Shown here piece by piece: positions 1 through 64,000 of a stretch of DNA of 64,000 nt. Origin of the DNA: Gemmatimonadaceae bacterium (lineage in GTDB: Bacteria; Gemmatimonadota; Gemmatimonadetes; Gemmatimonadales; Gemmatimonadaceae); the NCBI GenBank assembly GCA_020846935.1, contig JADLCY010000001.1, positions 682,001-746,000 on the forward strand. The letters are read 5' to 3'. The translations under genes were made by a program, and so were the position numbers. Under the pieces are notes generated by a model. It had not been told where the DNA came from. It did no database searches and worked only from the letters and a program-made list of their open reading frames with translations. Each line of letters starts with the position of its first letter. Position 1 is the stretch's first letter.

Positions 1-262
1 GGAACTTCTGGATCGGCGAGAGGCGCGTGGACAGCCGGTTGGGATTCGTGTCGCCCGCGGCCGTGGGAAACGCGATGCGGTTCTTGAGGGCGTAGAACCG
101 ATCGCCATCGGGCTCCTTGTATTCGATGGCAAAGCCCACGAAATCGGTCGGCGGCCTGGTGCGCTTCCAATTCATGGCCAGCAGGCACATCCCGTCGCCG
201 CGGTGGACCCGAAGGGTGAACAGCGCCTTCGCGTTGCGCGCGTTCTTCTGGTATTCGCTCAT
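1..262 (-). CDS. N-terminus of phospholipase D-like protein (partial)
   Basis: The gene runs off the left edge; 87 codons are visible. The ATG at 262 follows a strong ribosome site (GGAGG, 7-8 bases upstream). The visible segment has motifs LLAMNWK, DFVGFAIEYKE and RFYALKNR. I recall this N-terminal pattern from bacterial proteins annotated as phospholipase D-like, but the HKD catalytic motifs would lie outside the window, so the family call is tentative. No signal peptide is seen, which points to a cytoplasmic protein. The next gene on this strand (299-814) ends 36 bases upstream, so the two may be co-transcribed. Confidence 0.6.
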   Translation of the reverse strand, partial: MSEYQKNARNAKALFTLRVHRGDGMCLLAMNWKRTRPPTDFVGFAIEYKEPDGDRFYALKNRIAFPTAAGDTNPNRLSTRLSPIQKF

Positions 263-298
263 CGTCCCTCCTCCATGGCGCGCGCCCGCGCCGTCCCG

Positions 299-814
299 TT
301 ACACCGCGGCCAGCGTCGCAATGTGTGCATGAAGGGCGTCCACCGCAGCCCCGATGTCGCGCGGCGACAGGTCCAGCACGGGAAGCTCGAGCGCGCGCGC
401 CTCCGTCCGCAGGTCCGTTGCCCAGCGCGCCCGGTCTGCCGAGGGCAGGCTCAGCAGTTCGCCCATTGCCAGTGGCGCGTCGCTATCGGCGTGCGCGCCG
501 TCGACCACGAGGATGTGACCATCCACGTGATGGCGCGCGAATGCGTCCCGGGCGGTCGAGGGCAGCACGTGACCTTCGAGCACACAGAGTCCTTCGCGCC
601 GAGCGAGGCATGCGACCCATCGGTCGATCGTCGTCGCCATTCCCGCCGCTGCGCTCTCGTAGTCCCGTGCCATGAGGTGCGACGACGAGACACCGGTGGC
701 CTCGCATGCGTGAAACGATGCGCCGGGCACGCCGCGCTCCTCGACCGTCCGCAGCAGTGTCGCCGCATCGACGCCCGGCGCGGCCGTCACCAGCAGAATG
801 CGCGCGCACTGCAT
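299..814 (-). CDS. Hypothetical protein, NTPase-like layout without P-loop lysine
   Basis: I do not recognise this 171-aa protein. It starts with a hydrophobic strand (residues 3-9, ARILLVT) followed by AAPGVDAATLL, placed where a P-loop would be in a small kinase, but there is no GK[ST]. A second strand (CVLEGHVL) and a third (HILVVDG) give an alternating alpha/beta pattern. Start 814 was chosen because GGGAG lies about ten bases upstream and the protein begins directly with the first strand; an ATG at 916 would add 34 residues. The gene sits 36 bases upstream of the phospholipase D-like gene on the same strand, so a shared transcript is possible. Function is unknown. Confidence 0.5.
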   Translation of the reverse strand: MQCARILLVTAAPGVDAATLLRTVEERGVPGASFHACEATGVSSSHLMARDYESAAAGMATTIDRWVACLARREGLCVLEGHVLPSTARDAFARHHVDGHILVVDGAHADSDAPLAMGELLSLPSADRARWATDLRTEARALELPVLDLSPRDIGAAVDALHAHIATLAAV

Positions 815-977
815 CACGAAGCCGCTCCCGAAGTCAGACGCTGCAACGTACGGTTCGCGCCGCACGGCTGGAACCGCGCCGCACTGCGAATCGACGGCGG
901 CACCAAGAGGGGGCATCCGGTCGAAAGGGCCGGTCCTCCCAGTGGCACGTCGACGTCGACACGCATATCGTGCAGAC

Positions 978-1394
978 ATGATCCGCTCGTGCAGGTCGCA
1001 GCGACGGTGGTGGGGCCTGGCGCTCCTGTCGTCTCTCGTGCTCGGTGTGCCCGAGCACGCGATCGCTGACGTGCACGATGGAGACATGGGTCGCTCGGCG
1101 ACGCCAGCCACCGTGGCGCCGGTCAGCGGTTCACACGGCTGCGCTGACGACCGCCTCCCACACGTCTCGGACCGCGAGACCGCGCTTGCACACGAGGCCG
1201 CCGAGCATGGTCTCCCGGCGTCGACCGGGCACACGCGTCACGTCTGTCACGATGGACACGGTCACGGCGTGACACTACCCGACGCGTCCTCTGAGGCCGC
1301 CCCACGCCTGCCGAACGTGGCGCCCGCCATCCACGTCGCGCATCGGCCACCGAGCCGAATTGGCGAGCCGGCGTTGCGCCCGCCGATCGCCTGA
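978..1394 (+). CDS. Small secreted histidine-rich protein
   Basis: This is a 138-aa protein with an N-terminal signal sequence (basic start, then hydrophobic residues 12-28, processing near AIA-D). The mature part is rich in histidine, with clusters such as CHDGHGHG and HEAAEHG, and has two or three cysteines. It lies 180 bases upstream of the TolC-like gene of a metal RND operon. Short His-rich periplasmic proteins are common next to copper, zinc or cobalt efflux systems, so metal binding or sensing in the periplasm is a reasonable inference. I do not recognise a named family. The start 978 is the first ATG before the signal peptide; the upstream in-frame extension has no signal-like character. 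Confidence 0.5.
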   Translation: MIRSCRSQRRWWGLALLSSLVLGVPEHAIADVHDGDMGRSATPATVAPVSGSHGCADDRLPHVSDRETALAHEAAEHGLPASTGHTRHVCHDGHGHGVTLPDASSEAAPRLPNVAPAIHVAHRPPSRIGEPALRPPIA

Positions 1395-1573
1395 GCCGAC
1401 CGCGGAGCGCTGCCCGATTTCGGGTGGCCCCGCGTTGTCGCCACGAACGTGGCGACCCCCAGACAACATCACGAGTCGAGCCCCGGTCCGGGAGCGCGCG
1501 GCACATCGGCCGCCGCTCCGGCCGGCCCGCAGCGTGCGCTGCCCGCTCGGCCACCGATCCATGGGAGTCGGTT

Positions 1574-2899
1574 GTGCCAGTCTCTGTCTGCCCTCGGCCA
1601 CATGTTGGCCTCCGTTTGTTGCTGCTCTGCTGCGTCGCAGCGCCCCTGCGCGCACCCGCGCAGGGTGCGTCCGACAGCGACACACTCGTTCTCTCGGCGC
1701 GCGACGTCCGTCAGCGGGCCGCGAGCCGATCGCCTGATCTCCGCGCTGCCGTCCTGGCGATTGCTGCCGCCCGCGGCGATCTCCGACAGGCGCATCTCCT
1801 GTCCTTCAATCCCGAACTCCAGATGGTTTCACCGGGCACGGCTCCGGCCGGCCAGGGGAGCCCCATTGAGCTGTCGCTCATTCAGGAGCTGGAAATCGGA
1901 GGTCAGCGAGGCCTGCGCGTCGAAGCCGCGCAGCGCGGGCTCGCACGTACCTCGTTCGAGGTCCGGGATCGCGCGCGCCTCGTGATCGGTGAGGCGCTGC
2001 TGGCCTTCTTCCGCCTCGCGGCTGCCGAGGCCCGCCTCGACGTCGCCGAGCGCATGCTGCGGCTCAACGACGCACTGGCGGCCGCGGTTCGTACCCAGCT
2101 CGAAGAAGGCGAGATCAGCGCACTCGAGGCCACGCTCGCGACCGTAGAGGCCGGACGATCACATGCGCAGGTGCTCTCGGCGCGTCGCGAGGTGACCACA
2201 CATGCCGCGTCGCTCGCACGCGCGCTCGGCGAAGCGCCAGCGCGGCCGTTCGCAGTGGTGATCGACTCCCTGCCTGGCGAGTCGAATGCACTCGATGAGC
2301 GCGGGTTGATCGAGGCAGCACTGAGGGATCGCCCGGACCTGAGCGCGGCACGCGAGGAGATCGCGCAGGCCGGCTCGCAGGCGCGGCTGGCCGCGCGCGA
2401 CGCGCTCCCGAACCTGCGCCTGGGCGCCGTGGCAGAGCGCAACCGTGGCACCGGCGATCCGCGAGTCGGGCTCAGCGTCGGGATCGGCCTTCCGGTGTTC
2501 AATCGGCAGCAGGGCAACCGCGCTCGGTCTGACGCAGATGCTGAGCGCGCGCGCCGCGGTCGCGCGGCCACGGAGGTCGCCGTGCGCGCCGAGGTGACCG
2601 AAGCCGTGCGAGCGCTCACGCTTGCGCGCGAGGCTCGGCGTGTGTATGCGCGCGCCGCGCTCGCGCCGGCGCGCACAAACAGCGCGCTGCTGGACACCGC
2701 CCATCGCGCCGGGAAGATCACCCTTCCCACCCTGCTCCTGCTCCGCAACCAGTTGCTGGGGGCGGAGCTGGGCTACTGGGATACATGGCTGGCCGAACAG
2801 GAGGCCGGGGTAAGGCTCGACCTCGCGACGGGCGCGCTGACGCCCGGCGCCGACGACCTTGCACCGCTCGCCCGCGGCCAGCAGGAGACGGACCGATGA
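1574..2899 (+). CDS. TolC-family outer membrane efflux protein
   Basis: The outer-membrane channel subunit of a three-part efflux pump. The protein of about 441 aa starts with a signal peptide (LRLLLLCCVAAPLRAPAQG) and continues as long alpha-helical, Ala/Arg/Glu-rich segments with two internal repeats, the pattern of the outer membrane efflux protein (OEP) family; the length is typical. The GTG at 1574 is preferred because GGGAG lies six bases upstream and the signal peptide follows at once. The open frame extends back to 1424 without a signal. The stop overlaps the ATG of the adaptor gene (ATGA), so the two are translationally coupled. The exported substrate is inferred from the CzcA-type pump downstream. 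Confidence 0.88.
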   Translation: MPVSVCPRPHVGLRLLLLCCVAAPLRAPAQGASDSDTLVLSARDVRQRAASRSPDLRAAVLAIAAARGDLRQAHLLSFNPELQMVSPGTAPAGQGSPIELSLIQELEIGGQRGLRVEAAQRGLARTSFEVRDRARLVIGEALLAFFRLAAAEARLDVAERMLRLNDALAAAVRTQLEEGEISALEATLATVEAGRSHAQVLSARREVTTHAASLARALGEAPARPFAVVIDSLPGESNALDERGLIEAALRDRPDLSAAREEIAQAGSQARLAARDALPNLRLGAVAERNRGTGDPRVGLSVGIGLPVFNRQQGNRARSDADAERARRGRAATEVAVRAEVTEAVRALTLAREARRVYARAALAPARTNSALLDTAHRAGKITLPTLLLLRNQLLGAELGYWDTWLAEQEAGVRLDLATGALTPGADDLAPLARGQQETDR

Positions 2900-4026
2900 A
2901 GCGCCCGGTGTTGGTCGCCAGTTTCATGCTCCTCGGCTGCGGACCGTCCGCGTCGACCCGTGACACCGAAGGCAGCACGCCGACAGCACGCGACGTCGTG
3001 GTGCTCGACACGGCCGCGGTCAGGCTCGGCGGCATCGAAGTCGGCGTGGCCGATACGACGTCCACTCTGGCACTGTCGGTCACGGGGGCCATCACGTACG
3101 ACGCCAACCGAGTGAGCCACGTGGGCTCGCGTACCGACGGGCGCGTGGTAGAGCTTGGCGTGGACCTTGGCTCGCGCGTCAGGCGGGGCCAGGTTCTGGT
3201 GGAGCTCGAGAGCCCCGAGGTCGGCCAGATCCGCGCCGATGAGCAGCAGGCCGAAGCGCTGGTGCGCATCGCGCGGGAGAACTTCGAGCGCGAGCGCCGG
3301 CTCGAGCAGCAGGGCATCACGAGCCGCAAGGAGTTGCTGGAGGCCGAGGCGGACCTTCGGCGCGCGGAGGCTGCCTTGCGCAGCGCCACCGACCGGCTGC
3401 GAGTGCTTGGGGCCGGGCACGGGGACGGCGGGCACTTCGACCTGTTCGCGCCTTTCGACGGCGTCGTCGTGACTCGCAACATGAGTCTGGGTCAGATGGC
3501 CAGTCCCACCGACACGCTCGTCACGATCGCGGATCTATCGCGTGTCTGGATCGAGCTGGACATTTTCGAACGCGACTTTGCGCGGGTGCGGCCCGGCCAG
3601 GCGGTGGCGGTCACGACGGCCGCATATGTCGACCGTCGCTTTCCCGGGCGCATCGTCTATGTGGCGGACGTCCTGGACCCTGCCAAGCGTACCGCGCGCG
3701 CACGTGTGGAGATACCGAACGGCGACGGTGCGCTCAAGCCGGGGATGTTCGCAACGGCGACCATCGCCGTGCCGGCCGGCGCGAATGCCGTGGTGGTCGT
3801 GCCTGACGACGCCGTGCAGGACGTGGAGGGCCAGCCTTCGGTGTTCGTTCCTGGCGACACGCCGGGCGAGTTTCGCGTCGTCCCCGTGGAAGTCGGCGAC
3901 CGGCTGGTGGATCGACGGATCGTGGTGAGGTCGGGTCTCGTCGCCGGCGCGCGCGTCGTGGTGCGCGGCGCATTCGTCCTCCGGTCCGAGCTGGCCCGGG
4001 CAGAGCTTCAGTCCGGGGAGCACTAG
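2896..4026 (+). CDS. RND efflux periplasmic adaptor lipoprotein (CzcB/CusB type)
   Basis: Membrane-fusion protein joining the RND pump to the TolC-like channel. The 376-aa product has a lipoprotein signal ending in LLGC (Cys18). It continues with a barrel-sandwich (biotinyl-lipoyl-like) half, GSRTDGRVVELGVDLGSRV, then a helical hairpin with heptad-like ALVRIARENFERERRL, the second lipoyl half (FDLFAPFDGVVV), and beta-barrel segments (VWIELDIFERD). This order is that of HlyD/CusB-type adaptors. It overlaps the upstream gene by ATGA and ends two bases before the pump gene, so it is the middle gene of a tight operon. No His/Met-rich N-terminal metal site is visible. Confidence 0.9.
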   Translation: MKRPVLVASFMLLGCGPSASTRDTEGSTPTARDVVVLDTAAVRLGGIEVGVADTTSTLALSVTGAITYDANRVSHVGSRTDGRVVELGVDLGSRVRRGQVLVELESPEVGQIRADEQQAEALVRIARENFERERRLEQQGITSRKELLEAEADLRRAEAALRSATDRLRVLGAGHGDGGHFDLFAPFDGVVVTRNMSLGQMASPTDTLVTIADLSRVWIELDIFERDFARVRPGQAVAVTTAAYVDRRFPGRIVYVADVLDPAKRTARARVEIPNGDGALKPGMFATATIAVPAGANAVVVVPDDAVQDVEGQPSVFVPGDTPGEFRVVPVEVGDRLVDRRIVVRSGLVAGARVVVRGAFVLRSELARAELQSGEH

Positions 4027-4028
4027 GA

Positions 4029-7214
<3,186 letters not shown>

Positions 7215-7255
7215 CGTTGGCGCCCTCGACTTCGGCCACTCCACTCCGCCTCCCA

Positions 7256-8188
7256 ATGAGCCTGACACTCTCGCGACATCGCCGCCGGTGCATGCTCGCG
7301 CGCGGGTTGCTTGCCGCCGTTTGTGTCTTGACGTCGCGCGCGATCGAGGGACAGTCGGCCACGACGCCGGCGCAGCGCGAGATTCCCACGCCGCCGCCAC
7401 TGCCCGGCGTCGTCGAGCGGTATGCGGATGTGCCAGGGGCGCGGCTGTTTTATCTCGATGGAGGCGGGAGTGGAGTTCCAGTGGTGTTCATGCACGCCGG
7501 CACCGGGAGCGTGCGCGTGTGGGAGCACCAGGTCGCGGCGTTCGCGGCAGCCGGCTTTCGTTTCATCGCGTACGATCGGCGTGGATACGGCCGGACGGCG
7601 GTGGACAGCGGCGGGCCCGTGGGCACCGCGGCCGGCGACCTCGAAGCGCTCATCCTGCACCTGGGCATCGATCGCTTTCACCTCGTGGGCACCGCGGCCG
7701 GCGGTGGCGTGTCGTTCGACTATGCATTGTCGTTTCCGCATCGACTTCGCAGCCTCACGGTGGCGAACAGCGTCGGCAACGTCAGCGATTCATCGTATCG
7801 GGCAACGCTCGACCGTATGCTGCCGTCGTCGTTCAGCGCGCTGCCGCCCGACCTTCGCGAGCTGGGGCCGTCCTATCGGGCCGCCAACGCGGAGGGCACC
7901 AGACGCTGGCTCGACCTCGAGCACTTCAGTCGTGCACCCGGCAGGCGGCCACCGGCCCAGCCGGCGAGGACGCGCGTGACCTTCGCCGCGCTCGAGTCGC
8001 TCGTACCGCCGACGTTGCTGATCACGGGCGACGCGGACCTCTACACGCCGCCGGCGCTGCTACGGCTGTTCATGCAGCGGATTCGGGGCGCGGAGTCGCT
8101 GATCGTGCCGGAGGTCGGGCATTCGACGTATTGGGAGCGGCCGGAGCTGTTCAACAGCACGGTGATCGCGTTCCTGCGGAAGCACTGA
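7256..8188 (+). CDS. Secreted alpha/beta hydrolase-fold protein lacking the nucleophile serine
   Basis: A protein of about 310 aa with an N-terminal signal (residues 12-30) and a clear alpha/beta hydrolase fold: FMHAGTGSVRVW (oxyanion region), YDRRGYGRT, and the C-terminal LLITGDADLYTPP (acid) and VPEVGHSTYWERP (His). At the nucleophile elbow, normally GxSxG, the sequence reads LVGTAAGGG, so the catalytic serine is replaced by alanine. The rest of the fold is intact, which suggests a non-hydrolytic or altered function rather than decay. The ATG at 7256 is used; a TTG at 7217 is possible. It follows the RND pump by about 40 bases and may be read from the same transcript. Confidence 0.75.
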   Translation: MSLTLSRHRRRCMLARGLLAAVCVLTSRAIEGQSATTPAQREIPTPPPLPGVVERYADVPGARLFYLDGGGSGVPVVFMHAGTGSVRVWEHQVAAFAAAGFRFIAYDRRGYGRTAVDSGGPVGTAAGDLEALILHLGIDRFHLVGTAAGGGVSFDYALSFPHRLRSLTVANSVGNVSDSSYRATLDRMLPSSFSALPPDLRELGPSYRAANAEGTRRWLDLEHFSRAPGRRPPAQPARTRVTFAALESLVPPTLLITGDADLYTPPALLRLFMQRIRGAESLIVPEVGHSTYWERPELFNSTVIAFLRKH

Positions 8189-8298
8189 GGCGTTCGGCTC
8201 CGGTCGCAGGCGACTCGCATTGAGGTGTGCCCCGAAGGTAGCGAGAGAGGTGCGCGGACGCGGCTGTGTCGCCCGCACACCTATGTGGACGGATCACG

Positions 8299-9009
8299 TC
8301 AGAAGCGAATCCCGAATGTCAGTGGCAGCACGCGAAATCGCGTGTAGGGGTCCGCGTCGTCCCTCTGCGCAAACGGCTGATACAGCCTCGACTCGATGAA
8401 GAACACTCTGGAACCCGCTGCCCAGGACTGCCCGAGGCCCACGACTGCGCCCAGATCCACGTTGTTGATCTCATGCGTCATTGGTTCATCGGGGCAGACG
8501 CTCCCCGGGTTGCATTCGGCGTACCGCTCCGCGGTGCGAGCCGATACGAGTGCCGTGAGGCCAAGCGTGCCGTAGTATCCGTGGGTGGCATTCGCCTTTC
8601 CACCGCCGAATCCGTGCTCGATCCCCACGCTCGTGCCGAAGACCGCCCGACGCGATGTCGAGTAGCAGGAGCCCTGAACCACGAGCAGGCACGGATATAA
8701 CCGCTGTGCGCCAAACACGTGCGACGACACGTCCGTGCGAAGCCACGTCCTGGAGCCATTGATGCGCAGTGCCAGGCTGCCCTCGAGGTGCACCCCGATC
8801 GTGTTCCCTTCGGCACCGTAGAAGAAGCTGGGCCCAGTCGCTATGCCGGCGCGCCGGGCGCGCAACGAATCCTGCTGCGCGAGAATCGCATGGCTGGGTA
8901 GGAGCAACGCCGCCAGGAACACGGATGTGAAGCATGTGAACCTCAGGGATACCCACCTCAGTTGCAGGCCACTAGTGGGCGGCCTGCGTGACGAGCATTG
9001 CGCGGCCAT
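8299..9009 (-). CDS. Putative outer-membrane beta-barrel protein
   Basis: I do not recognise a named family. After a hydrophobic signal (FTCFTSVFLAALLLPSHAILAQQ) the protein shows alternating hydrophobic/polar strands with many Gly and aromatic residues, and it ends in a strand with terminal Phe (LTFGIRF), typical of outer-membrane barrels. The start is uncertain: the ATG at 9009 overlaps the upstream gene by 38 bases, while CTG codons near 8967-8946 would give a shorter, more usual signal peptide. It follows the large surface protein gene at 8972-10162 on the same strand and is probably co-transcribed with it. Confidence 0.6.
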   Translation of the reverse strand: MAAQCSSRRPPTSGLQLRWVSLRFTCFTSVFLAALLLPSHAILAQQDSLRARRAGIATGPSFFYGAEGNTIGVHLEGSLALRINGSRTWLRTDVSSHVFGAQRLYPCLLVVQGSCYSTSRRAVFGTSVGIEHGFGGGKANATHGYYGTLGLTALVSARTAERYAECNPGSVCPDEPMTHEINNVDLGAVVGLGQSWAAGSRVFFIESRLYQPFAQRDDADPYTRFRVLPLTFGIRF

Positions 9010-10162
9010 TGACCTGCCCTCCGTTGATGTAGAGAACGTGATTGGCGTCCGAGTACGACACGCCAACCGCGGACGCGTTTACGTAGGTTCCGAGGAAGTC
9101 ATCGTTGGACCACAGGAACGTCAGGCTTGAGTAGGCTGTCCCCAGGAACGTCGCGGCTGCAAGAAGCGTCGGCCCAACGCCTGTCGCGGCACTCACCGCC
9201 GCATAGCCACCGGCTGCCGACGCTACCGCCGCGAAGCGCGCGGCAAGGTTGAAGTCTTCCTTCTTGATCTGACAGACGGTGTTGTCGTCCTCCCAGACCG
9301 ACACGTTGAACCCGTTTGCCTGAATGGCATTGTATGCGTTGATCTGTGACTGATCGAACAGAAGGGACTCGCCGCTCCAGAATGCAGCGTCCTGGTTGAA
9401 CCCACGTGGGAACCCGACGCGATCTCCTGAACATGCCAGGTCAGCTCCGTACTGCAGCGCGCTGCTCGATTGCGGCCCATGGATGTGGACTTCGATCTCC
9501 GGCGCTCCAAGAGTCCACGGCTCACCTTGGTCAACCAGCCTTTGAAACGTGATATAGAGGCCCGCAGGGAACGAGCCGCTCCCACCACCGCCACCACCGC
9601 ACTCAGGGGTGTCGCATTCCAGTGCATAGGAAGAAAACCCGGGAGGCATCGCTGGATCCTCAATGGTCTGTCGCTGTGCGTCGCCGCGCGCCGCAAGGAT
9701 CGAAGGCGGGAGAGCGCGCGTGAAGTCTGTTTCCACTGGGACAATGACGATCACGGGAGTCTGTGGGGGTGTCGACAGGTCAAGGGATACACGTCGCCCG
9801 TTCACATCCCATGCGATGGGCGCGTCCGTGTCCTCAAGTTGCGTCGCGACGATGACGTCCTTGTCACCGTCCCATGACTTCCGGTGAGCGGACACCGGCA
9901 TGTAGAACTCCAGCCTGGGCAGTGCATTGAGCTCCGCCAGCATCGCTGCATCTGTCACACCGGCTCGCAGGGCCGCCGCTGAACGCAACGGAGCGCCAAC
10001 GCCCCTGAGGAAGACATTGAGCTCGAGCTTGTATTCCCGTTGCGGCGCGTCCCGCATGCTTGTCTTTACCAGCTGCCGAATCGCATCGTCCTGCAGAGCC
10101 AGTGCGACTCTGCGGGCCAGTTCGCCCTGTCGCGCCTGCGTCGACGACTTGCCCTCTGACAT
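8972..10162 (-). CDS. Large extracytoplasmic protein, probable phase-variable lipoprotein
   Basis: A 396-aa open frame as sequenced, of unknown function. The N-terminal half (residues 1-100, helix then RLEFYMPV and DKDVIVATQLED) recalls secreted DUF3103-type proteins, but this is a weak recognition. A Gly/Ser linker with two Cys (DTPECGGGGGGS) lies near residue 190, and the C-terminus has hydrophobic Ala/Gly segments. The ATG at 10162 has no ribosome site. In frame upstream, codons read ACAIDAPTALAVDAYPSL, a mature lipoprotein N-terminus preceded by an LSLSLS stretch encoded by a (CT)12 repeat, then a stop at 10253-10255. A good start (GGAG then ATG at 10295) is in another frame. Thirteen or ten CT units would join them into a lipoprotein with lipobox LSAC. 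Confidence 0.7.
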   Translation of the reverse strand: MSEGKSSTQARQGELARRVALALQDDAIRQLVKTSMRDAPQREYKLELNVFLRGVGAPLRSAAALRAGVTDAAMLAELNALPRLEFYMPVSAHRKSWDGDKDVIVATQLEDTDAPIAWDVNGRRVSLDLSTPPQTPVIVIVPVETDFTRALPPSILAARGDAQRQTIEDPAMPPGFSSYALECDTPECGGGGGGSGSFPAGLYITFQRLVDQGEPWTLGAPEIEVHIHGPQSSSALQYGADLACSGDRVGFPRGFNQDAAFWSGESLLFDQSQINAYNAIQANGFNVSVWEDDNTVCQIKKEDFNLAARFAAVASAAGGYAAVSAATGVGPTLLAAATFLGTAYSSLTFLWSNDDFLGTYVNASAVGVSYSDANHVLYINGGQVNGRAMLVTQAAH

Positions 10163-10216
10163 GAGCGATGGGTAAGCATCAACCGCCAGCGCAGTCGGAG
10201 CGTCAATCGCGCACGC

Positions 10217-10241
10217 AGAGAGAGAGAGAGAGAGAGAGAGA
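10217..10241. repeat. Dinucleotide microsatellite, 12 AG (CT) units
   Basis: Twelve uninterrupted AG units plus one A on the plus strand, read as CT units by the minus-strand gene at 8972-10162. The repeat encodes the hydrophobic Ser-Leu core of that protein's would-be signal peptide. In-frame joining of the upstream ATG (10295) to the body needs a unit number of 1 modulo 3 (10, 13 or 16); twelve is out of frame and gives a short peptide ending at TGA right after the repeat. Confidence 0.9.
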
Positions 10242-10294
10242 CGCCACCAGGTTCACCAGCCGCCCAGGGCAGGACTTTCCGAACGATGATCTCA

Positions 10295-10303
10295 TACGTC
10301 TCC
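10295..10303 (-). promoter_or_regulatory. Start codon and ribosome site upstream of the CT repeat
   Basis: On the minus strand GGAG (10303-10300) stands four bases before an ATG at 10295. From this ATG the reading frame gives a basic segment (RSSFGKSCPGR), hydrophobic residues (LVNLVA) and the Ser-Leu repeat, that is, a signal peptide. As sequenced it meets TGA shortly after the repeat. It is the likely true start of the downstream surface protein when the repeat is in phase. Confidence 0.6.
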
Positions 10304-10706
10304 GTTCTTGAGAGTGAGGCGACGCACCCGCCGTGGCGTGGGCACCAAGGCTCCGGGTAGCGTCGCCGGCGAGGATGATAGTCGTGTGGCTGGCACGCCG
10401 GCTACGGCATCACTGCTGAGCTTGTTGTGGCCCCTAACTACCAACTGCGTCTGCCCGCGCGACGCACTGAGCCCGTCCCGTGATATTTCTCACGCCCACC
10501 AGTCGCGGCAGGAGTTCGCTTCATGGCGCGGGCCGCACTACCGGGCTCGGCCGTCTTTCCGCATACGACATCCAGGCGGTGCCAGGGTTGCGCGGTGTCT
10601 CGCGATGAGTGCCCGCTCCTCTCCAGGTCGGTAGAAGGGATCTGAATGCAACCCAACGGCGCTGTAGCGCGGTTCGCGATCGGGCGCAGTTGAGTCGTTG
10701 GCTCCC
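10296..10706. other. Intergenic region without convincing gene
   Basis: About 410 bases between the surface protein and the chloride channel gene. Open frames here (for example 10308-10634) lack ribosome sites and family resemblance. A short imperfect repeat is visible: the segment around 10619-10644 resembles 10702-10729, which is the C-terminal end of the chloride channel gene, as if its tail had once been duplicated. The promoter of the surface protein should lie between 10304 and about 10380. Confidence 0.4.
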
Positions 10707-12821
10707 TCAGGTCCGGTTGAAGGGATCCGGAAACCGCCGCACCCGACGCGCCCGATGCGCAGCATCGAGCCGCGGCTGGTGCGCCGCCAACAGGTCACTC
10801 CGGGAAATGATCCCCTCGAGCTGCTGCGTCGCGTCCCGCTTCACGACCGGCAGTCGACCCACATGCGCCAGCACCATCTGATCGGCCGCGTCGCGGAGCG
10901 TGCTGTCTTCGAACACGACCACAGGGCGCCGAGTGATAACCTCGCGCACGAGGAGCGCGGCATCGGCAGGGGCGCGCTCGAGGTCGCGGCGCGTGACCAC
11001 GCCCACGAGGTGACCGGCCGAGTCAAGCACGGGGAATCCCTGGTGCGTCGCCCCGCCGGCGCCCGACGCCAGCCATGCCCGGACGTCGGCAATGCGGTCC
11101 TCGGCGTTGAGCGTCACCACGTCGCGCGTGGCCACGTCCTTGACCTGCACCAGCGAGAGGTGGTCGGCTGCGTATTCGGGGCGAATGCTCATGCCGCGCC
11201 TGGCCAGCTTCTCGGTCATGATCGAGTGGCGGTTGATGAGCAGCGAGATGAGATACGCCGCCGTGCACCCGGCGAGCAGGGGCAGGAGTCCAACTGGCTG
11301 ACGCGTCGTCTCGAAGGCAAACACCACCGATGCGAGCAGCGCGTGCGAGGCACCGGCGAACATCGCCGCCATGCCGACCAGCCCGGCCACACCGGCTTCC
11401 ACGCCTAACGTGGGCCAGGTGGCGGCCACCACCGCACCCAGCCACGCGCCAATGCCGCCGCCGATAGTGAAGAGCGGCGCCAGGGTACCGCCCGAGGTGC
11501 CACTGCCGAGGTACACCGCCCAGGAGATGAACTTGAAGACCACGAGCGACAGCAGCAGCTGACCCGTGATGGTGCCGCTCAGCGCGCCGGTGATGTTGTC
11601 GTAGCCTACGCCCAGCGTGCGCGGCTCGATGACACCGGCAATGCCCACGACCACCGCGCCGAACGCCGGCCACCACATCCAGTGAATGCCCAGGCGATGG
11701 CCCGCGCGCTCGAACCCATCTTCGATACCGTAGGTCACCCGCGTGATGCTCGCCGCCAGGGCTCCGATGAGCATCCCGAGCAGGGCATACATCACCAGCG
11801 CAGAGCCGTGTGGCTGACCGAACTGCGTCACGCGGAAAATGGGGCCGGTGCCCTCGAACAAGGCCCGTACACCGGCTGCCACCACCGCGGCCAGCGTAAC
11901 GGGGATGAGTGACCGCGGTCGGTATTCGAACAACAGCAGCTCGACGGCAAGGAGCACCGCGCTCACCGGCGTCCCGAACGTGGCGGTCATGCCCGCGGCT
12001 GCGCCTGCGGCGAGAAGGATCTTTCGCTCGTCGGCGGTGACGCGCAGGAACTGCCCGATGAGCGATCCCAACGCGCCACCCGTGGCGATGATCGGTCCCT
12101 CGGCGCCAAAGGGCCCGCCCGTCCCGATGGCCACGGCCGCCGAGAGCGGCTTGAGAAACAGCACCCTGGCGGGGATGCGGCTCTCCCCAACCAGCACCTT
12201 CTCCATCACCTCCGGAATCCCGTGACCGCGGATAGCCGCCGAGCCGTACCGGGCCATCACGCCCACGATGAGTGCACCGACGATCGGGACCAGCAGCAGC
12301 ACCGCAGTGTTCGCGTGTCCACCACCCGGCGCTACCAGCTCTGTGCTCACTCGGCCATAGAAGACCAGGTTCGTCACGAACCCGATGAGCCGCGTGAGAA
12401 GTTGGGCGGCCAGCGTGGCGCCGACGGCCAGCACCACGCAGAGGACGGCGAGCAGCACCACACGCCGGTCGATGGGCTCGTATTCTCGCGGTGCCCGCAC
12501 CGCCGCCGTCTCCGAAGAGGCGAGCGGCAGGCCCGGTGCGACGGGCAGCGCGCCCGCATCGCGCGCCGAGTCGGCGAGATGCTCACCGGTCGAGAATCTC
12601 GGATCCCGGGCTTCGTGGCCCGGATCGCCGGCCGTTGGGTGGTCGTTGGAAGCCAATGCCTGCGCGGTGCTCCTGGCTTGAGCCTGGTTTTGCGTGGTGG
12701 AGAGGGGGTGTCCTCTCGCCCCTGACAGGCAGTATAGCCGTGGCACCCGGCACCCGCAGCACGAATCCCGGGGAGAGAGTGCTGGCCAGCGGGCCTTGTC
12801 ACTCGGCCCTTTGGCGCGCAT
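10707..12821 (-). CDS. ClC-type chloride channel/antiporter with C-terminal CBS pair
   Basis: An integral membrane chloride channel or Cl-/H+ exchanger of about 650-700 aa. It has ten or more TM segments with the ClC signatures GHGIPEV, GAEGP (carrying the gating glutamate) and GGTLAPLF, followed by two CBS domains near the C-terminus (VKDVATRDVVTL...VVTRRDL and VREVITRRPVVV...IISRSDLL) that commonly bind adenine nucleotides. The start is uncertain. The frame is open from a TTG at 12854, ATG 12821 has GGGA upstream, and a TTG at 12656 would bring the start closer to TM1 and leave room for a promoter before the divergent gene at 12889. I could not decide. Confidence 0.88.
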   Translation of the reverse strand: MRAKGPSDKARWPALSPRDSCCGCRVPRLYCLSGARGHPLSTTQNQAQARSTAQALASNDHPTAGDPGHEARDPRFSTGEHLADSARDAGALPVAPGLPLASSETAAVRAPREYEPIDRRVVLLAVLCVVLAVGATLAAQLLTRLIGFVTNLVFYGRVSTELVAPGGGHANTAVLLLVPIVGALIVGVMARYGSAAIRGHGIPEVMEKVLVGESRIPARVLFLKPLSAAVAIGTGGPFGAEGPIIATGGALGSLIGQFLRVTADERKILLAAGAAAGMTATFGTPVSAVLLAVELLLFEYRPRSLIPVTLAAVVAAGVRALFEGTGPIFRVTQFGQPHGSALVMYALLGMLIGALAASITRVTYGIEDGFERAGHRLGIHWMWWPAFGAVVVGIAGVIEPRTLGVGYDNITGALSGTITGQLLLSLVVFKFISWAVYLGSGTSGGTLAPLFTIGGGIGAWLGAVVAATWPTLGVEAGVAGLVGMAAMFAGASHALLASVVFAFETTRQPVGLLPLLAGCTAAYLISLLINRHSIMTEKLARRGMSIRPEYAADHLSLVQVKDVATRDVVTLNAEDRIADVRAWLASGAGGATHQGFPVLDSAGHLVGVVTRRDLERAPADAALLVREVITRRPVVVFEDSTLRDAADQMVLAHVGRLPVVKRDATQQLEGIISRSDLLAAHQPRLDAAHRARRVRRFPDPFNRT

Positions 12822-12888
12822 GGTCCCGCGTGCCGGCGGCTCGGCAGAATCCAATCAGGTCACCAAGCGATCATCACCGGAGGGGTAG

Positions 12889-14733
12889 ATGCACTGGCGA
12901 GCAGTGGCACCGCGGTTCGGTTTGTGTGCCGGCATCCTGGCGGCAGTCCCGGCGTTTGTCGCGGGGCAGCAGCCCGCGCAGCCGGAGCCCGCGATTCAGT
13001 CGTCGCGCTTCTGGGACGCGTCGAAGTTGTCGCAGCCCACGTACAAAGTCCGCACCGACTACAACGTCCGCATCCCCATGCGCGACGGCGTGAAGCTCTC
13101 GATCGACATCTACTACCCTGACGCACCGGGCAAGTACCCCACCCTCATCTGGCGCACCCCGTACAGCAACAACTCCGCGGGCGAGGTAACGCAGGGCAAG
13201 TGGTACGCCTCGCGCGGCTACGTGGTGGTCAAGGCCGACGTGCGCGGCAAGTACGACTCCGACGGCGAGCCGTACACCTACAAGTACGAAGCCAACGACG
13301 GCTACGACACCGACGAATGGATCGGCCGGCAGCCCTGGAGCAACGGCAAGATCGGGCTGATGGGCGGCTCGTACCTGGGCTACACCGAGATCACGCAGGC
13401 CATTCGCGGCAGCAAATACGTGAGCGCCATGTCGGCGTCGGTGACGACGTCGGACATCTACAACAACTGGGTCTACGTGGACGGCGCCTTCTTCTACGGC
13501 TTTGCGTTCCCGTGGGGCTCGGCATCGATGGACGGGCACGTCGGCCAGACCAGCAACCCCGACGACTGGCCCAAGGCGTACTGGAACCTGCCCATCGCCA
13601 CGTCCGACTCCGCGGCGAGCCACGTGAACCAGCCGTATCGCGACTGGCTCAAGCACCCGCTGCGCAGCGATCCGTACTGGAAGGGTATCAGCTTCGAGGA
13701 CGAGGTCCACAAGATCGCGATTCCGTACCTCACCGTGGACGGCTGGTACGATCTGTTCCTGCGCGGCGCGATCAGCGACCACATCGCCATCAAGTCCAAG
13801 GGTACGAGCGAACTCGGGCGCCGAGGCAAGCGCCTCATTCTTGGGCCCTGGTCGCACAGCACGGGTGTGCGGTATGTGAACCAGCCGCGGACCACCGATC
13901 GCGGCATCGACTTCGGCCCGGACGCGCAGCTCGATCCGCAGCTCATTTATCTGCGCTGGCAGGATCACTGGCTCAAGGGGATCGACAACGGCGTCGACAA
14001 GGATCCGCCGGTCACGATCTTCGTGATGGGCGAGAACAAGTGGCGCGACGAGCAGGAGTGGCCGCTCGCGCGCACGCAGTACACGAAGTACTACCTGGCG
14101 AGTGGCGGTCGCGCGAACACCTCGAGCGGCAACGGCACCTTGAGCACCGCGCTCCCCACCGGCGCGCCGACCGACACCTATGTGTACGACCCGGCCGATC
14201 CCGTGCCGACTGGCGGTGGCAACACCTGCTGCAGCTCGGTCCCGTCAGGCCCGTTCGACCAGCGCAAGATCGAGGAGCGCCCGGACGTGCTCGTGTTCAC
14301 CACGCCCGTGCTCACCGAAGCCGTGGAAGTGACCGGACCGCTGCAGGCCAAACTGTTCGCTGCTACGTCGGCGAAGGACACGGACTGGACGGTGAAGCTC
14401 GTGGACGTGCACCCGGACGGCTACGCGCAGAACATCCAGGACGGCATCATTCGCGCGCGTTACAACGGCACCATCGGCAGGTCGGCGAAGCTCGTCGAGC
14501 CGGGCAAGATCGTCGAGTACACGGTCGACATGTGGGCGACGAGCAACGTATTCCTGCCCGGGCATCGCATCCGGGTCGAAGTCTCGAGCAGCAACTTTCC
14601 GCGGTTCGACCGCAACCTCAACACGGGTGAGAATCCGGCCACCGGCACGCGCATGGAGAAGGCCACGCAGACCATCCATCACTCGACGCAGTACCCATCG
14701 CACGTGATCCTGCCGATCATTCCGCGACGATAG
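12889..14733 (+). CDS. Secreted CocE/NonD family hydrolase (S15 peptidase fold)
   Basis: A 614-aa secreted serine hydrolase related to cocaine esterase and X-Pro dipeptidyl peptidases. It has a signal peptide (residues 1-26), then an alpha/beta hydrolase domain opening with YNVRIPMRDGVKLSIDIYYP. The nucleophile elbow MGGSYLGY puts Ser at 161; the acid lies in VDGWYDLFL and the His in LGPWSHS. The C-terminal jelly-roll domain carries DWTVKLVDVHPDG and PGHRIRVEVSSSNFPRFDRN, typical for this family. The ATG follows GGAGGGG by four bases. The substrate (ester, amide or acylated amino acid) cannot be read from the sequence. A strong hairpin terminator follows. Confidence 0.9.
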   Translation: MHWRAVAPRFGLCAGILAAVPAFVAGQQPAQPEPAIQSSRFWDASKLSQPTYKVRTDYNVRIPMRDGVKLSIDIYYPDAPGKYPTLIWRTPYSNNSAGEVTQGKWYASRGYVVVKADVRGKYDSDGEPYTYKYEANDGYDTDEWIGRQPWSNGKIGLMGGSYLGYTEITQAIRGSKYVSAMSASVTTSDIYNNWVYVDGAFFYGFAFPWGSASMDGHVGQTSNPDDWPKAYWNLPIATSDSAASHVNQPYRDWLKHPLRSDPYWKGISFEDEVHKIAIPYLTVDGWYDLFLRGAISDHIAIKSKGTSELGRRGKRLILGPWSHSTGVRYVNQPRTTDRGIDFGPDAQLDPQLIYLRWQDHWLKGIDNGVDKDPPVTIFVMGENKWRDEQEWPLARTQYTKYYLASGGRANTSSGNGTLSTALPTGAPTDTYVYDPADPVPTGGGNTCCSSVPSGPFDQRKIEERPDVLVFTTPVLTEAVEVTGPLQAKLFAATSAKDTDWTVKLVDVHPDGYAQNIQDGIIRARYNGTIGRSAKLVEPGKIVEYTVDMWATSNVFLPGHRIRVEVSSSNFPRFDRNLNTGENPATGTRMEKATQTIHHSTQYPSHVILPIIPRR

Positions 14734-14745
14734 AGCCCCTCAAGC

Positions 14746-14785
14746 ACAGCGCCCTCGGCGGACCATGATCCGCCGAGGGCGCTGT
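14746..14785. terminator. Strong hairpin terminator between convergent genes
   Basis: A perfect 17-bp stem (14746-14762 pairs with 14769-14785) with a six-base loop, followed on the plus strand by CGTTT. It lies 13 bases after the CocE-type gene and about 150 bases beyond the end of the opposing helicase gene. It can end transcription of the former and perhaps shield the latter. Confidence 0.85.
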
Positions 14786-14933
14786 CGTTTGTCCCGCGAT
14801 GCGCTCGGGCACGTGGAGCACTGTCACGACGAGGGACGCCACGCACCATCCTTGCCAGGTCGGCCACAGATCGGCACGCGGCGCGCTTCCAGACAGAACA
14901 TGGCGAAGACAGCCGCGCGTCCGAGGCCACTCG

Positions 14934-17900
14934 CTACAGGGGCTCACCTCCCTCCCGGAACCACCCCGAGCCGTCGCGCAGGCGCTCCGCACGCTCCCGA
15001 CCCAACATGATTCTTCCCATGCGGTAGAAATGTCGGACCATCGCTTCACGATCGGTCAGTTGCCCGACTGGGACTTCGATCACTTCATAGCCGCGGTGCC
15101 TCAGCTCTTCCCGAATCTCGCGATCCCGGCGCTGAGTCGCCGGATCGCCGTGCAGGGCGCGACTCATGCCATCGAGGTAGATGCAGATGCCGTCGAGGCG
15201 CCCGGACGGATCCTCATAGAAGAAGTCGGGCGTCGTCGTACCCAACGGCAGCCCGAGGGGAATCGCGCGCTGTGCCTCGGGTGTCGCGAATCCTGCGCGC
15301 TGGAGCAGCGCACGAAGCGTTTGTTCGGCGTTGTTCACCGGCTGTGGGCCGCCCCCATCAGCAGGCAGTGCGGGCGGCACTTCGTGCGTGGCAACGAGCC
15401 TGTCGCCCCAGGCGCGAAGCCGGTCCGCCGCCACGTGCCGATTGAGCGACGGGTGGTAGAAGGCGTTCCGGAACGTCTGGAGGCAATCGACGCACGAACG
15501 CTCACACGCCGAGGGGCACGTGTCCACGACGGCGAGGGCCGCGCCAACGACCTCGCCCCAGCGATCGACCATCTGCTGCAGGAGCCCTGAACCTCCGGGC
15601 ATTGGGTCGTAGAGCAGCAGGTCCACCTGTTCCGAGCCGGCGCGGCCGATTGGCAGAACCTGGAGGTCCTCCATCTCCATCTCGAGGATCTCGGTGGCGC
15701 CGTGTCGAAGGGCCTCTGCGACGCTGTAGGCCTCCTCACGATCGCTGCACCCACGGATGGTGAGCGCGTCGGCAACCACGTCCGCATAGAACCCGACGTT
15801 CGCCACGGCGCGTCCGCACCGGTCGCGGTGGTCGATGGTGAACTGGTTCAGGTCAGCGGATGAAGCGAGTGGCGACCGGCTCTGCCCACAGACCGTACAC
15901 AGCGGGTAGCCAAGGACGCCTGTGGTCCTCACCAGCTGGGCAGCGCCCACGTTGACCAGACGGAGATGTACCGACGCGCGCAGGGACAGGTCCTTCTCGC
16001 CCCACTGAAAGGCGCGACCTCCGCCGTGGCGCGCCTGTTCATCGCCGAACACCGACACGGCGAGCTGAAAGCGATGGTCCTCGTCGTCGCTGATGTGTGC
16101 CTGGTGCGGCAGGTCCACGTCACAGATCGGCAGCGCGGCAAGAAGCGACGTCCCGAGTCCACCACCCTGGCCCCCCTGCGGACCTGCCTCGACCACGGCT
16201 TCGCGGGAGATATCGACCTGAAAGGCGATCGGTGCCGTGGCTTCGAGCTGAAAGAACCGCGGGAAGAACCGATGGCCGTTCGCGTAGATCAGGTTTCCAG
16301 GCACGTACTCCCGCAGCGCGAGCGGGAGCGGGCGCCGCACTTCCCAGTCTCGCAGGTCGCTCCCGTAGCGCGGGGCCTGGTGCAGTCCCACGACTCCGCC
16401 GGTGTCGAGTCCGTAGCCGGGCAAAAAGCCTTCGGCAGAGAGCACGGCGTACGTGTTGGTGTCGTCGAAACCCTCGGCCTCGCGTCGCTGCCGGCGCTGG
16501 ACGCCCTTGAGCTTCTTGACCAGCCGATCGCAGCGGGCCATCAGCGCGTCTTCGTCGGCGTCGAGGGTGCCCCGCTGCCGGCGCGCGTCTTCGAGACGGT
16601 GCATCTGGTCGAGCGCCCACTGAAGGCGACGCGACAGCCGGGCGATGACGCGCCCGAGGTTGTCGATCATTCCGGACACCGTCGCCTCGAGCCGTTCGGG
16701 GCGCACCACGTCGATGTCGCCCGCGGGCCATCCCTGCTGGAACACGTCCCCGATGTGCGCGAGGATGGCCGCGCGATGTACCGACACGGCCGTGGCGAGC
16801 GGGGTGAGATCGAACGCGGTCGAGCGCACCATGCCCGCGTCGTCGAACAGGTACTGCTTGATCTGCACGGGGAAGCACGTACCGAGCGCGTCCTCCAGGT
16901 CCGCACGTGCAGCACTCGCCATGGAGCTGCCCGGACGCGCCAGCTTGAACAGTACCGTGAGCACGGCGGCATGCACGTGCTTCTGCACCATGAGCTCGTT
17001 GCGCAGGTTGAAGCGCGGCGGAGTGATCAGGCCTTCGAGGAGCTTGAGGGGTTCGTTGAAGTAAGCGCGATCGTGACTCGCGGTGCGTGCGTAGGTGACG
17101 TTCACCGCCATGCGATGACGCCGGCCCGCTCGCCCGGCCCGCTGCCAATAGTTGGCCGGCAGGGGCGGCACGTTGCGCATCAGCACGGAATCGAGCGCGC
17201 CAATGTCGACGCCAAGTTCGAGCGTCGGCGTGCACACCAGCGTGTTCACGACCTCCTGCTCGCCCTTGAACGCGCGCTCGATCAACTCGCGATCGTCGGC
17301 GGGAATCTGCGCCGAGTGCTCGCGTGCACGCAGCATGGCAAAGTTCTGGTCCAGCACCATCAGGTCGTAGTCGTCCGCGTTTTCGGCGACGCCAAACAGT
17401 GTGCCGTTGCAGCGCCAGGCCGGACACGCCATGTGGGGTGTGGCGCGATTGTGCGTGCGCCGGCACGTGTCGCAGCGATACGCGCCACGGTTGGCGTGCA
17501 GCCGGAGCCTGTCGGCGTCCACCTGGCGCACGCCCGCGCATCGCGGAAGCGCCTTGCCACGCGCGCCCGTGAGCGTGATCGGCGTGAGCAGGGCGAGGTC
17601 GGCGGCGAGGAGATGCCACAACTCGTCAAAGAACTCCTGCGCGCGACCCTGCGGCACACCAAAGCGCGCGACGAGCTGCATCGCCAGCGTCTGCCCTCGG
17701 TCGCTGAGCCATTGCTCCACGCGGCCGTCGTCGTCATCGGCGTCGCGTCGCACCTTGAGCCCCTTGGGGACACCGGGCATGAGGGGCAGGTAGCCCCGCT
17801 GGATCTCCGGGTCGCCGTCGTTCCAGAACTTCGAGAAGATCCTGCCATCGCGGTCGAGCAGGACGCCGCGCCGACGCACGATGTCGAGCAGCGTGGCAAT

Positions 17901-20375
17901 GCCACCAACAAGTTCGGTCGACGACGTCTGGAGCACGGGGGCCCACTTCGTGATGAAGTCCAGCCCGGGCGTGAGGCCAGAATATTCGACCACCAAGCGG
18001 CCCCATGGTTCGAGGCCGATGCGCTGCCGCGGACTTGTCACCAGCTCGCGCAAGACCTGGATGCGAAGGAATCGCTTGCGCTCCTCGCCATGTCGCCTGC
18101 CCTCGGCCTCCTTCCGGTGCACCCGCCACACCTCGGGCACAAGCGATCGCGACAAGTCGTCATCGCGCTCGAGCAGGTCGTCGAGGTGCGCCGTGAGGTC
18201 GCCGACGGACGACGCCGAGCGGCTCAGCTGTTCGAACATCAGCGCTCGCAAGCGATACCGCCGGGCGTGGTCGCGCATCCATCCCGCCTGGAACGCGGCC
18301 TCCTGCCGGTTGTCGGCAAACACGAGAAGTCTGCGACGCTCCGCGTGATGGAGCATATTCTGCGCGAGCACGTGCACGTCTGAGACGGTGACGGCGCGAA
18401 CCGGGCGCGCCGGTTCGCGGTACACACCGACGCGCTGCCGGCCGATGGCACCACAGCCGACGCACGACGTCAGGTACCCGGGGTTCGCCACTTTCTGCCT
18501 GACGGCGGTCAATGGAACGAGATCGCTGTTCCGACCACAACCGTCGCATCGCTCCCTGGCGGTTGGATGCAGCGCACCGCAGGTGCGACAGAGGAACAGG
18601 ACCGCGCCCCAGGCAGGCTGATTTCCCCCGGCGCCCGCGCCGCCCCCAGCAGCATCTTCATCTTCATCGATGACTCGGCGGTCGACGAGCAGCAGTCGTC
18701 GCCCTCCCTGTGCCGCATCGAGGGCACGCCAGACTCTGCCGCCCTCCACGGCCGTGCCCCCGCCGGGAACGCGATCGGTGAAGTCAAAGTCCTCGACGTG
18801 ATGCACGAAGTAGTGCTGCCCGCACGTGGTGCAGCTGAGCACCGGCAGCCGCAGCGCTTCCCGATCTGCCTCCTGCGCGTCTTCGGCCGACAACCACAAT
18901 TGCGGTTCGACCTGAGTTGATGGGAACGTCACCACGGCGCCAGCGACGCCACGAACGAAGGCATGAACCACGGGCCGCAACAACGGGCGACCATTCTTGC
19001 GCGAGACGGCGCCGAGGGCGAGCCAGGAGAGGATCTCCTCTTCGGTGACGCTGCGCCCCACCGCCTCAGTGATGGCGCCGACCAGCTCACTCAAAGCCTT
19101 GGGCGCCTCGAGCAGCTCGGCCGCCCGGTACGCGATCTCGTTGCTCGCGAGCAGGTCGTACAGGCTCGATTGCCAGGACGCGCGATCGAGCGACGCGCCG
19201 CTCATCGACTCCACCAGGGTGGCGAGCGCCTCGACGTTCTCCGGCGGCGCACCATCGTTCTCCACGCCCGCGACGGCTTCAAGCGCGGCGCTCAATTGCT
19301 CGCCGGGCGCGCGTGCGGGGACGGGTGGAACGACTCGTGAGGCGGCCCAGATGTCAGGCTGATACTCCTCCCCAACGAGCGTCACGGAGGCATCGGGCAC
19401 GCCGAAGAACCTGGCGGCAAACTCGCGCCCGGCGTGCGGCCCTCGCACAGGATCGGCGATGGTGGCGGAGGTGGCGACACAAACGGTTTCCGCAGGCGAC
19501 TTGCCGCAGTATGCACGCAGCCGGCGAATGAGCGTGGCGGTTTCCGCTCCGGCGGCTCCACCGAAGGTGTGCGCTTCGTCGAATACGATGAACTCCAGTT
19601 GCGCCCGATCGAACAACTCAACGTCCTTGTGGCGCGTGAGGAGCAGTTCGAGCTGCTTGACGTTGGTGAGCAGGATGCGCGGCTGCTTTCCCGGTGTGCG
19701 CATCTCTTCCCGCGACACACGCTCCTCCGGCGGGTGCACGGCATGGGCATGTCGCCCGGAGCGCGCACGCTCGACGGCCCGGCGGTAGTCCGCCTGCGAC
19801 GCGCCCTCCCGGAGGCGCTCCCCGGGCACGTCGGCGGTGCGATCGGGCGTCTTGCCGATGTACATGCCGAACGTGACGCCACTTCCCGCGAGCAGCGCCC
19901 GCAAGCGGTCGAGCTGGTCCTCGGCCAGCGCGTTCATGGGATAGACGAGCACGGCGACGATGCCCGGTGGCGCATCGTCGTCGCGGAGGGCCAGGCAGCG
20001 GCTGATGATGGGGTACAGGAACGCTTCAGTCTTGCCGGAGCCCGTACCGGTGGACACCAGGGTGGCGTGCCCCTGCACGATCGATCGGATCGCGCTCTCC
20101 TGGTGCCCGTAGACGTTCGGGTACGGCGAGACGTTGGCGAGGTGCGGGTGCAGTACACCGTCGCGCACCAGGTCGGCCACGGACGCTCCACGCCGGAATG
20201 AGCGACTCAGGCTGACGTAGGGCCCCTTGAGCAGCGGAGTGGCGCGCGTTTCCTCGAGGCTGAGGAGCCGACGCAGCTGAGCGTGCAGTCGGTCGTCGGC
20301 AAATGGGTACGTGGTGAGCTGGTAGCGAAGAAAGTCGCCGACTACGCGCTCGGTGTACGTGATCGGGTTGAGCAT
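14934..20375 (-). CDS. YprA/DruE-type DEAH helicase with DUF1998 zinc region and nuclease-like tail
   Basis: A very large superfamily 2 helicase, 1813 aa from ATG 20375. Walker A is GTGSGKT (110-116), motif II is DEAH (266-269) and motif III is SAT (302-304); motif VI near the middle is QRAGRAGR. Several CxxC pairs (CTTCG, CRTCG, CDGCG, CVGCG, CDTC) suggest zinc knuckles. The C-terminal third has the DUF1998/MZB marks: LCTVCG, DPMPGGSGLL, and the Cys cluster CPSACERSCVDCLQTF followed by NAFYHPSLNRH. The last 130 residues (TPDFFYED, ICIYLDG, RDREIREELRHRGYEVIEV) look like a PD-(D/E)XK or Vsr-type nuclease. This is the architecture of phage-defence helicases of the YprA family, closest in form to Druantia DruE. 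It is transcribed divergently from the XRE/ImmA pair. Confidence 0.9.
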   Translation of the reverse strand: MLNPITYTERVVGDFLRYQLTTYPFADDRLHAQLRRLLSLEETRATPLLKGPYVSLSRSFRRGASVADLVRDGVLHPHLANVSPYPNVYGHQESAIRSIVQGHATLVSTGTGSGKTEAFLYPIISRCLALRDDDAPPGIVAVLVYPMNALAEDQLDRLRALLAGSGVTFGMYIGKTPDRTADVPGERLREGASQADYRRAVERARSGRHAHAVHPPEERVSREEMRTPGKQPRILLTNVKQLELLLTRHKDVELFDRAQLEFIVFDEAHTFGGAAGAETATLIRRLRAYCGKSPAETVCVATSATIADPVRGPHAGREFAARFFGVPDASVTLVGEEYQPDIWAASRVVPPVPARAPGEQLSAALEAVAGVENDGAPPENVEALATLVESMSGASLDRASWQSSLYDLLASNEIAYRAAELLEAPKALSELVGAITEAVGRSVTEEEILSWLALGAVSRKNGRPLLRPVVHAFVRGVAGAVVTFPSTQVEPQLWLSAEDAQEADREALRLPVLSCTTCGQHYFVHHVEDFDFTDRVPGGGTAVEGGRVWRALDAAQGGRRLLLVDRRVIDEDEDAAGGGAGAGGNQPAWGAVLFLCRTCGALHPTARERCDGCGRNSDLVPLTAVRQKVANPGYLTSCVGCGAIGRQRVGVYREPARPVRAVTVSDVHVLAQNMLHHAERRRLLVFADNRQEAAFQAGWMRDHARRYRLRALMFEQLSRSASSVGDLTAHLDDLLERDDDLSRSLVPEVWRVHRKEAEGRRHGEERKRFLRIQVLRELVTSPRQRIGLEPWGRLVVEYSGLTPGLDFITKWAPVLQTSSTELVGGIATLLDIVRRRGVLLDRDGRIFSKFWNDGDPEIQRGYLPLMPGVPKGLKVRRDADDDDGRVEQWLSDRGQTLAMQLVARFGVPQGRAQEFFDELWHLLAADLALLTPITLTGARGKALPRCAGVRQVDADRLRLHANRGAYRCDTCRRTHNRATPHMACPAWRCNGTLFGVAENADDYDLMVLDQNFAMLRAREHSAQIPADDRELIERAFKGEQEVVNTLVCTPTLELGVDIGALDSVLMRNVPPLPANYWQRAGRAGRRHRMAVNVTYARTASHDRAYFNEPLKLLEGLITPPRFNLRNELMVQKHVHAAVLTVLFKLARPGSSMASAARADLEDALGTCFPVQIKQYLFDDAGMVRSTAFDLTPLATAVSVHRAAILAHIGDVFQQGWPAGDIDVVRPERLEATVSGMIDNLGRVIARLSRRLQWALDQMHRLEDARRQRGTLDADEDALMARCDRLVKKLKGVQRRQRREAEGFDDTNTYAVLSAEGFLPGYGLDTGGVVGLHQAPRYGSDLRDWEVRRPLPLALREYVPGNLIYANGHRFFPRFFQLEATAPIAFQVDISREAVVEAGPQGGQGGGLGTSLLAALPICDVDLPHQAHISDDEDHRFQLAVSVFGDEQARHGGGRAFQWGEKDLSLRASVHLRLVNVGAAQLVRTTGVLGYPLCTVCGQSRSPLASSADLNQFTIDHRDRCGRAVANVGFYADVVADALTIRGCSDREEAYSVAEALRHGATEILEMEMEDLQVLPIGRAGSEQVDLLLYDPMPGGSGLLQQMVDRWGEVVGAALAVVDTCPSACERSCVDCLQTFRNAFYHPSLNRHVAADRLRAWGDRLVATHEVPPALPADGGGPQPVNNAEQTLRALLQRAGFATPEAQRAIPLGLPLGTTTPDFFYEDPSGRLDGICIYLDGMSRALHGDPATQRRDREIREELRHRGYEVIEVPVGQLTDREAMVRHFYRMGRIMLGRERAERLRDGSGWFREGGEPL

Positions 20376-20467
20376 GGGTCGTGAGGTTCGGTCCGCCGCG
20401 TGTACGCTCTCCGCTGCTTCGCCATCGATGGCGCCGTGCCGCACACCGCCATCGAGAGCGCGCAATC

Positions 20468-20534
20468 TTGCAAGCTACGTCGAATCGTGATAGGCTGTAT
20501 CACAGCAGTCGGGAGAACACTAGGACGATTAGTG
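20468..20534 (+). promoter_or_regulatory. Promoter and two operator-like inverted repeats before the XRE gene
   Basis: In the region shared by the divergent helicase and XRE genes, TTGCAA (20468-20473) and TAGGCT (20491-20496) form a possible -35/-10 pair with 17-bp spacing for the XRE gene. Two perfect inverted repeats lie here: GTGATA-N5-TATCAC (20487-20503), overlapping that -10, and CACTA-N7-TAGTG (20518-20534) just downstream. They are well placed for autorepression by the XRE protein and for control of the helicase gene. Binding is inferred from position only. Confidence 0.5.
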
Positions 20535-20580
20535 ATGGGTGTCAAGACTCGGGCGACCTATCAGGCACGGAGGTATCACC

Positions 20581-20907
20581 ATGGACATTGGCAAGCGAAT
20601 CGGCGAGATCCGGGGCCAAGTCGGCCTGAGCCAGTCTGGCCTCGCGCGCGCCGTCGGGACGTCGCAGTCGGCGATTTCGCAGATCGAAGCGGGGGAGCGG
20701 AACCCGTCCTTCGACATGCTGCGCCAGATCGCCAGGGCGCTCAACGTGTCGGTTGCACACCTCGTCGGCGGCGAAGTCGAGTCGCTCACGCCCGGAGAGC
20801 TGGCGCACTTCCGCAACTACCGCGGACTCTCGGACGAGGCGAAGAAGGAACTGGAGGACTTCGCCGCATACCTTCGGCAGAAGCAGAGCCGCAAGAGCGC
20901 GAAGTAG
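20581..20907 (+). CDS. XRE-family transcriptional regulator
   Basis: A 108-aa cytoplasmic DNA-binding protein. The lambda-repressor-type helix-turn-helix spans residues 5-60 (IGEIRGQVGLSQSGLARAVG, then SAISQIEAGERNPSFDMLRQIARAL), with a short Glu/Lys-rich helix at the end. The ATG follows GGAGG by eight bases. The stop is one base before the GTG of the ImmA/IrrE gene, so the two are a pair. In such pairs the peptidase usually cleaves the repressor to relieve repression. Its position between the two arms of the defence island, with inverted repeats upstream, suggests it controls the island. Confidence 0.88.
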   Translation: MDIGKRIGEIRGQVGLSQSGLARAVGTSQSAISQIEAGERNPSFDMLRQIARALNVSVAHLVGGEVESLTPGELAHFRNYRGLSDEAKKELEDFAAYLRQKQSRKSAK

Positions 20908-20908
20908 C

Positions 20909-21742
20909 GTGCCGCGGCGGCCGGGGGTGGGAGCGAACGGTCAGGAACGGAACGGACGGCGCGTCGCGCAGCTCTTCCGGCAGGCGCGCGGCCTCCTGGA
21001 CGTGCGCTGCTGCAACCTCGAAGCGATCCTGGCCGAGGATGACATCGACCTCGAGACGTCGAAGGTCGAGCATCCGGGGCACGCGGGGTGCCTGGTGCGG
21101 ACGAGTGGTAGTAGCGGCATCATGGTCCCGAGTGACCAGGTGGGCGGCCGGCGCCGCTTCACCATCGCGCACGAACTCGGGCATTTTCACATCCCGTCGC
21201 ACAAGGATGTCAACGGCTGGTGCACGGACTCTGACCTCCGCGCGTGGGAGGGTGGCCCTCAGCTGCTCGAATGGGAAGCGAACGACTTTGCGAGCGAGCT
21301 GCTCATGCCGGCGCGGCTCTTTGGCGAAGACGTGGACGCGCGCGCGATTTCGGTGGCCTCGGCGAAGGACCTGGCAAGCGCAGCGTGGTACGACGTGTCG
21401 ATACTCGCAGCGGCGCTGCGCATGGTCCACACCACGCGCCAGGCCGCGGCGCTCGTGGTGAGTGCGAATGGCCGCGTGAGCTGGACGGCTCGATCCAGCG
21501 GCTTCAAGCTCTATCTGCCGGGGAAAACAGACCGTTTGCACAGCGACACGCTCGCGTCGGCGGGGTACCGGTCCGACGAGTTCTCGGATGCGCCGTTGGC
21601 CGTGCCCCTCGCGTCATGGCTCGCACACGCGCGGCAAATGCGCGGTGAGCTGCTTGAGAGCACGTACCGGATCGACCGGCTGGAGCAGGTTGTTTCGCTA
21701 CTCTGGCACGTCGATGGTGACGGCGAGGCGAGCGACGGCTGA
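20909..21742 (+). CDS. ImmA/IrrE-family metallopeptidase
   Basis: A 277-aa zinc metallopeptidase-like protein. The HExxH motif is present in FTIAHELGHFHIP near residue 90, with a downstream glutamate in WEANDFASELLMP that fits the third zinc ligand of the ImmA/IrrE family. The C-terminal half has a mixed alpha/beta character. The GTG at 20909 starts one base after the XRE stop. By analogy to ImmA-ImmR pairs it is likely to cleave the adjacent XRE regulator on a stress or phage signal. This partner and the trigger are inferred. Confidence 0.88.
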   Translation: MPRRPGVGANGQERNGRRVAQLFRQARGLLDVRCCNLEAILAEDDIDLETSKVEHPGHAGCLVRTSGSSGIMVPSDQVGGRRRFTIAHELGHFHIPSHKDVNGWCTDSDLRAWEGGPQLLEWEANDFASELLMPARLFGEDVDARAISVASAKDLASAAWYDVSILAAALRMVHTTRQAAALVVSANGRVSWTARSSGFKLYLPGKTDRLHSDTLASAGYRSDEFSDAPLAVPLASWLAHARQMRGELLESTYRIDRLEQVVSLLWHVDGDGEASDG

Positions 21743-21805
21743 TTCCGCGGAGGAACAGCGCTTACCCGTGATCGCGAGCCGCACCAGCTCGAACGCGTTC
21801 CTCAG

Positions 21806-22204
21806 TCAGGTTTCGGAGCCACGGCGTGATGCCTTCCAGCCTTGCAGCGTAGGAAGCGCGTGGATCTCCCTGCCCTTGCGTCGATGAGCGACCCGCAGAT
21901 CGTGCAGGTTCCGAAGGTTGAGCCAGAACTCGGCGCTGGTGCCGAAGAAGCGGCCGAGGCGGAGGGCGGTGTCTCCTGTGATCGCGCGCGTTCCCTTGAG
22001 AACGCGGGTGATGCGGTTGGGGGGAACGGCGAGCTGACGCGCGAGCTCGGCAGCACTCATTCCGATGGCTTCGAGCTCTTCCGCGAGGTGCGCTCCGGGG
22101 TGGATCGGTGCGAGTGTTACGTTGCAGTCGGCCTCGGTCGGCTCCTGGTGCGCGGCTATCGGGTCGAGCACCGTCTCGTTACCGAGATGCTTGGACGGCC
22201 GCAC
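21806..22204 (-). CDS. HigA-family antitoxin / XRE regulator, no HigB partner seen
   Basis: A helix-turn-helix protein of the HigA (VapI) family, with IHPGAHLAEELEAIGMSAAELARQL, then RITRVLKGTRAITGDTALRLGRFFGTSAEFWLNLRNLHDL, the classic C-terminal signature. Starts at GTG 22204 or GTG 22171 are both possible; neither has a strong ribosome site. HigB normally lies directly upstream of HigA, but the upstream ORF (22179-22391) does not resemble it and no RelE-like frame is seen nearby. It is the last gene of the minus-strand defence operon and may act as a second regulator or a leftover antitoxin. Confidence 0.85.
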   Translation of the reverse strand: MRPSKHLGNETVLDPIAAHQEPTEADCNVTLAPIHPGAHLAEELEAIGMSAAELARQLAVPPNRITRVLKGTRAITGDTALRLGRFFGTSAEFWLNLRNLHDLRVAHRRKGREIHALPTLQGWKASRRGSET

Positions 22205-22391
22205 GGACAGGCGCGGACCCTGACTCCCTGAAGGGGCCCAGCTGACCCGTGGCCGTGAGAAACGCTCGCTCGTCCGGATCGCGAGGGGGCCGCGTCATGC
22301 CCGTGACGTCGGTGCGCGCCTGAAGCTCCCGGAGGCGCGCAATGCGCTCAGGCCACAGCAGCTCGAGGTTCGGCAGGCGGATGGTGTTCAT
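22179..22391 (-). CDS. Small hypothetical protein in the defence operon
   Basis: A 70-aa open frame from an ATG at 22391, lying between the nucleotidyltransferase and the HigA-like gene and overlapping the start of the latter by about 26 bases. The N-terminus (NLELLWPERIARLRELQAR) could form an amphipathic helix, while the C-terminus is low in structure (Pro, Arg, Ala rich). No strong ribosome site is visible. I recognise no family. Position in a tight operon is the main support. Confidence 0.35.
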   Translation of the reverse strand: MNTIRLPNLELLWPERIARLRELQARTDVTGMTRPPRDPDERAFLTATGQLGPFRESGSAPVRAAVQASR

Positions 22392-22416
22392 GTGCGATCG
22401 GTGCTCTTGCCTGAAG

Positions 22417-23088
22417 CTAACGCCCAAGGGCGTGCAATTGTTCCAGTAACGCCTGGAGGGCCTCCTCGGTCACGACCTTCCCGGCTGCAGCCATCCCCTC
22501 GAGGGCTTCGAAGGCGTCGACTGCGGACTCCCGTCGCAGCCGATCCCGGAGTGACGCGGTGTCCAGATCCTTCCCGAACGCGACGATCATCTCGATGGCC
22601 TGTTCGCCGTATGATGTGTGCTTCCAATGCTTGAAGCCCACCACGCGGTCCGAGAGCAGCACTTCCCTTACGACGATACGCAGCGGAAAAAGGCCGACGC
22701 GCACCAGCTGCGTAGGGTCCGACATCTCGAGCGATGGCACCTCCACGAACAGTTCGCCGCGTTTCCAGTGCCGGCCGGAGCGTTCGAAGCCGAGGCGGGC
22801 AAAGACGGGGTCGAGGCGGTCTCGCTGAGTCGGTCCGCGAAGCGCCTCGATCACGAGGTCGATGTCGCCGGACTTGAAGATGCCCGGTGCGTGCACTTCA
22901 ATGGCCGAACCGCCAACGAGCGTGACCTGCATTCCTGCGTCTTCGAACGCGCTGGCCACGATCGAGGTGATCATCGCGACCTGGCGCGCGTGGTCGACGG
23001 CATCGGCGGCCATGCCGCCTTCGAGCAACAGGTCGAGGGCGCTCCGTCGCGCGCTGTCGTCCGGAACCTGTTCGTCTCCGTTAGTCAT
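22417..23088 (-). CDS. Nucleotidyltransferase-like protein (AbiEii/MNT type)
   Basis: A 223-aa protein with the pol-beta nucleotidyltransferase signature: TLVGGSAIEVHA near residue 60 followed by FKSGDIDLVIEAL, where the aspartates of DID would bind metal. The C-terminal half is helical. Such enzymes act as toxins in AbiEii- or MNT-type systems by adding nucleotides to tRNA or to a partner protein, but no AbiEi or HEPN gene is seen here. The gene starts nine bases after the methylase stop and is co-transcribed with it, so it probably belongs to the defence system. Its substrate is unknown. Confidence 0.8.
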   Translation of the reverse strand: MTNGDEQVPDDSARRSALDLLLEGGMAADAVDHARQVAMITSIVASAFEDAGMQVTLVGGSAIEVHAPGIFKSGDIDLVIEALRGPTQRDRLDPVFARLGFERSGRHWKRGELFVEVPSLEMSDPTQLVRVGLFPLRIVVREVLLSDRVVGFKHWKHTSYGEQAIEMIVAFGKDLDTASLRDRLRRESAVDAFEALEGMAAAGKVVTEEALQALLEQLHALGR

Positions 23089-23097
23089 TGGCTGAGA

Positions 23098-26000
23098 CTA
23101 TCGCCGGCGGCGGCTCTTTGGCGGCGCGGCGTGCTGGCCAAACAGATCGGTCACGCCGTCGGTGGGCTTCTCCAGCTCGGTGCTGGATGTTGCGTGCGAT
23201 TCAATGGCCGTGGCCGCGGCGCTCGACGCGCCGCCGAGGAGCGCGTCGATGCGCTCGGCGTGCCGGGCGCACTCGTCCCACGATTCTTCCACGCCTTGCT
23301 CGAGTTGCCACGGGAAGAAGCGGGGACCGAGGCGGGAGGCAACAGGCTGGTGTTCCCGGGCGCGATCGTCGTGGCCGAGGCCGTAGTCGGCGAGGCGGAG
23401 GGTTTCGGGAAGCATCCATCCTTCGCCGTCGTTCTGGTTGAGGAATGCGTCGAGGCCGAGGCGTTGGAGGTCGTGGAAGGCGACCTGGGTGAGGACGGTG
23501 TGACGGAGTTCGGGGTCCTTGTCTTTGTCCACGCGCCAGAAGCCTTTCGGATCTACCGTCCGGGCAAACGTGTCGGAACCCAGGAAGTCTCGTGCCTGGT
23601 CACACTCGTTGAGTAGCCAACTCAGCGAGCTAACCTCGAGGCCATAGGTGTGAGCGGATAGTACCTCAACGATCACGCGCAGTCTCCTCCGCTCGTGGGG
23701 AGCAACGGCCCAGAGGCGGCGCCAAGCTTGATCTCGACGGTGCGAGACACTCCTCCAGGTCCGACTCCACCTTACATGGGGGAGGTTCAAGCGAGCCGAG
23801 ACTTCAGAGAGTAGCTGCGTCGCCGCCTCTCGGTTCGGGAGCGGATTCGCATCGAAGACGTGATAGTCAAGGTGGAGACCTCCCAAACGCGCCCGCATGA
23901 CGAAGTCAAACGGGAGGCTATTCAGCACAGCCACGAGTGCGAGGTCGCTCTCGGTACTTGAGGTCCAGAAGATCGCTGCGGTGTCGCCCGTGGGTACGTC
24001 TGACAACACGCTCGCGATCGTTGAACGCGCATTGGTAGCTGAACCAATCCGCATGTGAGAGACCTTTGTACCACTCGCGCGATCCGAACGTGCCGCGTAG
24101 TCATTCACCGCCATGAGGTACTGCGGCTCGATCACCTTGTTGTCCCACGGGATCTCCCGCCACACCGCCGTGCGTCCTTTCCCACGCACCCACCCCTTCT
24201 CACTGAAATCGAACTGGCCGATCATCCTCCCCTCGTACAAGGGCAGCGCCACGTCCCCGTCCGGCCCGATCCACATCCCGTACTCGTTAGGCCTGTACCC
24301 CTTCCGCTCCCACTCCTGCCGCGGCGGAAAGAGCTTGGAGTCGTTTGTCATATCGAACTCCCTTGTATACCTGATCCCCCACCCGTCCGGCCCCTCATCA
24401 CCCAGCAGCACCGAGTTCCGGTACATCTTCTCCAGCACGGCCAGGTCCCGCTCCGACCTAATCTCCAGAATCGCGCTCGACCGCGGGCTGAACTGCGCCA
24501 CCCGCTCCCGCGGATAGGCCAGCACGTGCCGCTCCGCCTCCTGCCAGTCCTCCACCGCGCGATGCATGAACGCCGTGCGAATGGCCGTGGTCTGCCCGCC
24601 CTTGCGCACGATGATCGGGTTGAACTTGAAGCGACTGTCGATGTCGAAGAGCTTCTGCCGGTTCTCGAACCCGAACAGCCACTCCCACCGATTGCGCTCC
24701 AGCAACAGCCGCCGCAGCTCCGTCGATCCCTTGTCGGTGTAGATCCCCGACGGCACGATGAAGCCGAGCACACCGTCGTCCCTCAGCAGGGCGCGCGCAG
24801 CCTCCACGAACATCTTGTAGGTGTTGATGTCCGCCGAGCCCTGGTGACGGTACGGATGCTCCTCGTCGGCATATCCGGCACGCGCCGAGCGCTGCGTGCG
24901 CCAGAACGTGTGCAGCGCCGCGCTATCTGTCGGGGATCGCGAGAGCGCAAACGCGGAATCGCCATCCTGCGCGTCGCCAAACGGGAACGCCACCGAGCGA
25001 TTCCACGTGGAGAACGACTTGAAGCGCGCCTTGTAGCCGATCCACGCCGCTTCGACGCGTGCGTCGCGCTCGAACATTGCCTGCTGGGCGGCGAGCGCCT
25101 GCTGCTTGCCGTACGTGCGATACAGTGGGTCGATGTTGGAGAAGTACTCCTTGGAGTTCGGCTTCTGGATCTCCCACGGCGGATTGCCGACCATCGCGTC
25201 AAAGCCCGAGCGCGGGTCCGTGAACACGTCCGGAAACTCCAGCTCCCAGTGAAAGAAGCGGTGTTCGCTGCGTACCGACCGCACGATCTCGCGCGTCGCG
25301 GCAGGCAGGTCGTGCAGGGTCAGTGGCGTGGGCACGTGAGCCAGCTGGTCTCCCGGCCAGAACCAGATGGCGCACCACGCGTCGAAGGCGTCGCGCAACT
25401 TCGCCAGCTCCGGGTTCTCGGCGATCTTGTGCCTGAACAGCTCCTCGCGCTCGCTCGATGCGTGGACCGGCAGGTCGTGCAGCTTGCGGAACACGGCGAG
25501 CGCGTTGTCGTGCACCGCGTGCGCGGCGGCCACGTCCTGCACCATCGCCGTGCGTAGCTGCGGCCCGCGCGCCTCGATCAGTTCGCGCATCTGGGGCTTG
25601 ATCACGTCGTCGCGCACGTCCTTCCACGCCTGGGTCCAGCGATCGCCCGAGCGCTTCACTTCGCCCTTCTTCTTGCCGCTCTTTGCCTCGTATTCGCGAT
25701 AGTGATGCACAAAGCGGTGGTCCTTGTCGCCGGCGTCGTCCCGCGCAAAGGCCATGACCGGATAGTCCTGAAAGCGGTCGAACCACGTGCCTACCAGCGC
25801 GTTGCCGCAACGCAGCTTGTGATCGAGAAAGCCGAAGGGCAGCCGCCGGTCCATGGTCTCGATCCAGAGCGCCATGCGCGCCAGCTCAACGGCCAGCGGG
25901 TCCATGTCCACTCCATAGATGCAGCGCTCCACCACGTGCCGCTTGAGCCGCGCGCGCAGGCGATCGTCGAAGTCCTCGTGCTCCAGCGGAAGCGGCACGG

Positions 26001-28182
26001 TTTCCTGCGTGGGGTGTTCGAGCGGCTGCCCGTCGGCCAGCTTGACGATGGCGCCATCGGCGCGCGCGTGCAGGCGGCCGTGTGCATGCAGGCTCTCCAC
26101 CAGCGCGTCGGTAACGTAGCGCAGCGATGACACGAGGAACGACCCGGACCCCATGGCCGGGTCACAGATCCTGAGCGCGAGGATCTCCTCGGGCGTCCGC
26201 GGCGCCCAGCGGGTCACCGTGGTCAGGCCCGTTGCGGCGTCGGTCTGTTGCTCGACGCTGGTGTAACACATCGGCTGCAGCGTGCGACGCACGGTGGGTA
26301 CGGCGAGCTGCGGCCGAGTGTAGAACGTGCCGGCACCTTTGCGCGTGCCGCCCCAGCGGACGAGGTACCATTGGCCGGGAAGCACCAGCCGGTAGAGCGA
26401 CTGGGCGCGCTGCCGTACTTCGCTGGCCCAGCGATCGCGCACCACCGGGTCCTGGTCGTTGCGCGGGTAGGGGACGAGCCTGGCCTCCTTCACTGCCTTC
26501 TCGGCCCAGATCGATGCACGCTCGCGGATCACTCGTGCGGTGTCGGCGGCGCCCGCGTCCGCGCCAGTCGGTTCCGCCTCGCTCTCGCTCGTGAGGGCCG
26601 CACCGTCGTCGGTGCCCGACGAGTCGCTGCCCTCGCTCCGGTCATCGGCCTCGTCACCCAACGCTCCATCGGCGGCTTCGTCGTCGTCACCCTCTTCGTC
26701 GGCCTCGCCCTGCCTGGCGCTCTTTCCCAACTTCCCGATGAGCTCTGCGAGCACCTTGGGCGCCATCTCCTGCTCCAGGCGCGACAGGGGCAGCGCCGGC
26801 TCATCGCCAAGCCTGAGAAACACGATCGCATCGTCAGGCGGCGCGCGATGCAACTCGAAGTCGAGCAGGCCCTCGTACAGGATGCCGATGTACTCCGACG
26901 ACAGGTCGGAGAAGTCGACGGGCGCGTTCACCCACGTGCTCGCTCGGCCCTGCCGGACCTTGACCTTACTGACGGTAAGCAGCTCGAGGATCTGGTGGAT
27001 GCAGTGGTCGGAGGGGGCGTTGGCTGGTGATTCGAACGCGGCGATGGCGCGCAACACGCCGTCGGCCGACGACGCATGACCAGGCTCGAAGAGGCCACCA
27101 CCGTATGCAGGAATGGGCAACGCTTCATGCGCCGATCCGCGACGAATGAGGTCGAACAGTCCAAGCATCCGCGGCCAGGCGCTGAACGAATGCCGCAGGC
27201 GCTCGGCGCGCCCGCCAGCGAGACGCGCGAGTTGCTCGCGCAGCCCCTGCAGCCCGTAGCATCCGTGGTAGATGGTGTTGTCGCGCGGGAGCAGGTCGCG
27301 CGCTTCGGCGAAGAGCACGACCACGCAGCGCATGACGAGGCGGGTGGCGGCAATGTACAGTTCGCGACGCGAGACCTGTTGCGGCCCGTTGCCGTCGACC
27401 GCGTCGAGCGCGGCTGCCGACTCCTGGATGAGGCGTTCGACCGCCTGCCGCACGCGTTCGCCGAGCGCGGCGGAGAGTTCGGCCTGGCCGCGTCGCGAGG
27501 CCAGGATGGCGGCAACGAGCGGCGGGTGTTCGCCTGCACGCGGTGGTTGGAGAGCCTGCGGCGACAGGAGCGTTCGGAGCGCGGTGAGCTGCGCGCCAGG
27601 CTCCCCTTCCTCGAACCAGAGATCGGTATCCCACTCGCACCACGCATCGTAGTCGGCGCCGGCGTGCACGAGGCGCCACTGGCGGCCGTTGGTGACCACG
27701 GCGACCGGCTGATTGAGGCGCCGGAGCCACTCGGTAACGCGCGAGACGGCGCGCCGTCCCCGTCCTCGCCCCAGCCGTTCTCCCGCGCCTGCGTGATCGG
27801 CGACGAACAGCGGCAGCACGAACTCCCTGTGGCTGTCGCTGGTGTCGGAGTCGACGAGTGCGTGCCACACGCGGCGCGGCTTGAGGGTCTCGCCGGTGAC
27901 GGCCTTGATCGACCAGCGCACGTCCACCTCGCTGCCTTTTGTCCACCACGACGGCTTGAGCTGCAAAACGTCTTCGAACACGAGGTCGAGCAGGGCGCCG
28001 AGCTGCTCGCCATTGTTTGTGCCAAGTCGCAGCAGGTCGCGCCGGAGTCGATCGGCGAGATGGCCCGGCAACGGCGCTGCCGTGGTAGGGAACGATTCGG
28101 CGATGCGCGCGGGGGCAATGAGCATGCCCCCGTGGACGAGCGATGCCCACCACGTTTCCGGATTCGGGGATGGGGACGTCAT
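23098..28182 (-). CDS. Large Eco57I/DrmMI-like adenine-specific DNA methylase
   Basis: A 1694-aa protein with the gamma-class N6-adenine methyltransferase motifs: motif I CDPAMGSGSF near residue 670 (SAM binding) and motif IV NPPW near residue 998 (catalysis). The N-terminal 450 residues include a segment (KAVTGETLKPRRVWHALVD, then PVAVVTNGRQWRL) shared with long Eco57I-like and DISARM-type methylases; I see no clear PD-(D/E)XK nuclease motif in it. A strongly acidic linker (about residues 485-540, runs of Asp/Glu) separates it from the methylase core. The C-terminal part has target-recognition-like segments. It overlaps the SNF2 helicase gene by ATGA. It likely marks self DNA or acts with the helicases on invading DNA. 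Confidence 0.87.
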   Translation of the reverse strand: MTSPSPNPETWWASLVHGGMLIAPARIAESFPTTAAPLPGHLADRLRRDLLRLGTNNGEQLGALLDLVFEDVLQLKPSWWTKGSEVDVRWSIKAVTGETLKPRRVWHALVDSDTSDSHREFVLPLFVADHAGAGERLGRGRGRRAVSRVTEWLRRLNQPVAVVTNGRQWRLVHAGADYDAWCEWDTDLWFEEGEPGAQLTALRTLLSPQALQPPRAGEHPPLVAAILASRRGQAELSAALGERVRQAVERLIQESAAALDAVDGNGPQQVSRRELYIAATRLVMRCVVVLFAEARDLLPRDNTIYHGCYGLQGLREQLARLAGGRAERLRHSFSAWPRMLGLFDLIRRGSAHEALPIPAYGGGLFEPGHASSADGVLRAIAAFESPANAPSDHCIHQILELLTVSKVKVRQGRASTWVNAPVDFSDLSSEYIGILYEGLLDFELHRAPPDDAIVFLRLGDEPALPLSRLEQEMAPKVLAELIGKLGKSARQGEADEEGDDDEAADGALGDEADDRSEGSDSSGTDDGAALTSESEAEPTGADAGAADTARVIRERASIWAEKAVKEARLVPYPRNDQDPVVRDRWASEVRQRAQSLYRLVLPGQWYLVRWGGTRKGAGTFYTRPQLAVPTVRRTLQPMCYTSVEQQTDAATGLTTVTRWAPRTPEEILALRICDPAMGSGSFLVSSLRYVTDALVESLHAHGRLHARADGAIVKLADGQPLEHPTQETVPLPLEHEDFDDRLRARLKRHVVERCIYGVDMDPLAVELARMALWIETMDRRLPFGFLDHKLRCGNALVGTWFDRFQDYPVMAFARDDAGDKDHRFVHHYREYEAKSGKKKGEVKRSGDRWTQAWKDVRDDVIKPQMRELIEARGPQLRTAMVQDVAAAHAVHDNALAVFRKLHDLPVHASSEREELFRHKIAENPELAKLRDAFDAWCAIWFWPGDQLAHVPTPLTLHDLPAATREIVRSVRSEHRFFHWELEFPDVFTDPRSGFDAMVGNPPWEIQKPNSKEYFSNIDPLYRTYGKQQALAAQQAMFERDARVEAAWIGYKARFKSFSTWNRSVAFPFGDAQDGDSAFALSRSPTDSAALHTFWRTQRSARAGYADEEHPYRHQGSADINTYKMFVEAARALLRDDGVLGFIVPSGIYTDKGSTELRRLLLERNRWEWLFGFENRQKLFDIDSRFKFNPIIVRKGGQTTAIRTAFMHRAVEDWQEAERHVLAYPRERVAQFSPRSSAILEIRSERDLAVLEKMYRNSVLLGDEGPDGWGIRYTREFDMTNDSKLFPPRQEWERKGYRPNEYGMWIGPDGDVALPLYEGRMIGQFDFSEKGWVRGKGRTAVWREIPWDNKVIEPQYLMAVNDYAARSDRASGTKVSHMRIGSATNARSTIASVLSDVPTGDTAAIFWTSSTESDLALVAVLNSLPFDFVMRARLGGLHLDYHVFDANPLPNREAATQLLSEVSARLNLPHVRWSRTWRSVSHRRDQAWRRLWAVAPHERRRLRVIVEVLSAHTYGLEVSSLSWLLNECDQARDFLGSDTFARTVDPKGFWRVDKDKDPELRHTVLTQVAFHDLQRLGLDAFLNQNDGEGWMLPETLRLADYGLGHDDRAREHQPVASRLGPRFFPWQLEQGVEESWDECARHAERIDALLGGASSAAATAIESHATSSTELEKPTDGVTDLFGQHAAPPKSRRRR

Positions 28183-31100
28183 CGTGTGGCAGGAGCCGCG
28201 GGGAAGCGGATCTCGATGGCGACGGGGAACACCTGCGCGGCACCGCGCAGGGCAAAGCGCCGGGGAAGCAGTTGCTCCAGCACGCGCGCCTGTTCCCGCT
28301 TGAGTTGCGCGAGCAATTCCTGGTAGTGCGTACGCCGGCGATGCAGTTCGTCTTCGAGGTTGGCCAGCTCCTGTTCCTGTTGTCGCGCTATTTCGGGGAA
28401 CAGGGCACCCTGGCGCAGGTCGGCCAGCAGAGCCTCGCGTTCTCGTTCGAGCCGGGCAAGGGTCGTCTCCTGCATGGCGCGCTCCACTTCCTTGAGGCGA
28501 TGCCTGAAGCGCTCCTTTTCGGTGGACAGGGCAGCCTTGGCCGCCTCGGTCACGTCTCGGCGCATACGAGTGGTCAGGTCTGCCGACAGGCGCTCGAGGA
28601 CAGCGGGGAGTTCAGGCCCGACGTCGAGCCAGAGGTCGGAGGCTTGTGCGGCGAGGTGCGTGTCGTCGGTGTCGAGCGGACGGTCATCGGCCGGAGCGAT
28701 GGGTGGCAGCGGCTCGCCGATCACGCCGTTCTTTACGGGCAGGCGGATCGTGCGCACCCAATGGTGAAACGGCTCGCGCAGTTCGTTGATCGCGAGTTCT
28801 TCCACGGTGAGGAGCAGCACGGCGTCTGCGCCGTCGGGCATCGCACCGGTGCGGGCGGTCCATCGGCTGACCGTGGTTCCCTGGTGTCCTCCCGGGAATC
28901 GAGCCCGGGCGAACATGGCGAGCGCGTGGCGAAAGAGCGGGTGGCCGAGGTGCAGCAGTCGCGTGTCTTTGGCCGGCCTGAAGACGGGCCTGCCCGCGAG
29001 ATCCTTTACGAAGACCTTTGGATCGAACGCGAGCGCGGCGAGGGCACCGGAGACGCGTGCGGTGGGACTGATGCGAACCGCGTCGTCGATGATGTCGGTC
29101 CATTGCGGCGGCAGCGGGTGCCTGAGACGAAAGCATCCGCGTGCGTCCGGGCCGTCGAGCCGCGGGCTGCCGAAGTTGATGCCGAGAGCGACGTCGAGGG
29201 TCTGCCGGAGGGAATCGGGCGAGAGGTCGATTTCGCGGCAGAACTCCTGTAGTCTCTCCGATTCGTCTTCGCCGGCTTCGGCGAGGCGCGGAACGCGGGT
29301 GCGGCCTCTTCGTCGGTCGACATCGGCATCCAGCGCAACGGTGACCGACGAGGTATCGAGCTGGTCGGTGAAGCGGCGCTGAAAGGCGGCGTCGAACACT
29401 TCACCCATGGCGCCCAGGTCCTCGCGAATGGCGTTGACCTTGCCCACCACGTGACCGAGGAAGCTCAGGTCGGCGTCGTCGTTGCTGGTGAAGTGGAAGA
29501 TGGTGACGTCGCGCGCCTGCCCATGGCGGTCGAGACGGCCGTTGCGTTGTTCGAGGCGCGCGGGGTTCCAGGGCACGTCGTAGTGCAGCAGCAGGCGTGC
29601 GGTCTCCTGCAGGTTCATGCCTTCCGAGGCGGCGTCGGTGGCCACGAGGACGCGGACGGGGTCGTCGGTGTCGTTGAACGCCGCGGTGATGGCCTCGCGG
29701 TCGCAGTCGTCGCCGCCAAAGAGGGCGAGGATCGCGCGACCATCGTCCTTGAACTCCTGCCTGAGGCGCCGCAGCAGGGTATCGAGCGTCGTCTTGTACT
29801 CGGTGAAGACGATGAGGCGCTCGTCGGGGTGCCATTTCGAGCCCTGGCGCAGGCGATGTCTGACCAGCGCGACGAGGCGATCCCAGCGTTCGTCCTCGCC
29901 GGGGGGCACGTCGGCGGCATCGCCACGCAGGCCTAACGCGGCGAGTGCGTCGTCGATGGCGGTGATCTGCTCAACGAGATCGCCGGCCATGGGCTTGAGC
30001 CACGCGCCCGCCGTGCGGCTCGCGTGCCGTCCGCGGCCGGTCTTCTCGCCGTCGTCAGCAAGGTCTTCCTCGCTGGCACGCATCGCCGCGCCCATCTCCG
30101 ACGGGTGCGCGGCTTCGGCGTCGGCAAGGCCCTCCTTGAACCGGAACCAGGAGTCGGCGAAGGTGGTGGGGCAGGAAAGCAGCCGCTTGTTGAGCACTTC
30201 GAGAGCAAACGTCCCCGCAACCTGCTCGGCGCGTTTAGCTGCGGCCGCACGCGCGCGCACGGCCCGGCGAAACTCGCCAAACGCGCTGGCCAGCTGCTGC
30301 TCACGCGCGCCGAAGAAGAGCGGCACCGGTTCAACGAAGCGCTGCGCAAAGCGTGCGGGCTTACCTGCCTTTTCGTCACTCTCGTTGATCTCGCGCTTGA
30401 GCCGTCGGATCACCACGTCTTCGACGCGCTTGCGTTCTTCCGGTGTGAACTCGGGCTTCTGGGTGAAACGCACGGGGTCGAGCAACTCGAGAAGCCCGGA
30501 GAAGGAGCGCGTGTGCCCGTTGTGCGGTGTGGCGGTCAGGAAGAGCTTGTGCTCGAACCAGGGACTGATGAGCCGCAACATCTCGCACAGGTCGCTGTCA
30601 TGTCCGAAGTTGGACGGCGTGAGGTTGTGCGCCTCATCGACGATGAGGAGATCCCACGGCAGGAGTGCCGATCCCTCGGGCTGGCGGCACGCCGACGTGA
30701 AGCGTTCGAGTACGTCCGCCTGCTTGAGGTAGTGGTAGGACGTGATGATGCGCGGGAAGGTTCGCCACGGGTTGGCATCGAGCCCGAGGCGCTTCTGCAG
30801 TTTGTGCGTCTCGTCGCGATCGACCACATCGAAGCCCAGGGAGAACTTGTCTCGCATCTCCTGGTGCCATTGGTGTCGTAGCGACGCTGGAGAGAGGATG
30901 AGCACGCGCCGCACGCGGCGCCGCAGGAGCAGCTCGGTGAGGACGAGGCCCGCCTCGATCGTCTTGCCGAGTCCGACGTCATCGGCCAGGAGCAGGGAGA
31001 CGCGCGGCATGCGCAGCGCGTGGAGGACGGGGACGAGCTGAAAGTCCTCGACCTGCACGGCGCCAAAGACGGGAGCGGCGATGGGTGCGCTGGCGCCGGG

Positions 31101-31418
31101 CCCTGGGAACGGTGTGACGGCGGACCAGCGGCAGGCGCGCACCAAAGCGTCGAAGTCCGCCGGTGGCATCGCGGGTTCATCGGCCACACGTGGGAGGGCC
31201 GTCGGTTCGAGGAGCGACGCATGACGTTCACGCTCCCAGAGCACGGTGTCCTCGGCGCTTCCCTCGCTGCCCGAGTACTCGACGCGTACGAGGTGCAACC
31301 GGCCTTCGCCTGGTGCGTCGTACGGTTCAACGGCGGTGACAATGCCGCGTCGGTTGCGGACCGTCGCCAGCATGCCGACACGCGGGTGGTTCGGCTCCTT
31401 GTGGTTTGGCAGGGTCAT
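28179..31418 (-). CDS. drmD: SNF2/RapA-like helicase, DrmD type
   Basis: A 1079-aa superfamily 2 translocase. The N-terminus has a small beta domain (VGMLATVRNRRGIVTAVEPY) found in DISARM DrmD proteins. Walker A is DVGLGKT (147-153), motif II VDEAH, motif III TATPHNGH; the second lobe carries IVFTEYKTT, ATDAASEGMNLQ and RNGRLDRHGQ. The last 180 residues are a long Glu/Arg/Leu-rich coiled coil. It is the first gene of the operon and overlaps the methylase start by ATGA. In DISARM, DrmD is an accessory helicase of class 1 systems. Here its partner helicase is of the DruE/YprA type, and no drmB or drmC gene is seen. Confidence 0.85.
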   Translation of the reverse strand: MTLPNHKEPNHPRVGMLATVRNRRGIVTAVEPYDAPGEGRLHLVRVEYSGSEGSAEDTVLWERERHASLLEPTALPRVADEPAMPPADFDALVRACRWSAVTPFPGPGASAPIAAPVFGAVQVEDFQLVPVLHALRMPRVSLLLADDVGLGKTIEAGLVLTELLLRRRVRRVLILSPASLRHQWHQEMRDKFSLGFDVVDRDETHKLQKRLGLDANPWRTFPRIITSYHYLKQADVLERFTSACRQPEGSALLPWDLLIVDEAHNLTPSNFGHDSDLCEMLRLISPWFEHKLFLTATPHNGHTRSFSGLLELLDPVRFTQKPEFTPEERKRVEDVVIRRLKREINESDEKAGKPARFAQRFVEPVPLFFGAREQQLASAFGEFRRAVRARAAAAKRAEQVAGTFALEVLNKRLLSCPTTFADSWFRFKEGLADAEAAHPSEMGAAMRASEEDLADDGEKTGRGRHASRTAGAWLKPMAGDLVEQITAIDDALAALGLRGDAADVPPGEDERWDRLVALVRHRLRQGSKWHPDERLIVFTEYKTTLDTLLRRLRQEFKDDGRAILALFGGDDCDREAITAAFNDTDDPVRVLVATDAASEGMNLQETARLLLHYDVPWNPARLEQRNGRLDRHGQARDVTIFHFTSNDDADLSFLGHVVGKVNAIREDLGAMGEVFDAAFQRRFTDQLDTSSVTVALDADVDRRRGRTRVPRLAEAGEDESERLQEFCREIDLSPDSLRQTLDVALGINFGSPRLDGPDARGCFRLRHPLPPQWTDIIDDAVRISPTARVSGALAALAFDPKVFVKDLAGRPVFRPAKDTRLLHLGHPLFRHALAMFARARFPGGHQGTTVSRWTARTGAMPDGADAVLLLTVEELAINELREPFHHWVRTIRLPVKNGVIGEPLPPIAPADDRPLDTDDTHLAAQASDLWLDVGPELPAVLERLSADLTTRMRRDVTEAAKAALSTEKERFRHRLKEVERAMQETTLARLEREREALLADLRQGALFPEIARQQEQELANLEDELHRRRTHYQELLAQLKREQARVLEQLLPRRFALRGAAQVFPVAIEIRFPAAPATR

Positions 31419-31703
31419 GGTAAGGGTCGAACCTTCCCGCCGATCAGCCGCTCGGCAACGAGTTCCGAATTGTATGACCCGTGCGGCTCCACGACCACAC
31501 GGCGCGCGCCGACTGTTTGGGTCGACGCGCCGCGACCAGCGCTGGATGCGCTCAGGGCCCGAGGGGCGCTCGACCGAGCAGCTCGTGAGATGCCGCTTGC
31601 CAATCAGCCCGAACGAGTTCCGCGAGGCAGGCGCGGCCGGTCACGAGGGCGGACGACGCCATGCGCACCGCTCAGGCTCGTCGCCCGCGCCACCGACCCG
31701 CGA
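31419..31703. promoter_or_regulatory. Promoter region of the drmD operon
   Basis: The 285 bases upstream of the SNF2 helicase contain, on the minus strand, TACAAT at 31474-31469 (five of six bases of the -10 consensus) with only a weak -35. A TTG-initiated 62-codon frame (31603-31415) overlaps the helicase ATG by ATGA, but its composition gives no support as a gene. GGGAAGG stands about 13 bases before the helicase start. Confidence 0.35.
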
Positions 31704-32852
31704 CTACGCGCCGGCCTGTTTCACCTGCGGCTGCGGCGCCACGAACGTGAGCACGCGCCTCGGGTTCTCCACGAGGATCTTGTGGATTGTTTCATCGGTG
31801 ACTCCCAGCTTCCTGAGCGCCGGCACCACCATCGTCGAGATGTACGCGAAGCCGCCGCCACCGTTCTTCGTGAGCTGCGCCTGCGTGCACACGTCGTGCG
31901 CCACCAGAATGCGCTCCGTCAGCCCCCCGTCGATCAGCGTCTTGATGCTCGCCGCGAGGCGTTCGGCGCCGCGCGCGAGCTGCACGGCGCTGCTGTCCGC
32001 GCTCCGTACACTCCCGATGTAGTCGAACTCGACATAGGCACCACGATCGGTATACCGCTTCATCGCGGCCAGGTCACCGGTGCCGGTGTGCCCCATCACG
32101 ACGTGGTTGAGGTCGACGCCCTCCGAGGCCACGATGTCCAGTGCACGCAGCATCTCGTCCTGTGACGCAAAGCTGTGAAAGCTGATCGGAGCCCCGGTGA
32201 GACGGGACGCGCGCGCGCTCGCCCGAATGCTCTTCTGCTCGTTCTCGGTGAGCGGAATGCGTGCGCCAAAGGCTCCCACCCCCACCTCGCCGATGATGCC
32301 CGAGCGCACGTTGGTTCCTTGCGCGCCCTGCGTGATGTCACGCAGAAGAATCGCCGTGAGCTCCTCGACCGTGCGTTCGTTCATGTCCTTGGGGTGATAC
32401 GGGCGCATGTACCACCCGGCGCCCATCACCACGTGCAGGCCCGAGGCCTGAGAGACGCGCCGCAACCAGTCCGGATTGCGACTCAGCCCGAAGTTGGTGA
32501 CGTCGACGATGGTGCCGCCGCCCGCGTCCTTGAACTTCCGGATCTCGGCGAGCTGGATGTCGAAGTCGGTGAGGCCGCCGCTTCGCGCCGTGTCGCCCGG
32601 CGTTGGCGGCACCGGCTTTCCGTCGGCTGTGGCCGGTGCCTTGAAGTCGATGAAGATGTGTTCGTGCATGAGCGTCGCACCCGCCTGCGCGGGATCGATG
32701 GGCCCGGTCACGGTGAGGATCTTGCCCGCGAGGTTGGGCGCGGCAGCAGCGCCGTTGCCCTGCGCACCCGCGACAGCGCTCGCCGAGAGCGCTACGGCGG
32801 ACAGCAGGGCCCCACGCAGTCCTCGGGACATCAGCTCGATCATGCGGTGCAT
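31704..32852 (-). CDS. Secreted phosphotriesterase-family metal hydrolase (paralogue 1)
   Basis: A 382-aa TIM-barrel amidohydrolase with a signal peptide (processing after AGA near residue 30). The binuclear metal site is complete: HEH at 63-65, a glutamate in GIIGEVG at the position of the carbamylated lysine of true phosphotriesterase, His in ISFHSF, His in VVMGHTG, and the final Asp in LVAHDVC. Glu replacing Lys is known in several phosphotriesterase-homology proteins, many of which are lactonases or unassigned. Two paralogues lie at 45299-46498 and 46502-47689. The substrate is unknown, and the location is probably periplasmic. Confidence 0.88.
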   Translation of the reverse strand: MHRMIELMSRGLRGALLSAVALSASAVAGAQGNGAAAAPNLAGKILTVTGPIDPAQAGATLMHEHIFIDFKAPATADGKPVPPTPGDTARSGGLTDFDIQLAEIRKFKDAGGGTIVDVTNFGLSRNPDWLRRVSQASGLHVVMGAGWYMRPYHPKDMNERTVEELTAILLRDITQGAQGTNVRSGIIGEVGVGAFGARIPLTENEQKSIRASARASRLTGAPISFHSFASQDEMLRALDIVASEGVDLNHVVMGHTGTGDLAAMKRYTDRGAYVEFDYIGSVRSADSSAVQLARGAERLAASIKTLIDGGLTERILVAHDVCTQAQLTKNGGGGFAYISTMVVPALRKLGVTDETIHKILVENPRRVLTFVAPQPQVKQAGA

Positions 32853-33001
32853 GCTAATCCTCTCCGATCGCGGAATTGAGTGGCGGTGAAGTCATGGTCA
32901 CCGGGGCCGGGGACCGCGGGCGCCAAAGGTAGCGCTGCAGCATGCGCCCATCCAGAACACGAAGCCTCCTCGACCCGTCGACCAGCTCGTGCGTCAACGC
33001 A

Positions 33002-33493
33002 TCACTCCCTGGATTCGCGGCTCCGGCCTGTTGCCGGCACATGCTGAGCTTCCACCTTGAGCGTGGAGAGAAACAGGGGCCGGTCGACGATCTGGCCCAG
33101 CAGGTCCACGTACACCGGAATCCGGCCGCGCACCGGAATCCATACCCGCGGCGCCCGCACCTGATCAACGGTCGCCTGCGCCCAGAGATAGAATCGCGGC
33201 CTCCCAAGGCGATCCAGGGCGAGGCGTCGGCGCGTCCCCAGCAGTGTGGTCACCACTACCTCCCCACCCTCGCGAGCGACGCGAATCGCGACGGCATGGC
33301 CAAAGAACAGGACCGGCAGCACGAGCGGAGCCGCCACGAGCAAGAGGACAGGCGCACGCAACCACACGCCGGCAGTAACACACAGGCCACCAACGACGAG
33401 CCCGAATGCCATGAGCAGCCGCCACAGCCAGGCCAGCTTGCCATACCTATAGAACTCGACGGGGACGTTCACGAGAGCACCATGGGTGGTCAC
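33002..33493 (-). CDS. Small membrane protein, unknown function
   Basis: A 163-aa protein with two adjacent TM helices near residues 19-68 (LAWLWRLLMAFGLVVGGLCV and VLLLVAAPLVLPVLFF), followed by a soluble beta-rich domain (VVVTTLLGTRRRLALDRLG, RVWIPVRGRIPVYVDL). The layout resembles bacterial PH-like membrane proteins, but I do not recognise a specific family. The start is a GTG at 33493 without a clear ribosome site. It is transcribed away from the sialidase gene and may share a promoter region with it. Confidence 0.55.
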   Translation of the reverse strand: MTTHGALVNVPVEFYRYGKLAWLWRLLMAFGLVVGGLCVTAGVWLRAPVLLLVAAPLVLPVLFFGHAVAIRVAREGGEVVVTTLLGTRRRLALDRLGRPRFYLWAQATVDQVRAPRVWIPVRGRIPVYVDLLGQIVDRPLFLSTLKVEAQHVPATGRSRESRE

Positions 33494-33613
33494 GGTTCGT
33501 GAGGAGTTGATGGCAAACGGAGAGGTAGCCTCTCGGGCTGGCCCGGCACCATGCCCCGTGGCATTCTCCCGATGCCAATCCGCGGAGCGACCTCACCCCG
33601 TCTGGCCCGGCCC

Positions 33614-34768
33614 ATGGCATCCTTCCCCACGAATTCCGTAGCGACGATCCTGTGGCTGCTGCTCGCCGGCTGCTCCACCCAGGGCTCCGCCGGCGTCCGC
33701 GGGGCTCCGGCAATCGCGAACACACAGCGCGTCGACCTGGATTCGAGCGGCGTGGGATACCCGGTGTACCGCATCCCGGCCCTGACCGTGTCCAACGCGG
33801 GCACGCTCATCGCCGCGTACGACGGCCGGCCGTCGATGGCCGACGTGCCCGGAAACATTGCGCTGCTCGTTCGTCGAAGCGTCGACGGTGGCGCGACCTG
33901 GCTTCCCCGTCAGGTCGCGCGTTCAGGCGGCCCTCCCCTGGGCTACGGCGACCCGAGCCTGCTCGTGGACCGCACCACCGGACGAATCTTTCTCTTTCAC
34001 GTGGCCTCCGTGCGCCAGGGATTCACCGGATCCGCCCGTGGCAATCGCGAGGACGACCTGGACGTCCTGCAGGCAGACTACAGTTGGTCGGACGACGATG
34101 GCCGGACCTGGCAGCACCGGCGCATCACCTCGGCGATCAAGGATCCGTCATGGGGCGGCATGTTTGCCTCGTCGGGTCAGGGCATTCAGCTGCGGCACGG
34201 CCCACACGCCGGACGACTGATCCAGCAATACGTGGTGCGACGCAACGGCGCCAACTACGGTGTGAGTGCGTTCAGCGACGATCACGGCGCCACCTGGCGC
34301 TCAGGACAGCTCGTCGGCCCAGGCCTCGATGAGAACAAGACCGTGGAGCTGGACGATGGCCGCGTGATGCTCAACAGTCGCGCGACGCCACATCGACTCA
34401 TCGCGTTCTCGGCGGACGGCGGCGAGACGTGGGGCGAGGTGCGCGCCGACTCCCAGCTCATCGATCCGGCCAACAACGGCGCCATCGTGCGCTACGATCC
34501 GGATGCGCGACCCGGCAGCACACGCGCGCGGTGGCTCGTGTTCAGCAACACGGCGCATGCAGCCGCGCGTGAACACGTGGCGCTGCGCTACTCGTGCGAC
34601 AATGGAACCAGCTGGAGCGCACCCTCGACGGTCGAAGCGGGACGATCGGCGTACTCCACGATCGTCATCCTGCCCGGGGGCGACATCGGCGTGCTGTTCG
34701 AGCGCGGGAACTACGAGTTCATCACGTTCGCCCGAGTCAGCCCGCGGTGGCCGGGCGCGTGCCAGTAG
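33614..34768 (+). CDS. Sialidase / exo-alpha-sialidase lipoprotein (BNR repeats)
   Basis: A 384-aa extracytoplasmic glycosidase-like protein of the six-bladed sialidase fold. A lipobox LLAGC (Cys20) follows the signal. YRIPAL near the N-terminus carries the first arginine of the sialidase triad, and Asp-box motifs S-x-D-x-G-x-T-W recur four to five times (SVDGGATW, SDDDGRTW, SDDHGATW, SADGGETW, SCDNGTSW). The start at ATG 33614 places the lipobox properly; the frame is open from 33551. It probably releases terminal sugars from glycoconjugates outside the cytoplasmic membrane; true sialic acid specificity is not certain. Confidence 0.88.
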   Translation: MASFPTNSVATILWLLLAGCSTQGSAGVRGAPAIANTQRVDLDSSGVGYPVYRIPALTVSNAGTLIAAYDGRPSMADVPGNIALLVRRSVDGGATWLPRQVARSGGPPLGYGDPSLLVDRTTGRIFLFHVASVRQGFTGSARGNREDDLDVLQADYSWSDDDGRTWQHRRITSAIKDPSWGGMFASSGQGIQLRHGPHAGRLIQQYVVRRNGANYGVSAFSDDHGATWRSGQLVGPGLDENKTVELDDGRVMLNSRATPHRLIAFSADGGETWGEVRADSQLIDPANNGAIVRYDPDARPGSTRARWLVFSNTAHAAAREHVALRYSCDNGTSWSAPSTVEAGRSAYSTIVILPGGDIGVLFERGNYEFITFARVSPRWPGACQ

Positions 34769-34795
34769 CCGAACGCGCACACACGGTCAGCCGAA

Positions 34796-34815
34796 CGCGC
34801 GACTCCCGTCGCGCG
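34796..34815. terminator. Hairpin between convergent sialidase and cupin genes
   Basis: A perfect 8-bp GC stem (34796-34803 with 34808-34815) and a four-base loop lie between the 3' ends of two converging genes. No T-run follows. Nearby, a 12-base direct repeat starting AGCCGAACG occurs twice (34767-34778 and 34791-34802 approximately). Confidence 0.4.
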
Positions 34816-34910
34816 GGAAGCCCTGCCGCCGCCAGCATCTCACAGCCCAGCACCTCCCGCAAACCCTGCCACACTCCGGCCGACTGCGCCTACCAGCCTC
34901 GACGCCGAAG

Positions 34911-35246
34911 TCAGCGGGCCGCCGGGCGCGGAGCGATCGTCGCCGCCAGCGTGAAGGTTTCGCTGTCCGCGCGCATCCCGTGGGGTTCGCCGGGCTCATA
35001 GGTCACGATCGCTCCCGCACTCACTCGCTGCTCGACTCCGTCCGCTCCGGACACGATGCCGCTCCCCGACACGACGTGCAGCAGCACGCTGGAGGGGCTC
35101 GTGTGGACCGCGACCTGCTGCCCCGGTTCGATCCGGAAGAGCGCAACGCGGACGTCGGGGCTGTCGTGGACGAGCGTCATGGCCGGTCGATCAGGCCGCG
35201 CGCTCACCGCATTCGCCGCAAGGGCGGAGGCATCGTAGGTCTTCAT
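34911..35246 (-). CDS. Cupin-domain protein
   Basis: A 111-aa single-domain cupin. The beta-barrel motifs are VRVALFRIEPGQQVAVHTSPSS and AGAIVTYEPGEPHGMRADS; the second carries PxxxxH as in cupin motif 2, while the first has only one of the usual two histidines, so metal binding may be weak. The ATG at 35246 overlaps the stop of the DUF542 gene (ATGA). It is the third gene of an operon with DUF59 and DUF542 proteins and so is likely part of the nitrogen-oxide/Fe-S stress group. Confidence 0.75.
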   Translation of the reverse strand: MKTYDASALAANAVSARPDRPAMTLVHDSPDVRVALFRIEPGQQVAVHTSPSSVLLHVVSGSGIVSGADGVEQRVSAGAIVTYEPGEPHGMRADSETFTLAATIAPRPAAR

Positions 35247-35467
35247 GCGCCGCTTCGCGCGTTGCTCAGTGCAACGAGCAGCGCCGCCAGGTCCAGGCCG
35301 TCGCGGCGCGCCGCGTCGGTGAGGCTCACGCCACCTCCGCAACAGGTGTCCAGGCCAAGGCGATTGAATACCGGAATGGTCTCCGGATGTCGGGCGACCA
35401 CTTCATTGATGGTCAGCGCCGGGTCGATGGGAAGCGTCGTGGTCATCGTGGATGGTTCAACGGTCAT
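35243..35467 (-). CDS. DUF542 (ScdA/RIC N-terminal) protein
   Basis: A 74-aa protein consisting of the ScdA/RIC N-terminal domain: INEVVARHPETIPVFNRLGLDTCCGGG, then AARRDGLDLAALL. The DTCCGGG motif is the hallmark. In full-length RIC (YtfE) proteins this domain precedes a di-iron hemerythrin-like domain that repairs Fe-S clusters damaged by nitric oxide; here it stands alone. It overlaps both neighbours by ATGA, so it is tightly coupled in the DUF59-DUF542-cupin operon. Confidence 0.88.
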   Translation of the reverse strand: MTVEPSTMTTTLPIDPALTINEVVARHPETIPVFNRLGLDTCCGGGVSLTDAARRDGLDLAALLVALSNARSGA

Positions 35468-35760
35468 TGGGGGAATGCGCCTGGTGCAATCATGCCGGGA
35501 TGCCACGCCGGATCCCACACGAGGTTGGTGTCGACGCGCGCGATTCCATTCACCTGCGCCACCGCCGATCGGATGCCATCGGTGATGAGGCGCTCGAGCG
35601 GGCAGCCGGGTGTGGTCAGCGTGTACGTCACGCGCGCGGTGTCGTGATCGACTGCCACATCGTACACCAACCCAAGCGTCACGATGTCGCGCCCGAGTTC
35701 GGGGTCGATCACGGTCGACAGGGCGGTCCAGATGGTTGAGGCGGTCGACGCAGTTTCCAT
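35464..35760 (-). CDS. DUF59 / MIP18-type Fe-S assembly protein
   Basis: A 98-aa cytoplasmic protein of the metal-sulfur cluster assembly (DUF59) family. It shows IWTALSTVIDPELGRDIVTLGLVYDV and the conserved TTPGCPL cysteine motif. The same domain is found at the N-terminus of the Mrp protein encoded nearby (36654-37742), which supports a shared role in Fe-S cluster maturation. GGGAG stands four bases before the ATG. It is the first gene of the operon and is divergent from the Crp/Fnr regulator, with a symmetric operator candidate between them. Confidence 0.88.
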   Translation of the reverse strand: METASTASTIWTALSTVIDPELGRDIVTLGLVYDVAVDHDTARVTYTLTTPGCPLERLITDGIRSAVAQVNGIARVDTNLVWDPAWHPGMIAPGAFPQ

Positions 35761-35824
35761 GAATCTCCCGGAAAGCCGGCAGGCAGGAGTTGACGAAAGC
35801 TCGCCCGGTTGACCGTGGCCACGC

Positions 35825-35838
35825 GTGACGGTTGTCAC
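35825..35838. promoter_or_regulatory. Crp-type operator candidate, GTGA-N6-TCAC
   Basis: A perfect symmetric GTGAC-N4-GTCAC element between the divergent DUF59 and Crp/Fnr genes, 64 bases from one start and 43 from the other. It fits the GTGA-N6-TCAC core bound by CRP-like proteins. The adjacent regulator's recognition helix carries Arg-Glu-x-x-x-Arg as in CRP. Confidence 0.6.
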
Positions 35839-35881
35839 AGGGACAGATGGAGGCGCGCGTATCTCCGCGTATCTTCCCGCC

Positions 35882-36592
35882 ATGCCCGCGGCCGAACCGA
35901 TGCCCACCGCCCTGCTGCGCCGGATTCCGCTGTTCGCCGAGCTGTCCGACCACGCACTCTCGGCGCTCGCGAATCGATGCGTCACGCGCGCGCACCCGGC
36001 TGGCACGGTCCTGTTCACCACTGGCGAGCCGTGTCGCGGACTGTACATGGTCGAATCCGGCCGAGTGCGCATCTACCGCACCGACGCGGCCGGCCGCGAG
36101 CAGGTGCTGCACGTGGAGGGCGAAGGCCGCGCGGTCGCCGAGCTTCCGCTGTTCGACGGCGGTCCCTACCCTGCGTCGGCAGTCACGATCGAAGACAGCC
36201 GGCTGGTGTTCCTGCCACGCGCCGATTTCGAGTTCCTGTATCGCTCGCAGCCGGACATCGCCCAGGCCGTCATCCGCGCGCTGGGCCGACGGCTGCGGCA
36301 GCTGGTGCATCTCGCCGAAACGCTCGCATTCCGCGACGTGGCAGCGCGCCTCGCCCTGCTCCTCGTCGGATATGCCGAACGCAGTGGCGTGGTGACGCCT
36401 GCGGGCACGGAGATCGAACTCGACCGCACGCAGGAGGAGATCGCGCACGAAATCGGAACCGCGCGCGAGTCGGTGTCGCGGGCCATGAAGGAACTCCGGC
36501 GACGCGGATTGATACGGACGGCGAGCCATCGGCGGCTGCTCATCCCCGACGTAGCCGGCCTGCGCGCCCTGGCTCCGGGCCGGGAGGGGTGA
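35882..36592 (+). CDS. Crp/Fnr-family transcriptional regulator
   Basis: A 236-aa regulator with an N-terminal cyclic-nucleotide-binding-like beta roll (LFTTGEPCRGLYMVESGRVRIYR), a dimer helix, and a winged helix-turn-helix with RTQEEIAHEIGTARESVSRAMKELRRRG. The recognition helix has RESVSR; the first Arg and Glu match CRP residues that read GTGA. Only two cysteines are present, so an FNR-type 4Fe-4S cluster is unlikely; a DNR-like heme or NO sensor is an alternative. Neighbours are Fe-S repair and denitrification-type genes, so control of the nitrogen-oxide stress response is the likely role. ATG 35882 was chosen; the frame is open from 35825. Confidence 0.88.
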   Translation: MPAAEPMPTALLRRIPLFAELSDHALSALANRCVTRAHPAGTVLFTTGEPCRGLYMVESGRVRIYRTDAAGREQVLHVEGEGRAVAELPLFDGGPYPASAVTIEDSRLVFLPRADFEFLYRSQPDIAQAVIRALGRRLRQLVHLAETLAFRDVAARLALLLVGYAERSGVVTPAGTEIELDRTQEEIAHEIGTARESVSRAMKELRRRGLIRTASHRRLLIPDVAGLRALAPGREG

Positions 36593-36604
36593 ACCCGCGG
36601 CGCT

Positions 36605-36618
36605 GAGACATCCGTCAC
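36605..36618. promoter_or_regulatory. Second Crp-type operator candidate before mrp
   Basis: GAGAC-N4-GTCAC has the same spacing as the perfect element at 35825-35838 and one mismatch in the left half. It lies 36 bases before the Mrp start and 13 bases after the regulator's stop, suggesting separate control of the Mrp-DUF2249 operon by the same regulator. Confidence 0.45.
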
Positions 36619-36653
36619 ACCTCGGGGCCTGACGGATGGTGAGCCTTCGGGAC

Positions 36654-37742
36654 ATGAACACGTCCCCAACGTCTCCCGTGGAGGGCACCGCGCTGACCCA
36701 CGCCGGTGTGACCAACGCCCTCAGGTCCGTCAGCTATCCCGGCCTCTCGCGGGATCTCGTTTCGTTCGGCATGGTGCAGCACGTGAGCGTCTGCGACGGC
36801 CGCGTGAAGGTCGTACTCGGCCTGCGCACCACCGATGCGTCGATCCCGGCGCGTATCGAGAAAGCGATGTGGGATGTGCTGGAACCTCTGGGCGCAGTGA
36901 GTCTCGCGATCGAGATTCGCGACCCGGCACCCGTGGCCGCCACCGCTCCCGGCGCCAGGGATCCCTGGGGTGATCAGGCTCGGCTGGCGACGGTGCAACA
37001 CGTGATTGCCGTCGGCGCCGGCAAGGGCGGTGTAGGCAAGAGCACGGTCGCCGTGAACCTCGCGCTCGCGCTCGCGAAGGAGGGATTGCGCACCGGCCTG
37101 CTCGACGCGGACATCTACGGCCCGAGCCTTCCGATCCTGCTCGGGATCGAGGACGGGGCACGTCAGGTTCGCATGTCGTCGGAGAAGCACATCATGCCGC
37201 TCGAAGCGCATGGGCTGCCGCTCGTGAGCTTCGGGTTCTTCCTTGGCGAGGGTTCACCGGCCATCTGGCGAGGCCCGATGGTGTCCAAGGCCGTGAAGCA
37301 GTTCGCGCGCGGCGTGGCGTGGCCGGAACTCGACATTCTGGTGGTCGACCTTCCGCCCGGCACCGGCGACGTGCCGCTCAGTCTCGCGCAATCGGTGGCG
37401 CTCTCGGGCGCCGTCGTGGTCACGCAGCCCGCACGCGTTGCGATCGCCGAGGCGCGCAAGGCCGCCGAGATGTTCCGGTCGCTGGAGGTACCGTTGCTTG
37501 GCATTGTCGAGAACATGAGCGGCCCGTTCGGACGCGGGGCGGGCCTGACGATCGCCGCCGAGCTGGAGACCGTGTTGCTGGGCGAGATTCCGTTCGACGA
37601 GAGCATCGTGGCCGAAGGTGACCGCGGCGTGCCGTCGATGGTCGGTCGCCCCGGGAGCGACACCGCGCTTGCGTTCGATCACGTCGCGACCGGTGTGGCG
37701 AGCGCCCTGGGCTGGCAACGCGTGCCGGCCGCGGTGCAATGA
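36654..37742 (+). CDS. Mrp/NBP35-family Fe-S carrier ATPase
   Basis: A 362-aa P-loop ATPase that binds and transfers Fe-S clusters. An N-terminal DUF59 domain (ALRSVSYPGLSRDLVSFGMV, residues 20-90) precedes the deviant Walker A GKGGVGKST near residue 122, followed by LLDADIYGPS and DLPPGTGD. The usual C-terminal CxxC is not evident; VENMSGP lacks it, as in some Mrp homologues. ATG 36654 has GGTGAG upstream; 36636 is an alternative. The stop overlaps the next ATG. Location next to DUF59, DUF542 and a Crp/Fnr regulator points to Fe-S repair under nitrogen-oxide stress. Confidence 0.88.
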   Translation: MNTSPTSPVEGTALTHAGVTNALRSVSYPGLSRDLVSFGMVQHVSVCDGRVKVVLGLRTTDASIPARIEKAMWDVLEPLGAVSLAIEIRDPAPVAATAPGARDPWGDQARLATVQHVIAVGAGKGGVGKSTVAVNLALALAKEGLRTGLLDADIYGPSLPILLGIEDGARQVRMSSEKHIMPLEAHGLPLVSFGFFLGEGSPAIWRGPMVSKAVKQFARGVAWPELDILVVDLPPGTGDVPLSLAQSVALSGAVVVTQPARVAIAEARKAAEMFRSLEVPLLGIVENMSGPFGRGAGLTIAAELETVLLGEIPFDESIVAEGDRGVPSMVGRPGSDTALAFDHVATGVASALGWQRVPAAVQ

Positions 37743-39067
37743 CGTCGAGCGCGCGTCCGATGGCGTCGCACGGGGCGGCGGCAGCGACCGTTCCCGGCGC
37801 CGCCGCTGCGTCGCCCACGACCGCCTCGGCAAAGCTGGCCGGCAAGCATTTCGCCGCGGCCATCGCGTACCTGGTCAGCGGCTCGGTCGGGCTGGTGTGG
37901 ATCGCTCCCGAACTGGCGGCCGGCAACTACCTCGCTCCGCACGTGACCGGCGTCGCGCACCTGTTCACGCTCGGTTGGCTCACGATGACGATCTTCGGGG
38001 CGTTGTATCAACTGGTGCCGGTGGCGCTGGGAGCACCGCTGCGCTGGCCGCGCATGGCCCACGTGAGCTTCGCCGCCCTGGCGCCCGGCGCGGGCGCGTT
38101 TGCATGTGGCGTGGCTGCGGGTTCGGTGTGGGCGACGCACGCGGGTATTGCGCTGCTGACGCTGGGCATCGTCCTGGCCGTGACCAATCTTGCGGCGACG
38201 CTGCCTCGCGCGCGTTCGCGCGACGAAACGTGGGTGGCGATCGCGCTCGCCATGGCGTTCCTCGTATCGACGCTCATCCTGGGCGTGGTGCTGCTGCATA
38301 ACGTGCATACCGGCTTCATCGCGGCCGCGCGCGTGCGTGTCCTCGCGACTCATCTGCACATGGCGATCGTGGGTTGGGCACTCATGATGATCGTCGGCGT
38401 GTCGCACCGGCTGCTGCCGATGTTCCTGCTCGCGCACGGCGCCGATACGCGCTGGACCCGGCGGGCGATCGTGCTGCTCGCCGCGGGAGTGACGGCGTTT
38501 GCCCTTGGCACTACACTGTCGCTGCCTGCGCTGGTCTGGGTGGCCGTCGTGTTGCTCGAAGCCGGCGTGGCCTGCTTCGTCAGGCAGGCGTGGGCCTTCT
38601 ACCGCGTCCGGGTGCGCAAGCAGATCGACGTCGGCATGCGCTTCGCGGCCACGGCGCTGGCGTTCCTCGCCGCCGCGGGTGTACTCGGCCCCATCCTGCT
38701 CGTGCGCGGCGCCTCGTCCACGCGGGTTGCCACGGCCTACGTGCTCGCCGGCCTGCTCGGTGGCGTCGTCACCTACGTGATCGGCTTTCTGTACAAGATC
38801 ATTCCCTTGCTCGCCTGGACCGTGCGCTATCAGGGAATGGTGGGCCAGGCCAGCGCGCCAACAGTTGCGCAGCTGTACTCGGCGCGCACCGCACAGGTGC
38901 AACTCGCCTTGATGGGCGCCGGCCTCGTGGCCCTCATCACGGCGACCTTGCTGGGCCTGGCGACCGTCGCCGTCAGCGGCGCGGCGCTCTACTTCACCGG
39001 CGCGCTGATCTTCGCCAGCCAGATGCTGCGTGTTGCCGTCGGCCGCCCCATCGGAGTCACCTCATGA
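37739..39067 (+). CDS. Polytopic membrane protein, oxidase subunit I/NnrS-like
   Basis: A 442-aa protein with about 12 TM helices. His-bearing helices APHVTGVAHLFTLGWLTMTIFGALYQL and ATHLHMAIVGWALMMIVGVSHRLLP resemble the heme-ligand helices of heme-copper oxidase/NO reductase subunit I and of NnrS-type proteins. I cannot confirm the full set of heme and metal ligands, and there is no subunit II gene nearby. The ATGA overlaps at both ends tie it to the Mrp and DUF2249 genes. A role in nitric oxide handling or heme-copper chemistry is inferred from context. Confidence 0.8.
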   Translation: MTSSARPMASHGAAAATVPGAAAASPTTASAKLAGKHFAAAIAYLVSGSVGLVWIAPELAAGNYLAPHVTGVAHLFTLGWLTMTIFGALYQLVPVALGAPLRWPRMAHVSFAALAPGAGAFACGVAAGSVWATHAGIALLTLGIVLAVTNLAATLPRARSRDETWVAIALAMAFLVSTLILGVVLLHNVHTGFIAAARVRVLATHLHMAIVGWALMMIVGVSHRLLPMFLLAHGADTRWTRRAIVLLAAGVTAFALGTTLSLPALVWVAVVLLEAGVACFVRQAWAFYRVRVRKQIDVGMRFAATALAFLAAAGVLGPILLVRGASSTRVATAYVLAGLLGGVVTYVIGFLYKIIPLLAWTVRYQGMVGQASAPTVAQLYSARTAQVQLALMGAGLVALITATLLGLATVAVSGAALYFTGALIFASQMLRVAVGRPIGVTS

Positions 39068-39321
39068 CCCACACCACTCCCGCTCCCCCGCCCTCGGCGC
39101 CCGTCGTCGAACTCGATGTTCGCGATGACCTGCGCTCCGGCCGCGAACCATTTTCGAAGATCATGGGAGCGGTCGCGAAGCTCGAACCCGGGGCGGTGCT
39201 CCACCTGCGCGCCATCTTCGAACCCGTCCCCCTGTTCGCCGTGCTCGGCGAACGTGGCTTCACGCACACCTCCCGCTCCCACGCACCGGACGACTGGTCC
39301 GTGTGGTTCTGGCGCGCCTGA
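39064..39321 (+). CDS. DUF2249 protein (first copy)
   Basis: An 85-aa protein with the DUF2249 pattern: VVELDVRDDLRSGREPFSKIM, then LEPGAVLHLRAIFEPVPLFAVLGERGF and a terminal WSVWFWR. The family is small, cytoplasmic, and often found with Fe-S repair, hemerythrin and denitrification genes; its biochemical role is unknown. It overlaps the upstream membrane protein by ATGA. A second, divergent copy follows after 30 bases. Confidence 0.88.
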   Translation: MTHTTPAPPPSAPVVELDVRDDLRSGREPFSKIMGAVAKLEPGAVLHLRAIFEPVPLFAVLGERGFTHTSRSHAPDDWSVWFWRA

Positions 39322-39351
39322 CGCGCAATTCACCTTTCGAAGGAGTTGACC

Positions 39352-39570
39352 ATGGAACTCGACGTCCGCCTCATCCCACCCCGCGACAAGCACCCCACGA
39401 TCTTCAGGACCTTCGACGCGCTCACCGCCGGGCAGGCGATGGTCATCATCAACGATCACGACCCTCGGCCCCTGCGCTACCAGTTTGCTGCCGAACGTCC
39501 CGAGCAGTTCGAGTGGACGTACGAAGCCGAAGGTCCCGAGGTCTGGCGCGTCCGCATCGGCCGTCGGTAG
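39352..39570 (+). CDS. DUF2249 protein (second copy)
   Basis: A 72-aa DUF2249 domain: LDVRLIPPRDKHPTIFRTFDAL, then AGQAMVIINDHDPRPLRYQF and FEWTYEAEGPEVWRVRIGR. The NDHDPxPL motif is typical of the family and better preserved than in the first copy. AGGAG six bases before the ATG fixes the start. It is the last gene of the operon; a GC hairpin follows its stop. Confidence 0.9.
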   Translation: MELDVRLIPPRDKHPTIFRTFDALTAGQAMVIINDHDPRPLRYQFAAERPEQFEWTYEAEGPEVWRVRIGRR

Positions 39571-39571
39571 G

Positions 39572-39615
39572 CCGGTCGGCGGTCGCCGTGCGGCGCGGCG
39601 GCCGTCGCCGACCGG
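39572..39615 (+). terminator. GC hairpin after the DUF2249 operon
   Basis: A perfect 10-bp inverted repeat (39572-39581 with 39606-39615) directly after the last stop, with a GC-rich 24-base loop that can itself fold. No T-run follows, so it is a terminator candidate or an mRNA-stabilising hairpin. Confidence 0.5.
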
Positions 39616-39708
39616 TTCGCGGGGGTCACGGTCGTTAGGCGCCGGGCCCTCGCCGGCCGTCCCGCCGCGCCTCGCCACCGTGTGCGCGAGGCAGCGACGG
39701 AGCGGGTG

Positions 39709-40338
39709 CTACTTCTTCAGCCAGCTCTCGCCAAAGGCCAGGGCCGATCCGCCGAACGACGTGCCGGGCGCGCGCGTGCCGTTGATGGTCACGTCGGCCG
39801 AGGTGCCGTTGATGCGGAGGAACGTCAGCCCAAACGGATTCGTGGGCCGCGAACCCGGCAGGATGTCGATCAGCTCCGCGGCCTGCAGATCGTGCCAGGC
39901 CAGCCGGATGTCGTAGCCGGGGCCGCGACACGACTCGGTGCGCTCGCGAATCCCATCGCCGCCAGGAACGAAGGTCGCCCCGCCAACCGCGGTGAACGGA
40001 CGCTCGGTGTAGGCCGGGCTCGTGTGCCTGAGGATGTCGTTCACCATGTACTGGTAGAGCCGCTCGTTGTCGTACAGGGCCACCCGTACCTGGCCGGCCT
40101 CGCCCGCCTCTCCAACGGTGACAAAACACACGTGGCCCGTACCGACCGGACTCCAGTGCACGCGCCAGAAGCTCACGGACGTGAGCGTCTTGCCGCCGGC
40201 TTTGTCGAGCAGCCGGATGTAGGGGTTCTCGCCCGACACCATGGCGGTCCCCGGGCGCGGGCCGGGCCCCTGCGCCGCCAGCGGCGCGGACAACACAACA
40301 GATGCTGCGACGGCAGCGGTGGTCAACAAGCGTCTCAC
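39709..40338 (-). CDS. Secreted protein of unknown function
   Basis: A 209-aa protein with a signal peptide (residues 1-22, cleavage near LAAQ). The mature part is beta-rich with YIRLLDKAGGKT, SFWRVHWSPVGTGHVCFVTVG and ESCRGPGYDIRLAWHDLQ; two cysteines might form a disulfide. I do not recognise a family. The GTG start at 40338 follows GAGGAGGG by a suitable spacing. No operon partner is evident on this strand. Confidence 0.7.
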   Translation of the reverse strand: MRRLLTTAAVAASVVLSAPLAAQGPGPRPGTAMVSGENPYIRLLDKAGGKTLTSVSFWRVHWSPVGTGHVCFVTVGEAGEAGQVRVALYDNERLYQYMVNDILRHTSPAYTERPFTAVGGATFVPGGDGIRERTESCRGPGYDIRLAWHDLQAAELIDILPGSRPTNPFGLTFLRINGTSADVTINGTRAPGTSFGGSALAFGESWLKK

Positions 40339-40489
40339 GGCACGCCCTCCTCGGGGTAGTTGGGTCGAACGGGGGCAACGCTAGCTGAAAACCGTGCCGC
40401 GCTCAAGGCAGCGTGCTCCCACTCCTGGTTGTCGCCATCATGCAGTGCCACAGTCGCCGCGCCCGCCATGGTGCACCAACGAGCGCGCG

Positions 40490-40669
40490 TCAGCCCAGGG
40501 CGACGGGAGACGCCTCCGCGGGGGTGATGCGGGTCTCGCGTTGGGCGCCTTCGATCACTCGCCACACGAAGAACGTGAGGCCGCCAAGGAAGAGAGCGAT
40601 GCCGACGGCCAGTGCAAGCACATCGGCGCGAGCCATCCTGGCGTGGCGAGGGAGCGTGGATCGAGTCAT
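40490..40669 (-). CDS. Small single-TM protein coupled to the PepSY gene
   Basis: A 59-aa protein with one TM helix (VLALAVGIALFLGGLTFFVW, residues 17-36), a basic N-terminus and a polar tail. Its ATG overlaps the stop of the PepSY membrane protein gene by ATGA, so it is translated with it. It may be a small subunit or stabiliser of that protein. No family is recognised. Confidence 0.65.
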   Translation of the reverse strand: MTRSTLPRHARMARADVLALAVGIALFLGGLTFFVWRVIEGAQRETRITPAEASPVALG

Positions 40670-42141
40670 GCTCGGTTCGGGTCGCGCTTGAGCGGAGCGA
40701 ACTGCAGGAACATGCCGGTGAGGACCGACACGATCACGCCGAGTTCGAAGAGTCCCAGCAGCACCATGTCGATGCCGCCACGACCGGTGATGGCGAACAT
40801 GTGCAGGTCGAGATACGGGCCAAACCGCCGCCAGAACGCCGACCGACGTTGCAGCACCTGGCCGTTGGCCATCGCCACGTACACGTCGCTGCGGTCGGGA
40901 TCCTCGAATCGAAAACGGTACGCACTCACCTGCGTGTTGAGATCCATCCACAGCTGCGAGGATTCGCCGACGTAGAAGTACACAGGCTCACCGACCGTCT
41001 CCTGCCGGGCGACGAGCCCAGCCAGCTCAACGGGTATCCGTTCCGTGCGCTCACCCGTTGCGGCGTCGTGGACGTCTCCGAGTTCGCTCAGGTTCCGCAC
41101 CACGATCCAGGTGTCACGATCGCCGAGCCTGCGCCACTCGATCGCTTGCACCGGGCGCGAGCCAGGGGCGTCCGACGCGCCCGTTGCCTGCAGCACGGTG
41201 CCCGGTTCCGCGAGCCCATGTGTGGTCGGTATGCCGGCCGCCCATGCGCGATTGATGCTGGCCTTGCCGCGGAATGGATCCTCCATGGGACCGAAGCAGA
41301 TCCACATGTAGATCCCCGCACCCATTTCCAGCGCGAGCAGACCACCCACCACGAGGCCGGCCCGACGGTGCAGCGTTCGCGCGCCCAGCCCGTCCGATCC
41401 ACCGGTCACGGTCGCCCGCGTGCGTCGCCACCAGAACAGTTGATATCCAAGGAACACCAGCACGATCACACCGGTCGCACACGTGAGCAGGATGGTCGTC
41501 CACACCATCAGATGATCGCTCAGCTGATTCACGTGCAGCGTACGGTACCACCACTCGAACCGGCCTGAACCCGCATTCATCCGCCTGAGCGTGCGCCCTT
41601 CGTCGCGCGAAAGCACCAGCGTCGCCGCCTGATCGCCGTCCACCGTGGCGCGGACGGCCGGCACACGGCTCACATCGTAGTAGCGGTTGTACTCGGGCGC
41701 CTCCTCCAACCGCACGAAGCGCGAGCCGGCGAGAGCCTCACCTGCCACGAGCGCCAATCGTTCATCCGACAACGGATCGAGCCGCGCGCCGGTCATCGCG
41801 TCGAAGGTCATGGCCAGCGCCGACGGAGTCGGCTTCACGGTGTACCACAGCTCGTTCCCGCGCGGCTGCAATCGCACAGAGTAGACGCGGCGGAGCCCGT
41901 GCTCACTCGCCAGGCGACGCAGGAGTTCGTTGGGCGTGATCCGCGCCGAGCCGAGCGGGACGTCCACCGAGTTGTGCGCGTTGATGGTGTAGTTCCCGGC
42001 CAGTCCGTTGGGGCCGGCGTTCATCGTGACGAGCATCATCGCCACCGACGACGCGATCCACGCCAGCAGCGGCAGACTCAGCACAATCCCCAACCAACGG
42101 TGTGCAGTCGCGGCTCGTGACCTGGCGCGCGCTCCCATCAT
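40666..42141 (-). CDS. PepSY-domain TM protein
   Basis: A 491-aa inner-membrane protein of the PepSY-associated TM type. TM helix 1 (AHRWLGIVLSLPLLAWIASSVAMML) is followed by a periplasmic PepSY-like region, the motif LHVNQLSDHLMVWTTILLTCATGVIVLVFLGYQLFWW, a TM near residue 285, a second PepSY region (VYFYVGESSQLWMDLNTQV) and a last TM. Related proteins act as ferric/flavin reductases in siderophore use or have unknown roles. The start at ATG 42141 has no strong ribosome site. It lies 85 bases after the kinase gene on the same strand. Confidence 0.8.
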   Translation of the reverse strand: MMGARARSRAATAHRWLGIVLSLPLLAWIASSVAMMLVTMNAGPNGLAGNYTINAHNSVDVPLGSARITPNELLRRLASEHGLRRVYSVRLQPRGNELWYTVKPTPSALAMTFDAMTGARLDPLSDERLALVAGEALAGSRFVRLEEAPEYNRYYDVSRVPAVRATVDGDQAATLVLSRDEGRTLRRMNAGSGRFEWWYRTLHVNQLSDHLMVWTTILLTCATGVIVLVFLGYQLFWWRRTRATVTGGSDGLGARTLHRRAGLVVGGLLALEMGAGIYMWICFGPMEDPFRGKASINRAWAAGIPTTHGLAEPGTVLQATGASDAPGSRPVQAIEWRRLGDRDTWIVVRNLSELGDVHDAATGERTERIPVELAGLVARQETVGEPVYFYVGESSQLWMDLNTQVSAYRFRFEDPDRSDVYVAMANGQVLQRRSAFWRRFGPYLDLHMFAITGRGGIDMVLLGLFELGVIVSVLTGMFLQFAPLKRDPNRA

Positions 42142-42226
42142 GAGTTGCTCCGATACCGGTACAGACCAGCACGGCCGTCGACGGCCTCATGGCCCTCGCT
42201 CGATCGACGGACATGCGACGTGCGCA

Positions 42227-45200
42227 CTATCTCCCCTGCGCGGCACGCGCTCGCCACACGCCTGCCTGCTCGGGCTTGCCCCACCGTTCATACAGATTGG
42301 CCAGCCACACCGCATTGATCTTCCACGCCGGTGCGGCTGGCGCACCGAGAGTGCGCAGTCCACTCTCCGTCGACAGGAGAATCGGCTCCGCTTCGCCGTA
42401 CTGCCCGGCCCTCGTCAGGCAGAACCCCAGCACGCCCCGCACGCGCAATGGCAGGGCCTGGGTCGAGTCGCGCGGCAGGTACGGCAGGCTCTCCCGGATC
42501 ATCGCGTTCCCGCGTTGCACGGCGCCGGTCGCACAGAGGTCGATCGCCATCGCGCGGCGCACCCCGATGATGATGGCGTCGGTCGGCGGACGATTCGACA
42601 GGATCGACATCGCTTCCTCCAGCTGCGGGATCGCGCGCGTGGTGTCGCCCGTCGCCTCGATCGCGGCCGCGAGGTTGGCCAACTGTATGCCCGCCTGTGC
42701 ACTCCGGGGTCCATACACCTTGCGGCGAATGTCGAGACCGAGGACCGAGAGCGATTCGGCGCGGGCAGGTCGCCCGCGTGCGACGGCGATCGCGGCCTGC
42801 TTTTCGTACGTGTCGCCGACCGACCAGTGTTCCGGCCCAAACGCCGCCCGCCGACCAGCCAGGGCCTCGTTGAGCATCGTCTCCGCCTCGTCGTACTTGC
42901 CCTGCTTCTGCAGCGCCCAGCCCAGTTCGGCCTGAGCGTACAGCGCCTGGTCCTGGATACCGGCAGCTTTCCAGAGTGGCATGGCCTCGCGCAATCTCAC
43001 TTCGGCCGCGGGCCAATCCTCGCGCCGACTGGCGAGGATCCCCAGGTCCATCAACGTGGCGGCAACGGCCGGACTGCTGTTGCCGAGCACCGATCGGCGC
43101 GACGCCAGCGCCTTCTGGAACAGCGTGTCGGCTTCGTCAAAGCGACCCTGGGCCTGAAACAGCCTGGCCAGCTCCGTACGCGAGAGCTGCACGTCCGGAT
43201 GGTCGCCGCCAAGCAGCTTCTCCCGCATATCGAGCGATGCGCGGATGGGTTCCTCTGCCTCCTCGAGTTTGCGCTGCGCCACCAGCGCCGTACCCAGACG
43301 CCCCTGGATGTTGGCGATCTGCGGATGTTCGGCACCGTAAAGCGTGCGGGCGATGGGGAGCGCCTCCCGGACGGTCTTCTCCGCGTTGGCGTTGTCCGGT
43401 TTGTAGAGATAGGCGTCGGCGAGGCTGATCATGCCCTCGACCACGGTCGGGTGGTTCGTGCCGTACACGCGGCGCACGATGGCCAGCGACTCCTCGAGCA
43501 ACGGCAGCGCTTCGGGTGAACGCGCGGTGTAGCTGAAGAACGTGCCTAACGCCTTGAGGCGCTGAGCGACTTCGAGGCCGGTGCCGCCGTGTCGCCGACG
43601 GGTGAGCTGCAGCGCCTCGCGATACCGCTTCTCGGCGCCCGGGAAGTCCCCCTGCATGTACCGGGCGTCACCAAGCGCCTGCAGCGAGCTGGTGATGCGA
43701 TCGTCGTCGGGCCGCATCGTCCCGCGCATGCGCGAGAGCGCCTCATTCAGTCGACGCTCGGCCAGGGGATAGTCACCGGTGGCCTGGGCCAGCTTCCCCA
43801 GTTCGTCGGCGCTCTCGGCGACCGAGGGATCGGTCGCGCCCAGCACGCGGCGACGAATGGTGTACGCGCTGTCGAGCTGCGGCCTTGCCTGATCGTAGAG
43901 CCCAAGGCTGAAATACGTGCGGCCGATGGTCGATGCAACGGCGGCGCGTACCTCGGGCTGTCCGGCGAGCGCCGTCGTGGACGTGTCGGCGGCCGCGCGG
44001 TCGAGCAGCTCGCGCACGCTCATTTCCTTCCCGCGCGCGTTCGCGGGGTCGGATGAGGCGAGCATGCGCTGCAAGAACGTGTTGATGGCCTGCGCCTTGG
44101 CCGCCTCTCCCGTCGCGCGCTCGGCGCTGGCCACGGCCGCGGCCTGTTCGCGCGTCGCTTCCGCGCGCGCCGAGTCGGCCACGCGAAGTGCTGAATCGGC
44201 CACGGCACGACGACGCTCGGCCAGGGTGCTCGCCGCCACCGCTTCAGCGCGTCGCACCTCGGCCGTGCGTTCGGCGGCCCGCGCGCGGATCGCCTGATAC
44301 GTGCTCACGATCGTACCGGCAACGAGCACCACTCCGGCGGCGCCGATCCCGGCAACGAGAGCGCGATTTCGGCGCGCGAACTTGCGCATCTGATACACCG
44401 CACTCGCGCGACGCGCCACGATCGGTTCGTCGCGCAGGAACCGTCTCACGTCGCCGGCCAGTTGATCCGCCGAGTCGTAGCGGCGTGCCTTCTCCTTGTC
44501 CAACGCCTTCGCCACGATGACTTCCACGTCACCCGACAGGCGCCGATCGATGGAACTCAGTGGGGCGGGCTCGTCCACCAGGATCACGCGGACCGCCTCG
44601 ATGATCATCTTCCGGCTCAGGTCGTACGGCAGCCGCCCCGACACCAACTCGTAGAGGATCACACCCAGCGAATACACGTCGCTCCGACCGTCGATGTCGG
44701 TCGGGTCTGCGTTCACCTGCTCGGGACTCATGTACTGCAGCGTTCCCACGACTTCGCCCACCGTGGTCGCGCGCGTCGCCTGCATGTCGGCGTCGGTGAG
44801 CCGAGCCACCCCGAAGTCGAGAATCTTCGGCTGCCCCGCGGCGTCGACGAGGATGTTGGCCGGCTTGAGATCGCGATGCACGACGCCCTGCTGGTGCGCG
44901 TAGTGCACCGCATCGCAGATGCGCGCGAACACCTCCAGCCGCTGAGCGAGCGTCAGCCCGTTGCGTTCGGCGTACGTGGTCAGCGGTTCGCCACGGACCA
45001 GCTCCATCGCAAAGTAGGACTGCGAGCCGTAGGGCCCTTCGTCCGTACCCGCCTCGTAGATCTGCGCGATGCCCTGGTGCTGCAGTCGGCCAAGCACCTC
45101 GGACTCGCGCGCGAAACGACGCACGAGCTGCGGCGACAGGAAGTCCTCACGAATGACCTTGAGCGCCACCCGGCGGTGCGGCTGGTCCTGCACCGCCTCG

Positions 45201-45271
45201 TAGACCGTGCCCATGCCGCCCTCTCCCAGCGTCCCGACGATCCGGTACTTCCCGATGTTCGTTGGATGCAT
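42227..45271 (-). CDS. TPR-tailed Ser/Thr protein kinase
   Basis: A 1014-aa bacterial Hanks-type kinase. The kinase domain (8-280) has the glycine loop GEGGMGTV, Lys38 in VALKVI, HRDLKPAN (132-139), DFG (152-154) and GTLQYMSPEQ. One TM helix follows (about 323-349), then a helical Ala/Arg/Glu-rich segment and a long array of TPR repeats (about 440-1000) such as ALGDARYMQGDFPGAEKRYREAL. This layout, with sensing or scaffold repeats after the TM, is common in Acidobacteriota and Gemmatimonadota. It starts 27 bases after a phosphotriesterase-like gene and is probably in the same operon. Confidence 0.92.
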   Translation of the reverse strand: MHPTNIGKYRIVGTLGEGGMGTVYEAVQDQPHRRVALKVIREDFLSPQLVRRFARESEVLGRLQHQGIAQIYEAGTDEGPYGSQSYFAMELVRGEPLTTYAERNGLTLAQRLEVFARICDAVHYAHQQGVVHRDLKPANILVDAAGQPKILDFGVARLTDADMQATRATTVGEVVGTLQYMSPEQVNADPTDIDGRSDVYSLGVILYELVSGRLPYDLSRKMIIEAVRVILVDEPAPLSSIDRRLSGDVEVIVAKALDKEKARRYDSADQLAGDVRRFLRDEPIVARRASAVYQMRKFARRNRALVAGIGAAGVVLVAGTIVSTYQAIRARAAERTAEVRRAEAVAASTLAERRRAVADSALRVADSARAEATREQAAAVASAERATGEAAKAQAINTFLQRMLASSDPANARGKEMSVRELLDRAAADTSTTALAGQPEVRAAVASTIGRTYFSLGLYDQARPQLDSAYTIRRRVLGATDPSVAESADELGKLAQATGDYPLAERRLNEALSRMRGTMRPDDDRITSSLQALGDARYMQGDFPGAEKRYREALQLTRRRHGGTGLEVAQRLKALGTFFSYTARSPEALPLLEESLAIVRRVYGTNHPTVVEGMISLADAYLYKPDNANAEKTVREALPIARTLYGAEHPQIANIQGRLGTALVAQRKLEEAEEPIRASLDMREKLLGGDHPDVQLSRTELARLFQAQGRFDEADTLFQKALASRRSVLGNSSPAVAATLMDLGILASRREDWPAAEVRLREAMPLWKAAGIQDQALYAQAELGWALQKQGKYDEAETMLNEALAGRRAAFGPEHWSVGDTYEKQAAIAVARGRPARAESLSVLGLDIRRKVYGPRSAQAGIQLANLAAAIEATGDTTRAIPQLEEAMSILSNRPPTDAIIIGVRRAMAIDLCATGAVQRGNAMIRESLPYLPRDSTQALPLRVRGVLGFCLTRAGQYGEAEPILLSTESGLRTLGAPAAPAWKINAVWLANLYERWGKPEQAGVWRARAAQGR

Positions 45272-45298
45272 GGTGTTCGTGGAGCGGGCGGAGGAGAC

Positions 45299-46498
45299 TC
45301 AGGAACGACGTGCGCTGGCCGGGGATGCGGCGATCTCTGGCCGCGGAGCCACGAACGTGAGTGCCCGACGCGGATTGTCCACCATGAACTTGTTGATCAC
45401 TTCTTCGCTCAGCCCCTGGCGCCTGAGCTCGGGCAGAAAGTACTCGGAGATGTAGGCGAAGCCCGTGCCGCCGTACGTCTTGAGCTGCGGCTTGGTGCAG
45501 ATGTCGTGGCTCAACAGGATGCGATCGGCGTAGCCCAGCCTGACCAGCTCGACGATGACCGAGGCGATGGTGCGGTCGCTGCGATTGCCCAGCACGCCCG
45601 CCGGTCCCGTGATCACGCCGAGCCAATCGATCTGGAGATAGACACCCTTTTCCAGGATGCGCTTGACCAGGGAGAAGTTGGGCGTGATGCCGCCGCTGTG
45701 GCCCATGATGATCTGCGACGGATCCACGCCCTCCGAGAGCGAGATATCGATCGAGGTCAGCCGCTCGTCGTCGACGCCACCGGCATGGAACGACATTGGC
45801 GCTCCGGTGATGCGGGCGGCGCGCGCGCTGGCGCGAATGACCTTCATCTCGTTAGGCGTGAGCGGGCCGCCGTCGATGCCGATCTCGCCGATCACGCCGG
45901 AACGGATGCCGGTGCCGTCCACGCCGACCGTGATGTCCCTGACGATCACCGCCGCGAGGTCGTCGACCGAGCGCTGGTCCATGTCGAGGGGATGATACGA
46001 CTTGGTGTACCAGCTCGCGCCCATCACGATGTCCAGGCCGGTGGCGTTCGCCATCTGCCGCAGCGCCTTTGGGTCGCGACCAAGGCCGATCTCCGACACG
46101 TCCACAATTGCACCGCCGCCGGCCTTCTTGAACTCCATGACTTCGTGATACGACTCGTCGAAGTCGCCGAGGAAGTTGCTGCCCTTCACGCCGCGTCCAT
46201 ATCGCGTGCGACTCAGCGTCTCCATCGTCAGCGGCTGCTCGTACAGCTCGGCGTCCTCCGCATTCGCAAAGCGCGGCACCACCGGCACCGGACGCTGGAA
46301 GTCGATGAAGATGTGCTCGTGCATGAGCGTGGGCCCGAGCCGTGACGGGTCGATCGGGCCCGTCACCGTCTGGATCTTGCCGGCAAGGTTGGGGATGCGC
46401 GCTGGCGCCGTCGCGCTGCCCTGAGCCGAGACCGCGTCCGCACCGGCTGCCGCAACCACAACCGCTGCGGCCATCACACGTCTGTTCAGTGCGATCAT
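45299..46498 (-). CDS. Secreted phosphotriesterase-family metal hydrolase (paralogue 2)
   Basis: A 399-aa TIM-barrel hydrolase with a signal peptide (to about residue 26). The metal ligands are intact: HEH (60-62), Glu in GVIGEIG, His in MSFHAGG, His in IIMGHSG and Asp in LLSHDIC. It is closely similar to the protein at 31704-32852 along the whole length (shared VTGPIDP, TLMHEHIFIDF, VDNPRRALTFVAP). It starts three bases after the stop of paralogue 3, and the kinase gene begins 27 bases after its own stop. The substrate is unknown; many relatives hydrolyse lactones or esters. Confidence 0.88.
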   Translation of the reverse strand: MIALNRRVMAAAVVVAAAGADAVSAQGSATAPARIPNLAGKIQTVTGPIDPSRLGPTLMHEHIFIDFQRPVPVVPRFANAEDAELYEQPLTMETLSRTRYGRGVKGSNFLGDFDESYHEVMEFKKAGGGAIVDVSEIGLGRDPKALRQMANATGLDIVMGASWYTKSYHPLDMDQRSVDDLAAVIVRDITVGVDGTGIRSGVIGEIGIDGGPLTPNEMKVIRASARAARITGAPMSFHAGGVDDERLTSIDISLSEGVDPSQIIMGHSGGITPNFSLVKRILEKGVYLQIDWLGVITGPAGVLGNRSDRTIASVIVELVRLGYADRILLSHDICTKPQLKTYGGTGFAYISEYFLPELRRQGLSEEVINKFMVDNPRRALTFVAPRPEIAASPASARRS

Positions 46499-46501
46499 GG
46501 T

Positions 46502-47689
46502 TCACTCCCCTCCGGCTCGGCCGGATCGTGACGCCTGAGGCGCCACCAGCGTGAGCAGTCGCCGCGGGTTCTCCACGACGATCGTATTGAGCTGTGCGTC
46601 GGTGAGCCCCTGCCGCTTGAGATAAGGCAGGAACGACTCCGCGATGAACGAGTACCCCGTGCCACCGTAAGCCTTGAGGTTGGTGCGCGCCTCGATGCCC
46701 TGCGACACCACGATGCGGTCGGCGTATCCCGCCTTCACGAGCTCGACGATCGTTCTTGCCACCTCGGAATCGATCGGCCACGTGCGGGTCACCAGCGGCG
46801 GCGTGCCGAGCATGTCGAACGCGATCGTGGCCCCGCGATCGAGCAACGGCCTGAGGTAGGCGAGGTCTCCCGCGTACGCATCCCCGTGCCCGAGCACCGC
46901 ACGGCGCAGGTCCGCGCCCTCGGACTGGAGCACGTCGAGCACGCGGCCGTGCTGGCGGAACCCGGCAGAACCGGAAAGCAGCACGGCTGCCCCGGTCTCG
47001 CGACTGGCGCGGCCCACCGCACGGAGCACGCGGTCGGCCGCCGCAGAGTCTGCACCGCCCGCGATCCCGACCTCCCCGATGATCCCGGCGCGCACATCGG
47101 TGCCTTCCACGCCCACCGTGATGTCGCGAACCATCTCGTCGACCAGACTCTCGATGCTGCGGTCACCGAGCCCCGTGGGCCACCAGCCGGCCTGGTACCA
47201 GCCCGTGCCCATCACGAGCTGCACGCCCGTGGCCCTCGCCACCCGCTGCAGACCAGCGGGGTTTCGCCTGAGGCCGATGCTGGTCACGTCCACCAGCGCC
47301 GTCCCGCCTCGCCGCTTGAACTCGGCCAGCTCGGCCACGGCGGTCGCCTCGGCGTCGAGCAGCTGGTTTTCCCGGTTTGGGGCGCCCAGCATCACGTCGG
47401 AGAGGATGTCGATGGTGAGCGGGGCGTTGTAGAGCCTGACGGCCGTGGCTCCGATCGGTCGAGTGCGTCCGGCTGCTTTCCAGCGATCGGGCTCGGTTTC
47501 CGGCAGACTGAAGTCCGCCAGCACGTGCTCGTGCATCAATGTGTGCCCAAGCTGCGCCGGATCGATCGGGCCCAGCACCGTTTGCACCTTGCCCGTGGCG
47601 TCCCCGGCGCGTTGCGCCTGGGCATCGATCGGTGCGCCGAGTGCCAGCCAGATGCCGGTGACCGCCGCGGCCGCGTGAACGCGCCTCAT
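46502..47689 (-). CDS. Phosphotriesterase-family pseudoenzyme (paralogue 3)
   Basis: A 395-aa secreted protein aligned along its length with the other two paralogues. HEH (53-55), Glu in GIIGEVG and His in AVLGHGD are kept. The His of xSFHxx is absent (the segment reads AVLLSGSAGF), and the final HD of LLSHDIC is replaced by QG in VVSQGIE. With one metal-ligand His and the catalytic Asp lost, it is unlikely to be an active phosphotriesterase; the frame is intact, so a binding or regulatory role is possible. It lies between the GH18-like gene and paralogue 2 in one run. Confidence 0.85.
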   Translation of the reverse strand: MRRVHAAAAVTGIWLALGAPIDAQAQRAGDATGKVQTVLGPIDPAQLGHTLMHEHVLADFSLPETEPDRWKAAGRTRPIGATAVRLYNAPLTIDILSDVMLGAPNRENQLLDAEATAVAELAEFKRRGGTALVDVTSIGLRRNPAGLQRVARATGVQLVMGTGWYQAGWWPTGLGDRSIESLVDEMVRDITVGVEGTDVRAGIIGEVGIAGGADSAAADRVLRAVGRASRETGAAVLLSGSAGFRQHGRVLDVLQSEGADLRRAVLGHGDAYAGDLAYLRPLLDRGATIAFDMLGTPPLVTRTWPIDSEVARTIVELVKAGYADRIVVSQGIEARTNLKAYGGTGYSFIAESFLPYLKRQGLTDAQLNTIVVENPRRLLTLVAPQASRSGRAGGE

Positions 47690-47731
47690 GCCTGCCCTCG
47701 CTCTCGTTAGGTCGTGCGTCGAATGCCGGCG

Positions 47732-48706
47732 CTACCTGGCGCCGCGAATCGTCTGGATCGCCGCCCACGCCTCCCGGGTGCGCCACGTCGAGCCTCCCAG
47801 CTGCGCGTCCCAGAGCGACAACCCCGCCTTGCCCGAGTCGCGCAGCCACGCCAGGTGCTCCATCGACGCGTTCCCGCGCCACTGATTTCGGTGCGCCGGC
47901 ATTCCGATCATCAGCTTGGCCACGTCGCTCCCGCTCACCACCTCCTGCGCGCCGAACGCGCGCCACGCCTCGGCGTGCGCCCCGAGTTCTTCGTAGCCCA
48001 TGGAGTTGATTCCGTCCACCAGCGGAAAGAGATCCTTCCACCACGACTGGTTGGGCGCGTGCCACACGTACGCAAAGGTGTCGACCGTGAGGTGCTTGCC
48101 ACGCGCGCGCAGTTCCCTGGACAGGAGGCGCACGAACTCCAGGTACGGCGCCTTGTCGGCGTCGAGTTCACCCGTGCCTTCGAGGTCGAGATCGATCCCA
48201 TCGAGGCCCAGGCGATCCATTTCGGCGATGAGACTCGACACGAATTCGGCCCGCCGATCCACGAACGCCCGCCGCGCCCAGGGCCAGTCCCACGCCTGCG
48301 TGGTCACGTTGTAGTTGTAGACGCAAAGCAGCACGCGCACGCCGTTGGCGTGGCCCCAGTCGCGGAGCCGTCGCACGGCATCGTCGCTCGTGTCGTCGCC
48401 GCGCTTGACCCGCGCCACGCCGCTGCCGTCAGCCGTCGGCTCCCAGAACTGGAGCGCGAGGTGCGTGAGGCCGTCCTTCATCCCCAGCCCGTCATACGAC
48501 TCCTCCAGGCGCGCTTTAGAGGCACCAACGCCGTAGGGTGGCACCCACGTCATCACCATGCGCTCCGTTTGGCGAAACCGCGGCGTCGAGGTCGGCGACA
48601 GGCGCTGCTGAGAGGCAGACCCAGTGCATCCCAGGGCGAGGCCAGCCGAGAGCGCAGCCGCGACGACGTTGCGCGGCGACGCGAGTCGCCCGATGCACCA
48701 TCTCAT
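47732..48706 (-). CDS. GH18-like glycoside hydrolase lipoprotein
   Basis: A 324-aa extracytoplasmic protein. A lipobox LALGC near residue 27 ends the signal. The GH18 signature DGxDxDxE is present as LDGIDLDLEGTGE (about 168-180), with the catalytic Glu in place, and MGYEELG matches the later conserved Tyr-bearing strand. Family members hydrolyse chitin-like or other N-acetylglucosamine chains, or cleave glycoprotein glycans (endo-beta-N-acetylglucosaminidase type). It lies 42 bases upstream of the phosphotriesterase pseudoenzyme gene and is probably co-transcribed with it. Confidence 0.83.
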   Translation of the reverse strand: MRWCIGRLASPRNVVAAALSAGLALGCTGSASQQRLSPTSTPRFRQTERMVMTWVPPYGVGASKARLEESYDGLGMKDGLTHLALQFWEPTADGSGVARVKRGDDTSDDAVRRLRDWGHANGVRVLLCVYNYNVTTQAWDWPWARRAFVDRRAEFVSSLIAEMDRLGLDGIDLDLEGTGELDADKAPYLEFVRLLSRELRARGKHLTVDTFAYVWHAPNQSWWKDLFPLVDGINSMGYEELGAHAEAWRAFGAQEVVSGSDVAKLMIGMPAHRNQWRGNASMEHLAWLRDSGKAGLSLWDAQLGGSTWRTREAWAAIQTIRGAR

Positions 48707-48906
48707 GGCGTTGTGCTCGATGGGTTGTTGGGGGGCGACCTTGAGAGCCGAGGCGGCCCGGGAGGCGAGGGTTGAACGGCGCTGACGTTCGCGGCCGGGA
48801 GCCCCGCGGTCAAGACCCGCGCGTGTCACCAGGGCAGGCGACCACGACGTGTCGCGTGGTTCGCCGCCTGCGGACTGGCTGCGCCGTCGGGAGACACTGC
48901 CACGTG

Positions 48907-49188
48907 CTACGCATCGTTCGATCGCGGGGGCGGCGGCAGCATGCACGCCGGGTTGCGCCGGAACCTGAGATAGCCGATGACGGTGAACAGCGCGGCGAAC
49001 ACCGCGCCCCAAAGCGCCCCATACGTCGCGGCGTCGATGAAGGAGCTCCCTCTTGCGACGCGCACAACGGTGAGCACCACCAGCGCGGCGACGAACGCAG
49101 TCGCAAAGCGTGTGAACCAGAAGCGCCACCCCATGCCGTACTTCTCCGTGAATCGATGCCTGACGCTGAAGACCGCGTCGCACTGCAT
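48907..49188 (-). CDS. Small two-TM membrane protein
   Basis: A 93-aa protein with two TM helices (WFTRFATAFVAALVVLTVVRVA and TYGALWGAVFAALFTVIGYLRF) and a proline-rich tail. The ATG at 49188 lies two bases after the stop of the 554-aa gene and has AGGTG just before it. An ATG at 49200 is possible. No family is recognised. Confidence 0.6.
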   Translation of the reverse strand: MQCDAVFSVRHRFTEKYGMGWRFWFTRFATAFVAALVVLTVVRVARGSSFIDAATYGALWGAVFAALFTVIGYLRFRRNPACMLPPPPRSNDA

Positions 49189-49190
49189 GG

Positions 49191-50855
49191 TCACCTGCAT
49201 CTCCCGATGGCTTGCCACAGCCGTTCGTGCGTGCGTGACAGACGCACGAACGTGCGCTCCTGAAGGATGCCCTTGGCACGCACCACGCTCCAGAGGTCGC
49301 GCCGATCTCGCGCACTCCATCGCGACGCGTCGCGCTCGATCAGGTCGAGGAGCGGGCCGAGCAGCACGGCTCCACGGCGCTCGCTGGGTGTGAGCGCCGT
49401 TCGATCGCCCGTGAGCCGGTGCTTCTGGCGTCGCGCCTGCGAGAGGACGTGGACGATGCGCTCCCCGGCCGGCACATGAGCGAGTGACGCAGCCACCCGC
49501 AGCCCCAGGTCCACGAGCCGCCGCTCCTCGACGTGTGCCACCGCGCTCGTCCTCGTGAGCTCCAGCACCAGGTCGCCGCCGGCCAGCGACCGAAGCACAG
49601 CGGGAGTCGATCGCTGTCCGGGCGCCTTCAGTCGACGACGTTCACGATCGGCCAGCACGCGCGCCCGTGCGTCGATACGGCGAAAGCCGAGTCGGTCGTA
49701 GAACCAGTACGCACCCGACTGGATCGCCTCGTCGTTGTCTGCCCCAAACTGGTACGGGCTCACCACGAACCTGTCGACGCCGAACAGTCCACGAAAGGCG
49801 CGCAGCGCCTGGGCGAACACATACGCGGCCTCGGACCCTCGAAACGCGTCGAAGATGTTGATGCCGGTGTTGGCCTGGTTGGCCAGCGCCGTGACCCCAC
49901 CGTAGCCGATCGGTACGCGGTTGCTGAACATCACGTAGCCGTAGTTGGCCTCCAGTGCGAGTCGGTCCGCGAGCCCGGCGCCCATCAGGCACAGCTGAAC
50001 GCCTTCACCAAACTCGGCAATGTAGACTTCTTCGAGGTTGGCATTGGCGATGGCGGCCACTTCGCGGCAGCGCGCCGCCAGCGCGGCCAGCGATGCGTCC
50101 ACCCAGTCCTGGGCCTCGCTGCCTCCCACCCGCCGCACGACCGTGAGCGGCGCCGAGATGAATGCCGCAGGATCGCCTGCCACTCGGCGAAACGGGCCCC
50201 GCGTGCCGCACCCCATGCCCGGCGCCACGTTCCGCGACGTCGACCATCGCGAGTTCGCCAGCGACCACACGAGCGGCACCTCGGCGTTCTCGTACAGCTC
50301 GCGTGAGGCGGCATCCGTCGCGAGTGGCCGTGGTCCCACCAGCCACTCGACCACCCCACCCGCGAGTCGCGCGCTGGCGCGCTGCACCCATTGGCGCGTG
50401 GAGAGCCCGGACTCGTCGAACGCGTCGAGTTCCGCGGGGAGCATCGACAACCGGATGAGGGGATCGAGGCGTTCCGCGTCCTTGTCGCGTTGCCATCGCG
50501 GGACCACGCTTTCGCGCTGCCTGACGAGCCAACGTGCGACCCCGTGCATGAACGCGTGCGTCGACCGCGTGCCGTCGATGCCCGAGTCCTGCAACCGGCG
50601 CGCTTCGGATCGCGAGAGGTCGCGCACTCGCCGGGCGATGCCGCGCAGCGCCCGTCGTGCGGCGGTGGTGAGCGTCCTGCTGTGCGGGAACGCAACGAGG
50701 AACAGCAGTTCGTCGTGCAGCGCGGCCACGGCGCGCGCACTCCTGAGTTTCCGTCGCGCGAGCGTTTCGAGCAACCGAAGGCGTGCGCGGACGGCGTCGG
50801 GCGTCGAGTCGTTTCGCCGCCGCGCGAGCGCTCGCAGCAGCGCGGCCGCGCGCAC
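49191..50855 (-). CDS. Large protein of unknown function, possible GNAT-like C-terminal domain
   Basis: A 554-aa cytoplasmic protein that I do not recognise. The first 170 residues are Arg/Leu/Ala-rich helices. The centre has VEEVYIAEFGEGVQLCLMG-like alternation. Residues about 310-400 (YGYVMFSNRVPIGYGG, INIFDAFRGSEAAYVFAQALRAF, YWFYDRLGFRRID) resemble an acetyltransferase (GNAT) fold, with the GxP-x-GYGG strand and the final FYDRLGF. The start is a GTG at 50855, three bases after the upstream stop. It is flanked by two membrane protein genes on the same strand. Confidence 0.65.
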   Translation of the reverse strand: MRAAALLRALARRRNDSTPDAVRARLRLLETLARRKLRSARAVAALHDELLFLVAFPHSRTLTTAARRALRGIARRVRDLSRSEARRLQDSGIDGTRSTHAFMHGVARWLVRQRESVVPRWQRDKDAERLDPLIRLSMLPAELDAFDESGLSTRQWVQRASARLAGGVVEWLVGPRPLATDAASRELYENAEVPLVWSLANSRWSTSRNVAPGMGCGTRGPFRRVAGDPAAFISAPLTVVRRVGGSEAQDWVDASLAALAARCREVAAIANANLEEVYIAEFGEGVQLCLMGAGLADRLALEANYGYVMFSNRVPIGYGGVTALANQANTGINIFDAFRGSEAAYVFAQALRAFRGLFGVDRFVVSPYQFGADNDEAIQSGAYWFYDRLGFRRIDARARVLADRERRRLKAPGQRSTPAVLRSLAGGDLVLELTRTSAVAHVEERRLVDLGLRVAASLAHVPAGERIVHVLSQARRQKHRLTGDRTALTPSERRGAVLLGPLLDLIERDASRWSARDRRDLWSVVRAKGILQERTFVRLSRTHERLWQAIGRCR

Positions 50856-50858
50856 CCG

Positions 50859-51392
50859 CTACTCGGTGTGTGCCGCTCCGCCCGCTGCCGACGTTGGGAG
50901 CACGTGACGCAAGCTTGCGAGGGCGCGCGGGTGGTGTCTGAGCATCCACACACCGCCCACGATGACGGCCGCCACGTTGGCCAGCACCACCGACCAGAAC
51001 GGCAAGAGCGCCCTGAACGACGCCGAGAGCAGCCCAATCCCGAAGATCGTCACGAAGAAGCCGGCCCCGATGAGCAGCCACGCGAGGCGTCGCTGTGCCG
51101 GTGGGCCTTCGAGGTGCGCCACGAGCCACGCCACGATCAGCCCGATGGTGAGCGACGCGACCAGGTGCAGGGCGTTGAACAGGCCGATGGCGACCATGTC
51201 GAGGGGGATCGGCAGCTGCAGCACCGCCGGGTCGCGAACGCCACGGAACACCGTCTGGCCGAGCAGGTTCACCGTGAACAGCGTGCCCCGGGCGGCAAGG
51301 AAGTCGAAGATGGCGAAGAACGCCGCCACCGTGGCGTATCCGATGATGCCGAGAACGATGCCTTCCCGGAACGTGCGTGTGCCCTGGGTCAT
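50859..51392 (-). CDS. Four-TM membrane protein, unknown function
   Basis: A 177-aa integral membrane protein with four TM helices (IVLGIIGYATVAAFFAIFDFL, MVAIGLFNALHLVASLTIGLIVAWL, LAWLLIGAGFFVTIFGIGLL, FWSVVLANVAAVIVGGVWML). GGAGGG stands five bases before the ATG at 51392. No family is recognised. It is the first gene of the minus-strand run that leads to the 554-aa protein. Confidence 0.7.
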   Translation of the reverse strand: MTQGTRTFREGIVLGIIGYATVAAFFAIFDFLAARGTLFTVNLLGQTVFRGVRDPAVLQLPIPLDMVAIGLFNALHLVASLTIGLIVAWLVAHLEGPPAQRRLAWLLIGAGFFVTIFGIGLLSASFRALLPFWSVVLANVAAVIVGGVWMLRHHPRALASLRHVLPTSAAGGAAHTE

Positions 51393-51727
51393 AGGCCCTC
51401 CGTCGACTGGTCCACGACCCGAGTCTACCGCTGGGAGGCGGGTGCGTGAGTCAGGGAGTCCTTGACGTGGTGTCGTCCGGTCGGCCGACGGCCCCAGCAC
51501 CGGTCATCGGGGCCTTCGAAGGGTTTGGCGCTCAGCAGCTCGGCACGACGCGCGCGCCTGCTCGTCTCACAGCGTGACGACCGCAGCGCGCCCCGCGAGC
51601 CGGTCCCACCGCAAGGCACTATTGGAGAATCCGGGTGGCGGCGATTGGCGCGAGGGCAATGATCGGCGAAGCCCGAATCGCTCCGCGCCCCCCCAGGGCG
51701 AACCGCCAGGTACTCCGATCCACAACC
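51393..51727. other. Intergenic region, no gene seen
   Basis: A 335-base gap between the DUF1905 gene and the four-TM protein gene. Frames here lack ribosome sites and any recognisable sequence. It should contain the promoter for the minus-strand operon starting at 51392; no convincing -35/-10 pair was seen. Confidence 0.3.
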
Positions 51728-52009
51728 TCACAACACCGAGAAGCGGATTTCCACCCGCACCGTGTCACCATCGCCTTTCTCCCCGCGCGCCGCCTTCGGA
51801 ACCGCCAGCAACGTCCTGCCGCGCTTGTCGCGCCACACACTGGTGCGCCACTCGTAGCCATCGACGATCGCGAGCACGGGGGTCCGGCCCCATCCATGAG
51901 TGACCGGGGGCGCGTACTTCTCCGGCACGGGCGCAAAATGCCACCCCCCCTTGCCCGGATAGCGCCACAACTTCGCGCGAAACCGCACACTGAACGCTGC
52001 CGACGACAT
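51728..52009 (-). CDS. DUF1905 domain protein
   Basis: A 93-aa protein matching the DUF1905 family: FRAKLWRYPGKGGWHFAPVPE, then GWGRTPVLAIVDGYEWRTSVWRDK and TVRVEIRF at the end. The family forms a small beta-barrel of unknown function, often fused to or near YdeI-like proteins; here it stands alone. No neighbour explains its job. Confidence 0.87.
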   Translation of the reverse strand: MSSAAFSVRFRAKLWRYPGKGGWHFAPVPEKYAPPVTHGWGRTPVLAIVDGYEWRTSVWRDKRGRTLLAVPKAARGEKGDGDTVRVEIRFSVL

Positions 52010-52060
52010 GGGTTGCTGACCCTCCGTTGGCCAGGCCGACGTATCGGGACCAGGATTGTG

Positions 52061-52477
52061 TCAGCCCGCGCCCAGGGCACGACCCATGGCGACCACCCCC
52101 GCCACGATCCCCACGGCGACTACACATGCGGAGCCGGTCGACAGGTAGCCCATTCTCCTCGAATGGATCGAACCAGAGACCGCCAGACTCGCCAGCAACA
52201 TCGCCACGCCAACAAGAATCCGCCAGCCGCCACCAGCGACGCCGACGCCAAGGCCGCACTCCCCCGCGCCGGGGCGGCGCTCCACGCAAACGACAGGTAG
52301 GTGAACAGCACGGTGGGAAGCATGAGGGCCGCTGCCGCGACCGTCGCCATGCCGATGGACGCTCACCATCGCACGGTGGTCCTTGAGGCCGAGCAAGAGC
52401 GCCAGGAACGTGAAGGAAAAGCCACAAAGCACGGCGGCCCGCGACGCCAACTGCTTGAACGCCTCCAGATGGTCCAT
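52061..52477 (-). pseudogene. Four-TM membrane protein gene with two compensating frameshifts
   Basis: Starting at ATG 52477 the frame encodes DHLEAFKQLASRAAVLCGFSFT and a TM helix up to LKDHRAM near 52365. The next hydrophobic segment (ALMLPTVLFTYLSFAW) is in a second frame (52350-52220), and the last two helices (ILVGVAMLLASLAVSG, ACVVAVGIVAGVVAM) are again in the first frame, which ends at 52061. Removing one base near 52363 and restoring one near 52210 would give one protein of about 139 aa with four TM helices. It is either a decayed gene or affected by two sequencing indels. Family unknown. Confidence 0.5.
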
Positions 52478-52550
52478 GTATGACCCCACCCGTCGCAGTG
52501 GTCCAGGACCTCCCTCGAGCATTGCCGGGAGGGCGCACCACCGAAGATCG

Positions 52551-53084
52551 CTAGAACATGACCAACACGCCAAGGCCCACTCGCCGCGCACTCGCGCGCA
52601 CCTCGAGCGACCCGCGCGATGCCAGCGGCACGTTCTCCCATCGCTCCCGCCCGACCGCGGCGCCGATGATCGCACCGGTTATGGTGCCCGTGGCGATCCA
52701 CGTCGCGAGGTCCGAGCCGTCGACGCTGGGATCGCAGACCTCACACCCTTCAGCCGCCGCATAGGTGAAGATCGTAAGGCCCGCGTAGATCCCCGCACCC
52801 CACAGCGCCCCGGTTCGTGCACCGAGCCAGCGATCTCGCCCCCGACTCACCCGGAGCGCGGTCAGCTCGGAGATGCGAAGGTCGAACGGCGAACCACGAC
52901 CGGTGAACACGCGAAGGGTGTCCCCGTGCCGCTCCAGCACCGTGGCTGTTTCGGCCGAGAGCTCCGGACTGCTCACGCGAATGCGCGCTCCAGGCTGCAC
53001 CTCGACGGCCTGGGCCCACGCCGGCTCTGCGACTGCGGTGAGCAGGGCGGCAAACACGATCGAACGGACGGTGTGACGACGCAT
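52551..53084 (-). CDS. Secreted protein with glycine-zipper-like segment
   Basis: A 177-aa protein with a signal peptide (cleavage near AWA-Q). An SH3-like small beta region (GARIRVSSPEL, ATVLERHGDTLRVF) is followed by Gly/Ala-rich hydrophobic segments (LWGAGIYAGLTIFTY and TGTITGAIIGAAVGRERW) and a Cys pair CEVC. The pattern is frequent among envelope proteins of this kind of bacterium, but no named family is recognised. GGAG stands seven bases before the ATG. Confidence 0.65.
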   Translation of the reverse strand: MRRHTVRSIVFAALLTAVAEPAWAQAVEVQPGARIRVSSPELSAETATVLERHGDTLRVFTGRGSPFDLRISELTALRVSRGRDRWLGARTGALWGAGIYAGLTIFTYAAAEGCEVCDPSVDGSDLATWIATGTITGAIIGAAVGRERWENVPLASRGSLEVRASARRVGLGVLVMF

Positions 53085-53492
53085 GGAGGACTCCGGCGGG
53101 GGTTGGAGCCCACGATACCCGCGCAGGGAGACTCGCCCGATACGTCAAGTGACGCAGCAGCCCCGCCTTCCCGATCCTGCGCGGGGTGCGGACGCCCCTG
53201 GAGCGAGAACGTCTTGAGCTGGTCAGCCATGGTGTGGTCCTGGCGCGGAGGGCAGCGCGCAGGACGTCGGCCTCGAAATCACTCGTCAGGGATCATGGAC
53301 TCCACATCCACCATGACAGCCGGCTGGCGCGGGGCGGTTGAGGGCTTCGTTGAGCGGGCCAACCTGGGAAGCCCCAGTGAAAGGCGCAGGCAGGTTCGCT
53401 CGCATCTCCGATGCTCCGGTGGCCGAGGAAGGCCTGGGTCAGTACTCGGAGTCTTCATGGACTCGCCACTGCACAGACTCTGCCTCCCGGGC
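53085..53492. other. Intergenic region, no gene seen
   Basis: About 400 bases between two minus-strand genes. A 10-bp inverted repeat (53118-53127 with 53176-53185) is present but widely spaced. A small frame starting at 53230 (MADQLKTFSLQGR) has no ribosome site and runs into the signal region of the next gene in another frame, so it was not called. Confidence 0.3.
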
Positions 53493-54131
53493 TCAGCGCA
53501 CCTCTTCGCCTGGCTGCGGCCTCCGCAGCATGACCGCGATCATGAACATGAACAGTGGCGCCGTGATTGCCCAGGGGAAGCCGAGGAACAAGAGCTTTGT
53601 GGAGTACGTTGGCCAGAAGTACACAACGCTGATGAGCGGTGTCACGAGCGCGTGGGCGATGAGGGACCGCCGCACCCACCGCCCGAACCCCGCATTGCCG
53701 ACCGCCGGCAGAGCCACAAGGGCAGCAAAGCCCATGGCGACGTACCCTATCGCGTCGTAGTTCCAGAACATCGAATGCGGTGTCTGGTCGAGCACCCGGA
53801 TCGCCTCGAGGCTCCCATCGAGTTTGGCAGGCACCACCGTCGCGAGCTGCACGACATAGTTGGCGATCACGAATACCGCGTAGATCGTCGCGAATACCAG
53901 CGCTGCATGCGTCCAGAACTGCCTCTCGCGCGGCGTCAGGTGGTGGAGGGCAAGCATCTCGATGAGGAAAGGCACCACGATGCAGAGTGATGTCCCGTAG
54001 ATCAGGCGCTCGTCGGCCGGGAAGCGGAGCCACCCTCCAACTTGCAGCAGCTGCACCACGTCGTACGCAATGGCTGAGGCGCAGGCCGCCAGCCCGGCCC
54101 AGTAGCCCACTTCCCTGATGCTGCGTACCAC
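53493..54131 (-). CDS. Multi-TM membrane protein, unknown function
   Basis: A 212-aa protein with six predicted TM helices, for example GYWAGLAACASAIAYDVVQLL, FWTHAALVFATIYAVFVIANYV, YVAMGFAALVALPAV and AITAPLFMFMIAVML. The start is a GTG at 54131 after GGAGGTGG. No family is recognised; neighbours give no hint. Confidence 0.7.
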   Translation of the reverse strand: MVRSIREVGYWAGLAACASAIAYDVVQLLQVGGWLRFPADERLIYGTSLCIVVPFLIEMLALHHLTPRERQFWTHAALVFATIYAVFVIANYVVQLATVVPAKLDGSLEAIRVLDQTPHSMFWNYDAIGYVAMGFAALVALPAVGNAGFGRWVRRSLIAHALVTPLISVVYFWPTYSTKLLFLGFPWAITAPLFMFMIAVMLRRPQPGEEVR

Positions 54132-54510
54132 CTTCCACCTCCGAGGGATGCATGGTCTTCATGCGCCTGCGGCACTGCCGTCGGCCTGTGATTCAGGCAA
54201 GGTCGCCCACGATGCGGCCGCGGCGACCTCAGGTTCCTGCTGCTGGAATCTGCTTCCGTCTCATGCAGACACCAGTTGGTGAGAATCCTGACAGGTTGCT
54301 CGACACCTCTCCGCTGACACCAGCGCGATGCTGCCTGCGCTTACCGCGACTCCCGGGCGACGCCTGATGGACACTGTGACGCACCCACGTTCGGAGCGTG
54401 AGCAGACACAGCGATGCGCATGGACATCGCTCATCACCTGCACGGGCAGACGCTACGCGCGTCTCTGCTGGTGCGGGGAGGTCTCCGGTTTCAGCGGCGG
54501 CAGTGCATCG
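54132..54510. other. Intergenic region, no gene seen
   Basis: A 379-base gap between the multi-TM protein gene and the LysR gene, both on the minus strand. Short frames here have no ribosome sites or recognisable sequence. The promoter of the multi-TM gene must lie in this stretch. Confidence 0.3.
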
Positions 54511-55443
54511 TCACTGCGTTGACTTGCACGCCTCACGCACGCAATCCCGGAGCCAACGGTGGGTCGGGTCCGCGTCCATCCGAGGATGCCACAGCAGGGA
54601 AACAGTGAACTCCCGCGCACCGCCCGGCAGCGGAAAGGTGAACATCCCCGCACGCATGCTGGCCGTGTGGCGTTCCGGGACGGTGGCAATCAGATCCGAC
54701 GATCGAGCCAGAGCAAGCGCCGCACCGAAACCCGCCACGATGGTGGCCACGTTGCGCCGACCACCGGAACGAAGGATCGCGTCATCGCCAATTGCCTCGT
54801 CCAACCGCCGTCGTGTCACGAGGATGTGCCGACCCGCATCGTAGCGGACGGCCGTCACCGGTCGTCGGGACAGCGGATGCCCGTCTCGCACCACCCCCAC
54901 GAGACGATCCCGGAACAGGCCCTGCGTACGAATTTCAGGTCCGATCTCTCTGTCGACCACACCGGTCTCGAGGTCCACGCCACCTTCGCGGAGCAACGCG
55001 CTCTCCTTGCTGACCTTCTGGACAAACCGGAGTCGGACACCCGGTGCGTCCTTCGCAATCCGCTCCATGAGGGCACCTCCGAAGTTTTCAACGAACCCAT
55101 CACTGGTCCGCATCGTGAACGTCCGGGTCGCGGCGCGCAGGTCCGGAAGCCTGGCTGGCTGGAGGATTGCCTGCACGTCTCGCAGCAGCGGTCCCACCCG
55201 TTCCCGCAACTCGATCGCGCGCGGTGTGGGCACGAGGCCGCGCCCGGCCCGGACGAGCAGGGGATCTCCCGTGGCCGAGCGCAAGCGCGCAAGGGCACGA
55301 CTCATCGCCGACGGGCTCAGGCGCAGGCGGCGCGCAGCGTGCGCAACGCTACCCGTCTCCAGAAGGGCGTCGAGCGTCGCCAGGAGATTCAGGTCCGGCA
55401 CCGAGGCGGGGCCCCCTGCGGAACGTGTGATATGGCGTCTCAT
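54511..55443 (-). CDS. LysR-family transcriptional regulator
   Basis: A 310-aa regulator. The winged helix-turn-helix occupies residues 15-75 (LNLLATLDALLETGSVAHAARRL, LSPSAMSRALARLR), and the type 2 periplasmic-binding-like effector domain covers the rest (MRTSDGFVENFGGAL, RDRLVGVVRDGHPLS, LRSSDLIATVPERH). ATG 55443 was chosen because the domain starts soon after; the frame is open from 55740. It is divergent from the membrane-barrel/DUF2306/DUF2938 operon, with 100 bases between, and is likely to control it. Confidence 0.9.
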   Translation of the reverse strand: MRRHITRSAGGPASVPDLNLLATLDALLETGSVAHAARRLRLSPSAMSRALARLRSATGDPLLVRAGRGLVPTPRAIELRERVGPLLRDVQAILQPARLPDLRAATRTFTMRTSDGFVENFGGALMERIAKDAPGVRLRFVQKVSKESALLREGGVDLETGVVDREIGPEIRTQGLFRDRLVGVVRDGHPLSRRPVTAVRYDAGRHILVTRRRLDEAIGDDAILRSGGRRNVATIVAGFGAALALARSSDLIATVPERHTASMRAGMFTFPLPGGAREFTVSLLWHPRMDADPTHRWLRDCVREACKSTQ

Positions 55444-55543
55444 GCATGTATTGTGTGCAATTCGTGCGTCTTCCGCCATGTCAGTCCGTGAGAAATCCTT
55501 CGGGTGCATAGGGAACACACCTCTCACCTGAAAACCGCTTTCC

Positions 55544-56353
55544 ATGACCCACCCCGAAAGACGTACTACTCGCGTATCGACCGCTCGCTTTGCCTTGCTG
55601 GTGCTGGCGGGCGCATATCCCGTGATCACCGCGATCTTGTACCTGCTCATGCCGCTCACGGCGGGTTGGGCGATCTGGCAGAAGACGCTGCTGGTGGCGC
55701 CTATGATGGTTGTCGCGATGGTCTGGGGCGTCATCCCCATCGTTCATCGCCGGTTTGGGCGGTTCATCTCGCAGGCGGTTGCGCTGATCGTCTCGCTGAC
55801 CGGCGCCCTCGCCAGTCCGGGGCCTGCCGGCGCCCAGGGCGCGGCGCCGCATGCTACGCGATGGGAGTTCAATCTTCCCTCAGGCACCCTGATCCCGATC
55901 GGCGGACAGGGCCGGGCACTCAAACGCGGCGATCACTCGGCAGCGCAACTCGCATGGAGGTCGCGACCCACTCTCGCTTTTACCACCACGGTTGGTTGGA
56001 CGCGCAGCCGCGACCTGGCGACGCCCGGGAAGCGGCGCGTTGATATCATCATGTACGACATCGGCGCCGAGTGGCGCCGCGCGCCGCTTGGTGCGGGAGT
56101 GCTGACAGCACGCCCCTTCATGGGTGTCGGTGCAGGTGGCCGGACCTACGACTACCGCGGGATCCGCGCGCACGCCACGCACACCATCGCCGCCTATGGC
56201 GCCGCTGGCACGGAACTGGGTGATGGGCGGCTGCGCTTGCGTTTCGAAGTGCGCGACTATGTCAGTGGCTTCGCATCTCCCGGTGACCAACACATCGGCA
56301 GAACACGCCATGATGCGCTGGTGATGGCAGGACTGCGTTGGGTGCGGCAATGA
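55544..56353 (+). CDS. Fusion of small two-TM protein with outer-membrane-like barrel
   Basis: A 269-aa protein of two unlike parts. Residues 1-75 match a small two-TM protein type (FALLVLAGAYPVITAILYLLMPLTAGW, TLLVAPMMVVAMVWGVIPI, then HRRFGRFI), usually a separate gene. Residues 77-98 (AVALIVSLTGALASPGPAGAQG) look like a signal peptide, and residues 100-269 are barrel-like strands (LAFTTTVGWTRSRD, ARPFMGVGAGGRTYDY) ending in LRWVRQ. No start codon is visible at the junction in this frame, so it reads as a fusion. It overlaps the DUF2306 gene by ATGA. Confidence 0.6.
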   Translation: MTHPERRTTRVSTARFALLVLAGAYPVITAILYLLMPLTAGWAIWQKTLLVAPMMVVAMVWGVIPIVHRRFGRFISQAVALIVSLTGALASPGPAGAQGAAPHATRWEFNLPSGTLIPIGGQGRALKRGDHSAAQLAWRSRPTLAFTTTVGWTRSRDLATPGKRRVDIIMYDIGAEWRRAPLGAGVLTARPFMGVGAGGRTYDYRGIRAHATHTIAAYGAAGTELGDGRLRLRFEVRDYVSGFASPGDQHIGRTRHDALVMAGLRWVRQ

Positions 56354-57030
56354 GCGCGCGTGGATTCGCCCCGTGGCGTCCGGGGTGGCGCGCACCGACG
56401 CTCCTGATCGCCTTGAGCCTCGTCCCGACGTTCGCCGGCGTGTGGCGACTTGCCGCGCTTGCCACCGGATCCGCGGGCTATTCCGACACCGCGCGCTTCC
56501 ATGCTGCGCCAGCACCGGTCGTGTTGCATATCCTCGCAGCAATCCCCTACAGCATTTTTGGAGCATTCCAGTTCGCGCCAGCATTGCGCCGACACAAGTG
56601 GCACCGCATCGCCGGCCGCGTGCTCGGCGCCTGCGGGCTGGTCGTGGCACTCTCCGGCCTGTGGATGGCGCAGTTCTATCCCTGGCCTGCAGGTGACGGC
56701 GTCGGCGTATACGTGGAACGATTGCTCGCTGGGACCGGCATGCTGACGTTCCTTGCGCTCGGCGTGCGCGCGGCAGCACAGATGAAGTTCCCAGCCCACG
56801 GGGCATGGATGACGCGCGCTTACGCCCTCGGCATGGGAGCTGCTACGCAAGTGCTCACACACCTGCCGTATGTCCTGTTGATCGGGACACCCGATGAAAC
56901 CTGGCGAGCGGTGCTGATGGGGGCCGGGTGGGTCATCAACCTGTTCGTTGCCGAATGGTCCATTTGGTCAGATCGGCGCGCCACCCGCGGTCCGCTGCCA
57001 CAAGTCGTTGTTGCAGGAGGCATCTCGTGA
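56350..57030 (+). CDS. DUF2306 membrane protein
   Basis: A 226-aa integral membrane protein with the DUF2306 pattern: RFHAAPAPVVLHILAAIPYSIFGAFQF, HRIAGRVLGACGLVVALSGLWMA and HGAWMTRAYALGMGAATQV. His residues in TM segments recall heme-binding membrane proteins, but function is unknown. It overlaps the upstream gene by ATGA and the downstream one by GTGA, forming a three-gene operon with control by LysR likely. Confidence 0.83.
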   Translation: MSARGFAPWRPGWRAPTLLIALSLVPTFAGVWRLAALATGSAGYSDTARFHAAPAPVVLHILAAIPYSIFGAFQFAPALRRHKWHRIAGRVLGACGLVVALSGLWMAQFYPWPAGDGVGVYVERLLAGTGMLTFLALGVRAAAQMKFPAHGAWMTRAYALGMGAATQVLTHLPYVLLIGTPDETWRAVLMGAGWVINLFVAEWSIWSDRRATRGPLPQVVVAGGIS

Positions 57031-57512
57031 TCGGGGAAACCATGCTCACCTCCGCGCTCATCGGAGCCGGCGCGACCGCTCTGACCGACCTTTGGAACAC
57101 GCTGCTCAGGCGAAGCCTCCACGTTTCGTCCCTCAACCTCTGCATGCTCGGGCGATGGGTGTGTCACCTGCGACGCGGCGTGTTCCGGCACGCCAGCATC
57201 ACGTCGGCACCATCATGCGCGCATGAATGCGGGTTCGGTTGGGTGATCCACTACGCGATTGGCGCTGCGCTGGCAGTTGGCTTCGTATGGTTGGTCGGTT
57301 CGAGGTGGCTGCAACACCCGACAGCGCTTGCTGCGCTGGTCTTCGGTGAATGCACCACGGTGTTTCCGTTCCTCATCCTCCAGCCCGCGCTGGGTCTTGG
57401 GATCGCCTCCTCGCAGGCACCGAGTCCATGGCGAGCTCGCCTCAAGAGCATTGGAACCCACACCGTGTTCGGCTTCGGGCTGTACGTGATGGCACTCACC
57501 TTCAAGGCCTGA
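57027..57512 (+). CDS. DUF2938 membrane protein
   Basis: A 161-aa protein with four TM segments of the DUF2938 family: MLTSALIGAGATALTDLWNTLLRR, GFGWVIHYAIGAALAVGFVWLVG, ALAALVFGECTTVFPFLILQPALGLGIASSQ and HTVFGFGLYVMAL. The GTG at 57027 overlaps the stop of the DUF2306 gene. The function of the family is unknown. Confidence 0.85.
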   Translation: MIGETMLTSALIGAGATALTDLWNTLLRRSLHVSSLNLCMLGRWVCHLRRGVFRHASITSAPSCAHECGFGWVIHYAIGAALAVGFVWLVGSRWLQHPTALAALVFGECTTVFPFLILQPALGLGIASSQAPSPWRARLKSIGTHTVFGFGLYVMALTFKA

Positions 57513-57704
57513 CGATACCAACCCGTGGGACAGTCGGCACGGTGCATCGACTGAGATAGTCGGTCGAGGTCCTATGCAGACGCCAAGGCACAACCCGACA
57601 ATCAAACACGGACCGCATCTCCCGCGTGAGCCTCACGACGTGCAGCACAGCAACCATCGAGGCAGCGATCCCATGCCCGCCGATCACAGCCAGACGACAA
57701 TGAC

Positions 57705-58445
57705 TCAGGTTCGACGCCCGACGAACACGTGACGCATCCATGGATCGATCGTGACGCGGGCTGGCAGCCCGGCCCCGTCAAAGAAGCGCAGCCACTCCGC
57801 CTCGCTGAACAAACCGTGCTGGTGTCGATCGAGGTCCATGCGCATCGATCCGTCGGCCTCGCGACGCACCACGGCGTACACCACCTCGAACGACGACGTG
57901 TCCGGATCCGCCGGCAGGCTCCACTCGAGAAACCGGAGCGCGCGACCGTCATCACCGTCCTCGCCACCGTGGTCGGCATCCGGATGGTACGACTCGCGCA
58001 CGACGTCGGGCGCCACGAGCACCTGCCCACCAGGCCGGCAATGCACCGCCGCCGTCGCCAGCGCCGCACGCACGTCGTCCGCGGCGACGAGGTACATGAT
58101 CGCGTCATGGATCAGCACCACGTCGAACTGTCGGGCAAGGCGAAGCGTGCGCATGTCGCCTTCGATGTGCTCGAGTTCCGGATTGATCGAGCGACTCGCC
58201 TGCAACATCCCCGGAGATCGGTCACTCAGCGTCAGCGCATAGTGCGCCTTCATGTGCGACGCGAGGTTCCCGCCGCCGGACCCGAGTTCCAGCATCGTTG
58301 GCCGCGTGCCCTCCGCCACCGGATCGAGCATGGTGAGGAACGACTCGACCTCCTCGGCGTAGTCCTTCGCGTCGGAGAGCAGTGGCCACCACGGCGCCAG
58401 TTCGTTGTAGAGGCGCAGGTTCTCGTTTGGGTCGTGTGCCGTCAC
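57705..58445 (-). CDS. Class I SAM-dependent methyltransferase
   Basis: A 246-aa cytoplasmic methyltransferase. Motif I is MLELGSGGGNLASHM (about residues 52-66), motif II SDRSPGMLQASR, motif III HIEGDMRTLRL, and the later strand VVLIHDAIMYLV matches motif IV. The substrate cannot be read; this family includes enzymes acting on small molecules and on lipids. No partner gene is adjacent on this strand. Confidence 0.85.
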   Translation of the reverse strand: MTAHDPNENLRLYNELAPWWPLLSDAKDYAEEVESFLTMLDPVAEGTRPTMLELGSGGGNLASHMKAHYALTLSDRSPGMLQASRSINPELEHIEGDMRTLRLARQFDVVLIHDAIMYLVAADDVRAALATAAVHCRPGGQVLVAPDVVRESYHPDADHGGEDGDDGRALRFLEWSLPADPDTSSFEVVYAVVRREADGSMRMDLDRHQHGLFSEAEWLRFFDGAGLPARVTIDPWMRHVFVGRRT

Positions 58446-58598
58446 TCCGCGACCTCCTCCCGCATGTTCGCCGCGCGCATCGAGCGGCGGTCGGCACGTC
58501 GCTGGCGTGCCATCACACGGACCTCATTGGGGAATTGCCACCTGCGCTTGTATCCCGATGCACCCATCGGGCACCGTCCCGTCGCTCGCTCGGCGGCG

Positions 58599-58991
58599 TC
58601 AGGTGCCGCTGGGCGACCGCCGCGTCATGACCATGGGGTAGCGCTTGCCGCCGTGGTAGGTGACCTCGCCCTGAACGCTGTTCCCGTCGGGGGTGAGCGT
58701 TCCCCTGAACGTGACAGGCCCTTCGGGCGACTCGACCGCGAGGTCGACCTGACGCCCGCTCACTGTCGCCGAGCGCACCGGCAAGGCATTCGGGCCGGCC
58801 GCGCGCAGCTCGCCGGTCCACGTCGCGCCAGCGCGCGCCAGCGTCATCGAACCCGGCGTGACTCGGCTCCCAACGTCCACCGAGAAGTCCCAGGCGCCGG
58901 CGAGGTCCGGCGCGGACGCGCGAGGAACGGTCGCTCCACACGCCGTTGCGGCGGAGAAGAGAAGGACAGCGAACGCGCGTCGAGACACCAT
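58599..58991 (-). CDS. Small lipoprotein, unknown function
   Basis: A 130-aa protein with a lipoprotein signal (AATAC, Cys18). The mature part is a run of beta strands (LAGAWDFSVDVGSRVTPGSMTL, WTGELRAAG, VDLAVESPEGPVTFRGTL, GEVTYHGGKRYPMVM), a lipocalin-like small barrel pattern. No named family is recognised. Confidence 0.7.
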   Translation of the reverse strand: MVSRRAFAVLLFSAATACGATVPRASAPDLAGAWDFSVDVGSRVTPGSMTLARAGATWTGELRAAGPNALPVRSATVSGRQVDLAVESPEGPVTFRGTLTPDGNSVQGEVTYHGGKRYPMVMTRRSPSGT

Positions 58992-59047
58992 GATCGGAGT
59001 ACCAGGCTGTAGAAGCAGTGCTGTACGAGGAACTTCCACCCTGCGTT

Positions 59048-59527
59048 TCAGCGTTCGTCCGCGAAGTTCGGAGTGCACACGATTTCGGTCGTGACGCTGC
59101 TCGCGATGAAGCACTGCTCGTGGGCGGCGTGGTGCATCGTCTCGATGTCGTCGCGCGTGGGACGCTTGTCACCGTCGAACCTGCTCATGGGCATCAGGTT
59201 GACGCGAACCATGGCCATCTTTCCGGCGGAGTTTCTCCCCATCGTGCCACGGGAATGATCTGTGTACTCGCTGACCACAAAGCCTCGCTTCGACGCGATC
59301 GACAGAAACCAGAGCATGTGACAACTGGAAAGGCTCGCCACGAACGCCTCCTCAGGGTCGACCGCCTCCGCGGACGACATGGGCACCGGGACGACGGCGG
59401 GCGATGAGGAGGCTGGCACCACCGTTCCGCCATCGAACGTCCACGTGTGTCTTCGGCTATAGCGGTTGGTCGTGAACGAGTCGTCGGTGCGGAGCTGCCA
59501 ATGGATCGTCGCGTGGTGAGTGGCCAT
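59048..59527 (-). CDS. OsmC-family protein
   Basis: A 159-aa protein of the OsmC/Ohr family, which reduces organic hydroperoxides through two conserved cysteines. Both are visible: LSSCHMLWFL and HEQCFIASSV. The central helix EEAFVASLSSCH is typical. It is probably a cytoplasmic thiol peroxidase. The start ATG at 59527 agrees with family length. Confidence 0.88.
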   Translation of the reverse strand: MATHHATIHWQLRTDDSFTTNRYSRRHTWTFDGGTVVPASSSPAVVPVPMSSAEAVDPEEAFVASLSSCHMLWFLSIASKRGFVVSEYTDHSRGTMGRNSAGKMAMVRVNLMPMSRFDGDKRPTRDDIETMHHAAHEQCFIASSVTTEIVCTPNFADER

Positions 59528-59561
59528 TCGCTCTTCTGGTGAGCTTGAATGAGGCTGGTCG

Positions 59562-59933
59562 TCAGATCGGCGTGGCGAACAGGAACACGATCATGCCTAT
59601 GGGCGCCCCTATGACGCCACCGACTACGGCTCCGCTCACCGCGCCACCGTACTCTTCCGACTGCCCGGCGAAGAACCCGATCACGCCACCGATGATCGCG
59701 CCCCAGAGCAGGCCGCGGCGGGCGACCGCGCCACGCGTCGGCCGCGACTCCTGACCCGACGGCCCCGCGTTGGTGCGCATCACATGCGGGAGCGCACCGA
59801 TGGTGGGCCGAATGGTGACGGCCTGCCGACACGGACCGGCGCACGTCGCAAACGTCACGGGAGCGACGGCCTGCGCGTCAGCCGTGGTGCAGAGCAGCGT
59901 AAGCAGGGCAATGCCACTCAGTCGAATCCGCAT
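59562..59933 (-). CDS. Secreted glycine-zipper protein
   Basis: A 123-aa protein with a signal peptide (to about residue 20), two Cys (CAGPC), and a Gly-rich hydrophobic end (LLWGAIIGGVIGFFAGQSEE, GAVVGGVIGAPIGMIV) of the glycine-zipper type that inserts in membranes. GGAGG stands six bases before the ATG. It lies 34 bases upstream of the OsmC gene on the same strand. Confidence 0.65.
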   Translation of the reverse strand: MRIRLSGIALLTLLCTTADAQAVAPVTFATCAGPCRQAVTIRPTIGALPHVMRTNAGPSGQESRPTRGAVARRGLLWGAIIGGVIGFFAGQSEEYGGAVSGAVVGGVIGAPIGMIVFLFATPI

Positions 59934-60124
59934 CTCGGTTCCTCCGGCCGATGGTCTAAGCTTGAACTGCATCGACACGGGTGACGCAAGGCGGCAGAGC
60001 AAATTCGCTCCAATGCCCGCGAGCTCGAGAGTGCGGTGATCCGGCTCCTGGCATACGGATCGCTCAAGCGTCGAGAGATTACCGTCGCTCTCGCGCAGGA
60101 AGCTGGCGCACCGAGGGCACAGCA

Positions 60125-60757
60125 TCAGACAGGTGCGCCTTCGTCGACGTCAGCAACTTTCCGGGGCACGCCGGCGCCATCCAACGATCGCTCGATTCGG
60201 GGATCAGGCACCAGCCAGAGCAGCGCAACGGCGACGTAGAGGACCTGCGCCACCCACGTCCACGCCAACGTACACACGATGGCGAGGAGATAGAGTGCTG
60301 GCGACACCCTGCCCTTCCAGTCACGGCCGACCGCGGCCTTCAACGGTGACTGCGGCCCCTGCGAGGCAATGATGGTTTGCTGCAGCATCCAGTAGGCGAT
60401 GGCCGCTGCCAGGAGCACCACGCCGTACAGCGCGGAGGGCACCGGAGCAAAATGGTTCGCGCCCATCCAGCCGGTGACGAAGGGAAGGAGCGACAGCCAG
60501 AACAACAGATGCAAGTTGGCCCAGAGAATGCCCCCGGTGACCCGGTTGCAGGTGTGGAGCATGTGGTGATGGTTGTTCCAGTAGATCCCTACGTAGACGA
60601 AGCTGAGCGCGTAGCTCATCAACACCGGAGTGAGCGGCGCCAGGGCTGCGAGGCTGTCCCCGGTGGGAATCTCCAGCTCGAGCACCATGATCGTGATGAT
60701 GATGGCGAGCACACCGTCGCTGAAGGCCTCGAGTCGGTTCTTGCCCATGTGGGTCAT
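60125..60757 (-). CDS. TMEM175-family potassium channel
   Basis: A protein of about 210 aa of the bacterial TMEM175 (DUF1211) family, K+-selective channels with six TM helices. The signature in TM1, RLEAFSDGVLAIIITIMVLEL, carries the FSDG motif and the hydrophobic gate residues. Further TM helices include LMSYALSFVYVGIYWNNHH and LHLLFWLSLLPFV. Starts at 60769, 60757 or 60748 are all possible. Confidence 0.88.
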   Translation of the reverse strand: MTHMGKNRLEAFSDGVLAIIITIMVLELEIPTGDSLAALAPLTPVLMSYALSFVYVGIYWNNHHHMLHTCNRVTGGILWANLHLLFWLSLLPFVTGWMGANHFAPVPSALYGVVLLAAAIAYWMLQQTIIASQGPQSPLKAAVGRDWKGRVSPALYLLAIVCTLAWTWVAQVLYVAVALLWLVPDPRIERSLDGAGVPRKVADVDEGAPV

Positions 60758-60905
60758 GCCGATCGTCATCCCCTCTCGTCCATCGAATGTCCTGCACCAA
60801 TCGCCTGGCGGCGCAACAAGGGGCAGCATATGCGTGGCGGCGGCAGCGCGCTACCGCCGGCCGATCGAATGCTCACGTCGTATCACGCCATCACGCGCTT
60901 GCGTA

Positions 60906-61568
60906 TCAAGCAGACACCGGGTCCACGCGATCGGCCTCGGAGCTTGGCGGTTCCCCGAGGAACTCGACCCACGCGCGCTTGATGCACGGGTAGTGCCGAG
61001 CGGCTTCGACCAGCGACAGGAAGGACTCGATGTTTCTCTCGAAGCGGGCCTGCAGCGCGTTGTCCGAGATACTGCCGGCTACCAGTGCCTTGTGTGCCTG
61101 CGCCAGTGAGAACATGTCAGGGTAGATCCGCGCGCCGAGGTGCTCGAACGGAACTCGCAGGGACCACAAACCCCGATTGCCACCCACGAGCGAGGGTGAG
61201 GCACTCAGGAGCAGGCCATGCTTGCCGTCGAACGGTTGCGGCCGAAAGCGCGAGGTCCAATCGATCAGGTTCTTGAGTAACCCTGGCATCGACGCGTTGT
61301 ACTCCGGCGACGAAATGATGAACGCATCGCTTGCCATGAGGCGACGCCGGAACTCCTGCGCCCCGGTGGGGAGATCGTGCGCTCTCTCCTCATCGCCGTC
61401 GTACGGCGGGACGTCGAAATCCCGCATGGCGGCCCGATCCACCGTCGCGCCGGCCTGCTGGGCGGTCCTGGCTGCGAGGTCGGCGAGCTTGACGTTCAGC
61501 GAGTCACCGCGAAGCGAGGCACCGAACACGAGAATATTGAGCTTTGGCTGCGGAACGGCTGGTCTCAT
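60906..61568 (-). CDS. NADPH-dependent FMN reductase
   Basis: A 220-aa flavodoxin-fold reductase. FMN-binding motifs: FGASLRGDSLNVKLA near the N-terminus and SSPEYNASMPGLLKNLIDWTSR near residue 90, both typical of the NADPH-dependent FMN/quinone reductase family. AGAGG stands a few bases before the ATG at 61568. Likely substrates are flavin, quinone or chromate; the sequence does not tell which. Confidence 0.9.
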   Translation of the reverse strand: MRPAVPQPKLNILVFGASLRGDSLNVKLADLAARTAQQAGATVDRAAMRDFDVPPYDGDEERAHDLPTGAQEFRRRLMASDAFIISSPEYNASMPGLLKNLIDWTSRFRPQPFDGKHGLLLSASPSLVGGNRGLWSLRVPFEHLGARIYPDMFSLAQAHKALVAGSISDNALQARFERNIESFLSLVEAARHYPCIKRAWVEFLGEPPSSEADRVDPVSA

Positions 61569-61658
61569 GTCGTCGCCTCTCGTTGGTGTCCGTGTGAGCT
61601 TCCCGGAATAGCACGCGTCGAGCGTGCTGGGCAAGGCATCCCATTCATGGGTCGGCGA

Positions 61659-62201
61659 TCAGGCGCCACCCCGGCCTGACGCCCAGATGATCCCGACGTC
61701 CAGGTGACCACGCGTGGTTCCACGTTCGCGAGCAAAGGATCCGTAGCGCCCTTCCACGGCCCACGATCCGCGTCGCATGCCAACGCCTCCCACCACGACC
61801 CACGTACTCCCGCTCGGCGGCGCCGGTCCGTCCTCCCACGCCACGGTGTAGCGTTCCGGTCCTGCCAGGAAATAGAACCCGGCGGGACCCAGAAGGAGTC
61901 CGTGCAGGCCCACGGACAGGCCGTTTCGTGCCGACTGTGGATAGGGAGGATAGACGGCCGCATATCCCTCGGCCCGTGGCATGTATCGTAGGGTCGCCAG
62001 AACCCGAAGGCCCAGGCGCCCGCTGGAGCGCTCCACGCCGACGCTCCCGGCGATGTTGTTGTCGAAGTTCCAGCCACTATCGCGCGTCAGGTACGCAGAG
62101 GCACCGACAAGGGCCCGCGCCCGTTGCGCGCTCATGATGCCCGGGCACGCGCTGGTGGTCATCAGGATTGCCAGGGCGTGAACCACCGAGCCGATGCGCA
62201 T
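61659..62201 (-). CDS. Secreted barrel-like protein
   Basis: A 180-aa protein with a signal peptide (to about residue 26) and alternating strands rich in Gly and aromatics (RLGLRVLATLRYMPR, WVVVGGVGMRRGSWAVEGRYG, GHLDVGIIWASG), an outer-membrane barrel pattern. No family is recognised. ATG 62201 was preferred over the adjacent GTG at 62204. Confidence 0.65.
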   Translation of the reverse strand: MRIGSVVHALAILMTTSACPGIMSAQRARALVGASAYLTRDSGWNFDNNIAGSVGVERSSGRLGLRVLATLRYMPRAEGYAAVYPPYPQSARNGLSVGLHGLLLGPAGFYFLAGPERYTVAWEDGPAPPSGSTWVVVGGVGMRRGSWAVEGRYGSFARERGTTRGHLDVGIIWASGRGGA

Positions 62202-62253
62202 CACCCTTTTCCTGGTGGAATGGTTCCGACGTACCCGCGCAGCTTGCCCCGTG

Positions 62254-62709
62254 TCACACGCGGCCCGCGCGGCCCATGTCGACCCTTGCCCTGCTGAGCG
62301 CGGACAGCCAGGCGCGTCCCGTGGCTCGCATGTGGGTGACTTCCCTGATGTTTGACACGACGTTGGCCAGATCCTTCACCGGCACATGGGTGTTTGCCGG
62401 CCGACCGAAGCTGAATCTCAGGCGCTGCCCGTCGTGCTCCAGAATGAGGCCACCTCCAAAGTAGTACCATGGGATCCAGAACCTTGCATCCGATACCGGC
62501 CAGCGAAAAACGACGCTCGCCTCCCCGGCTTCGATCGACGTTGCCAGGCCCTCAGCGCGCATGGCGCGCTCGAGTTTGCGCAGCTGCCACGGCCAGGCCG
62601 ATCCCGCACCGTGCGCCGTGAACATGACCAGCCGGCTCTGCAGCGAGAGCGTGCCGGGGATGCTGCTGATTCCGCGCAACAACCAGGCCTCAGTGCGAAG
62701 GTTGGTCAT
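62254..62709 (-). CDS. Hypothetical protein
   Basis: A 151-aa protein that I do not recognise. It has beta-rich segments (GTLSLQSRLVMFTAHG, ASVVFRWPVSDARFWIPWYYFGGGLILEH, RLRFSFGRP) and a C-terminal helix; the pattern recalls PH/GRAM-like domains. ATG 62709 has no clear ribosome site. Confidence 0.55.
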   Translation of the reverse strand: MTNLRTEAWLLRGISSIPGTLSLQSRLVMFTAHGAGSAWPWQLRKLERAMRAEGLATSIEAGEASVVFRWPVSDARFWIPWYYFGGGLILEHDGQRLRFSFGRPANTHVPVKDLANVVSNIREVTHMRATGRAWLSALSRARVDMGRAGRV

Positions 62710-62845
62710 TCATTGGGATGTTCGCGGAGCCGGGCCGGACGCCGTTAGCCTGACCGTCGAGCGGCATGCATGATCCGAGTCGTGTACACTTGCCGAGCGG
62801 GTCAGCCTGCAACATGCACGGCGTCTCCGGGCGGCACAAATTGCG

Positions 62846-63316
62846 CTAGTGCACGCGCGCAAGCTTTCGACAGGCCCACGGCTCGTGCTCGCTGACTGAG
62901 AGCGTATCACCGCGAAACCGGAAGTTGCGGCGCTGGTCCGTCCCGATGTACGCCGGGATCGTACCTCCCCGGACGTGATGAACGACGGTCGAGTCCGACG
63001 TGAGGGTGTAGGTACCGAAGTACCCGAGGTATTGTGTGCGCACTTCTGCCATACCGCGAATTGGAACGGAGTCCTTCGTGAAGGCGCCCGTCGGCATCGC
63101 GCGCATCGCCTGAATGGAGACGTTTCCTGCCGCATCGTAGATGAAGAAGCCGATCGGCTGGCGACCGAGCGAGTAGGTCGTGTCGCCGGGGCTATTCACG
63201 TTGCAGAACTCCAGTATGCGCCAAGTGCCCACGAGACGGGAGCCGGGCTTCTGCGCATCCGCAGGCTGACTCGCCAGAGTCAGAGCTGTGAACGCCGCGC
63301 ACGTCAATCGCCTCAC
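62846..63316 (-). CDS. Secreted lipocalin-like protein
   Basis: A 156-aa protein with a signal peptide (to about residue 21) and the lipocalin-like (DUF/lipocalin_5) pattern: LVGTWRILEF, PIGFFIYDAAGNVSIQAM, YFGTYTLTSDSTVVHHV and FRGDTLSVSE. Such proteins form an eight-stranded barrel; the ligand is unknown. The GTG start at 63316 follows AGAGG by five bases. Confidence 0.8.
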   Translation of the reverse strand: MRRLTCAAFTALTLASQPADAQKPGSRLVGTWRILEFCNVNSPGDTTYSLGRQPIGFFIYDAAGNVSIQAMRAMPTGAFTKDSVPIRGMAEVRTQYLGYFGTYTLTSDSTVVHHVRGGTIPAYIGTDQRRNFRFRGDTLSVSEHEPWACRKLARVH

Positions 63317-63452
63317 ATCAACCTCTCGGTGTTGGGGGCCAAATGGCCCGTCGGTATGACGTTTGTGTTCAGCAGCGATGCGGTATCAAGGAAGGTGGCG
63401 CAGCCGCCAACAACCACAGCCTCGTCTGCTGCAACACACTGTTATGTCGCCC

Positions 63453-63490
63453 TTGACAGGATGGGCTTACCTGTACAGATTATCTGTACA
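63453..63490 (+). promoter_or_regulatory. Promoter with perfect palindromic operator of the toxin-antitoxin pair
   Basis: TTGACA (63453-63458) matches the -35 consensus fully; GATTAT (63478-63483) or the TACAAT at 63487-63492 are -10 candidates. A perfect 9-1-9 palindrome, TGTACAGAT-T-ATCTGTACA (63472-63490), covers the -10 area. It is well placed for autorepression by the YefM-like antitoxin; Phd/YefM operators often carry TGTACA. Confidence 0.75.
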
Positions 63491-63505
63491 ATACCGGAGG
63501 TTCCC

Positions 63506-63793
63506 ATGACCGTCAAGACCAGCTACAGCCACGCCCGCGAGAACTTGGCCACGCTCTGGGATCAGGTCGAGGACTCCCGAGAGGCCGCCGTCATTCAACG
63601 GCGTGGCCACGAAGACATGGCGCTGATCCCCGCAGATGAACTGAGCAGCCTGCGGGAGACCGCGTACTTGCTCCGCTCCCCTCAGAATGCGGTGCGGCTG
63701 CTGACAGCGTTGACGCGCGCTCGGCGCGGGCGCACCAAGGCGACGGATCTCGACGCTCTCCGCCGCGAGCTCGGGGTGTCGGAGAATCCTTGA
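63506..63793 (+). CDS. yefM: Phd/YefM-family antitoxin
   Basis: A 95-aa antitoxin and repressor. The N-terminal DNA-binding half matches YefM: YSHARENLATLWDQVEDSREAAVIQRRGHEDMALIPADELSSLRETAYLLRSPQN. The less ordered C-terminal part would wrap the toxin. GGAGG stands six bases before the ATG. Its stop overlaps the toxin's TTG start by TTGA, so the two are coupled. The palindrome upstream is the expected operator. Confidence 0.9.
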   Translation: MTVKTSYSHARENLATLWDQVEDSREAAVIQRRGHEDMALIPADELSSLRETAYLLRSPQNAVRLLTALTRARRGRTKATDLDALRRELGVSENP

Positions 63794-64000
63794 GCCCGGT
63801 GTCCAAGCGTCGGCGCAGCGCGGTCCTCGAACCGGAGTGTCTCGAGGACCTCCGCTACTGGGTGGACACGAACCGCAAGACGGCCCTCCGGGTCTTGGAC
63901 CTGGTCGAGGCTGTGCTGCGCGACCCGTTCGCGGGCATCGGCAAGCCAGAACCCCTCAAGCACCTGGGCGGCAACGTGTGGTCGCGACGGATCAACGAGG
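63790..64000 (+). CDS. yoeB: YoeB/Txe-family toxin (partial, cut by window end)
   Basis: Seventy codons of a ribosome-dependent mRNA interferase. The end of the visible part, DPFAGIGKPEPLKHLGGNVWSRRINE, is the family signature; earlier LEDLRYWVDTNRKTALRVLDLVEAVLRD forms the helices. TTG 63790 overlaps the antitoxin stop and has GGAG six bases upstream; GTG 63799 is an alternative. The catalytic C-terminus lies beyond the window. Confidence 0.88.
   Translation, partial: MSPVSKRRRSAVLEPECLEDLRYWVDTNRKTALRVLDLVEAVLRDPFAGIGKPEPLKHLGGNVWSRRINE

Follow-up and report, generated by a model that had tools for sequence, protein, structure and literature searches.

Why does a phosphotriesterase-family gene that has lost part of its metal site stand, with a whole reading frame, next to an intact paralogue? 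This question is raised by the gene P1, which lies in a window of 64,000 nucleotides of a Gemmatimonadaceae bacterium (GCA_020846935.1, contig JADLCY010000001.1, positions 682,001 to 746,000). P1 (46502..47689, minus strand) encodes a probably secreted protein of 395 aa that was assigned to the PF02126 phosphotriesterase family by profile, alignment and an AlphaFold model, and in which two metal ligands are lost. The paralogue P2 (45299..46498, minus strand) lies 3 bp downstream of P1 and is followed after 27 bp by a Ser/Thr kinase gene with TPR repeats on the same strand (42227..45271), and a further paralogue, P3, is found at 31704..32852 on the minus strand. The original prediction had placed three phosphotriesterase-family proteins at these positions, and the PF02126 profile confirmed all of them. 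The 4.5-Mb genome has four PF02126 genes, namely these three on contig 1 and a fourth on contig 2. In the alignment, P2 and P3 retained every metal ligand, as had been claimed, and the fourth copy likewise kept all six. The P1 frame was also whole as described, being open across 395 codons with no frameshift found; its N-terminus looked signal-peptide-like as judged by eye, and the protein scored 217.1 bits against the PF02126 profile (curated cut-off 22.4) with positions 1-298 of 298 covered.

We next compared the metal site of P1 with that of the Brevundimonas enzyme (PTE). As described in PMC10619419, PTE binds one metal through His55, His57 and Asp301 and the other through His201 and His230, carboxylated Lys169 bridges both metals, and activity ends once either metal is removed. 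The P1 equivalents of His55, His57, Asp301, His201, His230 and Lys169 are H53, H55, G331, S239, H268 and E206, respectively. Specifically, P1 retains the HxH pair H53 and H55 (motif LMHEH, 47525..47533), the bridging Glu E206 (motif IIGEV, 47072..47074) and H268 (motif LGHGD, 46886..46888), all read from the minus strand, and the alignment showed two ligand changes, H239S and D331G. Codon 239 (46973..46975, minus strand) is TCC, giving Ser at the position of the beta-metal His after strand 5, and codon 331 (46697..46699, minus strand) is GGC, giving Gly at the position of the alpha-metal Asp after strand 8. Judged from the sequence, each of the two metals of P1 would have one ligand missing. 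The original prediction had read the first loss as SG instead of FH and the second as QG instead of HD; the loss of the His held, although its register was one residue out (LS is aligned with FH), and the loss of the terminal Asp agreed with the alignment. P1 thus lacks the full set of six ligands (HxH, Lys/Glu, His, His, Asp) that marks enzyme-type PF02126 members, and because of H239S and D331G we treated it as a PF02126 member by descent and did not file it as a PTE-type enzyme.

For these comparisons, 39 loci were collected, and four were dropped before the counts (L051 and L052, which are distant and have odd-length ORFs, and L054 and L055, which are partial). L018 is the orthologue of P1 in the genome G015 and was therefore set apart. 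The remaining 34 loci together with ten other proteins made up 44 relatives; the ten were P2, P3 and the fourth copy of the window's own genome (G000), P2 and P3 of both G015 and G080, and one protein each from G168, G183 and G296. Both H239 and D331 were present in 44/44 relatives, indicating that their loss in P1 (hereafter G000_P1 where orthologues are compared) is not ordinary variation in this set. In the column of residue 206, Glu replaces the Lys of PTE in 43 of the 44; the exception, L049, has Cys there with Lys adjacent, and is probably a protein of the carboxylated-Lys type whose alignment is shifted by one column. Among PF02126 proteins found later and standing outside the 44, inspection by eye found both the His and the Asp in L080, L084 and L085, and the Asp in the fragment L086. 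Note that the second G060 protein and L087 are not in the ligand tally. The genome G060, which belongs to the same family, carries a tandem PF02126 pair (G060:C22:62-1950, L080/L090), of which the first protein looks like the carboxylated-Lys type.

The P1 protein was confidently predicted to fold as a TIM barrel. The AlphaFold model had a mean pLDDT of 88.3 and a pTM of 0.88, showed the (beta/alpha)8 barrel of PTE structures, and was matched by Foldseek to 3k2g, PTER, PHP and PTE. The best match by sequence (E 1.2e-66) and by fold (Foldseek E 4.4e-34) was 3k2g, annotated as a resiniferatoxin-binding, phosphotriesterase-related protein of Rhodobacter sphaeroides, which has the His and the Asp that are absent from P1. 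The second-best sequence match was PTER (9efa), an N-acetyltaurine hydrolase of the same family. PTER resembles P1 in using Glu as a metal ligand (E169 as given in PMC11374699; E206 in P1) but differs from it in that two metal ligands are missing in P1. Many of 15 active-site point mutants of PTER were inactive according to PMC11374699. Furthermore, the Arg, Arg and His corresponding to R204, R233 and H300 of PTER (mouse numbering, as given in PMC11374699) were absent at the matching motifs of both P1 (SGSA, HGDA, GIE) and P2 (HAGG, HSGG, DIC), where 9efa has HPGR, HIDR and DIH, these residues having been located through 9efa by motif and spacing. P1 therefore does not carry the residues of a PTER-type N-acetyltaurine hydrolase.

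To obtain the distribution of P1, we searched 179 genomes of the family with P1 as query at E 1e-30. The gene was found in 3/179, the window's own included (G000, G015 and G080, of three genera). A search of 395 genomes taken from the phylum gave six with a match at E 1e-50, of which only the same three exceeded 45% identity to P1; a pattern-based contig scan gave more than 45% identity only in G015 and missed G080. Plasmids yielded 193 matching records, none of which reached 60% identity to P1 (36.7-39.6% among the 5 matches listed). G015_P1 is 60.4% identical to P1 and keeps all six ligands. G080_P1 is 55.0% identical and has lost H239, D331 and also E206, with Ser at 206, Ala at 239 together with a short loop deletion, and Gly at 331; its frame is whole. 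The gene is thus not broken down in its relatives. In 3/3 genomes carrying P1, P2 is the next gene downstream and has the same orientation; with the likeliest start codons, the two genes are separated by 3 bp in the window and by about 140 bp and about 30 bp in G015 and G080, respectively. P2 without P1 was not seen in the 179 genomes as searched with P1 at E 1e-30, and the three genomes with the pair are also those that carry P3. Such a constant association of two genes is what is looked for in a prozyme-like partner.

The original prediction had taken P1 for a duplicated copy of its neighbour, and this did not survive the phylogenetic analysis. P1 and P2 are 40% identical. The P1 proteins formed one clade (100/98), and P2, P3 and the fourth copy grouped together (99/96) and then with Chloroflexota proteins (98/95), leaving P1 outside. 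P1 and P2 are accordingly old paralogues, and an origin of P1 as a recent tandem copy of P2 was rejected. The order within the P1 clade was less simple. The P1 tree joined G000 with G080 (96/94), the rpoB tree placed G000 and G015 in one clade with G080 outside (100/99), and the P2 tree joined G015 with G080 (100/99), so that a single species order for the three genes was rejected. Shared derived residues of P1 at parsimony sites numbered 11 for G000 and G015, 6 for G000 and G080, and 4 for G015 and G080. When the ligand columns were removed, the grouping of G000 with G080 stayed (95/95), and both alternatives were not rejected (AU p 0.078 and 0.081). The ligands may have been lost once, with exchange between lineages, or twice in parallel; both courses are possible. 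As a side observation, the rpoB loci (L067-L078) matched their profile in two pieces within one frame in 9/9 genomes searched, pointing to an insertion close to profile position 1100.

We then tested how far the rest of P1 has been kept. At the 50 columns conserved in at least 90% of sequences, G000_P1 keeps 47, G015_P1 50 and G080_P1 43. Ligands account for two of the three departures in G000_P1 and three of the seven in G080_P1 (hypergeometric p 0.035 and 0.029, respectively, for a test picked after the data were seen). At the 80% and 70% columns, G000_P1 keeps 69/74 and 87/106, and G080_P1 64/74 and 84/106, as compared with 65/70 and 88/103 for G000_P2 and 65/69 and 85/104 for G000_P3. When 14 closer relatives were used for the comparison (75 columns), departures numbered 14 in G000, 9 in G015 and 18 in G080. 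The losses in P1 centre on the active site, and catalytic residues are lost while fold residues are kept, as in a pseudoenzyme. General decay of the window's P1 was not favoured, given that it retains non-ligand conserved columns much as P2 and P3 do; away from the ligands, decay has gone somewhat further in G080_P1 than in G000_P1.

The action of selection on P1 was examined with a codon model with branch omegas on six P1 and P2 genes under two P1 topologies. Fixing omega at 1 cost 63-68 units of 2dlnL on G000_P1 and 46 on G080_P1. The fitted omegas were 0.02-0.07 on every branch class, and ligand-less branches were not above background, under saturated dS. Since synonymous change was saturated and several branch lengths stood at their upper bound, what can be taken from this model is limited to its rejecting neutrality along the branch as a whole. 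The ligands may also have been lost late on the branch, in which case the low omega would date from before the loss. Under this saturation the model is a weak test of selection on P1. In relative-rate tests against G015_P1, G000_P1 had more changes with 6/6 outgroups (p < 0.05 with 1), and G080_P1 had more changes with 6/6 (p < 0.05 with 3), a tendency towards faster change in the dead copies that counts against their being kept. Among the controls, P3 showed no significant difference, and P2 was significant with 2/6 outgroups, G015_P2 being faster than G000_P2. Because the P2 control was itself uneven, the relative-rate test is not clean.

These data bear on the possibility that P1 is becoming a pseudogene, that is, that the enzyme is dispensable and the ligands are drifting away in a frame still unbroken. 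The ligand-less copies do sit on longer branches of the P1 tree (0.47 for G000 and 0.54-0.55 for G080, against 0.19-0.21 for G015), the gene is sporadic in the family, one orthologue is intact with two altered, and G080_P1 retains fewer conserved columns than the others at both the 90% and the 80% level. However, the change from His to Ser at 239 takes two substitutions, from CAC or CAT to TCC, which means that the loss is not one fresh mutation, and both ligand-less copies have kept their frames. Together with the non-ligand columns of G000_P1, which are kept like those of P2 and P3, and with the rejection of omega 1, albeit under saturation, this makes ongoing pseudogene formation rather unlikely in our view.

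A remodelled and perhaps single-metal site, in which HxH, E206 and H268 stay, the acid has moved from 331 to 333 and P1 acts as an altered or weak hydrolase, would account for the retention of four of the six ligands in the window's P1. Both copies with G331 carry an acid at residue 333 (46691..46693, minus strand), two positions beyond the missing Asp: a Glu in G000_P1 and an Asp in G080_P1, either of which may be a displaced acid. The intact G015_P1 has Ser there. Among the 44 relatives, only two have Asp at 333, and both have D331 as well. A displacement of ligands to nearby positions was thus not demonstrated by the alignment, although E333 leaves a trace that would fit one. The residual site is not conserved, however, since E206 is lost in G080_P1. 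Moreover, H247 (46949..46951, minus strand), which is His in 3/3 P1 proteins and 0/44 relatives, was rejected as a displaced stand-in for H239 because G015_P1 has both. We therefore consider a remodelled hydrolase distinctly improbable. That the window genome was misread or misassembled is extremely improbable, even though Asp to Gly takes a single base change and this species is represented by one genome: His to Ser requires two base changes within one codon, and G080 has lost the same two residues. In addition, neither ligand was in place in the other two reading frames around both sites, which excludes a local compensated frameshift as the cause of the losses; a frameshift or assembly artefact behind P1 was rejected on these grounds.

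The reading towards which we lean is that P1 still folds but is catalytically dead, and that it has been retained for some function other than catalysis, possibly in partnership with P2. By analogy with the biochemistry of PTE and PTER, P1 is probably catalytically dead: probably exported, it would form a TIM barrel unable to build a two-metal hydrolytic centre. Its role may be to bind a ligand, to pair with P2, or both, and it might thereby modulate or stabilise the P2 enzyme. Since G015_P1 keeps all ligands, P1 probably descends from an active enzyme, and being dead is not a constant feature of P1; catalysis would have been lost afterwards, once or twice, on the lines leading to the window genome and to G080. 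That P1 is known from three sequences only counts against its being dead and kept. The original prediction of a pseudoenzyme beside an intact paralogue therefore stands as regards the whole frame, the lost ligands, the lack of general decay in the window's copy and the tandem arrangement in 3/3 genomes, and falls as regards duplication of the neighbour; the regulatory or mixed-dimer role that it proposed is plausible as a hypothesis.

Pairing with P2 was further considered through conservation within P1 and the PTE dimer surface, which PMC10619419 describes as residues 60-79 and 301-313. Conservation in windows along the P1 trio did not follow that in P2, P3 or the Chloroflexota proteins (Spearman -0.05, -0.15 and 0.04), as compared with 0.52 for P2 versus P3, 0.43 for P2 versus Chloroflexota and 0.29, not significant, for Chloroflexota versus P3. 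The weak windows of P1 adjoin lost or ligand sites, namely 207-218 after E206, 231-242 around S239 and 327-338 around G331, where identity in the trio was 0.08, 0.25 and 0.33 and that in P2 was 1.0, 0.75 and 1.0. The trio was stronger at 291-326 and 339-350 (0.58-0.67 identical) and at 63-110 (0.42-0.58), the last being a stretch where P2 had 0-0.5 with gaps. Residues such as W70, R85, Y87, H247, V300-R302, W304, I306 and S308 are common to the trio but occur in no more than 5% of the 44 relatives. The PTE segment 60-79 matches roughly the start of the P1 stretch 63-110. The segment 301-313 matches about 331-343 of P1, over half of it in the weak window 327-338, and this weak second segment speaks against a conserved PTE-like interface. 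Because the evidence on the pairing surface is mixed, we infer a partner role for P1 with corresponding reserve.

Inactive homologues that serve an active partner are known from other systems. PTE and dihydroorotase are members of one superfamily. The pseudo-dihydroorotase pDHO of the Pseudomonas aeruginosa ATCase is described in PMC7053772 as an inactive metal-hydrolase homologue needed by its active partner; that partner, however, comes from another enzyme family, and the complex was shown experimentally, whereas P1 is known from sequence and a model. The prozyme of Trypanosoma brucei AdoMetDC is, as described in PMC5201418, a catalytically dead paralogue that activates an active one, in an unrelated and eukaryotic enzyme and with an interaction shown there, which for P1 and P2 we only infer. 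A bolder proposal would make P1 a bacterial prozyme of the phosphotriesterase family, whose metal site was lost, perhaps repeatedly, as its job became to form mixed dimers with P2 and so to shape the substrate entrance of P2, with G015 as a surviving state before catalysis was given up; as a whole we regard this as unlikely. Should P1 be dead yet needed, its three orthologues would form a natural before-and-after set for the passage from an enzyme to a non-catalytic partner, the metal site being whole in G015_P1 and not in the other two, and each standing in tandem with the same intact paralogue. PTE itself is much used in studies of enzyme evolution. Among the open-licence papers searched, we found none joining the terms phosphotriesterase and pseudoenzyme.

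The surroundings of the P1-P2 pair were also compared. An S15 peptidase gene occurs in the P1-P2 neighbourhood of all three genomes, and the window kinase (42227..45271) has a 59% identical homologue that is near, not beside, the pair in G015; the block around the pair therefore seems to be common to the genomes but reshuffled. The S15 peptidase of the window (12889-14730, plus strand) is 81% identical over 588 aa to the gene near P1-P2 in G015 and 87% identical over 239 aa to the gene adjoining P2 in G080. As far as compared, its closest counterpart is that of G080, whereas rpoB does not place the window genome with G080; this hints that genes have been exchanged within the family. Just upstream of P1 and on the same strand, 47735-48625 encodes a glycosyl hydrolase family 18 protein that looks lipoprotein-like by eye, and a BNR-repeat (sialidase-like) protein is encoded near P3 (33551-34768, plus strand). 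Between the S15 peptidase gene and P3, the stretch 14934-31418 (minus strand) holds three large ORFs with PADLOC matches to a DruE-like SNF2 protein, a type IIG restriction enzyme/DrmMI-like protein and a DrmD helicase, and is a probable defence island. The stretch between the S15 peptidase and P3 genes is smaller in G015 and, as judged by eye, encodes a putative DNA methyltransferase.
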